From: Cladopsammia gracilis
Lineage: Eukaryota; Cnidaria; Anthozoa; Scleractinia; Dendrophylliidae
Reading direction: 5' to 3'
Length of the DNA stretch: 64,000 nucleotides
Assembly: GCA_022457155.1 (NCBI GenBank)
Contig: JAJGOT010001024.1
Location: 37,185-101,184, forward strand
Shown here one piece after another: positions 1 to 64,000 of the stretch; within the stretch, counting starts at the first letter, position 1; every line of letters begins with the position of its first letter. The translations under genes were made by a program, and so were the position numbers. A model generated the notes under the pieces. It searched no databases. It worked only from the letters and a program-made list of their open reading frames with translations, and had not been told where the DNA came from.

Positions 1-180
1 TGAGTCTAGGCCAATGAGATCACTAGTTGCAACAATGAAAATAGTTGACATTCCTTCGTGCATTGCCGTTCAGCGCTTTCCTTCTTATGCGGATCATTAC
101 TTAAAATGAAACTCGTTGCTTCTCCCATGTGTACATTCAGCCATGATCACGAAGAATCCCTCAAGGTAATCATCTTCGGT
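1..180. other. Unassigned non-coding sequence
   Basis: No coding or repeat signal that I can support is visible. A reading frame opens on the plus strand here, but it runs through the MITE that follows and has no recognisable domain. Confidence 0.4.
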
Positions 181-380
181 TATTGTGTAGTGCCAGAAAA
201 AATCCATACCCACCCCATGGGAGGTCATTGGAAATTCCTAGGGGGAGGGGGGGTCTTAAAAGCCAACATTTTAGAAGCAAAGTATGAAGCTAAACTGGAA
301 TTTCCTGTGGGGACAGGGGGTGCTAAACAAAAAACCTTCCATGGGGGGGAGTATGGATATTTTCTGGAACTGCACATTAC
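181..380. repeat. MITE with about 35-bp imperfect terminal inverted repeats
   Basis: The left end (GTGTAGTGCCAGAAAAAATC, then CATACCCACCCCATGG) is the imperfect reverse complement of the right end, which ends in TTTTCTGGAACTGCAC. The centre is G-rich (runs near 240-255 and 343-350). No coding capacity. It has the size and form of a non-autonomous DNA transposon. No clear target duplication is seen. Confidence 0.7.
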
Positions 381-383
381 AAT

Positions 384-788
384 AAAGCTCCAGACAACAG
401 GCTACTAAACCATCTTATTATTATCGGAAAACAAATCATTTACTATTGTTGTTTCAAAAATATTAAGCCAAGCCTGGGGTTACTCAAAGCCAAAATACAA
501 AACACACAACAAGTAGAATTATTTATAGCTAAGAAAAATAACAAAGAGTTCATTACCAGAAATAGCAAAGCATTATACCTTCGTAAAAAATTAAAAATAA
601 TTTCTTTAGTCTCTATTCATCTACTACATAGTAGGCTGTTTTTATGGTTAGGTTATATATTGTTTGGTTTGCTCAGTTTTTCCTTTATTTGAATATTGAT
701 CTGTGAACTTGATATTAGATCTGGCGGACTGTTAGTGTGGTAATTAGTGTAAGTATTAAATTTATCTTCGTGTTAGTACATGTATGAA
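384..788. other. AT-rich non-coding stretch
   Basis: I see no open frame, splice-bounded exon or repeat structure that I can support. Confidence 0.5.
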
Positions 789-929
789 TTGTACGTTGAA
801 ATGAAATTCAGGTTAAAATGATTTCAACCTAGCTTGATGCTGATTTATGATAATGAATCAAAGACAAAAGAAATTCAAAGTCAAACTAGGTTGAAATCAT
901 TTTAACCCGAATTTCATTTCAACCTACAA
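789..929. repeat. Foldback MITE (hairpin)
   Basis: The left arm (GTTGAAATGAAATTCAGG onward, through AAAATGATTTCAACCTAG) is answered by the right arm (CTAGGTTGAAATCATTTTAA, then CCGAATTTCATTTCAAC). The arms are about 45 bp with about 45 bp between them, so the unit can fold into a long hairpin. No coding content. Confidence 0.8.
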
Positions 930-959
930 CATAATGCATGTTAGTATTAATAGACAATA

Positions 960-1290
960 GACAATAGGCAATTTATTTAATGTGGTCGTTACACTTAGCT
1001 ATGGGATTGGTGTGTCCTGAAGGGCGCACCAGCTAATTTACAGGTACGCCACAAAATAAAAGTAAAAATATAAAATACCAATGGATGATAGTTGTGTACA
1101 ATAAAAAGCAGGTAAAATTGATCAAATTGTACAAAACACTATTTACAGATGGCATATCGATGTTACAGAGATCCTTCTTAAAAGCTTTGTAGCACTGAAA
1201 AAATCTTATAGTGTTTGGTAAGTTGTTCCATAACTTGGGGGCATTGTATCTCTACGATTTTAAACCGTATTAGAGTAGTAAGTGTTATAA
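960..1290 (-). pseudogene. 3' fragment of a CR1/L2-like LINE
   Basis: Reverse-strand translation around 1150-1280 gives a stretch containing YNAPKLWNNLPNTIR followed by FKKDL. This is the characteristic extreme C-terminus of CR1/L2-type reverse transcriptase ORFs. The rest of the ORF is absent. Low-complexity ACAATAG repeats near 950-970 look like the LINE 3' tail. Confidence 0.6.
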
Positions 1291-1600
1291 TTATGTACTA
1301 CATATTGTACAAATTATTTTCATTGATAACCAATAAAAATCGGTTAAAATAAAGATTATTGGTACTGCAAAAACGTGCTTTTCATTTAATTTTTTTTGGT
1401 AATGCTCGAGAACATGCAGTCTCCTTTTTTTGTCAAAGCAAAATGTCTTCTCTGCCATTTTTTTTTTCAATATGTAAGTTACTTAATGTACGACATTCAT
1501 GAGCAGTCCGTCCCAACTAACAAGTAATCTTTTCAACCAATTCACCAAAACCAGTATGGTCCACAATTAATACCAGATCAGCGTATTATAAATTTTATAA
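1291..1600. other. Non-coding sequence, nothing recognised
   Basis: AT-rich with T-runs at 1389-1396 and 1459-1468. No feature supported. Confidence 0.4.
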
Positions 1601-1795
1601 TAACTAACTAATAAAGATTTTTGTTGTTGTTGTTGTTGTTGTAGAACTGACTGAATGAATAAAATCTTTTGCAAGGATTGGTGTATCAATTTGGAACTCT
1701 ATCCCTCATTCTGTTAAATCTCTTAATAAACCCAAGTTTTGAAATAAGATTAAAAAAATACTTCTTGATACTTTAGAGCTTGAGAATGACTAAAT
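1600..1795 (+). pseudogene. Short LINE C-terminal fragment with GTT microsatellite
   Basis: A (GTT)n run lies at about 1621-1642. Downstream, plus-strand translation gives IGVSIWNSIPHSVKSLNKPK with a stop and then KIKKILLDTLE, which resembles the C-terminal tail of CR1-like reverse transcriptases. Only this tail survives and it contains an in-frame stop. Confidence 0.5.
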
Positions 1796-2800
1796 TGAAG
1801 TTTCTCATCTGATCAATTGCTTCAGCAAATTATCATAGACCTATGTACCATATTTCAGATTTTGCACTTACATTTATTGTATGGTTTTTTGTTTTGTTTT
1901 GTTTTTCTTTCCTCTAGTTTTAACTTAATAACTGATGAAACACTGTTCCTCGTGTTTGATATATTACTTCAAATCAGTATACCAGAACAATTAAATGCCT
2001 TAGAATAATGGTAAATGTCCAAGCAGACTCTCATTCATTTCATTTCATTCATTTTTTTTTTTCAAGAAAACATTCATTCATTCTCTCCTAAAACACATTA
2101 GGAGAGAACCATTAAGTGAAGAAAAAAAACACAATTTCCCCACCCAGCATTTCTCAATGATCTGTACTCCTTGAAACTATTCTCTGCGACTTAATGTAAT
2201 GCTGGGAAGCAGGAAGTCGAGACGAGGTGTATATCAGGAAAACTTTCAAAATTAATTTCATTAGTGCTCAATTAAGCTTATAAGTACAAACACTTCACTT
2301 CATCAGTTAAGCTTATAAAAGACTGATCCGATCAGTCGTGTTCTCAGTTTTCAATGAACATTCCCTAACTGACACAGAACTCTTGATATTTATATCGCTC
2401 TGATGTGAACTCACATTATGGTATAGCTTTCCCTGCCTCAAATAGCATTTTTTTGCTAATTTGCACTGCAACAATATTTAGGTTTAATATGTTTGAATAA
2501 AGTTTTTGTTTGTTGTTTTTGACGCAAATGCCTCCTTTTTTCACGCAGATGTACCAAACAGATCTAACGCAGGTAGCCATTCTGCAAGGTGCCATTTTGG
2601 CTATAGAGGAAAAAGCAGAGAAGACCCCGGGGACAAGACTTGCCAATGTTTCACTGAAGAGGGCGTTCGATTGACTGTATTCCGGAATAAGAGTTATACA
2701 AAATAGTGTCTGAATAATGTTTGTTCAGGTACGTTAAAAGCATAAATCTGTCAGAGCATGCTTATATTACAGCCAGCCTACAGCACAGAGTATAATAGGC
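1796..2800. other. Non-coding sequence without recognisable genes
   Basis: It contains T-rich tracts (1887-1910, 2048-2064) and a small perfect hairpin at about 2081-2107 (TCTCTCCTAA ... TTAGGAGAGA). Open frames here are short, overlap each other on both strands and show no domain. Confidence 0.45.
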
Positions 2801-2814
2801 CATGCCAGTGACGA

Positions 2815-3245
2815 CACCCAGAAAAAGTCATTAAAATTGCTGAGCAACGACCAGAATATTGGTGGAATTACTTTGAACATCGTTAACGAGTTTACTTACC
2901 GATTATGGGCACCTCAAGCCAGCAACGTCGATGATGACTGTGTTCTGTTTTCAATTACCTACAAAGCAGAAAATACACCATTATACGGTACATGTAAATA
3001 ACTACCGATTCTATCACCGAACTCTAACTTTGTGTGGAATGTTGAGCTTCTTCTAAATTGATGTACAGAATGCTTTTCCAAATTTAAACTCCAAGAGCAA
3101 TATGTGAAATTGCTGAGCAACTACCACAAAGTACGTTGAAGTACTTTGATGAACATCTTTCATAAGTTAACTTACCGATTACAGGCACCTTAAGCGATGA
3201 AATGACATCGATGATGGCTGTGTTCTGTTTTCAACCTACAACCCA
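2815..3245 (-). repeat. Duplicated segment of about 145 bp with matching splice-like sites
   Basis: Two related copies (about 2830-2980 and 3105-3235) share AAATTGCTGAGCAAC, AACTTACCGATTA, GGCACCT, CGATGATG and TGTGTTCTGTTTTCAA. On the minus strand each holds a possible mini-exon: an acceptor-like CAG after ACAGAACA, and a donor G|GTAAGT after ATAATC or GTAATC. The copy at about 3180 is open in one frame. The copy at about 2900 has a stop in the equivalent frame. This could be a duplicated exon or a dispersed repeat. Confidence 0.4.
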
Positions 3246-3539
3246 GAAGCTCACCTTTTTATACACTAAACTATCACTAGTAAACAATCACCTTCCTTCC
3301 TCTTAATCTTAAAAACACTTGAAACAGTAAATCCACTTGAAACAGAATTTTCTTGCAGAGAAGAAAAAGTGAATTTATAGGTCGGGCAGACTTGACTTGC
3401 AGCCAAGCAGCCCGACTAACTATGTAACCAGCCAAAATAACTGCTAAAAAGGTCAAAATTTACACAAGAATGGCAAGTTTGATTTATTGACAGGCGGTCT
3501 CCTACAACTTCAATCCACAAAGGCTACGTAATCCACTTC

Positions 3540-3960
3540 AATCCTTGCAAGATTTTCCTGTACTTTATTTTGCAACTACTGCTTTTGTTTTGTTCTAAGT
3601 AGTTTCATGTAAGATACATGTGCTATATTTTGCTAAACGAGCGAGCCTGCTGTGCCGCTCTAGCAGGCACATGCACAAATTCTCGTATGAAGTTCCGGCG
3701 TCTGAAACAAATTATCATCTGTTTTCTTTTTTTCCGAATACAATCAGGGTCTGGAATAGCCTACCCCTGAATGTTGTTGAGGCACAAACTCAGTGTAAAT
3801 TCTTTCAGAGCTAAGGTAGACATGCGTGTTCTGATTATTTGTATTTTTTTTTTGTTATTATTACTTAATATTACTAGTAAGGCCGCTGAACACTTGCTAA
3901 GAATCATCTCATCGATGGAGAGCAAGTATTTGGAAAATAAAATAAAATAAACTACAATGT
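3540..3960 (+). pseudogene. 3' end of a LINE (C-terminal RT tail plus 3' UTR)
   Basis: Plus-strand translation at 3620-3812 includes RASLLCRSSRHMHKF and FFPNTIRVWNSLP, the typical end of CR1/L2-like ORF2. A short 3' UTR follows, ending in an A-rich AAAATAAAATAAAATAAAC tail near 3938-3952. 5' truncated. Confidence 0.65.
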
Positions 3961-4249
3961 ACAGAATATGCAGGACCACTTTTGAAGAAGCCTGATTAAC
4001 CTGAAATGGCTCGGTGGCTCGGAAGTCAAATTGAACAAGTACAAGTATTAGTCACTGCCGAGCCGCCGAGCCACTAAATTATATACCTTCCTCGTTCTAT
4101 AAACTCTTACGTTTCCTGTTTTTAGATATGATTTTAGATTGTTTTCCTTCACTGACGAGCCGCGGAGCAGTGAGCCACTTCATATATCAGAGATAGTCCT
4201 GCCATTCTGTTCAGTGTTGCTCGAGGTCAAGTTACCTGCGAGGTTTATT

Positions 4250-4830
4250 TCCATTTCAGTCAATACATTTTACATCAATTTAAAAACAATTATGAATGAG
4301 GAGGACTAAGGAAACCTTTACAGGCTTTTGCTGGGTAGTCCCCCTTTGAATGACCTTAATTACAAAAATTTAATAAATTTTGGTATCAGGGATTAGCAAG
4401 TAATGTATAATTTACCTTATTCCAATTCAACAGTTGTAAGAATGGTAACCTAGTACTAACTAGTTTACAATAAGCACAATTATTCAGATAGTAAAAACTG
4501 TTTGATCTTCCTTCTAAATACATTTATTGAAACAGACTGTTTTATTTCATTAGGGATAGTATTCCATATATTAATTACTTTATTTCTTGTCGAGTAAACA
4601 GCAAAATTTGTCCTATTAAACTTTTTGTGTAGATTATTATTCTTTCTTGTATAATGGTTATGAACTCGAGTATTTTCTGTGCAAAACTCATTGAAATACA
4701 CTGGGAGAGATTTTGATCTAAGATTGAAACTGAATGTACTTAAGCTTATAAGAAAATCGTTGATTTTGTTAATGTCTAATAAGCAGCCAACTTGAATCCT
4801 TTCTACAAATGACTCAAAACATACCGTTTA
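4250..4830 (-). pseudogene. 3' fragment of a LINE related to the copy at 49.6-52.2 kb
   Basis: The minus-strand frame 4480-4701 carries NRTNFAVYSTRNKVINIWNT and ends FLLSE. The 3' UTR near 4300-4360 (AGTCCCCCTTTGA, and GACTAAGGAAACC) matches 49725-49772 of the larger LINE in this window, so both belong to one family. Only the C-terminus and UTR remain. Confidence 0.7.
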
Positions 4831-5175
4831 AAGCGTAATCCTCGCCGACGCCGGTCTGGAGGGCCCAGGAAGCATTTCCTGCGAAAAAATAACTGTTTTT
4901 TCCTCATCGCTGCTCTGTTCGCAAGTACATCAGGCATGTCAAAATGGCGCGCAGAGCAGAGAGGGCCCTGATACGAGTCTATACTTCGTCGCCAGGGTCT
5001 CTCTGTTCTCTATTGGACGAATAATAAAACTTCGCGCGAGAATTGAAAAATCCTGTATCTGAATTTTTTTTTCCCGTCACTGGCGTGAAAAACGTTTCAG
5101 AATGGAGTGATTTTGGGGCCGAGATTGGCGCTTACACAAACAAAAAACGAAACGAAACGAAACAAAACAAAAGCA
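4831..5175. other. Non-coding sequence upstream of LINE
   Basis: GC-richer island (about 4845-5040). It includes TACGAGTCT with a nearby reversed CCAGGGTCTCTCTG, motifs that recur at 45160-45180 and 49500-49530. It is probably part of a dispersed repeat. No gene seen. Confidence 0.35.
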
Positions 5176-7263
5176 AATCAGAGGGTATGGGAGTCCCTTC
5201 TTAACACCATAGTAGAGAAGCACATGCCTACTAAGAGAATGAGATTTCATAGAGTCGATGTGCCATATATGACACCAGAGTGGAAAAGGGCAATCAAAAT
5301 GAAAAGGAAATTTGCCAAGCAATATGCTCAAAGCAGAACAGATGAAAACTGGGAGCTCAAGAGAATATGGAGAAATAAAGCTACTAACTACAGACGAAAA
5401 GCTATCAAAGAATATTGGAAACAAAAGGCAGATGAACTTAAAGCTAAGCCACGCGAGTTCTATAAAACCTTCAGGCCATTTCTTAGTGACAAGAAACAGC
5501 CTGCAAGCCACATCCACATTAAAGTAAATGGGGGAATTGAGAAGGACCAAGAAAAAGTAGCAAATGTTCTGGCAAACTACTTTTCTACGATGGCCAATGA
5601 TATTGGTGGAGCAGGTGTCAATAGCTTAACAGAGGACGATTTGTTGAGTCATCCAAGTCTCACTAACATTGGTTATGTAAATAAGAACAACCTCAAGAAC
5701 TTTTGCTTTCAACCACTCAGCAGTAATTCAGTTCAGTTAGCCCTTGAGAAACTAAATATCAGAAAGGCCTGTGGTTATGACTTCATATCTCCTAGAATGT
5801 TAAGGCTAGTATCAAGTGGCATAGCAGATTCCTTAACAAAGCTTTTTAATGAGTGTATAAGAAAAGGTGAATGGCCTGAAGCATGGGAGAAAGGAGAGTG
5901 GAACCCAGTCCACAAAAAGGATGACCGGTTGGATGAAAGAAACTATCGTCCTATAACATTGCTAAGTACAGTAGATAAAGTTTTTGAGTCTATGATGAGC
6001 ATACAAGTGAATAATCATTTTGATTCCGAGCTCGATCCCTGCATATCTGCGTATAGGAAAAAACATAGTTGTGAAACTACTTTGCTTAGACTCACTGAAG
6101 ATTGGAAACTGGCTGTGGATTCAGGACAATTTATTGGAATACTCTCAACAGATATGAGTAAAGCATTTGACTCCCTACATCCATCACTCATGATAAATAA
6201 ACTGAAGGCGTACGGCTTTTCAGAGGAAGCACTTAACTTGATGAGATCATATTTGTCCAATCGACAAAATAGAGTTAAACTCAATGGAGTTGCCAGCAGT
6301 TGGAAGGATACTGTTAGAGGATGTCCTCAAGGGTCATCATTTGGACCCTTACTATGGAACATTTTTCAAAATGATATGACATATATAGTAAACAATGCAA
6401 GCTTGTCAATGTACGCTGACGATCATCAGTTGTATGTAAAGGGGCATTCAGTTGACTGCGTGGAACAACTTTTAACAAAAGGGGGGCACACCATATCAAA
6501 ATGGTACAAAGATAATTATTTGAAGGGAAATTATGATAAGTATAATTTAATGTTATTAGGTAGGAAGAACAAAAATGAGAGTCCATCTGTCAATATCAAG
6601 ATTGATGAACAGGTTATTAAATCATCACCAGACTTGAAGCTACTGGGAGTAACATTAGATGATGAACTTAGTTTTAGTGCTCATATAAGTGATATATGCA
6701 AAAAGGCAAGTAAGAAAGTTGGTGTTCTGGTACGCCTTAGAAATATGATTCCCACAGAAGCCAAGTTACAATTGTATAAATCAGCAATTTTACCTGACTT
6801 AACATATTGTCACATAGTGTGGCATTTTTGCAAAGCATCAGATGCAAGAAAACTAGAAAAAGTACAAGAACGGGCATTACGTGCTGTATATAATGATAGG
6901 AATGCTACGTATGAGGAACTCCTAGAAAAGGGAAGACTCTCCAGTCTTGAGAATAGACGATTACAAGATATACTAATTTTAATGTATAAGGTTAAAAATT
7001 CAATAGCTCCAGAGCATGTATGCAATATGTTTTTTCAGCAAGATAAGCATTACAATTTACGAAATGATTTTCCGGTTCCAAGATATAATACTGTTAAGTA
7101 TGGTAAGCACAGTACCAGATTTTTAGGCCCATACATATGGGGCAAGATAAGCCAGGAACTACGCAGTAAGACCAGTCTTCAGGCATTCAGGAGAGGGGTG
7201 CGTGCTCTCAATGTGCTTGGCTTGCTGGACGGTACGTGTGGCTGCTGTGCATGCTCATCTTAG
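5107..7263 (+). CDS. LINE ORF2: reverse transcriptase, endonuclease missing
   Basis: An intact 718-codon frame encodes a non-LTR reverse transcriptase of the CR1/L2/jockey type. Visible RT motifs are ERNYRPITLLS (about residue 277), DMSKAFDSL (349-357), GCPQGSSFGPLLW (405-417) and the catalytic MYADD (435-439). The thumb and C-terminal tail follow, with HSTRFLGPYIWGKI near the end. The first 24 or so residues come from upstream low-complexity sequence (AAACGAAACG repeats). Real homology starts about 5180, so the apurinic endonuclease domain is absent and the copy is 5' truncated. The body is free of stops, which suggests recent insertion. The nominal start ATG is therefore accidental. Confidence 0.88.
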   Translation: MILGPRLALTQTKNETKRNKTKANQRVWESLLNTIVEKHMPTKRMRFHRVDVPYMTPEWKRAIKMKRKFAKQYAQSRTDENWELKRIWRNKATNYRRKAIKEYWKQKADELKAKPREFYKTFRPFLSDKKQPASHIHIKVNGGIEKDQEKVANVLANYFSTMANDIGGAGVNSLTEDDLLSHPSLTNIGYVNKNNLKNFCFQPLSSNSVQLALEKLNIRKACGYDFISPRMLRLVSSGIADSLTKLFNECIRKGEWPEAWEKGEWNPVHKKDDRLDERNYRPITLLSTVDKVFESMMSIQVNNHFDSELDPCISAYRKKHSCETTLLRLTEDWKLAVDSGQFIGILSTDMSKAFDSLHPSLMINKLKAYGFSEEALNLMRSYLSNRQNRVKLNGVASSWKDTVRGCPQGSSFGPLLWNIFQNDMTYIVNNASLSMYADDHQLYVKGHSVDCVEQLLTKGGHTISKWYKDNYLKGNYDKYNLMLLGRKNKNESPSVNIKIDEQVIKSSPDLKLLGVTLDDELSFSAHISDICKKASKKVGVLVRLRNMIPTEAKLQLYKSAILPDLTYCHIVWHFCKASDARKLEKVQERALRAVYNDRNATYEELLEKGRLSSLENRRLQDILILMYKVKNSIAPEHVCNMFFQQDKHYNLRNDFPVPRYNTVKYGKHSTRFLGPYIWGKISQELRSKTSLQAFRRGVRALNVLGLLDGTCGCCACSS

Positions 7264-7756
7264 AGTGGTGGGTATGCACAGTGGCTTCTAATGTCTGGCT
7301 TCCTGGTGTATTGGGAGTGTTCTCGTCTGATTATTTGATTGTTTGTTTTGTCTGGTCGTTAGTTTGTCTTTGTTTGTCCCCTGCTTGCTGTTTTTGTTTG
7401 TAATAATTTTATATATTTAGGTTATTTTTATAATTGATGATATTTTAAGACTATATTTTTATATATAAATTATATTCTAAGACTGCATTTTTTAATATTT
7501 TTAATATTTTTACATATATTTGAATTGTATGCATTTTTAATTGTATTCATTTTTACATATATTTGAATTGTATTCATATTATCTATTTATAGTATCCTTA
7601 ATTAGCTATATATTATATTCTAAGACTATACTTTTTAATATCTTTTTTACATATACTAGAATTGTATACATATTAATTATTCATAGTGTCCACAATTAGC
7701 TTTTAGCTAAATACCTTGACACTTTAATAAAGTTTATGTATGTATGTATGTATGTT
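7264..7756 (+). mobile_element. LINE 3' UTR with TATG tail
   Basis: An AT-rich 3' UTR with internally repeated ATTGTATTCAT / TTTTTAATAT segments. It ends AATAAAGTTTATGTATGTATG, so an AATAAA is followed directly by a (TATG)n microsatellite. Short tandem tails instead of poly(A) are typical of CR1/L2-like LINEs. This marks the 3' boundary of the copy whose ORF is at 5107-7263. Confidence 0.8.
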
Positions 7757-7847
7757 CCATTTTTCTTTCGCAGGTTTTACAAAATTGGTACGGTCATAAC
7801 CTGACGAATTGAAGAACGGCCCTGCTGTTCGAAATTAATCGGTTAAA

Positions 7848-7881
<34 letters not shown>
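7848..7881. repeat. (TA)n microsatellite
   Basis: A pure TA tract of about 30 bases. Confidence 0.95.
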
Positions 7882-7889
7882 TCCTTTAC

Positions 7890-8410
7890 TGTACGATCAG
7901 CCTTTCATTTCATTTGCTTCTAATAAATTTCGCTGATCAGATCCTTCCCAGGGATCCAGTACTTTCGAATTTGACGAGTCAGGTCCTTTCATTCACAATT
8001 TATATTTACCAAAATTGGGTCTTGTCACGGGTGTTTTTGGCTAGTTACTGTCCCTGACGTTGGAGGGAATGCTGTTTGGTGAAAAACCTTTCTGACTTGA
8101 TGAAGAAAAGTAAAAAGGAACGGAAATTGAATCCATAGAGCGTAGCTAGTATCAGACTAGAGACTCACCGGCGGAATGCTGCGACTGAAACTTTGAGCGC
8201 AATTTGCGTGAAAACGGGGCCTCGGTTGAACTCGGGAAACTGTGGGCAATATCGGCTGGTTCCCGGTGTAGCGTTCTGAGCGCAATTTCAGTTGTGGTGA
8301 TGAAGAATATGTGATTGTTTTGCCTTAACTTGGCAAACCTTGTGAACTGTGAAATGTCGTCCGCCATGTTTGGAGACCGCTGGGCAAATGGAGCGAATAT
8401 GCAGAAGACA
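7890..8410. other. Non-coding sequence, nothing recognised
   Basis: Short antisense frames only. No domain or splice structure that I can defend. Confidence 0.4.
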
Positions 8411-8416
8411 AGAGTA

Positions 8417-8925
8417 CAGTAAAAACCCACGTATTAGAACCTAGATTTTTCCAACTTAGCCTAAATAGGTTCTTATAGAAATGGTATTTAGTGGGGTTTT
8501 AGGCTACTTAGGTTCTTAAATAGGTTCTTAATTTGATAGGGGCCTACTACAGGGCATGTGTGATGCGGAAAGCCATTGATGCATGACATAGATGACTATA
8601 GATGCAAGGAAGTTTCAATGTGCTTCAAAAACTGTGACTTCGAAAATGAAAGAGACATATGGAACTGTATTCTTAATACAATTGCATTGTATAATCCAGC
8701 AGTATTGGCGCAGACATGATATGGTTTTCATTTTAGTTCATTCTTTGAATCTTAAACTGAGACTAAAATTTTTTTCTGTATTTTTATCTGTGCCTTCATT
8801 TTTGTGAAATAAGGACCTATTAAAAATTTTAGGCTTAATAGGTTCTTATGAAAAGGGGGTTTGAAATGAAAATTTTAGCCTAACAGGTTCTTGAATTTTA
8901 GGTTCTTATACGTGGGTTTTTACTG
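8417..8925. mobile_element. Tc1/mariner-like MITE with TA duplication
   Basis: The element begins CAGTAAAAACCCACGTAT and ends with its reverse complement ATACGTGGGTTTTTACTG, flanked by TA at 8415-8416 and 8926-8927. The 27-bp TIR has one mismatch. The motif TAGGTTCTTA or a close variant recurs internally at about 8467, 8507, 8521, 8839, 8880 and 8900. No transposase is encoded. Confidence 0.9.
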
Positions 8926-8929
8926 TAGC

Positions 8930-9275
8930 CGGGGGGAAGGTTGTAAAAAGTGCTAAATGACATCAATATTCTCTTGATGTAAAATAACAATAATCACTGC
9001 GTATATAAGAATCAATAATTTATTTTTAATCAAGTCACGATGGCCTAAGAACAAGAGTTATATGACAGAATTTTCAAAGCTTTACTTAAATCAATTGACA
9101 GTCCCGCAGTGACGGATTCCGGCAGTTAAACAAAACTTAATGCAAGAAGCTAAGGCAGGATCAGTTTTGCCAAAAACAAACCGATCTTTGGTTGTGAATA
9201 GCAAGCGGCTCTCGAGTTAAGGTGGACTTTTTTCCACTGTCGCCTAAATTTTGACGTGAGTAAAACGGGCGTAAA
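8930..9275. other. Non-coding sequence, nothing recognised
   Basis: No supported feature. Confidence 0.4.
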
Positions 9276-9488
9276 TAAAACACTATAAGAAGCAAGGGCT
9301 GACAACTGCGTAGAAAAAGTAACGCAACAATGGCATGATTGAGACCAAACCGAAAGTTTAAATGCAACTGTGGATAGCTATTTCGCCGTTATTGCGGCTT
9401 TAAACTTTCGGTTTGGTTTCAATCATGCCATTGTTGCGTTACTTTTTCTACGCAGTTGTCAGTCCTTGCTTCTTATAGTATTTTGTTT
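9276..9488. repeat. Near-perfect 85-bp-arm palindrome
   Basis: The left arm (from ACTATAAGAAGCAAGGGCTG through CCGAAAGTTTAAA) and the right arm (TTTAAACTTTCGGTTTGG through CTTGCTTCTTATAGT) differ at only a few positions and are separated by about 30 bp. Both strands therefore show almost the same short open frame. It is a foldback element or recently formed inverted duplication. Confidence 0.9.
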
Positions 9489-9779
9489 GATCAGATCTCT
9501 TATAGATCCTGCGTATATTGGTACCAGCAGCATTTTCGTTCACGGTCCCATGCATTCTCCAGCTGATTCTCGTTTTCGTATGAAATAAAACGCACGTAAC
9601 TGAACAACTACCACTGTCGCGTTATTACGTGCGCAAATAAAATAAGAGACGATGTATGCACGGCTTGCGTAAACGTAAAAAAGTTGAACACGTTTAGCTA
9701 GTTCAATAAAGTTTTTATTATTATGGCTCTTTTCAAATTTTGCTGATAAATTAATGCTTCCTGTTCTCAGCAATTGCGC

Positions 9780-10700
9780 GAGCCAAAGTCAATTCATTTC
9801 TCAGACCACACACATTTTTATCCGCCAAACATGAAGAAAAAGTGTTTCTGCTAAATAAAAAAAGTTTTGTTCGTTTAACGTTTCACAAAAGGGACTTTGC
9901 GAAATTAATTCGCGAGCGGTCCATCTCAGCGGTCCGTATGTAAAAATTCGGACCGCTCAGAAATTAACAGTTCTGTATCGACATAGCATTCTGGAGTGCA
10001 AATACGTATCAAAACGAGTGCGAAAATGAGGCGTTATTACACTCTTCTGACCGCGCGCTAGGAAAAGCAGTTTCAAAAACTTAGTTTTAAGAGAAGATTA
10101 CTGTCGTATAATAAAGAGTTTATTCAGCGAAAAGTTGTTTAATTTTATTCCTTAAATATGAACGCGCAAGGTCAAGCTAATTTGAAGGATCTAGTGCGCT
10201 CCTAAACTCGTAGCGTAAGCCGCGCGCATTATTAAATAAATAAAAAACGCGCCGAGTGCATTGTTGAGTTAGATAAGCACGCGAGAATTTTTTAAAAAAT
10301 TGCCATGTGCTTATATAACTCAACAATGCACGAGGGACAAGTTTTTCTTATTCCCTTTATGAAATAAAAACGGTTATAACGAACCTTACGTCACGCACGC
10401 GCTTTATCGAGTTATAACGAACTCGGTTTAACCAATTATAGCGCGCGCATTTTCTTGCCTTCGGCTCGTGCTTCTCTGCACTTCTCTGGTGTTCTCAAAA
10501 CTTCCCAAGTGCTTATCTGATAACTCAACAAATACGCTCGGCGCGTTTTCATTGCCGAGTTACTTATAATTAGCACGCGGGAATTTTTAAAATCACAAAA
10601 GAAGGAACTTCTCGAGTGCTCTTCAAAAAAATCACCGCCTGCTTATGTAACCCTCAACAATCGTGTTGAAAGAACTTTTTGCGGGGTGACTAGCTTGTTC
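9780..10700. repeat. Cluster of GC-rich hairpins and foldback repeats
   Basis: Several palindromic units: GAGCGGTCC ... GGACCGCTC at about 9905-9960; GTGCATTGTTGAGTTAGATA ... TATAACTCAACAATGCAC at about 10255-10332; and a related CAAGTGCTTATCTGATAACTC / GAGTTACTTATAATTAGCAC pair at 10505-10580. CGCG-containing words are dense. These are probably nested MITEs. No coding potential. Confidence 0.6.
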
Positions 10701-11280
10701 ACTTCAACCAAAGATAGTCTTGTTTCTTCGTTCACTTCTCTTTATTCTTACAAGCCCACTGTTCGTTAGCTTTTACAATATTCTCCTGCCGAGGTTGCTA
10801 CACCTCATTTTTGAATTGGCCAGAAAACCCACTTGCTCAGTGCAAATTAAAGATCACGCAGAAAAGTCTTCTATGATTGGCTACTGGAAGGTAATTTGCA
10901 CGCATCCTTTGCTTCGATCTATTGACAGACCTTGAAACGCCTTCCTTGCAAAATTTCACTAGGAAGCATGGGTTGTCCAGTCAATGTAAACTCACGAGGA
11001 GAGCAATATAAAAATTACAAAGTTCAGACTTGCACATAGAAGTTTTATAAAAACAATCGGTAAGGTACTGAAAATACTTTTTGAAAATTGTAACAAGTGG
11101 TCGATTTACAGAAGGTGTCGAGCTTCTCCTTCGAAAGTGATTGGTTAAAACTTTTCCATTTTTTACTGAGTACGTGGGCAGAAAAAAACTGATTAATTGC
11201 CCAAATAAAAAATACAGTATACCGATGATAGAAAAGTTACAACTATAGATGTTTATACTTTAACGGGCACCTTAGAGTTG
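10700..11280. other. Non-coding sequence, nothing recognised
   Basis: One short plus frame (10720-10935) with no domain. No repeat structure identified. Confidence 0.4.
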
Positions 11281-11281
11281 A

Positions 11282-11306
11282 ACAACAACAACAACAACAA
11301 CAAAAC
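11282..11306. repeat. (AAC)n microsatellite
   Basis: A run of about eight AAC units, resembling the trinucleotide tail of a retroposon on the minus strand. Confidence 0.9.
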
Positions 11307-11416
11307 TTTATCAATAAACAAATAAAATTACAAAAGTATTGCCCGCAGCTAGCAAGGCTATTCGAGGCGGGACAATGCATACAAAATATAAGAAATAAAG
11401 ACTAAGGCTATTGATG

Positions 11417-11860
11417 TCACCTATGACTAAGCATAAATTCTCGCCAACCAGGCGGCGGCGGGGGAAGAACATAGCGCGGAAACAGGTCGTCCTCCGGCTC
11501 GATGGGAATACCATAATATTCCAGCCACCAGTTCGGATCCGGTGGGGGTGGGGGTGGGGGTGGATAAGAAACCCATTGAAAACAGAACGGGTTCGGTCCC
11601 AAAGGAATATTGTGGTCTGTAATGTGGTAGGGATGCAACGCAGACCTACAGTGAGGACATGTATTGCGTACCGCCTGCTCTGCGAAGCGGAGACACCCTT
11701 GTAAGCAAGTTTCGTGGATGTACTTGCCACAACATGGCAGGGGTTTTGAAGGGTGCTCATTGGGTACATTGAAACAAATGAAGCATTTGGTTTCCAGAAA
11801 TTTGTTTAAGCGCTGTTTGGCGCGTTCGGGACGGCGTTTTCTTCGTGCCGGCTTTGGCAT
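11417..11860 (-). CDS. Small RING-type zinc-finger protein with proline-rich C-terminus
   Basis: A 147-residue protein. A basic N-terminus (KPARRKRRPERAKQR) precedes a RING-like zinc cross-brace: C26-x2-C29, C43/C44, H49-x2-C52, then C68-x2-C71 (CPHC). A lysine occupies the place of the usual first histidine, so it is a variant RING. The C-terminus has two proline blocks (eight prolines at about 105-112, five at about 133-137). RING proteins usually act as E3 ubiquitin ligases, but the substrate is unknown. The ATG lies 18 bases after a good splice acceptor (TTTTCTTTCAG, minus strand, about 11881), suggesting a spliced 5' UTR. It lies downstream of the recombinase gene at 13-15 kb on the same strand and may travel with it (inference). 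Confidence 0.6.
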   Translation of the reverse strand: MPKPARRKRRPERAKQRLNKFLETKCFICFNVPNEHPSKPLPCCGKYIHETCLQGCLRFAEQAVRNTCPHCRSALHPYHITDHNIPLGPNPFCFQWVSYPPPPPPPPDPNWWLEYYGIPIEPEDDLFPRYVLPPPPPGWREFMLSHR

Positions 11861-11959
11861 GGCAAAAGCTGATCTGTTCTGAAAGAAAATATAAGGACAA
11901 TGGAATCATAATTAAAATGGTGGGGAAACCGGCGGAAAACGAGCAGAATTAGTATGACT

Positions 11960-12106
11960 TGTATTCATGAGCAGTATAACCTTCACCGCATCAAATGATA
12001 AGCCAAACTAATAAATCCCGGCATTCGCTCAACAGAATTAGCGTGGCCTATGTGGTCACGAGCAGTATAACCTTCACCGCATCTAGTGTATAAGCCAAAC
12101 TAATTG
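11960..12106. repeat. Two-copy direct repeat of about 90 bp
   Basis: GAGCAGTATAACCTTCACCG followed by CATC and then AAGCCAAACTAAT occurs at about 11969 and again at about 12060. It lies upstream (minus strand) of the RING gene, in its presumed intron or promoter. Confidence 0.8.
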
Positions 12107-12589
12107 AGCCATGAGCAGCAAGGTTCGCCGGTTGTTGAGTAAATTAAAATGCTAGCGAGATAGTAAATAACAGGATTTATAGAACTAACTGTACTTGTAC
12201 ATTGAAGAGGGAACGAAAAGTGGTTATTTAAACAAAGTGTAATTTAGACTGCGGTTTAAGAAAATTAATGGACCTCCCCTGATCAAGTTGGTTATTTTAA
12301 GGAGGCTAATGTTTTTTTTTTTTGTTTTGTTGTTTTTTTTTTCCTATAGTCTGTGCTATATGCCTTCTTGACATTGTTTGCAGTGAATAACGTTTACTGA
12401 AATATTAATTAGGGTTAGCCTGCAGATTGAAATTGGGTAAGACCGCGGTTTTGTTAAACACCGTCCAAACTTTGTTTAAATAACCGGCCCTCAGAGATTC
12501 GCGAAATTCTTAAGTAGAGAGGAAAATCACTTGTCGGCGTTGCGTAAACTCGCTAATGCGTGCAAGTGAACGCAAAATAGATAGTTCAA

Positions 12590-12953
12590 GGGGCTATGTC
12601 ACCATTTCTAGTGTTCCTTTTAAAAGCCAAAAGACATATTTGTATCAGTGAAAAATATAAGGTTCCAAGTTTTGTTTAACTAGTTCTTCTACTAGTACTC
12701 TAGGAGTAATCATAAGTGTCTTGGGCTGCAGATGGCCAGGATGGAAATCTCGAAAAACTGAGGCTAGTTCTTTCAAGTCATATTCTCGCTTCTGTCTTGG
12801 AAAAAATAGCTAAAACTCAGATTATGGTTTATTTTCGCTTCGAAAATTCACTTGATATCTGCTCTATAAGCATTTCATGTACGACAAAGGTACTTAGTTC
12901 TAATTTGAGGCAGTTTTCACCAAAATACCCGAAAACCACCATGACATAGCTCC
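12590..12953. mobile_element. MITE with GGGGCTATGTCA ends
   Basis: The left end GGGGCTATGTCACCA is answered by TGACATAGCTCC at the right end. Internal sequence around 12722-12800 (GCTGCAGATGGCCAGGATGG and CGCTTCTGTCTTGGAAAA) is repeated, diverged, at 18820-18900 inside the CUT-homeodomain element, where the same MITE family sits in an intron. Confidence 0.75.
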
Positions 12954-13057
12954 GTTGAACAATTGCTAAATTCAAGAGAGGCGTTTCAGGAAAGAGACAA
13001 AGAACAAGTGTTGCTCTTACGAATGGTCCTTATCAAAATTTGGCATTAAATGTGCAC

Positions 13058-15238
13058 TCAGCCCTTCTTAACTAAGGCGTAGATTCGTTCCTTGGCTGTT
13101 CGAAGCTCGTACGTTCCGTCGAGTCGATGGAAAATGACATCTACAGGGTAGATTAGAGCACTGGTCTTCTCTTCCCACACGTCAGACCCTGCATTAAACT
13201 GGAAGTAATTCGGGCGAGTTTCCAATTCTTTGAGCCAAGCGAGTCGAGCGGTCTTTCCGTCTGCAGTGTACTTAAGAACCTTGGCTAAAAACACACTGGG
13301 GCGTTCGAAAGTAGCATCGGCCGTGACGAGTGCACAAATTTCTCCCGGTGACGGCAGTTCGTCGACGTCCGAGCTTTCTTCCTCGTCGCTGACTTCCTTT
13401 GAGGTACTGGGAGGTTCGTCCAAGATGAAATTCACTGCTGATCTGTTTAAATAGCGCATGGCTACCGACCTGCGCTCAGGCTCAGTACGACGATCGTAAA
13501 TTTGAATTTTGGCTCTTAAACTGTGCTTGCAAACACGCGCAAGTGATTCCGCTAGTCTTCCATCGGAACTCTCTGGCGAAGAACGAAAGTACTCAACGAG
13601 AGCGTGTCTCATTTCGTTAATTGCGCAGGGAAAGCCCAGATTTTCCTTAAAGACTTGCGACAGATAATTTGAAAAGGTCCCAGATGTCTTGAATTCCGTA
13701 CCGTGCTTGTTGACAAAAAAGTACTCGTGTGCATCTTTGCTGGAAAGGAGTCGTGGTCTGGATATGCGATTGTACTGTCTGAGATGATAGCCTACGAACT
13801 GGTAGTCTGCCGTGTCAAATCGAACAACATTTGGGCCGTATTTTCGCACGGTCTTGTAGCCAGTTTCTATTAACCAGATAGGCCCGTCACTCGAAAATGC
13901 AATTACATTGTCTCCTTGTGGTATGCTTCTTGCTAATTGTTCGATTTCGTTCTCTTCTGCTACTTTCCTAAGCACGCGAAGAGTTATGAGTTCTTTGCCT
14001 CGGCCAGGATTTACAGCAAACAGCAGCAGCATTGTGAAATTCATATGAACACGCGCTTTGGCGGCACCTGAAGTTTGTTCGTACTTGCAATGAAGGCTTC
14101 GAACAAGCTCTTGATATTGCGGCCAAAAAAGTTTGGCCGCACCCGGCGCTCTCTGTGAGATACGTTGTGCCTTTTCCAACTGATTAGTGAGTGCGCGAAG
14201 ACCTGACACACTTTCCACTAGTTCATAATCTCGTCGGCCTTCGTCAACGTGAATAAATGTTGCAGTGGACAGAAGAGCGTGGACATATCGAGAAGCCGTG
14301 ATATTCTGGACGCCTTTGTTTTGCTTGAGGTAATTTATGAATCGCTCGACCAACGGCAAATCATCGACGAGGGCCAAGGCGGGTTTAAGCTTTGAGTTGG
14401 CCCAGCTATGAGACAGGAATGTGACAAGCCTCTCCATGGTTTTCTTCCAAGTGCTTTCTTTCATATGAGGTGACCGCCGTTTGTGATTGAACTGGGAAAC
14501 ATAGAACGCCTTCATCTCTTTGACCTTCGGTATGACATCGTCGAATGTCGACAGATCTAGTTTTCTTTTCTTTAATAGGAGGACGATGTCAGACTCATCT
14601 TCCGACTCACTGCTGTCTGCGCTGGAAAAATCTTCTTCTTCTTCTTCTTCTTCTTCTTCTTCTTCCTGGAATTCTGCATGTGTCGACTCGCCTTCGCCTG
14701 AGCTTTCAGGAGGCTCTGCTATTGGTGCAATCGCATAAATAGAGGAGCTTCTCCTTGCGGTCTCGTCTTTCAGGATGTGGTCGATGGAGAAATTCGAAGG
14801 TGTTCTTCTGGTCGGGCTATTTTGATTGGTGGCATTGTGGAATAATTGGGCTGGCAATGTTCGCTTTGTCTCTCGACTAAAACCCCCCTCAAATTTTAAG
14901 AAACCGCTTTCGCGTCTTTGGCTCTCGCTGTTGGTACTACGAAAACTACATACTTCACTAGACTTAAAACTTAATTGTCGTTCATTTTGTATGCGCGACT
15001 GGTGATAAGCATGAAGAACGTATACATCTCGTTTAGCTACAAGAGAGATAACTTTTAAGCCAGCCAACTCTGGCCTTGCCTTCCTAATATGGTCTTGAAT
15101 GTCTCCAGGGCAGTGGACAAGATTCAGTCCCAATGTTCTCATGCGCGATTTGATAGTTTGCCTAGGAATGCCATTAAACACTTTGTTGCATACCTCGATG
15201 CATATATATGAAAGGGTGATGTACTTGGCCCTCGTCAC
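13058..15238 (-). CDS. Tyrosine recombinase (integrase-fold) protein, Crypton-like or related
   Basis: An intronless 726-codon frame. Residues 1-80 form a compact conserved-looking domain (VFNGIPRQTIKSRMRTLGL) resembling SKI/DAC-type folds. Residues 150-235 are acidic low complexity with a run of 11 glutamates. Residues 255-345 look like the SAM-like core-binding domain of tyrosine recombinases. The catalytic domain follows: box I PGRGKEL (R413), hairpin lysine about K462, box II NEMRH (N541, R544), second histidine H572 (CKHS) and nucleophile Y581 (QIYDRR). The usual box II first histidine is asparagine. A C-terminal region (630-726) looks like a small beta-barrel. The frame opens at GTG; the first in-frame ATG is at 15142, so the N-terminus is uncertain and may include an upstream exon or frameshift. 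Cryptons and some Polinton-like viruses use such enzymes. No element ends were found. Confidence 0.78.
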   Translation of the reverse strand: MTRAKYITLSYICIEVCNKVFNGIPRQTIKSRMRTLGLNLVHCPGDIQDHIRKARPELAGLKVISLVAKRDVYVLHAYHQSRIQNERQLSFKSSEVCSFRSTNSESQRRESGFLKFEGGFSRETKRTLPAQLFHNATNQNSPTRRTPSNFSIDHILKDETARRSSSIYAIAPIAEPPESSGEGESTHAEFQEEEEEEEEEEEDFSSADSSESEDESDIVLLLKKRKLDLSTFDDVIPKVKEMKAFYVSQFNHKRRSPHMKESTWKKTMERLVTFLSHSWANSKLKPALALVDDLPLVERFINYLKQNKGVQNITASRYVHALLSTATFIHVDEGRRDYELVESVSGLRALTNQLEKAQRISQRAPGAAKLFWPQYQELVRSLHCKYEQTSGAAKARVHMNFTMLLLFAVNPGRGKELITLRVLRKVAEENEIEQLARSIPQGDNVIAFSSDGPIWLIETGYKTVRKYGPNVVRFDTADYQFVGYHLRQYNRISRPRLLSSKDAHEYFFVNKHGTEFKTSGTFSNYLSQVFKENLGFPCAINEMRHALVEYFRSSPESSDGRLAESLARVCKHSLRAKIQIYDRRTEPERRSVAMRYLNRSAVNFILDEPPSTSKEVSDEEESSDVDELPSPGEICALVTADATFERPSVFLAKVLKYTADGKTARLAWLKELETRPNYFQFNAGSDVWEEKTSALIYPVDVIFHRLDGTYELRTAKERIYALVKKG
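14632..14666. repeat. (TTC)n microsatellite inside the recombinase gene
   Basis: Eleven or so TTC units, reading as polyglutamate on the minus strand. It is in frame, so repeat-length changes alter only the acidic linker. Confidence 0.95.
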
Positions 15239-15409
15239 TCAAAACTGGAAACAATGCTTCGTATGGTTCTCTGCCTTCTCTCGCAACAGTAAGCGAGGAG
15301 CTTCTATTTGCCTAGTGATAATGAAAAAAAAAAATTAACGCCCGATAATGTTAAGTAGACCTTGAAGTCTTCTTGTGAAACAAAAAATAAGAAACATTCG
15401 ACGCTTTAA

Positions 15410-16065
15410 GGACGTTCGCGCGAAAATCTTCTAACATTGATTTTTTTATAAAACTTTTGCTACAGCTAGGTTATGAGTTACTCGTGTCAAAAATGCAAAA
15501 AGATGAGGGGGTCACCGACTTCGTTTCTGAGATAAGCTATCTGAAAGGCGACCCCAATTTTGAAAAATTGGTCTTCCTTACGGGATGTGACCCAAATGTC
15601 TGTTGGTCTAAAAATATTGCAAACGAATCTCTAAAATACAACTTTCTTTCCTAAATTTTACGCGAGTAGGTCTGTTTAGCAAATTCATTCAACTGGTGAC
15701 GTTCCTTGAAGTAAATTTCATCTTTAAACGACTGCATTTGCAAACTCTGACAGCCGCAAGTTGGCAGGATTCGATGGCGCGCGGGTAGAAAAATGGAAAA
15801 AATTTAAACTTCCTACATTGATTTTTTGTTCATTTTTTCACAATTTGTCGAGAATTGGCAAAAGAAATTATCTATGAAAAAAAAATTGGGGGTCACCGAC
15901 CATCCAAGCGAGTTAAATCTAAGCAAAGTTAACGCAACGGCTATCAGCCCTTTATGTGCTTAGATTTCTTCTCTTGCGCGCGCGCTCGTGCATGACGTAG
16001 CATGGCGTTGCGACATGAATTGCGTGCGCAGTAAGGATGCGCATAAACAATTAGCGCGAACGTCC
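15410..16065. mobile_element. TTAA MITE A (GGACGTTCGCGC ends)
   Basis: Begins GGACGTTCGCGC and ends with its exact complement GCGCGAACGTCC. TTAA is present at both flanks (15406-15409 and 16066-16069), as expected for piggyBac- or Kolobok-type mobilisation. 656 bp, no transposase; short frames inside have no domain. Confidence 0.88.
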
Positions 16066-16069
16066 TTAA

Positions 16070-16845
16070 GGTGGCTGAACACAGTTTGCACGCGCTCTTC
16101 TATTTCAGCTGCTAACGTGAGTCAGCACGTGCAGAGTTTTGAGAAAAACAAACGTGGCGCCTATTCAGGGATCATTTTATTTTGCTCAGCGTGGATCGCA
16201 AAAGTGTTGTTTTTCGTCCTAAAATCAAACAATTTGTTGTTCGTAAAAATGTTTGTTGAATCAATAGATAATAATACACCGCCTTTTTGGTCGTTTTGTC
16301 TTTGGATCGAGAACCCAGTCAATGCAAGGCATGCGCAGTTGACCAAAAAATGGTGACTGGATATTTTAGCGATTTTACTCGGAGATGTGCTGATTTCTAC
16401 GGAACCACTCGTTAGAAATACGCGAAATTTGGCACAATAATAGTTCCGAATATGCCGAACTCACCTGCCATCAGAAATTTGAAATCTAACAAAGGAGATT
16501 TTTACAAAACGCAAACATATTAAACCACAAATTACGGAAGATCCCTCTGTTAAAATTACATGAGACCAGTGTTAACATGCGAAGATTTTTACGAGTTTAC
16601 TGGAGACAAACGATGGACAAAATCTAACGACTAGATTTTCTGAAAATAAACGAAACCAAATATTGCAGGCTGATTTACAATCCACCGTGTTGCCATGGCA
16701 ACACCCTAAAAGCTTAAACAAAAATATCAAAATATATAGCTTGTTGCTTAATCGAATGCCTCGCCAATTTTGGGCGCCCAGACGTTAGTAGTTTTAAAAT
16801 GACAATGAATGACGCATAGGTACTGTGAAACTGTGTTCAGCCACC
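16070..16845. mobile_element. TTAA MITE B (GGTGGCTGAACACAGTTT ends)
   Basis: A perfect 18-bp TIR GGTGGCTGAACACAGTTT, with TTAA at 16066-16069 and 16846-16849. 776 bp without coding capacity. Its left TTAA is the right TTAA of MITE A, so the two elements abut. Confidence 0.9.
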
Positions 16846-16849
16846 TTAA

Positions 16850-17326
16850 CTGTATCTCGTTTAATGGCTAAATCTGCTCTAGTTCACCTCAGTACTGAAA
16901 TTATTTCGTGATATCATAGGTTGGGAAAGGCTAATATTCTATTGACAAAGCGGATTTTATGGCGCGTTATAATGGCGAACCTCGGCGGATTAATTGTTTT
17001 GGAACGCGTGACGTCCATGGACCGTAAGAACACATCTATATATGGTAAGAACACATCTATAATAGCGCTGTGCACTAATAACGGCGCACTAATAACGGCA
17101 CATACTTTTGACCCCCGTCCAGCATTGTGACTCAGACAAACAAACGCCTCCATGTGTTATCTGTATAAGAAATTTGTATGGTAAACTAAATGGTGTTGGC
17201 GAAGACTTTGATGCGGCTTTTACCATTATTTTCGCAAGAAAGTCGAACACCTGGGTCAATGTTGAATTGAAAACCTAAAACCTATTCTTGAAACATTTCA
17301 AATTTTGGTGAAAATGCAAAGAATTC
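16850..17326. other. Short non-coding spacer
   Basis: It contains a small direct repeat (GTAAGAACACATCTATA twice, 17024-17062). No gene recognised. Confidence 0.45.
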
Positions 17327-17333
17327 ATAGAGA
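17327..17333. repeat. Left 7-bp target-site duplication
   Basis: ATAGAGA directly abuts the CCCGGCG terminus. The identical heptamer follows the other terminus at 20940-20946. Confidence 0.85.
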
Positions 17334-17340
17334 CCCGGCG

Positions 17341-17540
17341 TAGTCAATCGATAAAAATCGATATCGGAAAATCAATCGATAAATCGATAGCTATCGATAA
17401 ATTGATGTTAAACGATATCGATTTTATCGATCAATCGATAAAATTCGATACTCACACGCCGACGAAGTGTTAATTTTATCGATTGTATCGATTGTATCGA
17501 TTTTATCGGATTCATCGATCGCTATAGAATCGATAAAAAA
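17341..17540. promoter_or_regulatory. Left subterminal ATCGAT array (13 sites)
   Basis: Exact ATCGAT hexamers start at 17347, 17357, 17375, 17383, 17393, 17417, 17426, 17434, 17478, 17487, 17496, 17514 and 17529, many as AATCGATAA or TTATCGATT. Several neighbours are spaced 8-10 bp, close to one helical turn. ATCGAT/ATCAAT is the known core of CUX and ONECUT binding sites. The element encodes a protein of that class, so these are candidate binding sites for it. Confidence 0.75.
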
Positions 17541-17672
17541 TTATCCTGTTTCCGTTGAGGGAGCGTTTGATTGTGACTCTTCAAATGAAGATTTTAAAGG
17601 CGGCAATGAAATTATTTGTTGACAAGCACTGTACAAGAGAACAAAGAGACTGCATCATGAATTCTTTCTGAT

Positions 17673-17678
17673 TTTATT
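17673..17678 (-). terminator. Polyadenylation signal of the CUT-homeodomain gene
   Basis: AATAAA on the minus strand, 20 bases after the TAA stop at 17698-17700. Confidence 0.7.
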
Positions 17679-17697
17679 GTTCCATAACTAACGTAAA

Positions 17698-19128
17698 TTA
17701 TTTTTCCTTTTCCGCGGGCTTCTCGGCTTCTCGGCTGTCTAAATTTGCCCTTTTTCCTTTATTCCGGTGGTTTTGAAACCACGTTTTAACCTAAGAAACA
17801 TAAAGAATACGAAGTGATCAATATAAGGAATGATTCGAAAGTATTTGCATAACTAGCCTCCTACGCAGACACCTCTTTGTGCTCGTTACGCAAACGTCCT
17901 TTGGACTCGTCACGCGTGACGAGCCGTAAGAACGTCTGCGTAGAAGGCTATCACGCGATCAGATCATACTGGCCTGCGTAGGAGGTTTAAGTAGTTATCG
18001 ATAAAATTATCATCAATAATATTCGATGAAATAAAATAAATACACCTTTTTTAATGAAAGGATTATACAAAGAGTTGTAAACTCGTTAGTCTTACTTGTC
18101 TTGCTTCCAAGTCGAGCGTCTGGGCCAATTTCTCCGTTAGCTCTGGGCTTGCATGGCCATTAGTTGCTTCAAAGGCTTGCTTCAAACCAGACAACTGGTA
18201 CTCTTTAAATAGCACTCTTTTTTTAGGGTTAGATGATGTCGAGCCTGGAGTTTCATTTGACTTTCGTTTTCCTGGCAACAAGATAAATCTTAGTTCAGTT
18301 TTGACGACCTGATCTTCACAAAGGCGTGGCCTTTATTATGTATCCTTCTTCCGGGCCATATTTTTGAATTACATAGAACTTAAAACCACGTACCTTTGTT
18401 AAAGGCGATCAGCTGCTCCTGGCTGCTCGTATCCTGTAAGAATTTATCCATTTTTTGCCATAAAAATGTTCCCTGGCCCTTTGGAAGCTCTGGTGGCGGC
18501 ATTCTCAGCGCATCAGAGAGTGTAGATTGCTTCCGACCGAGTACTTCGGCGGCAAACAATGCCTGGCTCACGCCGTTCTTGTGAAGCCAAGCATTTATGT
18601 CATTGGCTATAGCATTTGGCGGTCTTGTCGTTGTGATGCTTTGGTTTTCTAGAAATTAATGGAAAGATTACGGAATAGTGATTCCCTTAGAGGGGCTATG
18701 TCAGTGTCAGTGTTTCTTTTAAAAGCCAAAATAGTTATTTATATCAGTAGAAACCCAAAAATAATGGTCCAGGTTTAATTAAAATTATTATTCTAGTACT
18801 CAAAGGGTAAAGGCTGCAGATGGCCAGGATGGAAATGGATTGGGCCCGATTGGGCTAATTTTTTCAAGTTTATCGCTTCTGCCTTGGAAAACTTGATAAA
18901 ACTCTGGTTATCCGGGCTTATCCACGTCGCTTTGTGTAAAACGTTTCGATAATACCCACCTTCGCTATTCTGAGGCGCGGAAGATTCGTCTGCTCCTGTG
19001 GCTTCGCGCGTTTCTTCTCCTGGGCACTCTGTGATATCCCCCCCTCTTTTTAACACGAATTCCGTCAAGGCATTTCTATCTCCCTCATTTACAGTTACTA
19101 TTATGCTAGAGACTGATTCGCCAACCAT
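17698..19128 (-). CDS. CUT-domain homeodomain transcription factor encoded by the transposon
   Basis: Four exons by canonical splice sites: 19128-18960, 18648-18394, 18271-18096 and 17790-17698. Donors are G|GTGGGT, G|GTACGT and A|GTAAGA; acceptors are TTTCTAG, TTGCCAG and TTTCTTAG. Phases agree at every junction and the total is 693 nt, giving 230 residues with an ATG start and TAA stop. Residues about 68-130 form one CUT domain (core GVSQALFAAEVLGRKQSTLS, then LWQKMDKFL). Residues about 158-217 form a homeodomain (KKRVLFKEYQLSGLKQAF; recognition helix VKTWFQNHRNK with W204, F205, N207, R209). Position 50 of the homeodomain is Gln, unlike ONECUT (Met) and CUX (His). A basic tail follows. It should be a nuclear DNA-binding protein. 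The flanking ATCGAT arrays match the known specificity of the class. Exon 1 is the least certain part, because its coding sequence overlaps the opposite-strand gene. Confidence 0.87.
17850..17985. repeat. Hairpin MITE in the last intron of the CUT-homeodomain gene
   Basis: CTCCTACGCAGAC at about 17858 is answered by GTCTGCGTAGAAGGCTA near 17933, with a GACTCGTCACG / CGTGACGAG palindrome at the centre. It lies inside the intron 17791-18095 and does not disturb the exons. Confidence 0.7.
18690..18930. mobile_element. Partial GGGGCTATGTCA MITE in the first intron of the CUT-homeodomain gene
   Basis: Starts GGGGCTATGTCA and matches the MITE at 12590-12953 through AGATGGCCAGGATGGAAAT and CGCTTCTG.CTTGGAAAA. 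The other end is missing. It falls within the intron between exon 1 (ends 18960) and exon 2 (starts 18648). Confidence 0.65.
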
Positions 19129-20287
19129 TAGCAAAAGAGCCCGTGTCTTATCTGGTAACAACAACAGTGGACAAGACTTTAGGACAACTAACCCTAACTA
19201 CATAGAGCACAATGGAACCTATTTCCATATTTCTGAGTTTTTGTCTATTATGCAAGGGAAAGTTTACATGCCATCCACTTCAAGAAATGCCCGGTGGATG
19301 GCGGTCTCTAAGGTTAATTATTATGACAACATTGATAAAATTGCAGCATCAACAAATCAGGAAAATATGCATTACAACGCATATGCCGCTTTCTGGATGG
19401 GCGATCAAGGTCTTGTCATAGGGAAGGTAGTTCGAATGCACTGCAGTCCTACTACCAAGAGTGCATACCCAATTCTGCAATGGAAGAAGGACGATCCAAA
19501 AAGTAATGTTGTAACATGCTGTGTTAACGTCGCCCCGATAGATGTTACATCAGACAGCTGGAGTTTACAACTCAAACACCGTTTCGTATTCTGTCCGATG
19601 AAAGCGCTGCTCGCTCAACTCCGCGTCATCGATCGCGAGCAGGGGCTAGAGGTCGATACAAATGATGTGGTAAAGATAACAAGCATGCTACCGCAACTTC
19701 GCGAGGCAGAAAAAAAAAGGAAGGAAGATGAGGTAAAAGAGAAGGAAGAAAGTGTGCGAAAAAGAAAAGAGGGACCTCCAGAGGAGATGAGCGTTGTCCT
19801 GTTAAAGGAAGTGTTGAAGGAAATGGGCATAAGTGTGAGGAATAGCTCGACAAAGTCTCAGCTTGTAGAAAAGGTTAAACAGGCACGCGCTGGCCAGCTA
19901 GAAGAAACGTCGTCTACAGGTACAACCCGAACTGCATCACACGGGGGCTTCAGTGACTTCAGTGACTACGACGACAAAAGATATGTACAGCCTTGCCTTT
20001 ATTTGCTGTTCCATGACCCAACGGAAAAACGCCGTGTTTTGTTTATTATCTTGATGTGTATCATATACTCGCTTATTCAGATGTTTTCTGAGTTTTCAAA
20101 TCATCAGTTACTTTCAATAATTTATCAGTTTTTCTTGTCACTTTACTTTTTATTTTACTTTGTTGCTGAGTTCATCATTCACATTGTTTTACTGATTTAT
20201 AAAGCAATTCTAAGTCTGTTAATTGATATGATTTTTGCAGCTGCAAGAGTTTCGCTTGTGGAAACTGTACGGAACATTGAAACTTAG
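19103..20287 (+). CDS. SAP-like domain protein of unknown function, second gene of the transposon
   Basis: The plus frame is open from 18998. I favour the ATG at 19103 (394 residues) because it is followed at once by a plausible NLS-containing start (SPTISKRARV). Residues about 25-175 form an uncharacterised globular region (NGTYFHISEFLSI, YNAYAAFWMGDQGLVIGKVV, then cysteine pairs and QLKHRFVFCPMKALLAQL). Residues about 200-225 are a charged Lys/Glu helix. Residues about 229-262 resemble a SAP helix-extension-helix DNA-binding motif (MSVVLLKEVLKEMGIS, then KSQLVEKVKQA). After FSDYDDKR the frame becomes hydrophobic and T-rich. This may be an intron read through, with an acceptor TTTTTGCAG at about 20240, rather than a true membrane tail. 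AATAAA follows at about 20380 and 20556. No transposase catalytic motif was recognised. It is the candidate partner or enzyme of the CUT-homeodomain protein. Confidence 0.6.
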   Translation: MLETDSPTISKRARVLSGNNNSGQDFRTTNPNYIEHNGTYFHISEFLSIMQGKVYMPSTSRNARWMAVSKVNYYDNIDKIAASTNQENMHYNAYAAFWMGDQGLVIGKVVRMHCSPTTKSAYPILQWKKDDPKSNVVTCCVNVAPIDVTSDSWSLQLKHRFVFCPMKALLAQLRVIDREQGLEVDTNDVVKITSMLPQLREAEKKRKEDEVKEKEESVRKRKEGPPEEMSVVLLKEVLKEMGISVRNSSTKSQLVEKVKQARAGQLEETSSTGTTRTASHGGFSDFSDYDDKRYVQPCLYLLFHDPTEKRRVLFIILMCIIYSLIQMFSEFSNHQLLSIIYQFFLSLYFLFYFVAEFIIHIVLLIYKAILSLLIDMIFAAARVSLVETVRNIET

Positions 20288-20774
20288 TTGCTTCAAGTAT
20301 TTGAAAGTCGGTGAAGCTAAATGTTACAGTTTTGTTAATGTTCAAGTTAATTTACATGTAAAAACACATGTATGGAATGTCAATAAATGTTGTTATCGTT
20401 GGTTTTTAGTGCCTATCACAAGCTATATTGCTTTTTATTTAACGTTAAGATCACGAGCCCGAGGGCGTGTAGATCATTTGTTCATATCTTTCAGCAAAAA
20501 ATGGCTGGGTAAAAAAGGTCAAAAGAGCATGAGCGTGCGATTGTGTTACATCAGCAAATAAAAGAAAAACAGTGGAATAATCAACCAGGGATCTAAAGCG
20601 GATTTCATATACAATACACGCTTGGTATTACTAAAAAGTTTGTGGAAAAGATGCAACAATTTTTATCGATTACGAACAGGGAAGTTGTTATAAGTGTTTC
20701 AGCGAGCTCTTTAATATCTTTTGGTGTTTCCGCTTCGTAAAAGGGCACGTTAATTCAGTTTCGATAAAATTCGA

Positions 20775-20930
20775 TGTAATCGATAAAATCGATAGCCCTA
20801 ATTGGAAAATCGATAATTATCGAATACTCACAACGAAATCCTTTATCGATTTTTATCGAATTTCGAAAAAATTAATCGATTTTTATCGATTGTTATCGAA
20901 TGCTATCGATTATCGATATTATCGATTGAC
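20775..20930. promoter_or_regulatory. Right subterminal ATCGAT array (9 sites)
   Basis: Exact ATCGAT at 20779, 20788, 20809, 20845, 20875, 20885, 20905, 20912 and 20921, plus several TATCGAA variants. It is a counterpart of the left array and includes a shared CGA(A)TACTCACA segment in the same orientation (17447 and 20820). Confidence 0.75.
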
Positions 20931-20939
20931 TACGCCGGG

Positions 20940-20946
20940 ATAGAGA
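20940..20946. repeat. Right 7-bp target-site duplication
   Basis: ATAGAGA, identical to 17327-17333. Confidence 0.85.
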
Positions 20947-21925
20947 GCGGCAAAATTATTGTCTGAAAGATTTTACGTTTGAGAGGTTCAGATTGCAGCA
21001 CATACAGCTGAGCCGTTAGAAACGAAGCATACAGAGCCAAGCGGTAAAGTGGTCCATGGCACAAAAAGGCAGGTTTCAATGATGTCCATTGTGGCTCCAC
21101 TGAAAGGATACGTTTATTTTTAAGTGCTGTTTATGCCACCGCAGGTAGTAATAGTAAGAAAAGAATACCCGTTGGATGAATACTCGAGAGTAAGCAGCTC
21201 TCTAATCTGTCCAATTGCAGCCTATATACTCTCCAAACTTTACAGTATATAATAGGTATCCCTTAGAATATATATACTCGAAGACATAATTTTTGCCCAA
21301 AAACAAATTTGCGTTGTCATCTTCAGGACCTTGCTTGTATGAACGCGGGTCGATAAACGGTACAGTATATTTGTATCAAATACGTATTCTGGATCATTTG
21401 GAACGTATTTACGCATCTTTTTCCAAGCTAGCGATGCACACACAGCAAAAATTTACTTTTCTCTTTGCGTTAACTTTGGGCACAAGTCGGGATTTTAATG
21501 TTTTCTTATCGCATGAGAACTAATAGATTGGAGGTCCGATGATCGGATTTCACCGTGAATTTGAGCCAAAATCTACATTTCTTGAATCAGTTTTTCACCC
21601 TCTATATATTAATTATATTTGAAGCCCCCAAAACGTTCAAATCACGTTTACCGCTGATTTCACCGATTTTTCATATCCAAAACACATCACGTTCAGTCAC
21701 TTAGGGGGTCTATCTATTTCAAGTAATAATGCAAAGCGCTTTTAGATTGGCTCAAAGTGTTAAACGTTGAAATGTTTAAGTGCCTAAGTAATTAAGATCG
21801 ATTATTTCGAGGAAATTTGCTTTGATTCTGCGAAAAATATCGATCGCTTTAAGTTCTTAGTCTCGGTAAAGTAAGCATCCTTGCTCCGGGCAATCAGTGA
21901 CGAATACATTCTTTGTTTGGCGGCA
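20947..21925. other. Non-coding sequence, nothing recognised
   Basis: No domain, splice-bounded exon or paired inverted repeat that I can support. Short frames only. Confidence 0.4.
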
Positions 21926-21929
21926 AACT

Positions 21930-22229
21930 TTAACATTCGTGCATTTTGCAAGAGTCAATCATCATGTGTTTAATCAGGGAATGAGCGCCGTTTATAACGG
22001 TGATTCTATCAGCTGCCGCATATCCAGCACCGTCTGCTAATTTCTGCACTTGAAATTGTACTTCAAAATAAGCATTGTACCAATCGTAAAATGCCGATCT
22101 GTCATTAATTGTAAATTTGTAACCATTTTTAGTTTGGTGTTGAGCATTAGCTGGTGCTCTGATTGCATCATCCAGCTGGAAGCGCACTAATTCATTTCTC
22201 TGAAGATATTCACTCGATCTAAAAGCCAT
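21930..22229 (-). pseudogene. N-terminal fragment of a Polinton-like virus capsid-type protein
   Basis: Begins with ATG and stays open for about 95 codons. The sequence around YDWYNAYFEVQFQVQKLADG and DRITVINGAHSLIKHMMI has the look of the N-terminal part of double-jelly-roll major capsid proteins of Polinton-like viruses and Mavericks. The similarity then stops and a TAA follows at once, so the gene is truncated near 21945. Its ATG lies one base after the stop of the preceding small basic ORF. This is compact, intronless, virus-style spacing, unlike host genes here. Assignment is from recognition of the family pattern, not from a search. Confidence 0.55.
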
Positions 22230-22230
22230 T

Positions 22231-22632
22231 TTATATTATACTATTTTCTTTTCTTTTTCGAATGCTCCGAATTCCCTGCCCAGATATTAATCTGTTCAAT
22301 ATATCATCAGCACTCTCTCCGAAGGAGCTCTCTCCGAAGGAGCTCTCGCTGGGGCGGACCGGGGATGACGCAGGGGCTGGCCGTGATTGTGTTGGTTGTT
22401 TTTTCTTTCTCGGGCCGCCATGGCGGCCCGGTCTCATATTTCCCAGTTTTTTCATTATCAGATCACCAGATTTTTCAGATATTTTTTTGCCTATTTTATC
22501 TCCAGCGTGAGAAATACCTGATTCCAATGCTTTTTTCGCAACGGGTTTCGCGAATTTCTTGAAAACTGCGGGATGCTCTGTTTGGCCACTTATTTTGAAT
22601 TTCGCGGCATTCTTTGGGCCAAACTCAGTCAA
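22231..22632 (-). CDS. Small basic Polinton-like virus protein (core-peptide-like)
   Basis: An open frame of 133 codons ending one base before the capsid-type ATG. It is Lys/Ala-rich with an amphipathic helix (KKALESGISHAGDKIGKK), a basic and Pro-rich centre (MRPGRHGGPRKKKQPT) and duplicated SSFGE units. Small basic proteins of this kind precede capsid genes in Polintons and adenovirus-like elements and are thought to condense DNA or line capsids. There is no in-frame ATG upstream of the basic region: the frame opens at TTG. The first 22 codons (22568-22632) lie inside the satellite unit that continues beyond. The original start is therefore lost or replaced. Confidence 0.45.
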   Translation of the reverse strand: MTEFGPKNAAKFKISGQTEHPAVFKKFAKPVAKKALESGISHAGDKIGKKISEKSGDLIMKKLGNMRPGRHGGPRKKKQPTQSRPAPASSPVRPSESSFGESSFGESADDILNRLISGQGIRSIRKRKENSII

Positions 22633-25600
22633 CGTATGCCTCGTGAATGTCCCGACATGCTTGTGACTTCACCAACACCTTCATTTCCACGTAACGCACA
22701 CAAACGCAGCCTCTGGTGGGTCTTAACGTAACCTCTGAAACACCGTTTTTCACCCTGTCACTACCATACTGTGTTCCGGGCGGGAAGCTCTGTATGGCCA
22801 CTTTTGTTGGATTTCCCGGCATTCTTTGGGCTAAACTCAGTCAACGTATGCCTCTTAAATGTACCGACATGCTTTGTGACTTCACCACACCTTCATTTCC
22901 ACGTAACGCACACAAACGCAGCCTCTGGTAGTTCTTCTCGTAACCTCTGAAACACTGTTTTTCACCATGTCAGTACCATGCCGTGTTCCGGGCGGGAAGC
23001 TCTGTTTGGCCCCTTTTGTTGAATTGTCCGGCAATCTTTGGGACAAACTCAGTCAACGTATGCCTCTTGAATGTCCCGACATGCTTTGTGCCTTCACCAA
23101 CACCTTCATTTCCACGTAACGCACACAAACGCAGCCTCTGGTGGGTCTTCTCGTAACCTCTGAAACACCGTTTTTCACCCTGTCACTACCATACTGTGTT
23201 CCGGGCGGGAAGCTCTGTATGGCCACTTTTGTTGGATTTCCCGGCATTCTTTGGGCTAAACTCAGTCAACGTATGCCTCTTAAATGTACCGACATGCTTT
23301 GTGACTTCACCACACCTTCATTTCCACGTAACGCACACAAACGCAGCCTCTGGTAGTTCTTCTCGTAACCTCTGAAACACTGTTTTTCACCATGTCAGTA
23401 CCATGCCGTGTTCCGGGCGGGAAGCTCTGTTTGGCCCCTTTTGTTGAATTGTCCGGCAATCTTTGGGACAAACTCAGTCAACGTATGCCCCTTGAATGCC
23501 TCGACTTACTTCGTGACTTCACTAGCACCTTCATTTTCACGTATCGCACGCAAACGCAGCCTCTGGTGGGTCTTCTCGTAACCTCTGAAACATCGTTTCT
23601 TACCCTGTCACCACCACACTGTGGTCCGGGCGGAAAGCTCTGTTTGGCCACTTATTTTGAATTTCCCGGCATTCTTTGGGCCAAACTCAGTCAACGTATG
23701 CCTCTTGAATGTCCCGACATGCTTGTGACTTCACCAACACCTTCATTTCCACGTAACGCACACAAACGCAGCCTCTGGTGGGTCTTCTCGTAACCTCTGA
23801 AACACCGTTTCTTACCCTGTCACTAAAACACTGTGGTCCGTGCGGGAAGCTCTGTTTGGCCCCTTTTGTTGAATTTCCCGGCATTCTTTGGGCCAAACTC
23901 AGTGAACGTATGCCTCTTAAATGTCCCGACATGCTTGTGACTTCACCAACACCTTCATTTTTACGTATCGCACACAAACGCAGCCTCTTGTGTGTCTTCT
24001 CGTAACCTCTGAAACATCGTTTTTCACCCTGTCACTACCATACTGTGGTCCAGGCGGGAAGGTATGTTTGGCCACTTTTGTTTCATTTCCCGGCATTCTT
24101 TGGGCCAAACTCAGTCAACGTATGCCCGCTGAATGTCTCGACATACTTCGTGACTTCACTAGCACCTTCATTTTCACGTATCGCACACAAACGCAGCCTC
24201 TGGTGGGTCTTCTCGTAACCTCTGAAACATCTTTTCTTACCCTGTCACTACCACACTGTGGTCCGGGCGGGAAGCTCTGTTTGGCCCCTTTTGTTGAATT
24301 TCCCGGCATTCTTTGGGCCAGACTCAGTGAACGTATGACTCTTGAATGTCTCAATATAGTTCTTTATTTCACTAGCACTGTCAATTTCACGTTTCGCACA
24401 CAAACGCAGCCTCTGGTGGGTCTTCTCGTAACCTCTGAAACACCGTTTCTCACCCTGTCACTACCATACTATGTTCCGGGCGGGAAGCTCTGTTTGGCCA
24501 CTTTTGTTGGATTTCCCGGCATTCTTTGGGCTAAACTCAGTCAACGTATGCCTCTTAAATGTACCGACATGCTTTGTGACTTCACCAACACCTTCATTTC
24601 CACGTGACGCACTCAAACGCAGCCTCTGGAAGGTCTTCTCCTAACCTCTGAATCACCGTTTTTCACCATGTCACTACCATACAGTGGTACGGGCGGGAAG
24701 CTCTGTTTGGCCCCTTTTGTTGAATTGTCCGGCATTCATTGGGCCAAACTCAGTCAACGTGTGCCTCTTGAATGTCCCGACATGCTTTGTGACTTCACCA
24801 ACACCTTCATTTCCACGTAACGCACACAAACGCAGCCTCTCGTGGGTCTTCTCGTAACCTCTGAAACACCGTTTTTCACCCTGTCACTACAATACTGTGG
24901 TCCGGGCGGGAAGCTCTGTTTGGCCCCTTTTGTTGAATTTCCCGGCATTGTTTGGGCCATACTCAGTCAACGTATGCCCCTTGAATGTCTCGAGTTACTT
25001 CGTGACTTCACTAGCACCTTCATTTTCACGTATCGCACACAAACGCAGCCTCTGGTGGGTCTTCTCGTAACCTCTGAAACATCGTTTCTTACTCTGTCAG
25101 TACCACACCGTGGTCCGTTCGGGAAGCCCTGTTTGGCCACCTTTGTTGAATTTCCCGGCATTCTTTGGGCCAAACGCAGTCAACGTATGCCCCTTGAATG
25201 TCCCGACGTGCTTGTGACTTCACCAACACCTTCATTTCCACGTAACGCATACAAACGCAGCCTCTTGTGGGTCTTCTCGTAACCTCTGAAACACCTTTTT
25301 TTCCCTGTCACTACCATACTGTGGTCCGGGCAGGAAGCTCTGTTTGGCCACTTTTGTTGAATTTCCTGGCATTCTTGTGCATTCCCGGCATTCTCTCATT
25401 CCCGACATGCTTGTGGCTTCACCAACACCTTCATTTCCACGTAACGCACACAAACGCAGCCTCTGGTGGGTCTTCTCGTAACCTCTCAAACACCGTTTCT
25501 TACCCTGTCACTACCACACCGTGGTCCGTGCGGGAAGCTCTGTTTCTCCCCTTTTGTTGAATTTCCCGGCATTCTTTGGGCCAAACTGAGTCAACGTATG

Positions 25601-25985
25601 CCCTTTGAATGTCTCGACCTTCTTCGTGACTTCACTAGCACCTTCATTTTCACGTATCGCACACAAACGCAGCCTCTGGTGGGTCTTCTCGTAACCTCTG
25701 AAACATCGTTTCTTATCCTGTCACTACCCACTATTTCCACGTAACACACACAAACGCAGCCTCTGCTGGGTCTTCTCGTAACCTCTGGAACACCGTTTCT
25801 TACCCTGTCACTACAACACTGTGGTCCGGGCGGGAAGCTCTGTTTGGCCCCTTTTGTTGAATTTCCCGGCATTCTTTGGGCCAAACTCAATCAACGTATG
25901 CCCCTTGAATGTCTCGACATAGTTCGTTACTTCACTAGCACCTTCATTTTCACGTATCGCACACAAACACAGCCTCAGGTGGGTC
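22568..25985. repeat. Satellite array of about 16 copies of a 212-bp unit
   Basis: The anchor AACGTATG recurs at 22631, 22843, 23055, 23268, 23480, 23693, 23905, 24117, 24330, 24543, 24756 (as AACGTGTG), 24969 and 25182, a period of 212-213 bp. The array then degenerates, with a shortened unit near 25330-25400 and a partial unit near 25735. Two consecutive dimers (22640-23060 and 23065-23485) are almost identical, so there is a 425-bp higher-order repeat. Open frames of up to 228 codons inside are periodic by-products. All six frames drift, and no frame is conserved across all copies. Confidence 0.95.
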
Positions 25986-27519
25986 TGTTACGCCACAAAA
26001 TGTAATAATTGACGCAAAATGTAATAGTAACCCAAAATGTAATAACTTTTGACGCAAAATGTAATAGTAACCCAAAATGTAATAACTTTTGACTCAAAAT
26101 GTAATAAACTAAAGTAACGCAAAATGTAATAACTTCAGTTTTACAAACGCCACCTATCAATCAAGTTGTACACGTCATCGATCACGTGACTAGATCGAAA
26201 ATCGCTTATATCTCCGTTTCAATTATACAAGTCAACGTATTAACCAGAAACACTTGGCAACCATATTGAAGAGAGTAAGAAGCCCCTTCCAGCAAAGTAT
26301 AAGTTGGATATCGAGCGTTTGCCGAGCGATGAAGATAAACCTGGAACCTTCGAAGTAACGAACAGAAAGCTATATCAAAATGGCTACAAAAGGATTAAGA
26401 ACGGCAATAAAAATAACACCAAACACCGTAAGTTCACATTGTCTCCTTCTATGCATATAGTAAGGTCTGAGAAGTCGAAATCTCTGAGCTTTCCTGGGAG
26501 AGGGGGGTGAATCGGTCTACGGATCTCAGGACTGCGGATTCAGAGCAAAATTTTAACGGATTTTGGGATCATGTCCTGCAAATGCAGCATATTTATCCAT
26601 TTTCGGGCCCCAGATTTTGGTTTTTGTTAATTACAAAGTTCAGGTGGTGAATTTCAACCCTCTTTAGAAATTTGTTTTGTTTTTATTTTCATGGCCGAAA
26701 CGTTTTGCTAAAACACAATCTCATACAAGGCTACTGTAAAATAATTCGTGGTTTCGGATTTGTGAATTTTATTTTTGTGGATCAACGGATTCAAGTACAA
26801 ATGGATTGGTGGATTTGTGTACCCTTATTCACTTCCCTCCTGAGAGCAATGATCAGAAATAGAGCCCACATTCGTGGCAGTTATTCTCGTTTGTCTGTGT
26901 TGCGAAATGACTCGAAACCAAGTGAAAGGTGTTTAAGTCAACAGGTAAACCCGTCTCGCGGTTAACATAGCCTGTGACGCAGTCTAGGTTAACAAACATA
27001 GATCAATAAACCGGCTGAAACAAAATGGCTGGCTGGTTTTTCATAAAGTCAATTTACTGGAAGAAATAAGTTTTTCTACATGCGATCCTCGTTCCTTTTT
27101 TTTACCACAAAATGTTGCGTTGTATAATAAAACGGAAATAGTAGATTTTTCTTCGATCTAGTCATGTGATCGATGACGTGTACAGCTTGATTGATAGGTG
27201 GCGTTTTTCGTTTCCAAGTATAGATGTTCATATGTGTACTGCCCCATTGAACTAGGACAAAACTGAAGTTATTACATTTTGCGTCAAATTCATTATATTT
27301 TGCGTTACTTTAGTTTATTACATTTTGCGTCAAAAGTTATTACATTTTGGGTTACCGAGTTTATTACATTTTGCGTCAAAAGTTATTACATTTTGGGTTA
27401 CTATTACATTTTGCGTCAAAAGTTATTACATTTTGGGTTACTATTACATTTTGCGTCAATTATTACATTTTGGGTTACTATTACATTTTGCGTCAATTAT
27501 TACATTTTGTGGCGTAACA
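25986..27519. mobile_element. DNA transposon or MITE with long repetitive inverted ends
   Basis: The left end TGTTACGCCACAAAATGTAA mirrors the right end TTACATTTTGTGGCGTAACA. Each end is built from tandem copies of (GACG/ACCC)CAAAATGTAATA. Inside these, a second mirrored block (CACCTATCAATCAAG, then GTACACGTCATCGATCACGT near 26152-26190) matches 27160-27200 in reverse. The total inverted ends exceed 200 bp per side, with different repeat numbers. The interior of about 950 bp has short frames only. No clear target duplication. Confidence 0.85.
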
Positions 27520-27634
27520 ACATCACCCAAAAAATAGGAAATTCACCCAAAAAGTCGAAAAATCACCCGCACTGTAGGGATATCTCCCAAAAAGTCGGCG
27601 AAATTTAGACATTGTACCATTGAACCATGATATT

Positions 27635-27950
27635 GACCCAAAATCTAGGCTCAACCCCTTTGGAAAAATCTAAGATAGCCTTCAACGAAGTTTGACATCT
27701 CCAAACAGGGTCACGATGACCTTCTGACCACTGTAAAACATCACCAAACTTCATTTCCAAGTTCATTTTGACCATACACAAACTTAGAAGAAATTTGAAA
27801 TTTTGACCCAAAATGTTGGGACAAGCCCTTTGGAATAAAATCCAACATGGCCGCCAACCGAGTTTGACATCTCCAAATATGGTCAAGATGACCTTGTGAC
27901 CACTGTAAAACATCACCAAACTTCATTTCCAGGTCCATTTTGACCATAAT
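27635..27950. repeat. Two-copy tandem repeat of about 170 bp
   Basis: GACCCAAAAT(C/G)T ... AGTTTGACATCTCCAAA ... GACCACTGTAAAACATCACC ... CATTTTGACCATA occurs from 27635 and again from 27805. Antisense frames across it are shadows of the repeat. Confidence 0.85.
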
Positions 27951-28470
27951 GCTGTTGCATGGTCGTTTAACGCTATAAAAAGAGTAAAATTACGGAGCAA
28001 CAAAAAACTTGTACTCACTGCAAGAAAGACTTCGTGAAAAGGGACGTCATGAAGTGATCACCCAAATGTCATATAATAAACTCAAACGAAAAAAAATCAA
28101 AAAATCAGGGTTTTATCGTATTCAGACTTGTTAGACATTGTTGGAAAGCTCATGAAATAAGCAACAACATTAGTAAGGTTTGGTGTCCATTGCGTGGGAA
28201 CTACGTCATGTCGCGGTCACCGAAACCTCCCTACTTGCTGGTTTACTTCCCTACACTTTGGTTGATGTTTGTACACTATGGTTGATTTTCCTACAATAAA
28301 CATTTTAAATTTCTTTGAGACTTTTATACTTGTAAAGTGTCCAGAAATGATGTATGGCGCCATTTAGGCGTGTTTGGAAGCATTCTAGACGTGTTTTGAA
28401 TATTTAAAAGTTTGTCTGATGGCCATGTTGGATTTTTGGCAGTGGTTGACCTCCCTACTTTTTGTTTTTT
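27951..28470. other. Non-coding sequence, nothing recognised
   Basis: No supported feature. Confidence 0.4.
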
Positions 28471-28479
28471 CCCCTACAC

Positions 28480-29195
28480 TTTTTTTCAAAAGTTATTCCA
28501 CAATAATCTTTACCAAGATATTTTTTACCCTCAACCGCTGTCTGAAAATCACCCAGGATAGTGTCTGTTTCGACCAGTAAGATATGATTCAAACCAGGCC
28601 AACGTTTGAGATCTAACTCCATAAAACGCAAGTTTCTGGAGGAGAATAGAATGGTCCATGGTGTCAAAAGCTTATTTTAGTTCTGAAAATATCACACCAT
28701 TCAGGAGAGATTTATCTATATTCTTAATCCACTCATTTGTTTCCTCCAATAAGGTGGTTTCTGTTAAAAACCCTGGTCTGAATCCTGATTGCGACTCCGT
28801 TAAAAGTTTATTTTCATTTAGATAGCCATAAAACTAATTGAATATAACTCTTTCAATCAGTTTACTGACAACAGGTAAAACTGAAATTGGCCTGTAATTA
28901 TTAGGATCAGCCTTGTCACCATCTTTAAAAACTGGGGAGACTCTAGCATGTTTCCATTCATCCGGTACAATTCCAGTAACAATTGAAAGATTGATTATGA
29001 AAGTCAAAGAATAAGTGATTATAGGTGCAGCTTCTTTCAAGAGGCGCATCGCTATATTGTCAAGCCCACTAGCCTTGTTTAAAGGTAGCTTGTTGATGAG
29101 ACTAAAAATGTCTGCATAAGTTGTTTGTTTGAGAGTTTGGGTGCTTTTGAGTTTTGGGGTGTTCTGGCTTCTGGTGCTGTTAGATGTCAGGGCAA
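28480..29195 (-). pseudogene. Broken LINE reverse transcriptase fragment
   Basis: Minus-strand translation shows ordered RT pieces: LPLNKASGLDNIAMRLLKEA, NNYRPISVLPVVSKLIER, ESQSGFRPGF and [18 protein letters not shown]. Stops fall after VIFN and just before AFDTMD. The catalytic YADD part and the endonuclease are absent. Old 5'- and 3'-truncated copy. Confidence 0.8.
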
Positions 29196-29402
29196 GTATA
29201 TTACAACCATATGGCCGCCAGATTCCCCATAACTAAACCGATAGGAGTGCGGGTGAGACCGGTGAGAATAGATTACTAAGCAGTGCTCCCCTCTAGTTTT
29301 TAAACGATTATGAATCTATTGATAAGGTGAATAACAAAACAACCTTATTCGTATTTTGGTATTTTAATAAAATGTTCAAATATCTGCCCTTAATACAAAT
29401 GC

Positions 29403-29590
29403 TAAATCAATCAATCTTTATTTGCCCCAATAATGTTATTCACAAAGATGCTATATTATAGTGTCTTGAAAGGAGCAGGAGCCCTCAACAAACCCTCCTA
29501 GGCTTTACGGGGAGAGCTCCTGTTACAAAGTTGATACTACATTTCAAAAAAAAAAAAAAAAAAAGAAAAGAATACATATGGCTGTAAATA
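29403..29590 (-). pseudogene. LINE 3' UTR fragment with ATTG tail
   Basis: On the minus strand this ends AAATAAAGATTGATTGATT, a tandem-tailed LINE terminus. The preceding UTR has GGAGCTCTCCCCGTAAAGCC. An A-run of 18 lies at 29547-29564. No ORF remains. Confidence 0.55.
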
Positions 29591-29810
29591 ATCAAAAGTG
29601 TACAATCTTATGAATTTCAGTACAATATATTCCGACATAAGATACAAGGCAATGTCGAATAAGAGATGTTTATTTTTTTATTTTATAAGAGATGTCCAAT
29701 ATTTTCGCCACAACCCGGGCAGAAGGGTTATAATATAATTAGTAACGTCTAAACCTATGGAAAGACTTACAATGGTCACTTTTAGGATATCTGCTACCTC
29801 AAATAAATAC

Positions 29811-30338
29811 TCAGAACTTCTTCAGTACTTTGACAGCCTCGCTGTCAAAAATCGATTCAATTACGATAAATCTCAGTTTAAAATCTTCGAAGGCTTTTTT
29901 ATAAGAAGCATTTTTCTTAAATATTAATTGCTGTATTTTCTCTTTATCAATTCTAGGATTTAGGAAGTACCTGTAATCAAAGTTTCCTTTTACAAAAAAA
30001 TCACTCCTAATTTTTGTTTCTGGTGCACCCATACTCAACTGAATAGCATGACTTTCCCCATCGATTTGCATGACAATATCCCACCCAGTCGCCATCTCGC
30101 CCATAAACATACGTGGCTCTTCACTGATCTGATCAGGGTAAGATCTGCCTTTGACAGACTCGACACCTAAAGGGAAAAAGGGCACCTCCAGGGATTCTCT
30201 GATTAACTTGGTTGACTTCTTGTCATAAACGAAGTAGTCTAATTCGCTTATGGTTGGAAACTTTGCTTTACAAAGCAACTCGAACAGGTTACCAACAACA
30301 GCTTGAGATGGAATCGGTAAATTGTGCACTTCTCTCAT
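29811..30338 (-). CDS. Terminal exon: restriction-nuclease-like domain
   Basis: Last exon of the NTPase gene (175 codons and stop), after acceptor ATTTCTTTAG at 30339. The order NLFELLCKAKF (E20), WDIVMQIDG (D87) and HAIQLSMG (Q100) resembles a PD-(D/E)XK nuclease variant with Q in place of the second acidic residue, as in Crinkler-type effector domains. A Lys-rich C-terminus follows. AATAAA on the minus strand lies about 130 bases downstream (about 29680). Catalytic activity is not assured from this pattern. Confidence 0.5.
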   Translation of the reverse strand: MREVHNLPIPSQAVVGNLFELLCKAKFPTISELDYFVYDKKSTKLIRESLEVPFFPLGVESVKGRSYPDQISEEPRMFMGEMATGWDIVMQIDGESHAIQLSMGAPETKIRSDFFVKGNFDYRYFLNPRIDKEKIQQLIFKKNASYKKAFEDFKLRFIVIESIFDSEAVKVLKKF

Positions 30339-33300
30339 CTAAAGAAATAACAAAATTACCACTGTTAATAATTTTTGTAGGTTAATTAAAATACAAGCTG
30401 CTGCCAGTCAAACCTTCCTGTGCGACCACTTTTCCAAAATATCAAAATTTCCCGTCAAATCACCAGTCGTAACGTCTCGTAAGCGACCGTGGCCACTTTT
30501 GGGTCTGATGGTTGGAAATTTTCTACTGTTTTTAATCTCCGATAAGCGACCACTTCACGCGATCCCGGCTCACTACGGGTGCGAAATGGGCAATGAGACG
30601 CCGTGCAGCCCTGATATAACAAAATTTGTTCTTAAATTAGGGACCGGTCAATAAGGAAGGGGGGGGGGGGGGGGAGCACAGAGATGGTGGGTCACCTCGT
30701 TTTCAGCCTTCCTAATGGGGTGGGTCAGGCTATTTTGAGCCTCACAAAGGGGTGGCTCATCATATTTTAAGCCTTTGTACATTGAAATACAGCAAACTCC
30801 CAAAACCTTCTGTTAGCCTAGGGGCATGAAAGTCCTTGCAAAATCTACATAAAACTTGCAGGGAAAGGCCATTTGAGCAAACAGAACCCTACAAGCTGAA
30901 TTTGTAAGTTTGCAGTATTACTTGTTACTCATGCGCAAAGTGGCATGAGGTAAGGTTTCGGCTCCGTTTTTCTTGTTATTATTTTTTGTGTCACGATTTT
31001 GCATGCAAAATTATGCGCGCATATTTTAAATTGTGCATTTCCGGTTCATAGCTTTGCCCTTTACATTTCCGGTTTAGTGACTTCCGGCTACTCTCACTTC
31101 CGGCAAAACATCGTTACTGAAGTGTCACAACAGCGTCTCCTACTCGTCTCCTACAAGTAATGTTCACGTCAGGTATATATTATTTTCACAAGAATGACTG
31201 GCTTCATTGTGGTACCGACACTTCTCCATGTCGGACGTCTTGTTATCTTGTTTAAAATATAAATTACTTCTTTTCTTATGGTACATTGAAATATAAGACA
31301 AATATTTCTTACGCATGCGCATGACAAACATTTTCCGTCATCTGGTCTTATTGGTGTGTAAGTCAGTCCTGTATTTCTCCCATCGAAGTGTACCTTTGCT
31401 TTTATACTCAGCATACAACATGACGCCGAATTTGTCGCGATTCTGAAAAACTAAGAGCTGTTTTTAATCAGAGTTCTTCCGAGGCAAAAATGCCAAACAT
31501 CGATCTCTCGCACTGGTAAGCATATTATCAATTTCTTCCCCTGTTTACTGCCGATTCTTTATTCGGAGCAGTCCTCGCTGCCTGTGGTGAGTAATTTCAA
31601 GAATTTTATAAAGAAAGAATAGAAACACGGCAAAACAGCGTCGTTACTTCAGCCCATCGGATTAAATAAACAAATTGGACTTGGGGACTGGACTTCTGTG
31701 GATTATGGACTGTGGAATGCGTGTCATAATAGAACGTTTTCCCGTAACCTGGTTTTAATATGAAAATGAGTTCTGTAACATGCTAATGAGCTTTTAAAAT
31801 TCTAATGCGGTGACTAAAAAACGAATACCGCCACTGCAATTTGTGTTGAAAAATTTCTTACTCAATGAAAACACAACTTTTATCATTTTTCACCTTTTTC
31901 AAACATTGAAAACTACTGAATCACAATCTCGTGAAAATTAAACCATCCGGCAAAAAATGAACTGTGTGACAAACATCTAGAATGTTGTTTGTTTCACTTT
32001 CTACTTTCTTTACACATACACCATGTTATAAACTGAAACCATCATTTTATCAAACGCTACTTAAACCAAGCTTTTATCACAAATCACTGTGCATGCAAAA
32101 AATTAAATTCTGGGTGGATGGTATAGAATCACACATCACTGAGCTTTCTACTGAGTGGTTTGTAATTTAACTATTTTCGCAAGATAATTTGTGGTTGAGT
32201 AGTCTCAAGGTTTGCAAAGGCAAAACAAATTTGAAAACTTGTCAAAATGATAAAACGTGTGGTTTGGTTGAGTAAAAAATGGTTTAATACAAAATGCAGC
32301 ATTATTTTCAAACAAATCACCGCATTAGACTGTTAAAAGCTCATTAGCATGTTACAGAATAATTATCATATTAAAACCAGGTTACGGGCATACGTTCTAT
32401 TAATGTCGATTTTTACTGACTTTATCGCTTTTTGTGGTTACTAGGTTACTGGTAACCACTATGTTGTCGTCCGACTTTCCGACGCGCGAAGTTGTGCCGA
32501 GTTCACCCGATTGCTGTACGATGAGACAGTTCTGATAGCTTCCAATTGGACGACTCGATTGTCAAAAATTATACAGTTCTGTTTGTACGTCCGCGCTTTG
32601 GATCCGTGGGAAAGGTAAACGAAGCTTTTTCGTTCTTTTTACTGCTTTACCAAGCACAGCTTTCACCAAATGTGGCCAAGTATTGTTTTCAAAGATTATT
32701 TTAGGTTTTTTCGTGGTTTGGAAAAAGGTTTTATAGTTAAAAATGGAGCTGTGAATCGAAGTGTTTGTTTGCAGACCATGAGCTATCCGAACTCATGATT
32801 CAAACGCCGCCAGCATTTCATTTCTGTACTTTTGACCATTCAGAACTGCATTTTTGATTAGCGAAAGCATTATGCGAATTATCTTTCCGGATAAGATTAG
32901 CATTCTATTGCACAGAAAAGTCGGCAATTTTAGAAAGCATAATAAAAATAGGTTGCTGAATTGAATTATTTTGTGATGTTTATTATATTTTCGCAGACGC
33001 TAGCCGCGGTTCCGCACCGTAATTAGGATACAATAAATCGCCAAGACTTCCAGAAGCAGAAAATCACTGAATTCTGATGCGTTTGGCTCTTTTAATCAAA
33101 GGAAAGACATTTTCATTCAAGGAAATATGAGTTTCATTAAAACGTTTTGACCTTTAGAAAAAATATTTTGGATTCATGATCGCACAGCGCGCGATCGAAT
33201 TACATTTCACACGCGATCGAATTACATTTTACACAAAATTTGCATGAAACGAAGCTTGGCTTTTAAAAACTAATATATGGCAAAATCAAAGCAGTTATTT

Positions 33301-36300
33301 AAGGAACTAGCTTTATAGAAGAATTTCATTTATTTGGTCTTGAAATCACAGGGTGTTTTTTCCATGATGCATCATGCAATATTTATTTTTAAAATGTTTC
33401 ACCAATTTATTGCACTCATCACAACAGTTTTGACATTATAAAAGCAGAATCTCCTGAATGCGATTACCTGTATTTTTTTTCATTACCTGTATATTTTGGG
33501 CTTCCAAAAATTAATTCAAAATCCGGGCGGAGGGGGAGGGGTCAAAAAATCTTGCCATCCGTCTGTGGGGGGGGGGGGGGGGTAGGTGGATTCTTTTTGG
33601 AATAACCCAATGTAATGCAACTGATAATTCACGGTTTGGGAAGTATTAGACTAGTGTGGGTTTGATCAGGAATCAATGAGTGATGGTACAATGTGTGTCA
33701 CGCAAAATTCGTTGAGGGGGGAGGGGTGCGTGACCCGTTTAAAATAAACGGTAAAACGTTCTTACGCAAGCGCATGAGTATAGGCTACTGGTTAGCCTCT
33801 TGTTTTTTAAGGTTTCAAGTAATTTGAGACCCAATCGCACAACATGCAAGTTTCAAAAGATATTGTATTTGGGGAACTTCATCAAAGAAGCAAAATTATT
33901 AGCTATTGTCTTCTGCTATTCTGATTGGTTAAGCACGAACATTTCCTAAAATTTATTTGACGCAAATGGATTTTCTTTATTTTTATAATGAAATATAATT
34001 ATGAACCATCAGATCCTCCTCTATTCTTGAAACCAAAGATATTCTATGTGGGAAAGAGCCAATGCCGCAGAACAATGAAGTTTACTATAGTTCTTATGTG
34101 GAGCATTACTTAAAAGAGGATATGGACAAAAAACATGATGTGTTATCGTGTTCTGGGGGGTGGGTCATGTTATTGTCAGCCGATATCCTGGGGTGGGTCA
34201 GCAGAATTTATGCCCACATAAGGGGGTGGGTCATGCATTTTTGGGCCACCACTTTTCCAGCTGCTCCGGCCCACCCCCCCTATACTTATTGACCGGTCCC
34301 TTAGTTTTAGAGATTTGGTGGGGGTCTTAGATCTTAGTTTTAGAGATTTGGTGGGGTCTTAGGTCTTAGTTTTTAAGATTTGGTGGGGGTCTTAGGTCTT
34401 AGTTTTTGAGATTTGGAGGGGGTCTTAGGTCTTAGTTTTTTAGATTTGGTGGGGGCTTAGAATAGATCGTTTTCACTCACGTGATCAAAATCTTAGCAAC
34501 CCGGTGGAAGTTTCAATACTCCATATTGATCTCATCAGTTGCCGGTATTTTATGATTTCTATCTAGTTTAGTGCAGTGCAGCTCATAAGTTTCGTGGATG
34601 GAAAACCCCACACATTGTGTGCAAAACTTTTGCATGATTAATTTGTTGAACGGCGGAATAACAGCCAATCAGAGTCGAAAAATGTGCTTGAAACATTGCA
34701 TTCAATCAGAACAGATAAATTATTCATTTGGACCAGAGGTGCTGGACTCATGAATCCTCCTTTGCAGCTCAGAAAACAGACTTTTGCATACAAACTGATG
34801 TCAGAACCTAGAATTTCGTAATGAACTCCCACCCAGCCTTGGACGATTTTTAAAGGAGAAATTGCATAACTTTCAGCACTTGTAAAATCGCCAATTTTAA
34901 TCCCAGATATCTCTATCTTTAATAGAGTGTTTTCACTCACGTGGTCTGCAGCTATGCTAATTTATTTGAACAAAACAAAGTGTTTGCATTAGAAAAGAGT
35001 TCAATCCCCACAGGATTAGCTTGGGACACCAATATGGCCGCCGTTTTATCATTTTGGGACACCAACATGGCCGCCGTGATGTCATGTGAAAACACTCTAT
35101 AGCAGTTATGTATTATAAAACTGAATAGAACAATTCTTGCTACATAAACTCGTTAAATTAGTGTCAAAAATTAAAAGTTGAATTTCATTTTCTGCTTAAA
35201 AATTTACATGATAATGATAAACCACCATTGATAGTGGACTTTCCCTTCTATACTTTAGCATGCAGAAATGAGATACTTACCATTTCCAAGATGATTGGCG
35301 GCTCCTTTGAGACAAAGGCCAGAGAAGCGTCCCTTGCTAATGGGCTCATTGCTTTAATAAAATGCTTATCATCACATACTTCTTCTTTAAGCAAAGTCCA
35401 GGGGATTTTTGGAAGGAAAATGGGCATCTTTTGGCTTTCAATGGCCTCCCCACTGGCAAGATGAGTAAGAACTTTTCTGTAAATGCTTTGTTCTTGAGGG
35501 GTTTCATAGTCCCGAGAATCTGAATGCAGGTATTCGATCATCGACGATTTTTTGGTTGTCTTAAACTTCTTGAAAAGATCTGTAAAGCTCATGGCTGTAT
35601 TCTGTTTCTCTTCCAGATAAGAAACGAACTCCTGAACATCCTTCATATTATACCCCAAATACTCAAGAACTTCCTTTTTCTCCTCTTCAAGGACAGCAAA
35701 CTTCAATTTCTTTAATTCCTGAAGGGGCAAATGGAAAAGATGAACAAACATTGTTTCTTTGTCCCACGCTCATGACATACGAATTGATAACTTTAACCCT
35801 TTGACTCCCAGAGTCAATTATGGAGACATGTCATGTAGTTCTAACTTTTGAGTCTGTGGACAAAATCCTATGGTGTGACTATTCAAATGAAACCTCTTTG
35901 GCAGTACTTTTGCATGGTATCATTTGTTCTAACTTTTGAGTCTGTGGATGAAATCCTAAAGTGTGACCATTCAAATGAAAGCTACTGAGCAGTACTTTCC
36001 TGTGGTACTGTTTATTATGCTGTACAAGGTGGTTCTAACTTTTGATGAAATCCTATGATGTGACCATTCAAATGAAACCTCTTTGGCAGTACTTTTGCAT
36101 GGTACCATTTGTTTTTTAATATTTTACAAAATGAAATTGGGATTTTTCTTGAATTTTGACTTTTGGCACTCTTGGGAGTGAAAGGGTTAACAGATCACTG
36201 ACTTTCATTTATTTGTCTCCTTCCAGAGAAACCGAAATAATCATAAAAAAAACAATACTCTATTACAATGTGATTTTTTTGACTTGCCAAATTTTCGGTT

Positions 36301-39300
36301 TTATTTAAAAACCTTTCTTAGGGCAACTGACATGGAAACTTTGGAAAACAAACAGAGTAAACGTTTACATACAGATAAAAAAAGTTGGCATGAGATGTTA
36401 TACACATACAAGAGAATGGAAATAACACGAGATAAAAAGTAACAACAGCAATAGACAAACACATTCAAGACAAGAACAGAAAGAGCGTGTGCAAAAGTCA
36501 GCAACCAATATGTATCATGAGAGCCACTTTACTTCCTCTGCAAACAGAAAAATCATCAACATTATTATTAAGACCTGATGGACTAAGAAATTTAAGTCTG
36601 TAAGTCCATTGGGCTCCCCTTTCTCTGAATGAAAGCATTTTCTATCTTCAATCTAACATGCCTACAAAATCCAGGAGATGCAGTCTTCAAGGAGTATGGT
36701 GTACACAAAGTAGGACCTCTTTGCAAGCAGTTCTAGTTTGATAAAGACCACGATCTTGCTCAGTGGCACAAAGTCAAGTACCAGATGTCATTGTGGAAGG
36801 TACCCTCCACCATTCTGAGAGGAAAGGACGATATGTCACCAACTGAGTTCATCCTCTCATCATGCATGTATTAACTTCTCCACATTGTGGCTGCTGCCCA
36901 GATTTGCCTGACCCAGCTTACACACTGTATGTCAAATGCAGCAGTAGAGAGGGTGAAAAAAAGGCTGAGAAGTTTCCTCAAGAACGATATGTTGGCCCTG
37001 TCTTCTGCATGTTTCACTGAACGGTCCTTCCCACCAGTCTGAGCGAAAATCCTTTCACGCATTAAAACAGAACAAAAGGAGTTATATGTGGTAAGGAGGG
37101 TGACAAAATTACGATCACACCATGCGAGATGACGTGTGATGGGTAAGAATCACAATGCTTCTCATGGGCTGTCCGACTAACATGATGCAAACACTACTCA
37201 GCTATATAAACAGTCATTCTGCAACTAAAAAAAACAACTGATCTGCTCTCACTCACTGAGCACTGAATGCAACTAACGAAGGAAACCACTTAAGTTTCTG
37301 AAACCGGTCTTGCTAATAAAGTTCTTTTCAGAACATAATGGGGGACAGCCATTCATGCAGAAATAAAAATGGCCAGCCAACCATCCTGAATCTTCATAAC
37401 TGATTCTCACAAACCTATAGCTGGCTCCATACAACCTGCAACCTTAAAAGGACACCCCATTATGGGGCCTTGCTCATTTCCTAGAGTTCCGGTTGTTGCT
37501 TGCCGGAAGGTCAATAATCTCTCCAAACGACTTTCTAGCCTGAGGGATTAGAGTTAATGACAGGACAATTTATCTCTCCAAATGACTTTAAGTCTGAGGG
37601 TTTAAATTCCTGAACTGAATACTGTCAGAATGATAGTGTTATATACGGTAAGGAGAGTGACAATAAATTATTACAAACAAAACAGATGCTCCCAAAGGTT
37701 GGAGGATCAGACCATGAAGGCAGTCTCTACCACCCAGCTGCAAAGGTTTGCATTGGTGTTGAAGTTGAACTTGCAGATGACCTTCAAACTTCTGAAGCCG
37801 TGGAAGACAGTGAAGTATTTTTGGAGTATGAGCTTCATCGTCTTGTCCAGGTTACAGCCCAACCAGTTACTAGTGATTGTGAGTTATGTCATGATGCACT
37901 GGATGCTATTGGATATTGTAGATGTGGAATCTGGAATCTGGTGTAGATTCTGACTTTGAGTTTGATGTGGAGGATGACAAGTAATGTTTTCAGCTGCCAA
38001 AACTCACTGTTTTAATTGCCACAAAAGTTTATTCCTTAAAACGACAGAGGAAGAGCTGCTGTTTCTTTGGACACAGTCTTAATGATAAAAGCCATGTGCC
38101 AGGTAGTGGTTTTTGTTTGTTATTTATGGAAAGCCACTATTAAATAAAACCAACAATTTGGCATGTCTGAAATCCAGTGTCTTTTTATGATGATTATGTG
38201 CTAAATCTGGTAAAGCATGATACGAAACAGCCTCGGATTAAAGGCCCCCACAAGCAAGGAAACACTGTTCCCTAAAATAATGTTTCCCCATCAAACATTG
38301 TGGTGGAAACAAAATTTGTTTCTGAAAAACAAAAATGTTTCTGAAATTTTTAAGAAACATTTGGTTTCCACAAATATTGCTTGTGTGTGCAAATGTGGAA
38401 CCAGTTTGAGTAACAGCATTTCCCAAAAACGTTTCCTCAATTGCAACGCTTTATGGGTAATTTCTGCATAAACCTATTTAACTACAAAATACTAGTACCT
38501 ACTTTTTCAAACTCTTCCTTGGTGACATCTTTATCGGGCGAGAGAATAAACATATTTTGCACTAGAGACTCTGAAGATACAAAATTATTGTTGAACAATT
38601 TCTTCAGGCCATGTCTTGAAGCTGCAGCCACAATTAACCAATCCTAGAAATAAAATAAAAATTATTGACCTACATGTAACAGCAACATAATGCATTATTT
38701 TAGTATTTTCCAGAGTGAAATTTTCATAAACTGTCAATAGTTAAACAAGATAGTCTGGTATAAAAGGGGCCTGGTCAGGCCATTCTCACACCCATTTGTC
38801 AATCAACCATCAAAGCCGAATTACCGACAAACAACCTGCGCTTTTTCTACATGTAGGAGTGTTACTGATAAAATTCGTTTAATTTTTGCTAAGAATGTTT
38901 TGTTATAACATTAACAAATTATATCTTATTTTGGTTAATGATATATTTTGGTTTCATGAGATTTTGAAGCATGTTCAGTTTGCAGTACGCTTGACTCCAT
39001 AATGTGTCACGGCTGCAAGGGAACAAATTTGCATTTCGCACCCGAAAGGTGTGAAATGTGGGAGGTGCCATCCCTTTTGTAGCGGAACTTCTTGTTTAAA
39101 AATTGTTACACCAGTGTCTAGTCCAGGGTTTGTTTAGCCTGCAAGAGCATCTGTTTCTTGAGGTTCCTTTTTCACCTGCCAAGAAAAACCATCTGCAAAA
39201 TGAAGCTGGCAAATGATTTCTGCGATGACAAAGTTTGTTCTGTGTCTGACCAATTAATTTTCAAATTAGAACCAGTAAGCACACAGATCCTGCTTGCGGC

Positions 39301-40450
39301 AGGTGATAACATCCTGTACACATGTGCAAGGACAAAAGGACTGCATAAAGGCGTGCAAGGAAAGCTTCCGGTACCCAAGTACATGCACAGCAAGCAATGA
39401 AAATAAATGTTTCCTTGTTTTCTGTGCGAAGCAATAGTATCAAATGGACAAAAGTATTTGGGAAAATTACTATTAATATGACATTTTTAAATCTTTCCCT
39501 TAACTCATTTACACCTAGACCAGCCAAAACCCCCCATGGGGGGGGGGAAGGAGGGGGGGGGGCATGGACCTTGTAACACTTGTGATGTCCTTACTTGTCA
39601 CACCAGGAGATGGTTTTGATAATCAGCTAATAAAATAGGAAAAAGGCTTCCAAAGCATGCCTAAATGAGCATGATGGCATATTAAACTGGGCAAAAGGAA
39701 CAGACAAAAACACAACCTGCAATGTTCTTGCATAGTAAAATGTGAATAGTTTGCCTCAAAACTAAGGATTTTTTTATACCATAAGACTTGTCTTGAGCAG
39801 TGTAAACTGTCAACAAAATGTTCAACATACCGATCCATCACCTTTCCTGATTTCTTTAAAAATGTGATGCAGCACACGATATTCACGGCTTTCAGCTGAA
39901 GGTAACCGCTGAATGTTATCCAATAACAGGGTTGTCCTTTCCTTGTTCAAATACCTACGAAGTAAAATGTCCACATCTTCACTAGGAATCATGTCTGGGC
40001 TTACCTGCAAGAGATTACATTGAACATATTAAGCAACGCATCCATCAAACTTTTGGAGTTTAAAGGGACAGTGTTAATGAAATTACGTTTTCCTTCCTTC
40101 AATGTGCCAAAATCCACAAAGTATACGTGTACAACTAAATTAGATAAAAATTCTACAGAGCAAAACAGAACAAGTGTTTTGGGGAAGAAGTGCAAGATTA
40201 CAAGGACAACCACTTGCTTGATGAAAATGGTATCAACTTACCTGTAGATTGCAGGGAACAAAAACAAATACGTCAAGCCTATACTGTTCAAACTGCTTAT
40301 ACTTACATAGTGTTTTACAAGAGTGTCCCTAACTTCTGGTGTCTTCTGCAGCTTATAGAGCCTTTGTAGCAGATATGATTTTCCAACTCCCTTAGCCCCT
40401 GTCAATAAGACATTAATCAATGGCACGTGATTGCATTGTAGAACAGACAT
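29811..40450 (-). CDS. Five-exon P-loop NTPase with nuclease-like C-terminus (Crinkler/RHS-like candidate)
   Basis: Exons by canonical sites: 40450-40307, 40004-39831, 38643-38503, 35718-35281 and 30338-29811. All junctions are phase 0 and sum to 1425 nt (474 residues). Donors are T|GTAAGT, G|GTATGT, A|GTAGGT and G|GTAAGT; acceptors are TTGCAG, TTTCTAG, CCCTTCAG and TTCTTTAG. Exon 1 has Walker A GAKGVGKS at about residues 19-26. Exon 2 has a Walker B-like TTLLLDNIQ. Exon 3 (WLIVAAASRHGLKKLF, then PDKDVTKEEFEK) fits the post-Walker B segment of STAND-type or Crinkler NTPases. Exon 5 carries a restriction-nuclease-like pattern. The ATG at 40450 follows a stop in the same frame; more 5' exons could exist. 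The introns hold many transposons, including a 3.7-kb element. Family assignment is inference; the exon model is strong. Confidence 0.7.
31035..31105. promoter_or_regulatory. Cluster of four ETS-type TTCCGG sites
   Basis: TTTCCGG, TTTCCGG, CTTCCGG and CTTCCGG within 65 bp. Such clusters are common in animal core promoters. About 400 bases downstream on plus is a short possible first coding exon (ATG at 31489, then MPNIDLSHW and a GTAAGC donor). Function is inferred. Confidence 0.35.
31722..32410. repeat. Large foldback unit nested in the 3.66-kb element
   Basis: The left block (TAACCTGGTTTTAATATGA, TCTGTAACATGCTAATGAGC and AATGCGGTG) is repeated inverted at 32322-32410. Inner segments (AAATTTCTTACTCAATGA; ATGATAAAA) are also mirrored. 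The unit could fold nearly end to end. Short frames inside are not genes. Confidence 0.8.
32411..34140. other. Interior of the 3.66-kb element, no gene recognised
   Basis: It contains a G-run at 33567-33582 and a duplicated GCGATCGAATTACATTT pair near 33190-33230. No transposase-like frame is visible. Confidence 0.4.
34301..34460. repeat. 37-bp tandem repeat, about 4.5 copies
   Basis: Unit TCTTAGGTCTTAGTTTTTGA followed by GATTTGGTGGGGG. It starts at the right target duplication of the 3.66-kb element. Confidence 0.9.
34923..35099. mobile_element. 177-bp MITE with TAGAGTGTTTTCAC ends
   Basis: Begins TAGAGTGTTTTCACTCACGT and ends ATGTGAAAACACTCTA. It contains two ATGGCCGCCGT units. A related left end (GTTTTCACTCACGTGATC) lies at about 34469, so a second family member or longer version abuts. 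Confidence 0.8.
35281..35718 (-). CDS. Fourth exon of the NTPase gene
   Basis: 146 codons bounded by acceptor CCCCTTCAG (35719) and donor ATG|GTAAGT (35280). It encodes a helical linker (LKKLKFAVLEEEKKEVLEYL, then FVSYLEEKQN), probably the winged-helix or helical portion between NTPase and nuclease-like domains. No catalytic motif. Phase 0 on both sides, so it could be skipped without a frameshift. Confidence 0.7.
35797..36186. mobile_element. TTAA MITE with CCCTTTGACTCCCA ends
   Basis: CCCTTTGACTCCCA at the left and TGGGAGTGAAAGGG at the right, with TTAA at 35793-35796 and 36187-36190. The interior is three diverged copies of a unit of about 100 bp containing GTGACCATTCAAATGAAA. It lies in the intron between exons 3 and 4 of the NTPase gene. 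Confidence 0.88.
36190..38500. other. Intronic sequence (NTPase gene intron 3)
   Basis: No further exon recognised. A plus frame at 37686-37946 includes SDCELCHDALDAIGYCRC, but it ends quickly and has no known domain. A segment at 38220-38470 repeats AATGTTTCTGA-type words. Confidence 0.4.
38644..39830. other. Intronic sequence (NTPase gene intron 2)
   Basis: Holds G-runs at 39539-39563 next to CCAAAACCCCCCATGG, probably a degraded MITE. No exon seen. Confidence 0.4.
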
Positions 40451-40519
40451 TAAAAAATTAATAGGTAATACAATCGAGCCCTAGTCTGCGGTGTTTTCAA
40501 TCCAGGTCTAGAAAAAAAT

Positions 40520-41580
40520 CACAAAGGGTACAATCATTTAAGCGATGCTGGAATTTTTCCTGCATCAAATGATAATGAAAAGCTGGTTGTTCAATCTTTG
40601 AATAGAAAACAAAAGGAGTTTTTTTTTTATCACGTGTTGCACTCTGTTAAAATAAATGATGAAGAGCAACTGACACTATTTCTAAGTGGTGGTGCTGGTG
40701 TAGGGAAGACAACAGTAACACATTGTTTATATGAAGCTCTTGTTAGCTATTTTGATAGTAAACCAGGTGAAAATCCAGACAAAATTAAAGTGTTAAAAGT
40801 TGCCCCAACTAGCAAGGCAAGTTACATTATTTGAGGAAATATGATTTACAGAGTCTTCAGGGTTCCAGTGAATGGTGGGTTTCAATTTTCTAAGCTTCAG
40901 TGTGACGATTTGAATACTAAGGGAGAGCTAAGAGCTAAGGAGCTAAGGAAGAGCTAAGAGCTAAGGAAACTACAGGTTATGTTTATTGATGAGATTTCAA
41001 TGGTAGGAAGTCGATATAATAATTTCCTAAATTTGCGGTTGCAAGAAATTATGGGTAGTACAAAAATATTTGGAGGTGTATCAATTATAACTGTCAGAGA
41101 TCTTTTTCAGTTAAAACCAGTTTTTGATAAGTGGATTAGTTTTTAAACTCTGATGAAGGTTATGGACCTTTAGTTTGAATATCTGGCAAAATTACTTCAA
41201 GATGTTTGAACTGACTGAAATCATGAGACAAAAAGATGACAGAAGTTTTGCTGAACTTTTAAATCACATTAGAGAAGGTATTATCATACAGATGAAGATG
41301 TTGATGTGTTGAAAACAAGAGTTTGTAATTGTGTTTGCAAAATGAGTCATTGTTTAATAAAGATTCACTCATATAGTTTCACAAATGACAGTGTGACTGC
41401 TTATGATATCAATTTTGTGAACTCACTGTGTGATAAAGTGTACATGTTCAGACATAATGACAGCATTGCATAATTGCAAAAACTTACAGGAGATAGCCCA
41501 GAGGATACTTTGATTACTTGAATTGGGCTGAAATCATCTTGTAAAGTAAATAAACATTTAAAAATTACATTTACTGTACT
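40520..41580 (+). pseudogene. Helitron PIF1-like helicase fragment
   Basis: Plus-strand translation gives LNRKQKEFFFYHVLHSVK, Walker A SGGAGVGKTTVTHCLYEAL, Walker B QVMFIDEISMVGSR, then GGVSIITVRDLFQLKPVFDK. Later blocks (ELLNHIREG, HTDEDVDVLKTR, FVNSLCDKVYMFRHND) are broken by stops and frameshifts. This is the SF1 helicase domain of a Helitron Rep-helicase protein. The Rep (HUH) part and the Helitron ends were not found. It begins only about 75 bases beyond the first visible exon of the NTPase gene, in opposite orientation. Confidence 0.85.
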
Positions 41581-41992
41581 GCAGCATTCTCCCAAGTCTC
41601 GAAAAATCCATTTCAATTCCCCATTTTGGTACTGAAGCACTCAAAATGTGAAAGATCATTCCATCACATTCAAGAATTTGATATCCACATTTCCAGAGTA
41701 TTCTTTGGTGCTTTATCTTTCCATTTTGAACTCCAAAAAGGTATACGTGGAATGACAGAAGAGAGAAACAACATTTGATCTTGACAGGACCCTGAAACAC
41801 TCTGACTATTCTCAGCTACAATGGTATGCTTGCTGTCATCTGAAACTCCCAAGTGATTTCAGACTATATCGTTTGAGCCCTCACGTGCTAATCTCCTGTG
41901 CTCCCATTGGTTATGAGCGTGATCCATTGTTACATTACTAACATCGGAAATTTCAGCCTGATAGCTAATGCGTATACAGCTATTTCAATTAA

Positions 41993-42116
41993 CATTGTCG
42001 GATGAAAGCTCAAAGCCAAGACCACAAGGTAGTATTGGGTAGCTGTAAATAGCCATTGCATAAGAATCCCATACTACCTTGCGGTCTTAGCTTTTCGCCT
42101 TTTTCATGCGACAATG
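41993..42116. mobile_element. Foldback TTAA MITE
   Basis: CATTGTCGGATGAAAGC ... AAGACCACAAGGTAGTA is mirrored by TACTACCTTGCGGTCTTAGC ... CATGCGACAATG, with TTAA at both flanks (41989-41992, 42117-42120). 124 bp, hairpin-forming. Confidence 0.85.
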
Positions 42117-42120
42117 TTAA

Positions 42121-44920
42121 TAGAAATAACTGTACACATACATGTATGGCAAGCTGTTGAAGTAATTAGAAGTACTGCTGGCTATAACTATCCGGGTCTC
42201 CGAAAATTATCTTCACAAATTGACAAACTTGACTCTTAAATTTTGCTGGCATGTAATCACACAGGAAACCCAAGATGCAAGATTAGAACTAATTCCATGT
42301 GCACTGGCAGCAATAAAAAACTGGGGATATGCAACTTCAAAACTAGCTAAATTCTTGCTCATAAAAAAATCAGAGTGAGTGTCATATCTTACCAACCACA
42401 AAAGTACAGGGCTTTGATCTCCTTAAAAAATCTGTTCTCTTAAAAAAAACATCAGCTGCTCTGTGCTCAATGCCCCTAATGAAACAGTTCCTTGCTGCCA
42501 ATATTCTGGACTTGAGGACCACCTGGGCACCGGCTCTGAACATAGTTCTGATATTGGAATGACTGTTAAAAGGGAAAACATTACAAAGGTTAAAATTTAT
42601 AATGGTTTAGGCAGACAACAGTGTCAGTTAAAAGTCCAATTTACACTGTGCTGGTTCCCAAAGAGGTTTCAGGCCCCAGCCCAAAAAGACATGCCCACAT
42701 CTTGAGGATTAAGTCACTTTAATCCCCGAGATAAAAATGTTCTCCACGCCGCCATTTTGGTTTTGCATATAACAAGCATCACCAAGCTAAAACCAAGAAC
42801 TTTTAATACCGCAACCAGTGTGGAAACAGACTGAATAAAGGGATTGACAGTGATTGGAATGTTTCAATGTCAAGATACACACAAAATTAATATGCTACTA
42901 TGGAGACATTTTATGTCATCGTGCAAACCTTTCTACCACAACCCTGTAATGTGATCCTATTTGGTCGATTGGTGAGGATTGTCGTTTCCATTGAGAAGGT
43001 ATTTAGCTTTGTGACCCATCTTTGTCAATTAATTTAACTAATGAATCAATGAAATAAAGAAAGGACAGCCATTTTTCTGCCAGCTCACTGTAAAATTAAC
43101 CATATGGAATCTAAACAGCTATTAATAATAACTATTTTCTAATCAAAATAAGCGTTTTTAGTGAATTGGATTGTTTTGTCTTCCTGTAGTTGTTCATTAC
43201 GATGTTCAATTCAATGTAAGCTAAGTCAAAATACGTTTAACATAATGCACGCAAATAGTAGGAGTATAAATTAAGAATGACGTCGAAAAAAATTCCCTGT
43301 ACAGTATGTTGCCCAGTATCTGACCTGTACCAGTATCTGACCAGTTAAAAAATCAGGGTTTTCATTAAGAATTGTTGTAGCAGGAGAATAGTGTAAAGTA
43401 ACAGGAGAATATTAATGAAAGAGCAAAGATAGCTACATATTGCCCTCGAAATTTAGTCGGAGAATTCTGTGTAGTAGGCAGAGAATTCTCCAATCTCCGA
43501 TGCCTAATGAACACCTTGAAAAATAATTTCAATTTTTGCGACGTGCTTATTAATTTCCGGCAAACGAAGTATTCTGAAAGGAAGCCGAACATTTCAGCTT
43601 GAGAAACACTTGAAGAGTGACATTTTCATGGCTAATATTTATGCTTTTCACTGCGCAGTGAAACTATTGCTGTTCAATTAGGGGTCTGTAAAATGAGATA
43701 TTTGCAAAGGAACTGTTGGATATTTGAAGTGACGATACTCAAAGAAGTCAAGTGGTCAGAATATCGATTAATTCTTCTTGAAATTTAATTTTTCTAGAAA
43801 AAAGGAGGGCAGAAACATTCACTTAGTCTTGATTTAGTATGCCCAGTATCTGACCAGTTTTTTCTTTTCTGTGCAAAATCGTGCCGCAGTAGAAGCAATA
43901 GCGGAGAATTTACTTTTTTGATTAATTTGTAATAATAGCATTCAACCATACAACATGTAATGGCCGTTAATGGGGATCTATTACTTCAAGCCTTTCTGCT
44001 TTTCTTTAGACTCCTCATCACTTCTTGTGTTTAATTTGTTTAATATTACACATTATTGTAGACAAGTGATGGAAGTAATAAAGTTACAAGTTACAAATAA
44101 GTATGTATTAACTAGCTGTTGTGGTACGTTGGAATAGGGAACGCCATGAGTTGTCAAGTACCAAATTACAGGCTGAAATATGGTATATGTTGGCTTTGTT
44201 TATCCCAGATTATTTCTTAAATTTATTTATTCCAGAGCGTTGATTTTAGAAAAGTTGATGTCAAGGGTGTTTTTAAGTGATCCTTATAAATATAGGAATA
44301 AATACCGTCAGATATTTGATCCCATATACCATGTTATGAGCTTGAAATTCAGTATATGTACCAATATATTAAAAGATCAACAACAAAAATGCTACAACAA
44401 AGTGGGTGTGTTTTTAATTTATTATAAAAATATATACACCCGTCAAGAAACGTTGTCCAACAAAAAGAAACTCAATACAACTTGTATGTGGCACTGTAAG
44501 GCCATGATTAATTTGACTATAAATCATTCAATATGCTTGCTGTTCAATGTGAAAATAGATATAACTTCTAGAGTTCTCATCCTTTTAAAACTGAAACATA
44601 AATGTATAAAATATCCAACAATGTTAAAATGTTCAATGCTAAGTAGCTGTTTGGAACGTGGCATTATAAAGCCTTGTTAAGTTTTCATTATTCTTTACAA
44701 CAATCAATAAAAAATGTATACGGAACTGAAGGCCTTGATAAATTCGACTATAAATCATTCAATATGCTTTCTTTTCAATGTAAAAATAACGTTTGTTTTT
44801 TATTTAGACAAAAGTCATTAGCTTGAGTATAAATTGGAAAGAGGACTTGATCAGGCAAGTAGTTCAAGGAAATCGTCTCTGCATCGGGTATAGAGCGGTC
44901 TTCAAAAGCTTTTAGATAAG
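42121..44920. other. AT-rich non-coding stretch
   Basis: No exon or domain recognised. A 501-nt frame at 44180-44680 lies in AT-rich sequence with no family signature. A segment (GACTATAAATCATTCAATAT, then GCTT) is repeated at about 44516 and 44748. Confidence 0.4.
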
Positions 44921-44925
44921 CTTAC

Positions 44926-45110
44926 ATAGCATCGCCTTCGATTATAATTCGGTCGATAGTATGAGAGTTCCACGTAGAAATATCGCACGAATTAGCCCAT
45001 AACAAAGCTGAAAGACTCATAAAAGCACACTGTCTTCCTCTAGAAATATCATTGAAACGATAATTACCTTGATGAATACTTCCACGGGCGGAAAAAACAG
45101 AATTAAGCAT
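44926..45110 (-). CDS. First exon of a cysteine-peptidase-like (C76/OTU-type) gene
   Basis: Starts at ATG 45110 and ends at donor CTAT|GTAAGC (44925), phase 2, about 61 codons. The sequence GSIHQGNYRFNDISRGRQC followed by AFMSLSALL matches the start of the papain-like fold in herpesvirus-tegument-type (C76) and OTU-like peptidases, in which the cysteine of RGRQC is the nucleophile. In cnidarians such domains are often part of Helitron or other mobile-element polyproteins. The downstream exons with the catalytic His were not found in the 2.8 kb that follows. It may be a solitary exon. Confidence 0.5.
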
Positions 45111-45274
45111 GATAAACTTTCAAACCTACCTTCTCGCGACGTGTGAAATCGAAGAGAGAGACAGACTCGTACCCAGTCGTCACTTATTTATTTCATTTGC
45201 AAAGTAATTGATGCGCGCAAAGGCGCTTGGGAAGGACGGAGAAAAATTGACGACTGGCAGAAAACAAATCCAAG
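45111..45274. promoter_or_regulatory. Possible bidirectional promoter
   Basis: It lies between the minus-strand ATG at 45110 and a plus-strand CAAGATGGCGGC (45272 onward), a YY1-type initiator/translation-start motif common at animal promoters. The region is GC-richer than its surroundings. It shares GGGTACGAGTCTG (reverse) with 49500-49520, so part of it is repeated elsewhere. Confidence 0.35.
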
Positions 45275-45525
45275 ATGGCGGCTTGTTTTACCACCAAAAG
45301 TTCGTCGCACAAAGAAAGGCCTTTCACCGCGTTTTTTTCTTTGGAAATCTCCCCCTGCTTTGTTCAAACAGTCTCTCTACCTATTCTTGGCATGGAATCG
45401 ATCGCTATTATCGTGCTATTCATCAAATGCTGATAACACTGAGCGAAATCGAAGATTAAAGATCTGCTAAAAGAAAAACATTCCGAAGAAATTCTTTTAT
45501 GTCTGAAGAAGCTCTCTGGTGAGTA
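45275..45525 (+). other. Candidate plus-strand first exon(s), unconfirmed
   Basis: An ATG in AAGATGGCGGC opens a 52-codon frame. Another open segment ends at a good donor (CTCTCTG|GTGAGT, about 45520), and an acceptor TTTTCTAG follows near 45609. Joining these quickly meets a stop. No domain recognised, so this may be a 5' leader or non-coding RNA. Confidence 0.25.
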
Positions 45526-45619
45526 TAAATCAAAGGCATTTCATGTTATCTGTCTATTCGCAATGTAAAGTGAATGCTGTGAAGAACATTAATTTCCTAT
45601 CTTTTCTAGATGGGTGAAG

Positions 45620-48035
45620 GACACGAGTTCGAGGTGCAGCACAACTCGTCGCAAGCCTTTAATTTAAATTGCAACAATGCAGAAGATAATGCAAAACTCT
45701 TTGGAGTATATTTATATCATAAAGGATGGTTGCATCCCAAGTAGTTATCGTGGAAATCCCAAGTAGTTATCTTGGCGAAATCTAATGGTAAAGTTGAAAT
45801 AATTAACACAATAATTAATACAATAATTTTTATGTCAAAGTGGTATGTATGCTTAAAAGTTTAGTTCTGTGCCTAGAGAGTGATTTAAGATGTAATGTGA
45901 TCCAATTAAACATTTCCAAGACTAACATTTCGAAAGATTTACATAGTCTTGTAAGACTTAATCCAATAATTATAAATTCATAAACGATGAGTTTTGACTC
46001 AAATAAACAAGAATAAACTTGATATTAAACTGATGACACAAAGTAGAATGAGAAGGCACATCACCTACAAATTATTGTTAGTGTATACATGTATGTGGAG
46101 CACACTTGATAAAATTAGTTTAATTAAGAATTCAAACAAATAATTTAATACAGAAATCAGAGTCATTGTCATCTCAACAACATCTTCAAGTCAAATAAAT
46201 AACTGTGCAATATAATTCTATCACATAGAACAGGGAGAAACATTTTTTGTAATCCTTAAAATTTTAGCCATACAGTTATCAGCACTGGATTACCCCCCTC
46301 CCAAATCTGTGGTCCCTGACTTTAATTAACTAAACTTAATAACATGTTCTGATTGATAAACTTAACAGTAATATACATGTATGCCAGTTTTCAATGGATG
46401 AAACTTTCAATACATCAGAAAGTAAGTTATTCTGTTTAACCTGATTTTATTGTTCTTTCATCTGATTTCTTCATTTTCTTCATCTTTTCATTTTTTTTTC
46501 AGGCTTGGTTTTTATGAGCAATGAAAGTAGAATTATAAATAACAATGCAGTGTTTCATTTCTCATTTAGGTTTAGAAACCAAGACTGTATAATGTTCTGC
46601 TTCTGATATCAATGCTCATGACAACTAGGCCTCATATACCCCAAAAAGAGTCTCTGGAACCATTTTCTTGAACTTACATGTACATCATAATGTTGTTTAC
46701 TTTTGGCTTTAAATATGTCATTTTGCAGATATTTGTTCCTGACACAACTCTGTTACAATAGAAAATGTAAAGGGAAAAGTAATGAAAAGCAAAGAGAGAA
46801 AGGCGTTCGATATGAACATGTATGAAATTAGACATACTAAAAACAATGTGCAGTTGATTGGTACCAAATGGCATTGAAATGTGTTGGCAATGGGTGTTAG
46901 CTCATTTGCATCAATTCTCCCTCCCCACTCTGCTCATTGGTTTTTCTTCCCATGCCCCTCAGTCACCCACAGGCCTGACTGACATGGCTTCCCTCTGGAC
47001 TCCTGATGAGACAGGGAATACATCGAATTAAATCGAAAGATATCTATGATTTGATCTTGAAATAGTGAGCTCACTAATTAACTTTTATTTTCCTTGTATT
47101 ACCTCATTGAAACTTAATTATATATGTTGTCACTAAGACGAAAATCCGTGCTCTACATAGCAAATAAAAGTATAGAAACAGAAGAGAACCTCAAGGAAAA
47201 CAGTGGGAGCAGCCAAAAGAAGGAGAACCAAGAAAATGAGCCGCACCTTACCGAAGGAAATGATTAAGGCCAAGCAGCTAGCTGCACAGCTGACTTGCAG
47301 CTCAAGGAAGTTGATTCAAATAATAAAATTATCGAGAAAAATTTAAAAAAAAAACAAATTGAGGATAAATGTTGAACATGTCTTGTGTGCCCTGGTTGTT
47401 GCCTGTTTATGGAGTCACCCCCCCCCCCCCCCACTCGTTATTGCCCTTCCTTTCCTACCCCCTCCAGCCTGTTGTCCAAAAAATCAAGGATTATTTTCTA
47501 AAACAATTTTTTTTATTAAGCTCTTTATTACCAATAAGAGTTTTATTCTGATTTGGTTGCTACTGGCCAAATAATGGTGTTAGGCCCGAATTTTATGGGC
47601 CCTTTGATTTTCACTACAGACAAAGTTGTGGTCTTTGGTCTTGTCACATAATGTAACCTAGTGCAAAGAAAAAATAGCATTATTATTAACTCCCCTTTTT
47701 TAGATTTTCTGACTAATTAAATTTATAATTAGTTTCCTGACAGAATCAAATCCTAATAAAAATTGAATCTTTTAGAAATTTTATTCAGTCAATTATACCT
47801 CGTACAAAAGACTAATGAGAACTTTTTCTAATCAATTCAAACTCATAGAAGAACTTTCAACTACTGCAGCAAACATCTTATTCTCACATGCCATCAATTA
47901 CTACATATCACGGGTTCCACTAGGTTGGAATTCTTGTTATTCTTTCTGAACCTCCCAGAGAGAGAAAAAAATTTCCCCTACTCCCCTCTAAGAAATGTGG
48001 TTACTTTGTTTTCCTTGGATTCTGTTCCCCTATCT
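45620..48035. other. Non-coding sequence
   Basis: AT-rich, with a poly-C run at 47408-47423 and a duplicated (CCCAAGTAGTTATC) near 45736-45770. No supported gene. Confidence 0.4.
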
Positions 48036-48040
48036 ATCTA

Positions 48041-48227
48041 CAGTCAAACCTCTATTAAGCGGCCACCCTCGGGGAATAGCCAACTGACCGCTTAATAGAG
48101 GTGACTGCTTAAAAGAGGTCAAGTTTACAGTAAATATGGGGAGCAATTTAATTCAAGGGATTTGTTAAGTAACTGCTTAATATAGGGTGATTGTTTAATA
48201 CAGTGCTGCTTAATACAGGTTCAACTG
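48041..48227. mobile_element. 187-bp Tc1/mariner-type MITE
   Basis: CAGTCAAACCTCTATTAAGC at the left and a GGTTCAACTG right end, flanked by TA (48039-48040, 48228-48229). GCTTAATA-type units are repeated inside. Confidence 0.8.
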
Positions 48228-48234
48228 TACCTTA

Positions 48235-48400
48235 TAATACTGACCTCTTCTTCTAAAGCCATATGAATTTCTTTCCATACATTTAACTTGATTTCTTCAA
48301 GGTCCTTTAGTTTTTTTTTTTTTCGTACTGTCTGCCACAGTATCGCCAAGGCCATTTCTAGTTCAATTTGATGTTTTAATTTTAGGTTTGTATATATGGT
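48235..48400 (-). other. Candidate internal exon on minus
   Basis: An open stretch between an acceptor-like TTTGACTAG (about 48400) and a donor GAAGAG|GTCAGT (about 48243). It encodes a helical, Lys/Glu-rich segment (ALAILWQTVRKKKKLKDLEE). It could be part of the gene starting at 49235, but phases to the other candidate exons were not reconciled. Confidence 0.3.
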
Positions 48401-48594
48401 GCTAGTCAAATGTTAAGGATTGAAGTAAGCTATTTCATGACAGCTATTTAAAAAGTGAAAATAATTATTTGATTGCTGTTATGGAAAGGATACCTTTGTT
48501 TGGAATCTTTGAGAACTCGTTTCTTTTAACTGTTGGGCAAAACCCATGACACAGCTCTTGACAGTCTACGTTTGGCACTCAAGTCATCCCCAAT

Positions 48595-48781
48595 AGACCT
48601 CTTTAGCTTGTATGTTTGTTTTCCCAATGTAGATCATGTGATGTTACCCAAGAGAACCGTTTCTTTTAAATTTTGTTTTCTTCAAGTGCATATGTATGCA
48701 TAATTTATGAAAAGACAACTTCCCTTGAGAATATCACATGGCCTACATTGGAGAAGCAAAACATACAAGCTAAAGAGGTCT
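48595..48781. repeat. Foldback MITE
   Basis: AGACCTCTTTAGCTTGTATG is mirrored by CATACAAGCTAAAGAGGTCT. The inner parts (CCAATGTAGATCATGTGATG) are mirrored with mismatches. Confidence 0.85.
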
Positions 48782-49180
48782 TTTCCCAAAACGTTGATCA
48801 ATTCTTCTGACTCCACTGAACTATTGTCTTCCAATTCCTCGACGCACACATCCTCCAGTAACGTGAAGATTTGCAGTTGTGTCACCTGGATCGTAAAGAA
48901 TCCTGTAAGCTTATAAGCTTATAAGCCAAGATATTCAATATCGATGACTCCAGCAAATGTTGTTGCCAGTTCATTCACAAATTCTTACCTTCTACTGTCT
49001 TCCTGACTTTAGATTGTGGTAAACTCTGCTGTTTAGAATTTGGTGTCAAATCTTGGGTGTTTTTCGAGCTTCATTCCCGTCATTTGTGGAAACACAAGAC
49101 CCGATCTTCAATTCTTTTTCTTTATAATTCACCCAACAATCAACTCGATTGCAAATAAACGTAAAAACATCCCTACTTAC

Positions 49181-49235
49181 TCTCTAAATTAAGTTCGTGG
49201 AATGATAAGTTCAAATCGCCAGTGTCGTCCGCCAT
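49181..49235 (-). CDS. Candidate first coding exon of a host gene
   Basis: ATG in CCAAGATGGCGGAC context (YY1-type start), encoding MADDTGDLNLSFHELNLE, then a perfect donor A|GTAAGT at 49180. A further open segment on minus (about 49030-48989, NSKQQSLPQSKVRKTVE) ends at another good donor G|GTAAGA. The protein family is not recognised and the downstream chain is incomplete, partly because MITEs occupy the introns. Confidence 0.4.
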
Positions 49236-49635
49236 CTTGGATTTCCCAGTGGATTTTAAAATGTTCGAAAAAAGCCTCAAAATACTCAAATCACAAATCG
49301 AGCCTTGAAGGATAACCGTAAAAAGAATCCATAACGATAAAGAAATCCAAAAAGTACAAAAAAACTACAAAATATTGATGCTTCCAAGATATTTCGAGAT
49401 CGGACAAGAAAATTCCGGAAATCTGCCAGTCGCTTCCCGTTTTGTATCCGTCCTTCCCTCGACGCACCGCGAACTCACTAAATCCTTCCCGAAGCGACTG
49501 GGTACGAGTCTGAGAGAGAGAGACGTCATGCTCGAATTGGCGTATAATGATTTGTTGGATTCCGCTGACCAGTAGGTATGCTGTCTCGTAAAATTCGTCC
49601 ATCGCGACAAAGTCACTCCAAAAGATCGACTTTTC

Positions 49636-52239
49636 AATGTTTATGTTTATGTTTATGTTTATTTCCCACAAATTTGTATAACATAATAAGTAAATATTCA
49701 ATTTACATGGTAGTCGGGAGGAAGACTAAAGAAACCCTAAACGGGCTTGTACAAAGTAGTCCCCCTTTGATACAAATTACATTATTCAAAGTTAAATTAA
49801 TCAGGATATCAGGTCTGGTGTACAAATAACAGTTATAATTAAAAGTACAGATAAATTATGCAAGTTAACGTCCATATTATAATCACTATAAAGTAAGGAA
49901 TTGCTTCATTTTCTTTTTGAAAGCATGTATAGACAAAGAACGTTTTATAGAGGAGTTCTAGTCCATATATTAACTATCTTACTTCTTAAAGAGTATTTTC
50001 CATAGTTAGTTCGGTTAAAAAACTGATAAATTATGCAAGTTAACGTCCATATTATAATCACTATAAAGTAAGGAATTGCTTCATTTTCTTTTTGAAAGCA
50101 TGTATAGACAAAGAACGTTTTATAGAGGAGTTCTGTTCCATATATTAACTATCTTACTTCTTAAAGAGTATTTTCCATAGTTAGTTCGGTTAAAAAACTT
50201 ATGTAGATGTTTTGAGTTCCTAGTATTATACTAGTGAACCATGGACTTGAGTGTTTTCTAAGCAGAAGTCACTGAAATAGGCGGGTAATGATTTACTGAT
50301 AAGACTAAAACTGAAAGATCCAATTAGTAGGTCATTAATTTGGTGTATATTTAAGAGACCCAACTTTTTAAAAAGAGGAAGAGATGGTGCGGTATATGGC
50401 GAGGATGTTATAATACGTAGTGCCTTTTTTTGTAATTTCAATAATTTCATCAGCCTAGTGGGGTAATTATTTGCCCAGACAATATTTCCATAATGTAGGT
50501 AGGGGTAAATTAAACTATTATATAACATTTTTAAGAGTGTTTGACCGACATAGAAACGAATTCTACATAGCATACCGGTAGTTTTTATAATCTTCTTAGT
50601 GATACAATCAATATGGTTCTTCCATGTTAAGTGTTGGTCAATTATAATTCCTAAGAATTTAGTTTCATTTACTCTCTGAATCTCCTTGTTGTCAAGTTTA
50701 AGAACCAGTGATTTATTTAATTGTTTCTTTTGTGATCTAAATATTATGAAATTAGACTTTTTAATATTGAGTGTAAGTTGATTTAGTGTTAACCATTCTT
50801 GAACATAAACTAACTCCGCATTTATATTAGACTCGAGTTCATTAATGTCTTCACCTGAGCAAAAAAGATTAGTATCATCCGCAAACATTATAGTAGATAA
50901 TTTATTGGTAGAGTGATTTAGGTCATTAATCGTAAATTAGAAAAAGTAATGGTCCAAGAATAGATCCTTGTGGGACCCCACATGTAATTCTCATTTCTGT
51001 TGATCTGATTTGATTATATTTAACAATTTGTTTTCTGTTTGTAAGGTAATTTTTTATCCATGCATGAGAATTTCCGCGTATACCATAGAAATATAGTTTC
51101 TTTAGGAGAATTTCATGATTTACTGTGTCAAATGCCTTTGATAAGTCAAGAAATATACCAACAGTGAACTGGTTATTTTCAATCCCTTGTGTTATTTTAT
51201 CAACAAGTTCTATTATTACATAATTGGTAGAGCTTTTACTTCGAAATCCATATTGATGATCTGATAAGATTTTATTTCTATCTACATAGTCCAATAGTCT
51301 TTTATACATTAGTTTTTCAAGTATTTTCGAAAAACAGGGAAGAACAGAGATAGGTCTGTAATTTGAAAATACATTTTTATCAGATGATTTATACACTGGT
51401 GTTACCAAGGCTACTTTCAATTCATCTGGGACTTTACCAGTTGAAAATGTCATATTAAAAATGTGAGACAGTGGTAGAGATATATAAGGGGCTACATATT
51501 TAACGACTTTGCTATTTATGTCATCAATACCACAGCTTGACTTGTTTGCCATTTTATCAATTACTTTGTTAACCTCATCACATGTTGTATAATGTAGAAA
51601 CATGGAGTCACAATAACTTCCCTTTAGAAATTTATAAAATTCATCAGAGCCGTGATCAAATTTTTTAGCCAGATTAGGCCCAACATTAATAAAAAATTCA
51701 TTAAATTTATTTGCAATGAATTTAGGATCACTGATTTCATCATTGTTGTTGTTTAAAAACAAACTGGGTAAAGAGATGTTTGATTTTCTATTACCAAGTA
51801 ATTCGTTAATAGTATTCCAGGTAGATTTTATATTATTTTGTGCTTGACTGAATTTTTTACAATAATAATTCTTTTTAGCAATTCTTATGAGATGATTCAA
51901 TTTATTGCGATATAATTTGTAATCATGTTCATTTTTTGATGTCGGATTCTTTAGAAATTTTTTATAGAGTACTTCCTTGGTTTTTGAAGATTTTCTTAAG
52001 CCTTTAGTTATCCATAAATTGTCCGACCTTCGTGTACTTTTGCATTTAGTCATTTTAACAGGAAAAGATTTATCATAATGGTCAGAGAACTCAGAGAAAA
52101 ATGCTTTAAATGACTCTGCTGGGTCGTTCTTAGATAACGTAGTTAACCAATCACAGGTTTTAAGGCTACTAGAGAACGATTCTAGAGATTTCTTACTTAT
52201 TGTTCTAGTTGCATGGGAACTATCTGTTCCAGAGCCCAA
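49636..52239 (-). mobile_element. CR1-like LINE, 5' truncated, one frameshift
   Basis: Two adjoining minus frames (52239-50926 and 50888-50226) form one reverse transcriptase ORF. RT blocks in order: NYRPISVLPCFSKILEKL, FLDLSKAFDTVNHEILLKKL, CGVPQGSILGPLLFLIY, then MFADDTNLF in the second frame. A single-base insertion near 50935 breaks the frame just before the catalytic block. The last part of the ORF and the UTR contain a 175-bp tandem duplication. The 3' end is a (CATAAA)n tail (49636-49662, minus). The endonuclease domain is absent. Otherwise well preserved, so the copy is fairly young. Confidence 0.88.
49850..50199. repeat. 175-bp tandem duplication in the LINE 3' part
   Basis: The block from GATAAATTATGCAAGTTAAC to GTTCGGTTAAAAAACT is present at 49850-50023 and 50024-50199 with almost no differences. 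A later, local duplication within this LINE copy. Confidence 0.92.
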
Positions 52240-53166
52240 TCAACTATCATCGCGAAAGTGGCGGGAATAGCGTGCTGCTCGCTCGCTAACGCTCGCTCGC
52301 AGCAAAAATCAACATTTACTAGAATTAAATACGTGTCTCGCAGAACCTCGCGAAGCTCGGGGGAGGATGCATTGCAAAATTTTAGCGATGTGGGAGGGAG
52401 AGATGGAATTTCTGATTTAAATGGAGAGGTTGGGTTGCTTGCTGGCAATGACCTGATTTAAAGTTGAGACATTTTCGTTCTCAGTCTCTTCAATTTAACT
52501 TGTACTTTGTGCCCTGTCTTCCTAAAATAAAATAAATGGGAGCTGGTGTTGGTCAGTGTTGGGTTTTGAGCTGTGGGTCGCTGTAACTGCCATGGGACTG
52601 CCATGGGACTGCCCCCAACCCGCCGCCCCCTCCCATCTTCATTAATTTTTGTCAGAAGGAAATTTGGTCTGAAAGTGGATGTATTAAGTACTGTTGTGGG
52701 GCATGGGTCCAGGACAATATGCAGTGGTGTTCTGTTTATTTTGATTGTCTCAATTAAATTCCATTTTTGAAACTTGTGAGCTAGTGCTATCTCCTGTTCC
52801 CTTTACATACTGCTATAGTTTTTGTTCTATATACTGGGAATCAAACAATTGGTAATGCAATTCTCTATTCGTTTGAATGGTTGAGATCACAGGAGGTTAC
52901 TGCTGCTGAAAAGTGATGTTGTCCAAAAAATAACAACTCAATGGTGAAAGTGGCATGAGATTCTCCCAGCAGTAACAATACTATACTTTGGATACAGGTC
53001 ATGGGAATTACAAAATTGATTACAAAACATGAATATTCAAGTTGAAGCAACAGATTCTCTGCAAATACCATAAGCAATGTATAGAGACCTGGATGGAGAA
53101 TTTGTAGGTTAAGACCAGGACTTAGGCCTTCATGACCAGTTAGCGCCTTTAAAAATCTTGAAATCA
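52240..53166. other. Non-coding sequence, nothing recognised
   Basis: Short frames only. A GCTCGCTCGCTAACGCTCGC cluster lies at about 52268-52300. Confidence 0.4.
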
Positions 53167-53171
53167 AAATT
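53167..53171. repeat. BEL/Pao 5-bp target-site duplication, copy 1
   Basis: AAATT abuts the LTR. The same five bases follow the other LTR at 59499-59503. Confidence 0.85.
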
Positions 53172-53620
53172 TGTAAGAATTATCTATAAGGCCGACCTTA
53201 TAGCCCAACGATTTTCCCAGCGTTTCTCAAATATTGTGATGTTCCATAAACACAACAATCCGCGCAACTCTTGATCTTTGAATAAATCACTTGTAATCAC
53301 GATCATCCAAATAATCTCAATGTTTACAGAACATAACACAACTAAACATTTACAATACTCTGTGACATATAATTCCGATGCGTGTATAAAACTCCGTAAA
53401 TCCGACCGTAAAGATTCAACACATAATTTTGCACCGTACCGAACCGTATTCCGTATATCTCCCGAAAAACTCTCACGCACACAAGTCCTCTTTCTAAAAA
53501 TAGTCCACACGTGTTCTTGTCTCAGTAATATTACATGTTACATAACATCGATCCGCTTGAGTGGTCAAGTCACGCGCTCCCCCCGTGGGGGTCAAATGTC
53601 ACTAATAACTGTTCTTCACA
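53172..53620 (-). mobile_element. 3' LTR of the young BEL/Pao element
   Basis: 449 bp, TG...CA ends (TGTAAGAATT ... GTTCTTCACA). By eye it differs from the other LTR at only four positions (about 99% identity), so insertion was recent. A polypurine tract AAGGGGGGAG (minus strand) lies at 53621-53630, immediately before it in element orientation. Confidence 0.93.
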
Positions 53621-53640
53621 CTCCCCCCTTGACCAGCTGT

Positions 53641-56600
53641 CTAGACTGCCTGGTCAACAGTAAGTCTCCTAATAGCATCTGCCGCATTTGCTGCTGCTGT
53701 TCTGCGTGGGGGTCTATCCGCCACGATCACCGGTTGTGGGTTCGCTTGCCTGGGCCTCGCCCGCTGTCCGTCCGCTACTGTGATCTCCAAAGGGTACAGT
53801 TTCTGAAGTGGTCGGCGTAATGCACTGTCTTTTCCTTTCTGCGATACAACTCGTAGTGTAGCGCCTCGTACTTCTCCATCTCGACTCTGCAGCAACTCTG
53901 TCACTTCCGCGACCCTCCATTTCGACCTTGGCAGCCCATCGTCCTGGACTATGACTATTTCTCCCACAGCCAACTTCCGGCGGTCTTGACCTTTATCTGT
54001 TCCGCATTGGTGACGCTCCCTTAACTCTCTCAGATACTCCTTGGACCACCTTTGCCAGAATTGCTTCAGCAAACGATTTAGGTAATCTGCTCTTCTCTGT
54101 GATGCTGCTCCGCTGTCCTCATTGTCACTCGATTCACTGGGATCTGGCAAACTCGATGCCCTCCGTCCTAAGATGAGGTGTGATGGCGTCAGCGGCTCGT
54201 CGTCAGATACATCTGAGTAGACGTAAGTGATTGGCCGCGAATTAAGTACTCCCTCCACCTCCGTGACCACAGTGAGAAGTTCTTCGTAAGAAAGTCTGGC
54301 GTTTCCTAGAAGCTTGCGAAGCCGCCTCTTCACCAACTGTACCATCCTCTCGTAAAATCCGCCCCACCATGGCGCACGTTCGAGGATGAACTTCCAACTG
54401 ATGCCTTTATTAGCGGTGTACTCTGCGACCGCTGGATGCCGGAACAACTTGCCAATGTCCTTATTGGCCCGCTTAAATGTTTTTGCATTGTCAGATGTAA
54501 TTGATGTTGGCATGCCCCTTCTCGCAATGAATCTCCTTAGAGCTCTCATAAATGCTGCGACTGACAAGTCCGGCGTAATCTCGAGATGTAGCCCCCTCGA
54601 TGTTGCACATGTAAATAAACAGATATACACCTTTGTCATTCCCTTCTCTTTGTTATCCGTTCTAACGAATAACGGTCCCGCAAAGTCCACTCCGACATGT
54701 GTGAACGCTAGTGTTTCCTTGACTCTGTCTCCAGGCAGGTCTGCAGGCGCAGGTGGTTTAAATGAGATGCCTTCCAGTCGCTTGTAGGTTACACACTTAT
54801 GCAGCACCTTCTTGATGCTCTGTCTTCCTTTTGGGATCCAGTACTTTGTTCTGAGCTCCGTGAGTGTGTCCTTGACGCCCCCGTGGAACGTGCGCTCGTG
54901 ACATGCGCGAACGATCAGCTTGGTTATATGCCCTTCTCCTGGGAGTAGTACCGGATGCTTAGCATCGTCGCTTAACTCTGCATTGCCCAACCTTCCCCTG
55001 CTGCGTATGATGTTATTGTCATCCTTGTACAATCCAAGTTGACTCTCCAGATCTTTGTAGGTGCTTTTCGCCTCCATGTCTGACTGCAATTCTTTGACCC
55101 AAGCATTTTCCGCATCTTTTATCTCTGTGGCTAACAGGCTGCCTTCTATGACCTCTGATTGCTTCCCATGCAGTTTGGCTCTGCAGTTATGCACAAACCT
55201 TCTCACTGCAGCTGTAACCCTGAATAGCTTTAAACAGCTACTGTAGCGCTGGCAGTCTATTAAGCAAGAGAGTCTTCCCACCTCAATGCTGTCAATGGTC
55301 TTCGCTGTACTTGCGAAAACTGCTGAACGAATCTCCTGTGTACATTCAGCAGGCAACTCAGGAGTACTGTCCGTCTTGTCTGCCTTTGGATAGTTCTCTT
55401 CGGCCTCTCTCAGCCAGCGTGGCCCTTGCCACCACAACTCATTCTGTTCTAGTTCTGACGCTAGACAACCCCGTGATCCAATATCTGCGGGATTCTCTGT
55501 GCCAGGGCAATGTCCCCAGTCCCTTCCATTCGTTAGCTTCATGATCTCGTTAACTCGGTTCTGTACAAATTGTTTGTAGTCCTTTCCAGACTGAATCCAA
55601 TATAGTACAACCCGACTGTCAGTCCAGTAATGAATTCTCTCTATTTGTAACACAGGTGCTAGCGCCTCCTTTACCGCTGCTGTCAGTCGTGCTAGAATCC
55701 ATGCTGCTACAAGTTCCAGTCGTGGGATTGACATCGGTTTTAACGGCGCTACTCGACTCTTTGACACCACAAATCGCGTTGCAAATCCGTCGTTCGTTTC
55801 ATAACGCAAATAGACGACCGCACTGTACGCTTTCTTCGATGCATCTCCAAATCCATGTAGAACCGCTGACGTGACTCGCCTTCCCTGCTCCGTAAAGTAA
55901 TAGCGATCCATGGATATCTCCTGGGTTTCCTTGATGTCACGCAGCCATTTTTGCAGGTGCTTCGTGCGCGTGTCTGGCAGAACACAGTCCCACTCAAATT
56001 TGTCTGCAAACAGTTCTTGAAGCAGAAGCTTAAAGTTCAACATGATCGGCGAAACGAATCCTAATGGATCAAAGAACTTCGCTGCCACGCGTAACACATT
56101 ACGCTTTGTTAATTCTAGGCCTTCTGCAAACTCTGTGACCTTGCCCAGTTTCAACACAAATTTGTCTTCCGATAAGTTCCAGTTCGTACCCAACACTTTC
56201 TTTTCCTTTGTCGTTTCGGCTTCCTCCAGACGTCCAACTGCAATTTTGGCGTATGACTCATCCTCTTGTGTGACTTGCTGGCTTACTGTGGGTGTGTCGA
56301 TGGCTTCTTCCTCGATGATCCGTTTGTTCAGCTCCTCGTTGTTCGACGCCCACTTTCTAAGATTGAAGTTCCCTGCGGCAAAACAAGCCTTCACTTCTTT
56401 GTACAACCTGTACGTTTCATCTTCACTCTCCTCTCCAGATGACAAGTCGTCGACATACAATCCGGATAGAATTCTCTTGGCGAGATCAGGATTCTCCGGG
56501 TAGTAATTAGAAACATGATGATGCAAAGTTCCATTTAGCAGAAACGGGGAACAGTTCATTCCGAATATAACTCTGCAGAAACGATACACTTCCACCTTTG

Positions 56601-59019
56601 GATCCTCGTCATCTGCATTCTCGATCCACAAAAATCTCATCAGATCCCTTTGTTCCTCTGTTACAGCGATGTTGAGAAATGCTTTCTCAATGTCCGCGAC
56701 GAGACCTGTCTTGAACCTCCGAAACCGTATCAAAATATCGAAAATCTCTGAATTCAGAGACGGTCCAGTGTGTATACAGTCATTTAGAGAGGGTAAACTT
56801 GCTTTTGCTTTTGAGCTCGCATCAAAAACAACCCTTAATTTGGTCGTCTCTGCGTCCCTCCTAATTACCGCCTGATGCGGTAAATAGTGAACTTCTCCCG
56901 GCACCGTGTTACTGTCCGAATCCTCTAGTTTCTCAATGATTCCTTTGCTCTCTTGTTCCTGTATTGTGTGATCGTACTCCTTTAGTACTTCCGGTTCTTT
57001 TCTCAGGCGTTTTACCAGACCATCTAGCCTCGCTAGGCTAAGTTCATAGTTGTCAGGCAGCAATTCATGTTTTTCTTTCACCGGTAACACGACATGATAT
57101 CTTCCTTTCTCAAACGTGATATTCTTTTGAAATGCCTGCTGCACAGTTTCGCTGTCCCCGATTCCGATCGACTCCAAGTTCCATAATTGTGACAGCATTT
57201 CGTCATCCACATTCACACTTCCGGCTGACTCATTTCCGGTGAACACACTTCCGGCATTCACATTTCTGGTATCTGGTTTCAAAGCCACGAGATTGAGCAC
57301 GTGTGTGGCCACCAAATTTACACTTGACAACAATCGATCCTCGCCGTTAATCTCGGTACGCAGTGGCCCCGACAAAACCCATCCCAGGTTAGTTTCACTA
57401 GCTATGGGCCCGCATCCATCTTCATTCCGCTTGATATCGCCCGTAAAGAACCTCCACATGTTATCCGCACCGATCAACAAGTCAATGTCAATATCTTCTC
57501 CATTGTTGTCGTCGGCCAACTCCAAATTGTGTAAAAATTCGAACTGTTCCTGCGCTCTGTTTATCTCCTGACTCCCGAGCGGTGCACAAATGTTGGGCAC
57601 AACAAATGCTCGCATCTCCGTCGCCATGCTTCCTTTCCCGTTTTCCACTGTGAACTGCGCACATTCATACGATCCCGGTTGACCTTTTGTTGCATTTCCG
57701 AACGCGTTTATCAGCAAGGGTTCCCAGCCGACTGTCCTGAGTTGTGCTTTGGACTTAATTCCCTCTGTAATGTAGCTCTTCTGGCTACCCGAGTCGAAAA
57801 TCAACCTCACTCTCTCTCCGTTAATAACAGCTTGAGCCGTCTGAAGTAAAACCGAATCCTTGGAAGCCACATGCAGTGCGTTCGTTTGACATCCTTGTTC
57901 GACGGTTTGTTTAGCCTTTGGAGCACCGGCGCTGTTTGTATTTGGCAATCCAGGCGATTCCGATTTCTTGTTCCGCGATTCCATCTTCTTTCCAAAACAA
58001 ATTGACGTGTGATGCCTTCCCTCACACTTGAAACATGTTTTCCCTCCGCATTCAAAGGCCCTGTGATTTGTTTTAAGACAAATGAAGCACCGTCCCTCGC
58101 GACGAATGATGTCTCTGCGCGCTTCGACATTCGTCACGATATTACACTTGTATGTAGGGTGATCTTGTTTGCAAAAAGTACAAACGACTCTGTAATCCCG
58201 TCCTGCAGTCGGTGCAGCCAGCAAGGCAGCTCCAGTTGGATAATGTTTGTTTCCGCTGTTGCTCGGAGGTTGTTTTCTGTCGGGTGACCGTAGAGCTTGA
58301 ATGTCACTACACCTTTCTCTGTTTTCAATTTCTTCTCTTAATAAATCAAGCACTTTGGTAAGTTTCCATTCGCCTTCTTTTACTTCCCGTCCAAGGAGAA
58401 GCCGAATGTCTTCAGGGATCTTTGACATCAACACAGGTACGAGCAAACTGCCATAAGTCTCCGTGGGCACATCTAAAGCCTCCAAACCCGCACATGCGCT
58501 TCCCTCCAACAAAGACTTAAGGTAGTTAAATCTTCCAATACTTGATAACCCTGAATTCTCGTGTACCGCGTTCTTAAAGCTGTCCCAAAACGAATGCCAG
58601 TCCTTGGCGTCCCCTCCAAACTTCTTCAAGGATAGCTTTGGCAGCCTCGATGATTTTACTGTCGGGGATGGCTGCGAAATGAAATTCGAGTTTACGTGTC
58701 CGGCCGTGTTTTGCATTTTTCCCGCCAACAGCCCGCCGTCAATTTGCACTAACATGCCATAAACTTCTTCGCGAAACTCCCCTGCCGTTTCGATTTCTGG
58801 AGCAATCTCTTCCTCTTCCTCTATAAGATCCAAGATCTCTTCATCGAGCTTTCCGATCACTCCTAGTCGCTCGTTGAGACTGATTTTTAACCGCTGTAGT
58901 CGATCTATAACCGCTTGAATTGGTTCTTCCTTCACAACCAAATTCGCTTCGTTCAGCAATTTCCTCATGTACGCTTTGTGTCCCGCTCGAATATGCTTTT
59001 TCTTTTTGAATCCCTCCAT
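53641..59019 (-). CDS. BEL/Pao retrotransposon Gag-Pol polyprotein
   Basis: One uninterrupted frame of 1792 codons. Order: coiled-coil Gag N-terminus (1-95), shortened DUF1759-type Gag region (about 125-235), zinc knuckles (CTFCKQDHPTYKC at 280; CFICLKTNH and CFKCEGRHH at 311-340), retropepsin-like protease (FDSGSQKSYI, D409), reverse transcriptase (DIEKAFLNI about 776; GLYVDD 853-858), RNase H (GFGDASKKAY about 1057; WTDSR about 1132), integrase zinc domain (H1374, H1379, C1409) and core (VDFAGP D1445; TSDNAKTF D1510; GGFYERM E1557), then a DUF5641-type C-terminus. Two oddities: the second zinc cysteine of the integrase is Tyr (CVTYKRLEG), and the Gag region appears to have an in-frame deletion after SACAGL. 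Transcription is from the LTR at 59050-59498. Confidence 0.96.
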   Translation of the reverse strand: MEGFKKKKHIRAGHKAYMRKLLNEANLVVKEEPIQAVIDRLQRLKISLNERLGVIGKLDEEILDLIEEEEEIAPEIETAGEFREEVYGMLVQIDGGLLAGKMQNTAGHVNSNFISQPSPTVKSSRLPKLSLKKFGGDAKDWHSFWDSFKNAVHENSGLSSIGRFNYLKSLLEGSACAGLEALDVPTETYGSLLVPVLMSKIPEDIRLLLGREVKEGEWKLTKVLDLLREEIENRERCSDIQALRSPDRKQPPSNSGNKHYPTGAALLAAPTAGRDYRVVCTFCKQDHPTYKCNIVTNVEARRDIIRREGRCFICLKTNHRAFECGGKTCFKCEGRHHTSICFGKKMESRNKKSESPGLPNTNSAGAPKAKQTVEQGCQTNALHVASKDSVLLQTAQAVINGERVRLIFDSGSQKSYITEGIKSKAQLRTVGWEPLLINAFGNATKGQPGSYECAQFTVENGKGSMATEMRAFVVPNICAPLGSQEINRAQEQFEFLHNLELADDNNGEDIDIDLLIGADNMWRFFTGDIKRNEDGCGPIASETNLGWVLSGPLRTEINGEDRLLSSVNLVATHVLNLVALKPDTRNVNAGSVFTGNESAGSVNVDDEMLSQLWNLESIGIGDSETVQQAFQKNITFEKGRYHVVLPVKEKHELLPDNYELSLARLDGLVKRLRKEPEVLKEYDHTIQEQESKGIIEKLEDSDSNTVPGEVHYLPHQAVIRRDAETTKLRVVFDASSKAKASLPSLNDCIHTGPSLNSEIFDILIRFRRFKTGLVADIEKAFLNIAVTEEQRDLMRFLWIENADDEDPKVEVYRFCRVIFGMNCSPFLLNGTLHHHVSNYYPENPDLAKRILSGLYVDDLSSGEESEDETYRLYKEVKACFAAGNFNLRKWASNNEELNKRIIEEEAIDTPTVSQQVTQEDESYAKIAVGRLEEAETTKEKKVLGTNWNLSEDKFVLKLGKVTEFAEGLELTKRNVLRVAAKFFDPLGFVSPIMLNFKLLLQELFADKFEWDCVLPDTRTKHLQKWLRDIKETQEISMDRYYFTEQGRRVTSAVLHGFGDASKKAYSAVVYLRYETNDGFATRFVVSKSRVAPLKPMSIPRLELVAAWILARLTAAVKEALAPVLQIERIHYWTDSRVVLYWIQSGKDYKQFVQNRVNEIMKLTNGRDWGHCPGTENPADIGSRGCLASELEQNELWWQGPRWLREAEENYPKADKTDSTPELPAECTQEIRSAVFASTAKTIDSIEVGRLSCLIDCQRYSSCLKLFRVTAAVRRFVHNCRAKLHGKQSEVIEGSLLATEIKDAENAWVKELQSDMEAKSTYKDLESQLGLYKDDNNIIRSRGRLGNAELSDDAKHPVLLPGEGHITKLIVRACHERTFHGGVKDTLTELRTKYWIPKGRQSIKKVLHKCVTYKRLEGISFKPPAPADLPGDRVKETLAFTHVGVDFAGPLFVRTDNKEKGMTKVYICLFTCATSRGLHLEITPDLSVAAFMRALRRFIARRGMPTSITSDNAKTFKRANKDIGKLFRHPAVAEYTANKGISWKFILERAPWWGGFYERMVQLVKRRLRKLLGNARLSYEELLTVVTEVEGVLNSRPITYVYSDVSDDEPLTPSHLILGRRASSLPDPSESSDNEDSGAASQRRADYLNRLLKQFWQRWSKEYLRELRERHQCGTDKGQDRRKLAVGEIVIVQDDGLPRSKWRVAEVTELLQSRDGEVRGATLRVVSQKGKDSALRRPLQKLYPLEITVADGQRARPRQANPQPVIVADRPPRRTAAANAADAIRRLTVDQAV

Positions 59020-59030
59020 GATTTATTTAT

Positions 59031-59049
59031 CATCCGGCTCGAAGGACCA
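59031..59049 (-). promoter_or_regulatory. Primer binding site of the BEL/Pao element
   Basis: TGGTCCTTCGAGCCGGAT (minus strand) abuts the 5' LTR. It is complementary to a tRNA 3' end terminating in CCA, where reverse transcription is primed. I do not name the tRNA. Confidence 0.75.
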
Positions 59050-59498
59050 TGTAAGAATTATCTATAAAGCCGACCTTATAGCCCAATGATTTTCCCAGCG
59101 TTTCTCAAATATTGTGATGTTCCATAAACACAACCATCCGCGCAACTCTTGATCTTTGAATAAATCACTTGTAATCACGATCATCCAAATAATCTCAATG
59201 TTTACAGAACATATCACAACTAAACATTTACAATACTCTGTGACATATAATTCCGATGCGTGTATAAAACTCCGTAAATCCGACCGTAAAGATTCAACAC
59301 ATAATTTTGCACCGTACCGAACCGTATTCCGTATATCTCCCGAAAAACTCTCACGCACACAAGTCCTCTTTCTAAAAATAGTCCACACGTGTTCTTGTCT
59401 CAGTAATATTACATGTTACATAACATCGATCCGCTTGAGTGGTCAAGTCACGCGCTCCCCCCGTGGGGGTCAAATGTCACTAATAACTGTTCTTCACA
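59050..59498 (-). mobile_element. 5' LTR of the young BEL/Pao element
   Basis: 449 bp matching 53172-53620. In element orientation this LTR supplies the promoter. Flanked by AAATT. Confidence 0.93.
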
Positions 59499-59507
59499 AA
59501 ATTAATT

Positions 59508-60081
59508 TGTCAGCGTAGCTTACAAGACGATCCGGCGGGGAAGTATGGAATCAGTTCGGATGCAAAGAAGGGCATATTCGTGAGTTGTGGCCCATTTGCC
59601 AGCGCAGCCCGTAAGCCAATTGCCCGATTTCCGAAGTGGTTCCAGACTTATATTATTTTGTTGAGGGTTGGGGACGGGAGTTGCCATCTTGTTTCCCGGC
59701 ATGCTTTGCGACAGTGGTAGGTTAGGTCCGCGTTGCGTGCTCGTGGCAGGGAGAACAGAGCGCCGGGAACAGAGCTTTAAACGCAGTCGGGGTGTTGTAA
59801 TTTTATCGACGGTTTATTCTTGAAACTGTATTCTGTAACTTATTTCTACACTTGTTCGCTAGATTAAATGTCAATACTCGTTCTACACTCGATGTTCTTC
59901 AACTATTTTACCGAACGTTTCGATAATCCGTACTCTAAACAGTGTCAATGATCCAAACTCCTTCCATACATGATCAGTAAAAACATCACCTTTCGGTTCT
60001 CAATTATTCTTCACTCTCTTCGGTCACGTGAGGTGATTTTTCCCGCCACGTGTAATTATGACATAATTAATTTCTTACACA
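59508..60081 (-). mobile_element. Probable 3' LTR of an older BEL/Pao element
   Basis: TG...CA bounded (TGTCAGCG ... CTTACACA). It is followed in plus orientation by CTCCCCTCTTTG, which on minus is a polypurine tract AAAGAGGGGAG upstream of the LTR. No second copy is visible in the window because the 5' end of this element is missing. Boundaries are inferred from these signals. Confidence 0.6.
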
Positions 60082-63000
60082 CTCCCCTCTTTGATTGACA
60101 AAGGTCAATCAACCAAGTAACAATTACAAAGCTAAAAGTGAAAAGTCCAATGTCTCTATAAACTCAATCTTAATGTTCAGAAATGCGTTCTTGTTCAGCA
60201 TTCTCCACAAAGGTTATTGGAAAGTCAGTGTTCCTGTTACATTGTTCCTGCAATTGAGATCCAACTTCTACAGGGTAAAGCCTTCCTAAGGGTCTCGTTA
60301 TCTCAATGACTCGATCTCCACTACGCGTCCTCACAACAGCTCCTCTGTGGAATCCGTCTCTGCCCGTAATGAGAGATTTGATGACTCCCTTTCAATTTCT
60401 CAACAAATAGCAACACGTGCGCGGTAACTCTTATCAGCTTCGTGACAGAACTAAAGTTTTCTGGCTTAATAATGTTCTCCAAATTCGCTTTTTCTTCTGT
60501 TTCTTCACCTTTGGTGCACATGTTTACTAAGCTGGAAACAACTGGTTTTGCCGATTTCAGTTCACATAACTCTTCTCTGGCTTGTATCTTAGCTGGCTGA
60601 ACTGGCCAGTGTTCGCTATTTTTCAACAAGAACTCTGGTCCATGTAACCACAAGCTGCTTTCTTTGAGCTCAGTAGCTGTGATTCCTCGTGATGCTATAT
60701 CAGCTGGGTTTTCCTTTGTGGGGCAGTACTTCCATTGCGCAGACGGTGCATTTCTTCTGATTTCACTTACGCGATTCTCAACAAATTGCTTGTACTCCTT
60801 ATCAGTGTTTATGATCCACCACAAAGAAATCATGGAATCTGTCCAGTTGAATTTGTCGTCAACTCTCACAACTTATTTTAAAGCTTGACTCACACTCTTC
60901 AGTAATCTGGACGCAGTAAGGTTTGCCAACAACTCTAAACGAGGGATGCTTTGTTTGGCTAATGGAGCCACTCTGGTTTTTGAAGCTACTAACTGACCCT
61001 CTACCTTTGACTCATACTCCACCCTCATATAGACAGCAGCTCCATATGCTTTCTCTGACGCGTCTGCAAAACAATGTAATTGGACAGATTTGACTTCACT
61101 TCCATTCTTAACTTTAAATAATTTGTATATGTTTTTATTTTTTATCTTTTTCTTTGTATTTGGCACTGAAAAGCCCCTTTGGGGAAGTGGTCAATAAACG
61201 TATGTATGTATGTATGTATTCAATCCTTTAGCATAACATCTGTTGAAGCTCACTCTCCCAGCCTGTCTTAGATCCGACAAAGATGACAACCATTGTTGGT
61301 TGAGTTCAGTATCAACCAATTCGTCCCAGTCTCTCTCTGCCTTACACAACTTCTGAAACATGATCTTGAATGGTAGAATGACAGGAGATATTAATCCCAA
61401 GGGGTCAAAGAATCTTGAAGCAGTACTGAGGATTAGCCGTTTTGTTGCTGGTTGAGCATCTACATCCCCCAAGGTCTTAATCAGATCATAAATCAGTTTA
61501 TCTTGGGTGTGGTTCCAAAGCATTCCCAAAACTTTCTGCTCATTCTCAGTGCTCTGCTTGAAAACCGATTTTGAGAAGCTCTCATCTTCCTCTTCAACAC
61601 CTTCCACACTACTCTTAGTAAAGTCTCCACTGAAGGCTGAATCTTGTTCCAAGGATTTCAGGAGACTTTCTGAATTGCTATTCCACTTCCTCATATTGAA
61701 ACCTCCTGACTTGAGACAAAGTTTGGTTTCCTTAGACAAAGTAACTGCACCGTTCACATCACTGGCTCCAGATAAATAGTCATCAACATACAATGACTTC
61801 AATAAATTCCTTGCAAATGTGGTGTTATCTGGCATGCAGGTATTGATGCGGTGCCTGATAGTCGCGTTTAGAATGAAAGGACTAGAACTCACACCAAATA
61901 CCACACGTGCAAAACGAAGTAACTTAACTTCAGGGTTTTCCTTGTTGACATCGTCTACCCAGAGAAATCTTAAAAAGTCTCTGTGTTCAGAATTAATCTC
62001 AATGTTCAGGAATGCTTTCTCAATGTCTGCAGTTACAGCAACTTCATGCACTCTAAATCTCAGCAGAATGTCCAGTAACAGGGGGTTCAGTGAAGGTCCA
62101 ATATGCAGACAGTCATTCAGACTTGGGCCAAATACTTTGGATGAGGCATCATATACAACTCTTATCTTTGTTGTATCTCTGTCAAGTCTCACAACTTCTC
62201 TGTGTGGCAGATAGTGGACATTTCCAGGTTCTGGAATCTGTTTTTGTGTTACTGATTCAACTACACCACTTTCTAATTGCTCCTTAATCACACGATCATA
62301 CTGTTCAAGTATTTCCGGTTGGTTTCTAAGCTTCTTGATTACATTTGTCATCCTACGTGATGCAGCTGTGTAATTATCTGGTACATGGGATGGTAATCTT
62401 TGAAGGGTAGCTTGACCTGGTATCTCTCTCCCGTAAATCTTATGTCATTTGAAAACTTGTCATAAACTGAAGCTTCATTTTCCTTTATGCCCAGAGTTTC
62501 CAAGTCCCAAAATTTCTGCAGATCATTCCTCATATCACTTATGTCTGACGACTCTATCTTCAAAACATGCGTAGAGCTCAAATTTACAGTGCATGACTCA
62601 ACTGGGGCTGGACATGCAGCTGGTCCAGACAGTACCCAACCTAACTTGGTTTCAAGAGCAACTGGCCCGGAGGGGTCTCCTTTGATTATGCTTCCTGTAA
62701 AGAAGGACCAGTAATGATCTGCTCCAATGAGCACATCGACACTAACCGCGTTACTGTGTGTGTCTCCACATGCGAGTTGTAACCCTTGTAAGTATGGGTA
62801 ATGTTCTACTGTTCCTTGTATTTCTTGGTTTGATACTGGGGTGCATATTACTGGCACGACGTAAGCAGTGACATATATACTCATTCCATCTATTGTTCTA
62901 ACACACAATTGCACAACATCACATTCCTTGACTGTTGCTGAGTTGTCTCCAAAGGTCTTGATCAGAAGGGTTTCTTTGCCAATGGTTGGCAGGTTCAACT

Positions 63001-63200
63001 GCTCACGTGTCTTGCTGGTTATATAAGATCTCTGGCTACAAGAGTCAAATATAACATGCGTTTTCAATCCAAACTCCTGGTCATCTGGTCTACAAACAAA
63101 GGCTTGAGCTGTTTGCAACAACACAGAGTTGTTGTTACTACCAATGTGCATTGTCGATGTTCCTACATCTCTTTTCTTCTCTTGGGAAGACTCTAGTTCT
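60082..63200 (-). pseudogene. Decayed BEL/Pao polyprotein lacking Gag and integrase
   Basis: Minus-strand blocks: protease region 63151-62348 (FDSCSQRSYIT, catalytic DSG changed to DSC); RT 62351-61219 ([29 protein letters not shown]) in a shifted frame; RNase H 61120-60400 ([40 protein letters not shown]). It then jumps near 60395 straight to the last C-terminal segment ([20 protein letters not shown], then [10 protein letters not shown]) ending at about 60170. The whole integrase core and zinc domain are therefore deleted. Gag is missing because the element stops at about 63200 against viral sequence. Not mobile by itself. Confidence 0.88.
61120..61220 (+). mobile_element. Very short LINE 3'-end insertion inside the old BEL/Pao
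   Basis: About 100 bp, with GGCACTGAAAAGCCCCTTTG and GTCAATAAACG and then a (TATG)n tail, separate two adjoining blocks of the BEL/Pao RNase H region. The terminal tetranucleotide tail is like that of the LINE at 5.1-7.7 kb. An extreme 5' truncation. Confidence 0.7.
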
Positions 63201-63201
63201 A

Positions 63202-63579
63202 CTAATCCACTTCAATCGTGTTGTCAACTGTCATGACTGTCTTGAAAACACTCTTGTCGAAAAACAGGTTGACTTTCTCTGACCCAATTTGACCTTGGAG
63301 AACAGCGTTGATTGTCTTGTATCCATACATACCGTCAGTGAATGTGATGGTCTTCCACGCACTTTCTGTGGTTGTCTTCCATTTCAATGAATTATTTCCA
63401 TAGCTATCCCTGATGTTATACCACGAATAATTCATTGTCACGAGTTTGTTCAAAGCTGCTTCGTAATTCTTCCCTTCATCCAGCATAATCGGAGGGTCAA
63501 AGCGTATCACGAAATCGTGTGAATGCTGTTGGCTATTTTGATGTTTGGCGAGTTGCGAGTCAAGCAAAAGCGGAATCAT
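63202..63579 (-). CDS. Polinton-like virus structural-type protein (possibly 3' truncated)
   Basis: A 125-codon frame starting ATG at 63579 and stopping exactly where BEL/Pao sequence begins. It contains GKNYEAALNKLVTMNYSWYN, LKWKTTTESAWKTITFTDG and YKTINAVLQGQIG, a beta-rich pattern recurring in ORFs beside capsid genes of Polinton-like viruses in cnidarian genomes. The start overlaps the stop of the upstream ORF (ATGA, 63576-63579). This compact arrangement is virus-like. Exact function is not known. The abrupt end at the junction suggests a truncated C-terminus. Confidence 0.5.
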   Translation of the reverse strand: MIPLLLDSQLAKHQNSQQHSHDFVIRFDPPIMLDEGKNYEAALNKLVTMNYSWYNIRDSYGNNSLKWKTTTESAWKTITFTDGMYGYKTINAVLQGQIGSEKVNLFFDKSVFKTVMTVDNTIEVD

Positions 63580-63980
63580 TTTATTTGCAACAACAGTTTT
63601 TTCCCCTGATTAGCGGAGATTACTCCAGTTCCCTTCAAAATTCCCACAATATGTCCCAAGTCATTTCTCAACTTCCGCGAAGTGTTCCCAGCTTTGATGG
63701 AACCCAAGCCAACTTCCAGGTGATTGATGAGTGGATCGAGTGCGTTCTTGAAACCAGTGCCTTTAAAACCAAATTGCTTTTTCCCCATCTTTTCACCTGC
63801 ATCTGCTCGTTCTGCTCTGTCAGTCCGAATTGCATCTCTTACTTTTTCCAGTTCGGCAATTGTCTTTCCATTTATATGAGGATTGACTGATTTAACTATA
63901 TGTTCTGGTTCATCTGCATATTTGGTAATAAGTCGGTTCATAGTTGCTAAAAGATTTGTCTCTTCACTTCTGGGAGGCAT
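63576..63980 (-). CDS. Hypothetical Polinton-like virus ORF upstream of the structural-type ORF
   Basis: A 134-residue intronless frame from ATG at 63980, helical and basic (TIAELEKVRDAIRTDRAERA; KKQFGFKGTGFKNALDPLIN; RKLRNDLGHIVGILKGTGV). It overlaps the next ORF by ATGA. No cellular domain recognised. It is assigned to the virus by gene spacing and neighbour. The rest of the viral unit lies beyond the window end. Confidence 0.45.
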   Translation of the reverse strand: MPPRSEETNLLATMNRLITKYADEPEHIVKSVNPHINGKTIAELEKVRDAIRTDRAERADAGEKMGKKQFGFKGTGFKNALDPLINHLEVGLGSIKAGNTSRKLRNDLGHIVGILKGTGVISANQGKKLLLQIK

Positions 63981-64000
63981 AACCCTCTTTGGTTTTGAAG

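Follow-up and report, generated by a model that had tools for sequence, protein, structure and literature searches.

Homeobox genes are textbook host regulators that normally control the development of animals. Two-component DNA transposons are known from plants and animals, in which Harbinger encodes a Myb-like second protein and En/Spm encodes TnpA and TnpD and carries subterminal repeats. In the excerpted text of Kojima and Jurka 2013 (PMC3706591), the P superfamily is given a target duplication of 8 bp, while Dada is described as inserting into snRNA/tRNA genes, with Dada-U6 and Dada-U1 lacking terminal inverted repeats. Among the papers listed in a search of the published literature, with Repbase and preprints outside its range, none was named as describing a transposon-encoded CUT-homeodomain protein.

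The element described here occupies positions 17334-20939 of a window, the whole analysed stretch of 64,000 nucleotides, from Cladopsammia gracilis (Table 1). Its terminal inverted repeats are 21 nt long and 100% complementary, confirming the perfect ends claimed by the sequence-only reading of this DNA. The copy is best explained as an internally deleted, non-autonomous representative of a young cut-and-paste DNA transposon family.

Table 1. Features of the element and its insertion site (window positions)
Feature	Position	Strand	Basis or remark
Left target-site duplication ATAGAGA	17327..17333	.	direct repeat read
Left terminal inverted repeat CCCGGCGTAGTCAATCGATAA	17334..17354	+	perfect pairing with right end
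Left subterminal array, 13 ATCGAT sites	17347..17534	.	motif count
CUT-homeodomain exon 4 (VKTWFQNHR..., homeodomain helix 3)	17698..17790	-	
CUT-homeodomain exon 3, homeodomain	18096..18271	-	Pfam PF00046 E 1.2e-6 in open frame
CUT-homeodomain exon 2, CUT domain	18394..18648	-	Pfam PF02376 E 6e-14 in open frame
CUT-homeodomain exon 1	18960..19128	-	initial codons, from 19128 to about 19100, come from transposase sequence in antisense
Internal deletion junction	19099..19102	.	4,663 bp fewer than 8,269-bp C699 copy (blastn)
C-terminal 394 codons of P-like transposase (earlier 'SAP-like gene')	19103..20287	+	
BAH-like (SH3-type) beta barrel	19343..19669	+	weak structural match
SAP / HeH-LEM-like helices	19775..19900	+	predicted structure; HeH/LEM in 12/24 homologs
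C-terminal hydrophobic, membrane-helix-like segment	20036..20197	+	sequence
Right subterminal array, 9 ATCGAT sites	20779..20926	.	motif count
Right terminal inverted repeat	20919..20939	-	perfect pairing with left end
Right target-site duplication ATAGAGA	20940..20946	.	direct repeat read

The family is mobile, as had been claimed, and the genome search with the 21-bp end that was proposed earlier bore this out, as did empty copies of the target repeat. The 21-mer end had 467 matches with at most 2 mismatches in the window's own 878-Mb genome, where the reversed 21-mer had none at the same tolerance, which rejects a single genomic copy or a host gene. Target duplications varied in sequence between family-1 copies and measured 7 bp in 17 and 6 bp in 7 of the 24 copies with both ends read (two sets, 7 bp + 6 bp being 13 + 2 of 15 and 4 + 5 of 9; loci L002 and L006, with a single perfect end in the fetched stretch, were omitted); those of family 2 measured 7 bp in 9/10 and 6 bp in 1/10. 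The 7-bp duplication claimed earlier thus holds for the window copy, but the family makes 6 or 7 bp. The window insertion is nested within another repeat, and its joined flanks matched 40 of 40 scored places (the best 40 of 399 candidates) at 87-92%, all spanning the junction at query 150 (query 5-288 in 35, and 6-288, 5-287 twice, 16-293 and 5-278 in the others). These repeat copies lack the insertion, and the target site was single in all six that were fetched (ATAGAGA in five, ATAGAAA in one).

The deletion was mapped by aligning the element in the window, with blastn, against copies C699 and C126. The full element at C699 is 8,269 bp long and encodes two divergently read proteins. The frame previously taken for a divergent SAP-like gene does exist and contains SAP-like helices, but it corresponds to residues 868-1261 of the 1,261-codon transposase frame. 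The window copy is therefore not self-contained, being without most of the transposase, which longer family-1 copies hold, and the remark that it shows no recognised transposase domain is true of this copy. An interrupting stop was found in the matched transposase frame in 2/5 long family-1 copies (C1270 and C1183). Both genes are present in all three long copies that were read, in place of the contrary outcome named earlier, one copy only or a known transposase without the two genes. The earlier suggestion of a non-autonomous element with domesticated host exons was right on the first point and not on the second, the CUT-homeobox gene being native to the full element and its related families.

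In the transposase, a P-element-like DDE core precedes a PHD finger, which leads on to a BAH-like barrel, SAP/HeH-LEM helices and, last, a hydrophobic tail. By structure comparison, the modelled core matches P-element transposase over 407 residues, and the candidate DDE residues of the alignment (D248, D350 in GADGDSK, D403xxH406 and E582, P0002 numbering) fall on modelled strands and helices in a way compatible with an RNase-H fold; the core is probably catalytic. The P link rests on the predicted fold because Pfam models of P element or THAP matched 0/24 transposase homologs at E 0.1 and none of four family-1 frames at E 1, and a profile of the homologs did not recover P transposase by sequence. 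Pfam scanning of the 24 homologs did find PHD and HeH/LEM modules, the hydrophobic tail occurs in 11/12 family proteins of at least 1,250 aa, the family-5 transposase has a HIRAN domain, and one transposase exon looks zinc-finger-like by eye. The structure check once proposed for a nuclease hidden in the SAP-like protein supported none, since the model of 19103-19972 had no Foldseek match at E <= 0.001. Its top Foldseek rows were to the exoribonuclease Xrn1, at best with an E of 0.034 over 145 columns, an rmsd of 12.6 and a target TM of 0.06. They lend no support to a nuclease in this predicted structure, and Xrn1 was in none of the 50 rows of a second structure aligner.

With the P superfamily (Drosophila P element, THAP9) the family shares the candidate DDE residues, the DxxH after the second D, the inverted ends and the predicted core fold. 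It differs in its duplication of 6-7 bp instead of about 8 bp, in having no THAP or P-element Pfam match, in the extra PHD, BAH-like, HeH/LEM and tail modules, and in a separate CUT-homeodomain gene with long subterminal arrays. Membership of the P superfamily proper is not claimed, because neither sequence similarity nor the 8-bp duplication was found, and the core is termed P-like by its predicted fold. Dada resembles the family in the 6-7-bp duplication, the long multi-exon element and the DDE plus DxxH, yet membership is rejected by the perfect 21-bp ends, set against the excerpted description of Dada-U6 and Dada-U1, and by target sites that vary and lack small RNA genes, the window and six loci with copies having no Rfam match at the gathering threshold. 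Like Harbinger and En/Spm, the element encodes a putative DNA-binding protein beside the transposase, with subterminal repeats as in En/Spm; unlike in either, this protein is of the CUT-homeodomain type and the transposase core is P-like.

The four exons of the CUT-homeodomain gene splice in phase to exactly 230 codons, as reported earlier, and Pfam recognised both domains in the spliced family-1 protein (CUT E 3.4e-13, Homeodomain E 1.1e-15). The deletion removed the 5' ends of both genes, so the native start is absent from the window and the start codon at 19128 is an ATG that occurs by chance in transposase sequence read in antisense. HNF-6 and ONECUT2 are the best solved structural relatives, and the order of one CUT domain and then a homeodomain in a single protein is that of the ONECUT class. 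Unlike in that class, the gene is element-borne and its product has an N-terminal segment of its own, common to families 1-4; in the scanned frames of families 3 and 4 the homeodomain match was weak, under the Pfam cut-off. The family-1 homeodomain also carries Q at what we take to be position 50. This sets it apart from ONECUT, with M at that position in the relevant rows of Table 1 of PMC4901127, where SATB has Q.

The claim of an element-borne homeobox gene stood. Five families in the genome proved to contain a CUT-homeobox gene, which in families 1, 2, 3 and 5 shares one element with the P-like transposase, on the opposite strand (4/5). In family 3 it lies antisense between two transposase exons rather than upstream, and family 4 showed a single end and no transposase within the 9 kb fetched. 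Among 35 distinct transposase loci (from the best 37 of 302 candidates), 21 had a CUT match within 10 kb. Two of the other 14 are family-1 deletion derivatives, and four, C928 among them, match in a common pattern. Reading of C928 did show a CUT gene; the three like it and the remaining eight were unread. The CUT-homeobox gene, a neighbour of the transposase gene in several families, is no stray piece of cargo.

The ends of families 1, 2, 3 and 5 hold 19-29 copies of short CUT-type motifs (ATCGAT, AATCGAAC or ATCRATG by family), as against 1-3 in the interior. Families 1 and 2 pair an RKQSTLSD-type CUT with ATCGAT, families 3 and 4 an NRSKS-type CUT with (A)ATCGAAC, and family 5 a third type with ATCRATG, a joint change that is suggestive, as there are three classes only. 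The nine shortest paired copies retained their arrays in 9/9 cases, which is no proof of CUT binding because the arrays occupy the very ends that any transposase needs. The CUT/ONECUT class is characterised by binding to sites of the ATCGAT/ATTGAT type. Taken together, the motifs suggest that the element CUT protein binds the end arrays.

The probable working is that of a two-protein P-like cut-and-paste transposon with a CUT-homeodomain protein binding its end arrays and deletion copies moved in trans. In family 1, the protein would bind the ATCGAT array at each end, mark both ends and perhaps draw them together, and deliver the transposase, which would cut at the CCCGG termini and insert the element, duplicating 6-7 bp of the target. 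Deletion copies like that in the window, which retain the arrays, could be moved in trans by a few full copies. The LEM proteins of the inner nuclear membrane combine a LEM module with a membrane segment, to which the HeH/LEM module and membrane-like tail of the transposase, alongside its PHD and BAH-like modules, may be likened. More tentatively, and with less likelihood than otherwise, the family might be a separate superfamily-level animal lineage with a P-like fold, its captured CUT-homeobox gene an end-recognition subunit co-evolving with family-specific arrays and its transposase chromatin-tethered at the nuclear envelope.

Homeodomain proteins usually act as transcription factors, and the transposase owns possible DNA or chromatin binders in its PHD, HeH/LEM, family-5 HIRAN and zinc-finger-like parts, so that the CUT-homeodomain protein might instead be a regulator on the arrays that represses or times transcription or copy number, with the transposase itself recognising the ends. 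This is rather unlikely, for 22/25 ATCGAT sites of the full family-1 element lie at its two ends and arrays stand on both ends in families 1, 2, 3 and 5, while the stretch between the divergent family-1 genes (element about 1785-2030) has no site, which rules out autoregulation via ATCGAT there. It is less probable still that a host ONECUT/CUX protein binds the arrays and the element gene is a decoy or competitor shielding the element from host control; the ATCGAT arrays do resemble one ONECUT1-type site in print, and weaker, unclassified CUT matches indicate that host CUT-class genes are probably present, but the suggestive co-variation of motif and element CUT sequence, in three classes only, points the other way. 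Transposons do capture host exons and some transposase loci lack a CUT match, yet a functionless passenger captured once is very improbable given its retention in several families, the four-exon layout that families 1 and 2 have in common, and a pN of 0.31 below a pS of 0.77 between these two.

On the preferred two-protein reading, which is directly testable, a homeobox gene has become an enduring component of a transposon whose ends are formed by the apparent binding sites of its product, suggesting a route for developmental-type transcription factors into transposition machinery. Each burst of the element would spread arrays through the genome, every end bringing about ten CUT-type sites, and annotated coral homeobox genes, the 'ceh-21-like' gene in Montipora foliosa among them, may belong to transposons.

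Re-reading of the window copy (see the table) bore out the inverted ends, the target duplication, the spliced CUT-homeodomain gene and the divergent plus-strand frame described in the sequence-only reading. The "SAP-like gene" of that reading stands as an open frame but not as a separate gene, being the last 394 codons of a 1,261-codon transposase frame. A genome search with the end, also proposed there, gave many copies with varied duplications: across the 1,469 contigs (878 Mb) of the genome that the window comes from, the 21-mer matched 467 times with at most two mismatches versus 0 for the reversed pattern, and 34 facing-end pairs spanning 887 to 13,424 bp were made by eye among the matches listed (100 places). 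The duplication was 7 bp in 17 and 6 bp in seven of the 24 copies read with both ends, a count excluding L002 and L006, loci with one perfect end each. The window copy was inserted in another repeat, its joined flanks matching 40 of 40 scored places (the best 40 of 399 candidates) at 87–92%, all spanning the junction, and the target site was single in all six empty repeat copies fetched (ATAGAGA in five, ATAGAAA in one). The family-1 element is thus mobile.

Features of the window element and other frames in the window
Feature	Position	Strand	Detail
Window element	17334-20939		21-bp ends, perfectly complementary, starting CCCGG
Flanking target duplication			ATAGAGA, 7 bp
CUT-homeodomain gene, window copy		minus	four exons, 230 codons once spliced
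Open frame (SAP-like), window copy	ATG at 19103	plus	
Retroelement frame, reverse transcriptase	5089-7260	plus	RVT_1 E 1.5e-25
Small RING-finger-like frame	11420-11905	minus	zf-RING_2 E 0.001, below Pfam's cut-off
726-codon frame	13061-15238	minus	no Pfam match at E 0.01
Frames of repeated ~70-80-codon units (RTQTQPLVGLLVTSETSF...)	23332-25282	plus	by eye
Retroelement frame	50226-52239	minus	by eye
Retroelement frames	53641-59022 and 60321-63211	minus	by eye

The window copy is derived from a longer element by deletion. Longer copies sharing its ends were retrieved: C699 (8,269 bp), C126 (12.2 kb, of which 3.96 kb is an insertion) and C969 (13.4 kb, containing other extra DNA). Element positions 1–1766 and 1769–3606 matched C699 and C126 at 99.6–99.9%, and the intervening 4.7 kb, absent from the window copy, encodes most of the 1,261-codon frame. 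The deletion also took the native start of the CUT gene, and the window frame begins at a chance ATG. A 601-bp transposase-core piece was complete in five copies and partial in two; among the complete ones, the matched frame was stop-free in C126, C699 and C969 and carried a stop in C1270 and C1183. The C126 insertion (3163–7125 of fetched locus L009) lies between transposase exons and ends in short inverted sequences, CTCCTGTAAGTT.

The CUT-homeodomain gene is a component of the element. Only one relative carries a name, Montipora foliosa "ceh-21-like" (P0026); it is 49% identical to the family-1 protein, and searching the genome with it led to a second element family, whose spliced protein at L039 is identical to P0026 at 212 of 215 residues. 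Family 2 has inverted CCCGG ends, both present at 10 of the 12 fetched loci and 7,889–7,913 bp apart, and its transposase shares about 60% identity with that of family 1; the left end of family 2 matched the genome 14 times (12 exact; control 0), so this family lacks the swarm of derivatives of family 1. In family 3 (C1003), a CUT gene whose homeodomain matches weakly runs antisense to a transposase 36–49% identical to the six queries. Family 5 (C928), with CCAGACAT ends and a 6-bp duplication, initially appeared CUT-less, and reading revealed a divergent CUT domain (E 3.2e-23) together with a homeodomain (E 2.5e-13). In family 4 (C1140), a CUT-homeodomain frame is accompanied by a single CCCGG end that bears an array of ATCGAAC repeats (L045, 888–1430 and 3843–4547); no transposase was found in the 9 kb fetched there. 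Among the matches listed, a CUT match lay within 10 kb at 21 of 35 transposase loci.

The element ends carry arrays of CUT-type sites. ATCGAT occurs 22 times in 400 bp of window-element ends, 3 times in the 3,206-bp interior and 16 times in the remaining 60,394 bp of the window; when the ends were simulated 2,000 times under a Markov-1 model, the mean was 4.35 and the maximum 13. Counted over two 250-bp ends versus the interior, full elements have 22 versus 3 ATCGAT in family 1, 19 versus 1 sites in family 2, 24 versus 1 AATCGAAC in family 3 and 29 versus 3 ATCRATG in family 5, and the single family-4 end has 14 ATCGAAC in 500 bp; the counts of families 3–5 are descriptive, since their motifs were picked out by screening families 3 and 5 for repeats. 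Among the 34 paired copies, the nine shortest (887–1,257 bp) each hold 22–24 ATCGAT sites, with most of the interior gone. Array and protein type go together: RKQSTLSD-type CUT (families 1 and 2) with ATCGAT, NRSKS-type (families 3 and 4) with (A)ATCGAAC, and the family-5 CUT with ATCRATG. The closest solved proteins to the CUT-homeodomain part are HNF-6 and ONECUT2, a comparison made with a mis-spliced protein whose matched region is unaffected. A published ONECUT1 reporter site is AAATCGATAT (PMC11607640).

Between families 1 and 2, dN and dS were 0.18 and 1.68 in the transposase core and 0.38 and 0.90 in its hydrophobic tail; synonymous sites were saturated in the BAH/SAP part, as was the CUT gene (pN 0.31, pS 0.77). 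On these substitutions, both genes look maintained as proteins. Alongside the gene linkage, arrays, and full and deleted copies observed here, and the P-like fold predicted for the transposase, we propose that the CUT-homeodomain protein binds the arrays at both ends, where it may aid end pairing and recruit the transposase, which would then cut and insert the element; deleted copies would be mobilised in trans. The main alternative is a CUT protein that is solely regulatory. With the proposed end-binding role, the element would resemble a P-element-type cut-and-paste transposon in its working, plus an added, putative end-binding partner. It is kept out of the P superfamily proper because it matches no THAP or P model and has a 6–7-bp duplication, and it is not assigned to Dada, given its inverted ends and the absence of an observed RNA-gene target. 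Literature searches, which covered papers and not Repbase itself, listed no transposon-encoded CUT-homeodomain protein.

The transposase has further parts. A hydrophobic C-terminal tail (window 20036–20197 and homologs P0003–P0018) follows HeH/LEM-type helices, an arrangement unusual in a transposase that calls to mind the LEM proteins of the inner nuclear membrane. Of the 12 family proteins at least 1,250 aa long, 11 have the tail; it is absent from the distant P0025 and the Clytia proteins. The N-terminal exons, noted at loci L057 and L046, include a HIRAN-like domain (E 8.6e-5 in family 5) and a zinc-finger-like exon, which in families 1, 2 and 3, by eye, opens with a short hydrophobic stretch that passed the hydropathy cut in family 1 only.

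Elsewhere in the window, the 726-codon frame has by eye what we presume to be a tyrosine-recombinase-like look, and the frames of repeated units are probably a tandem repeat array. The by-eye retroelement frames include a 1,793-codon gag-pol-like frame.
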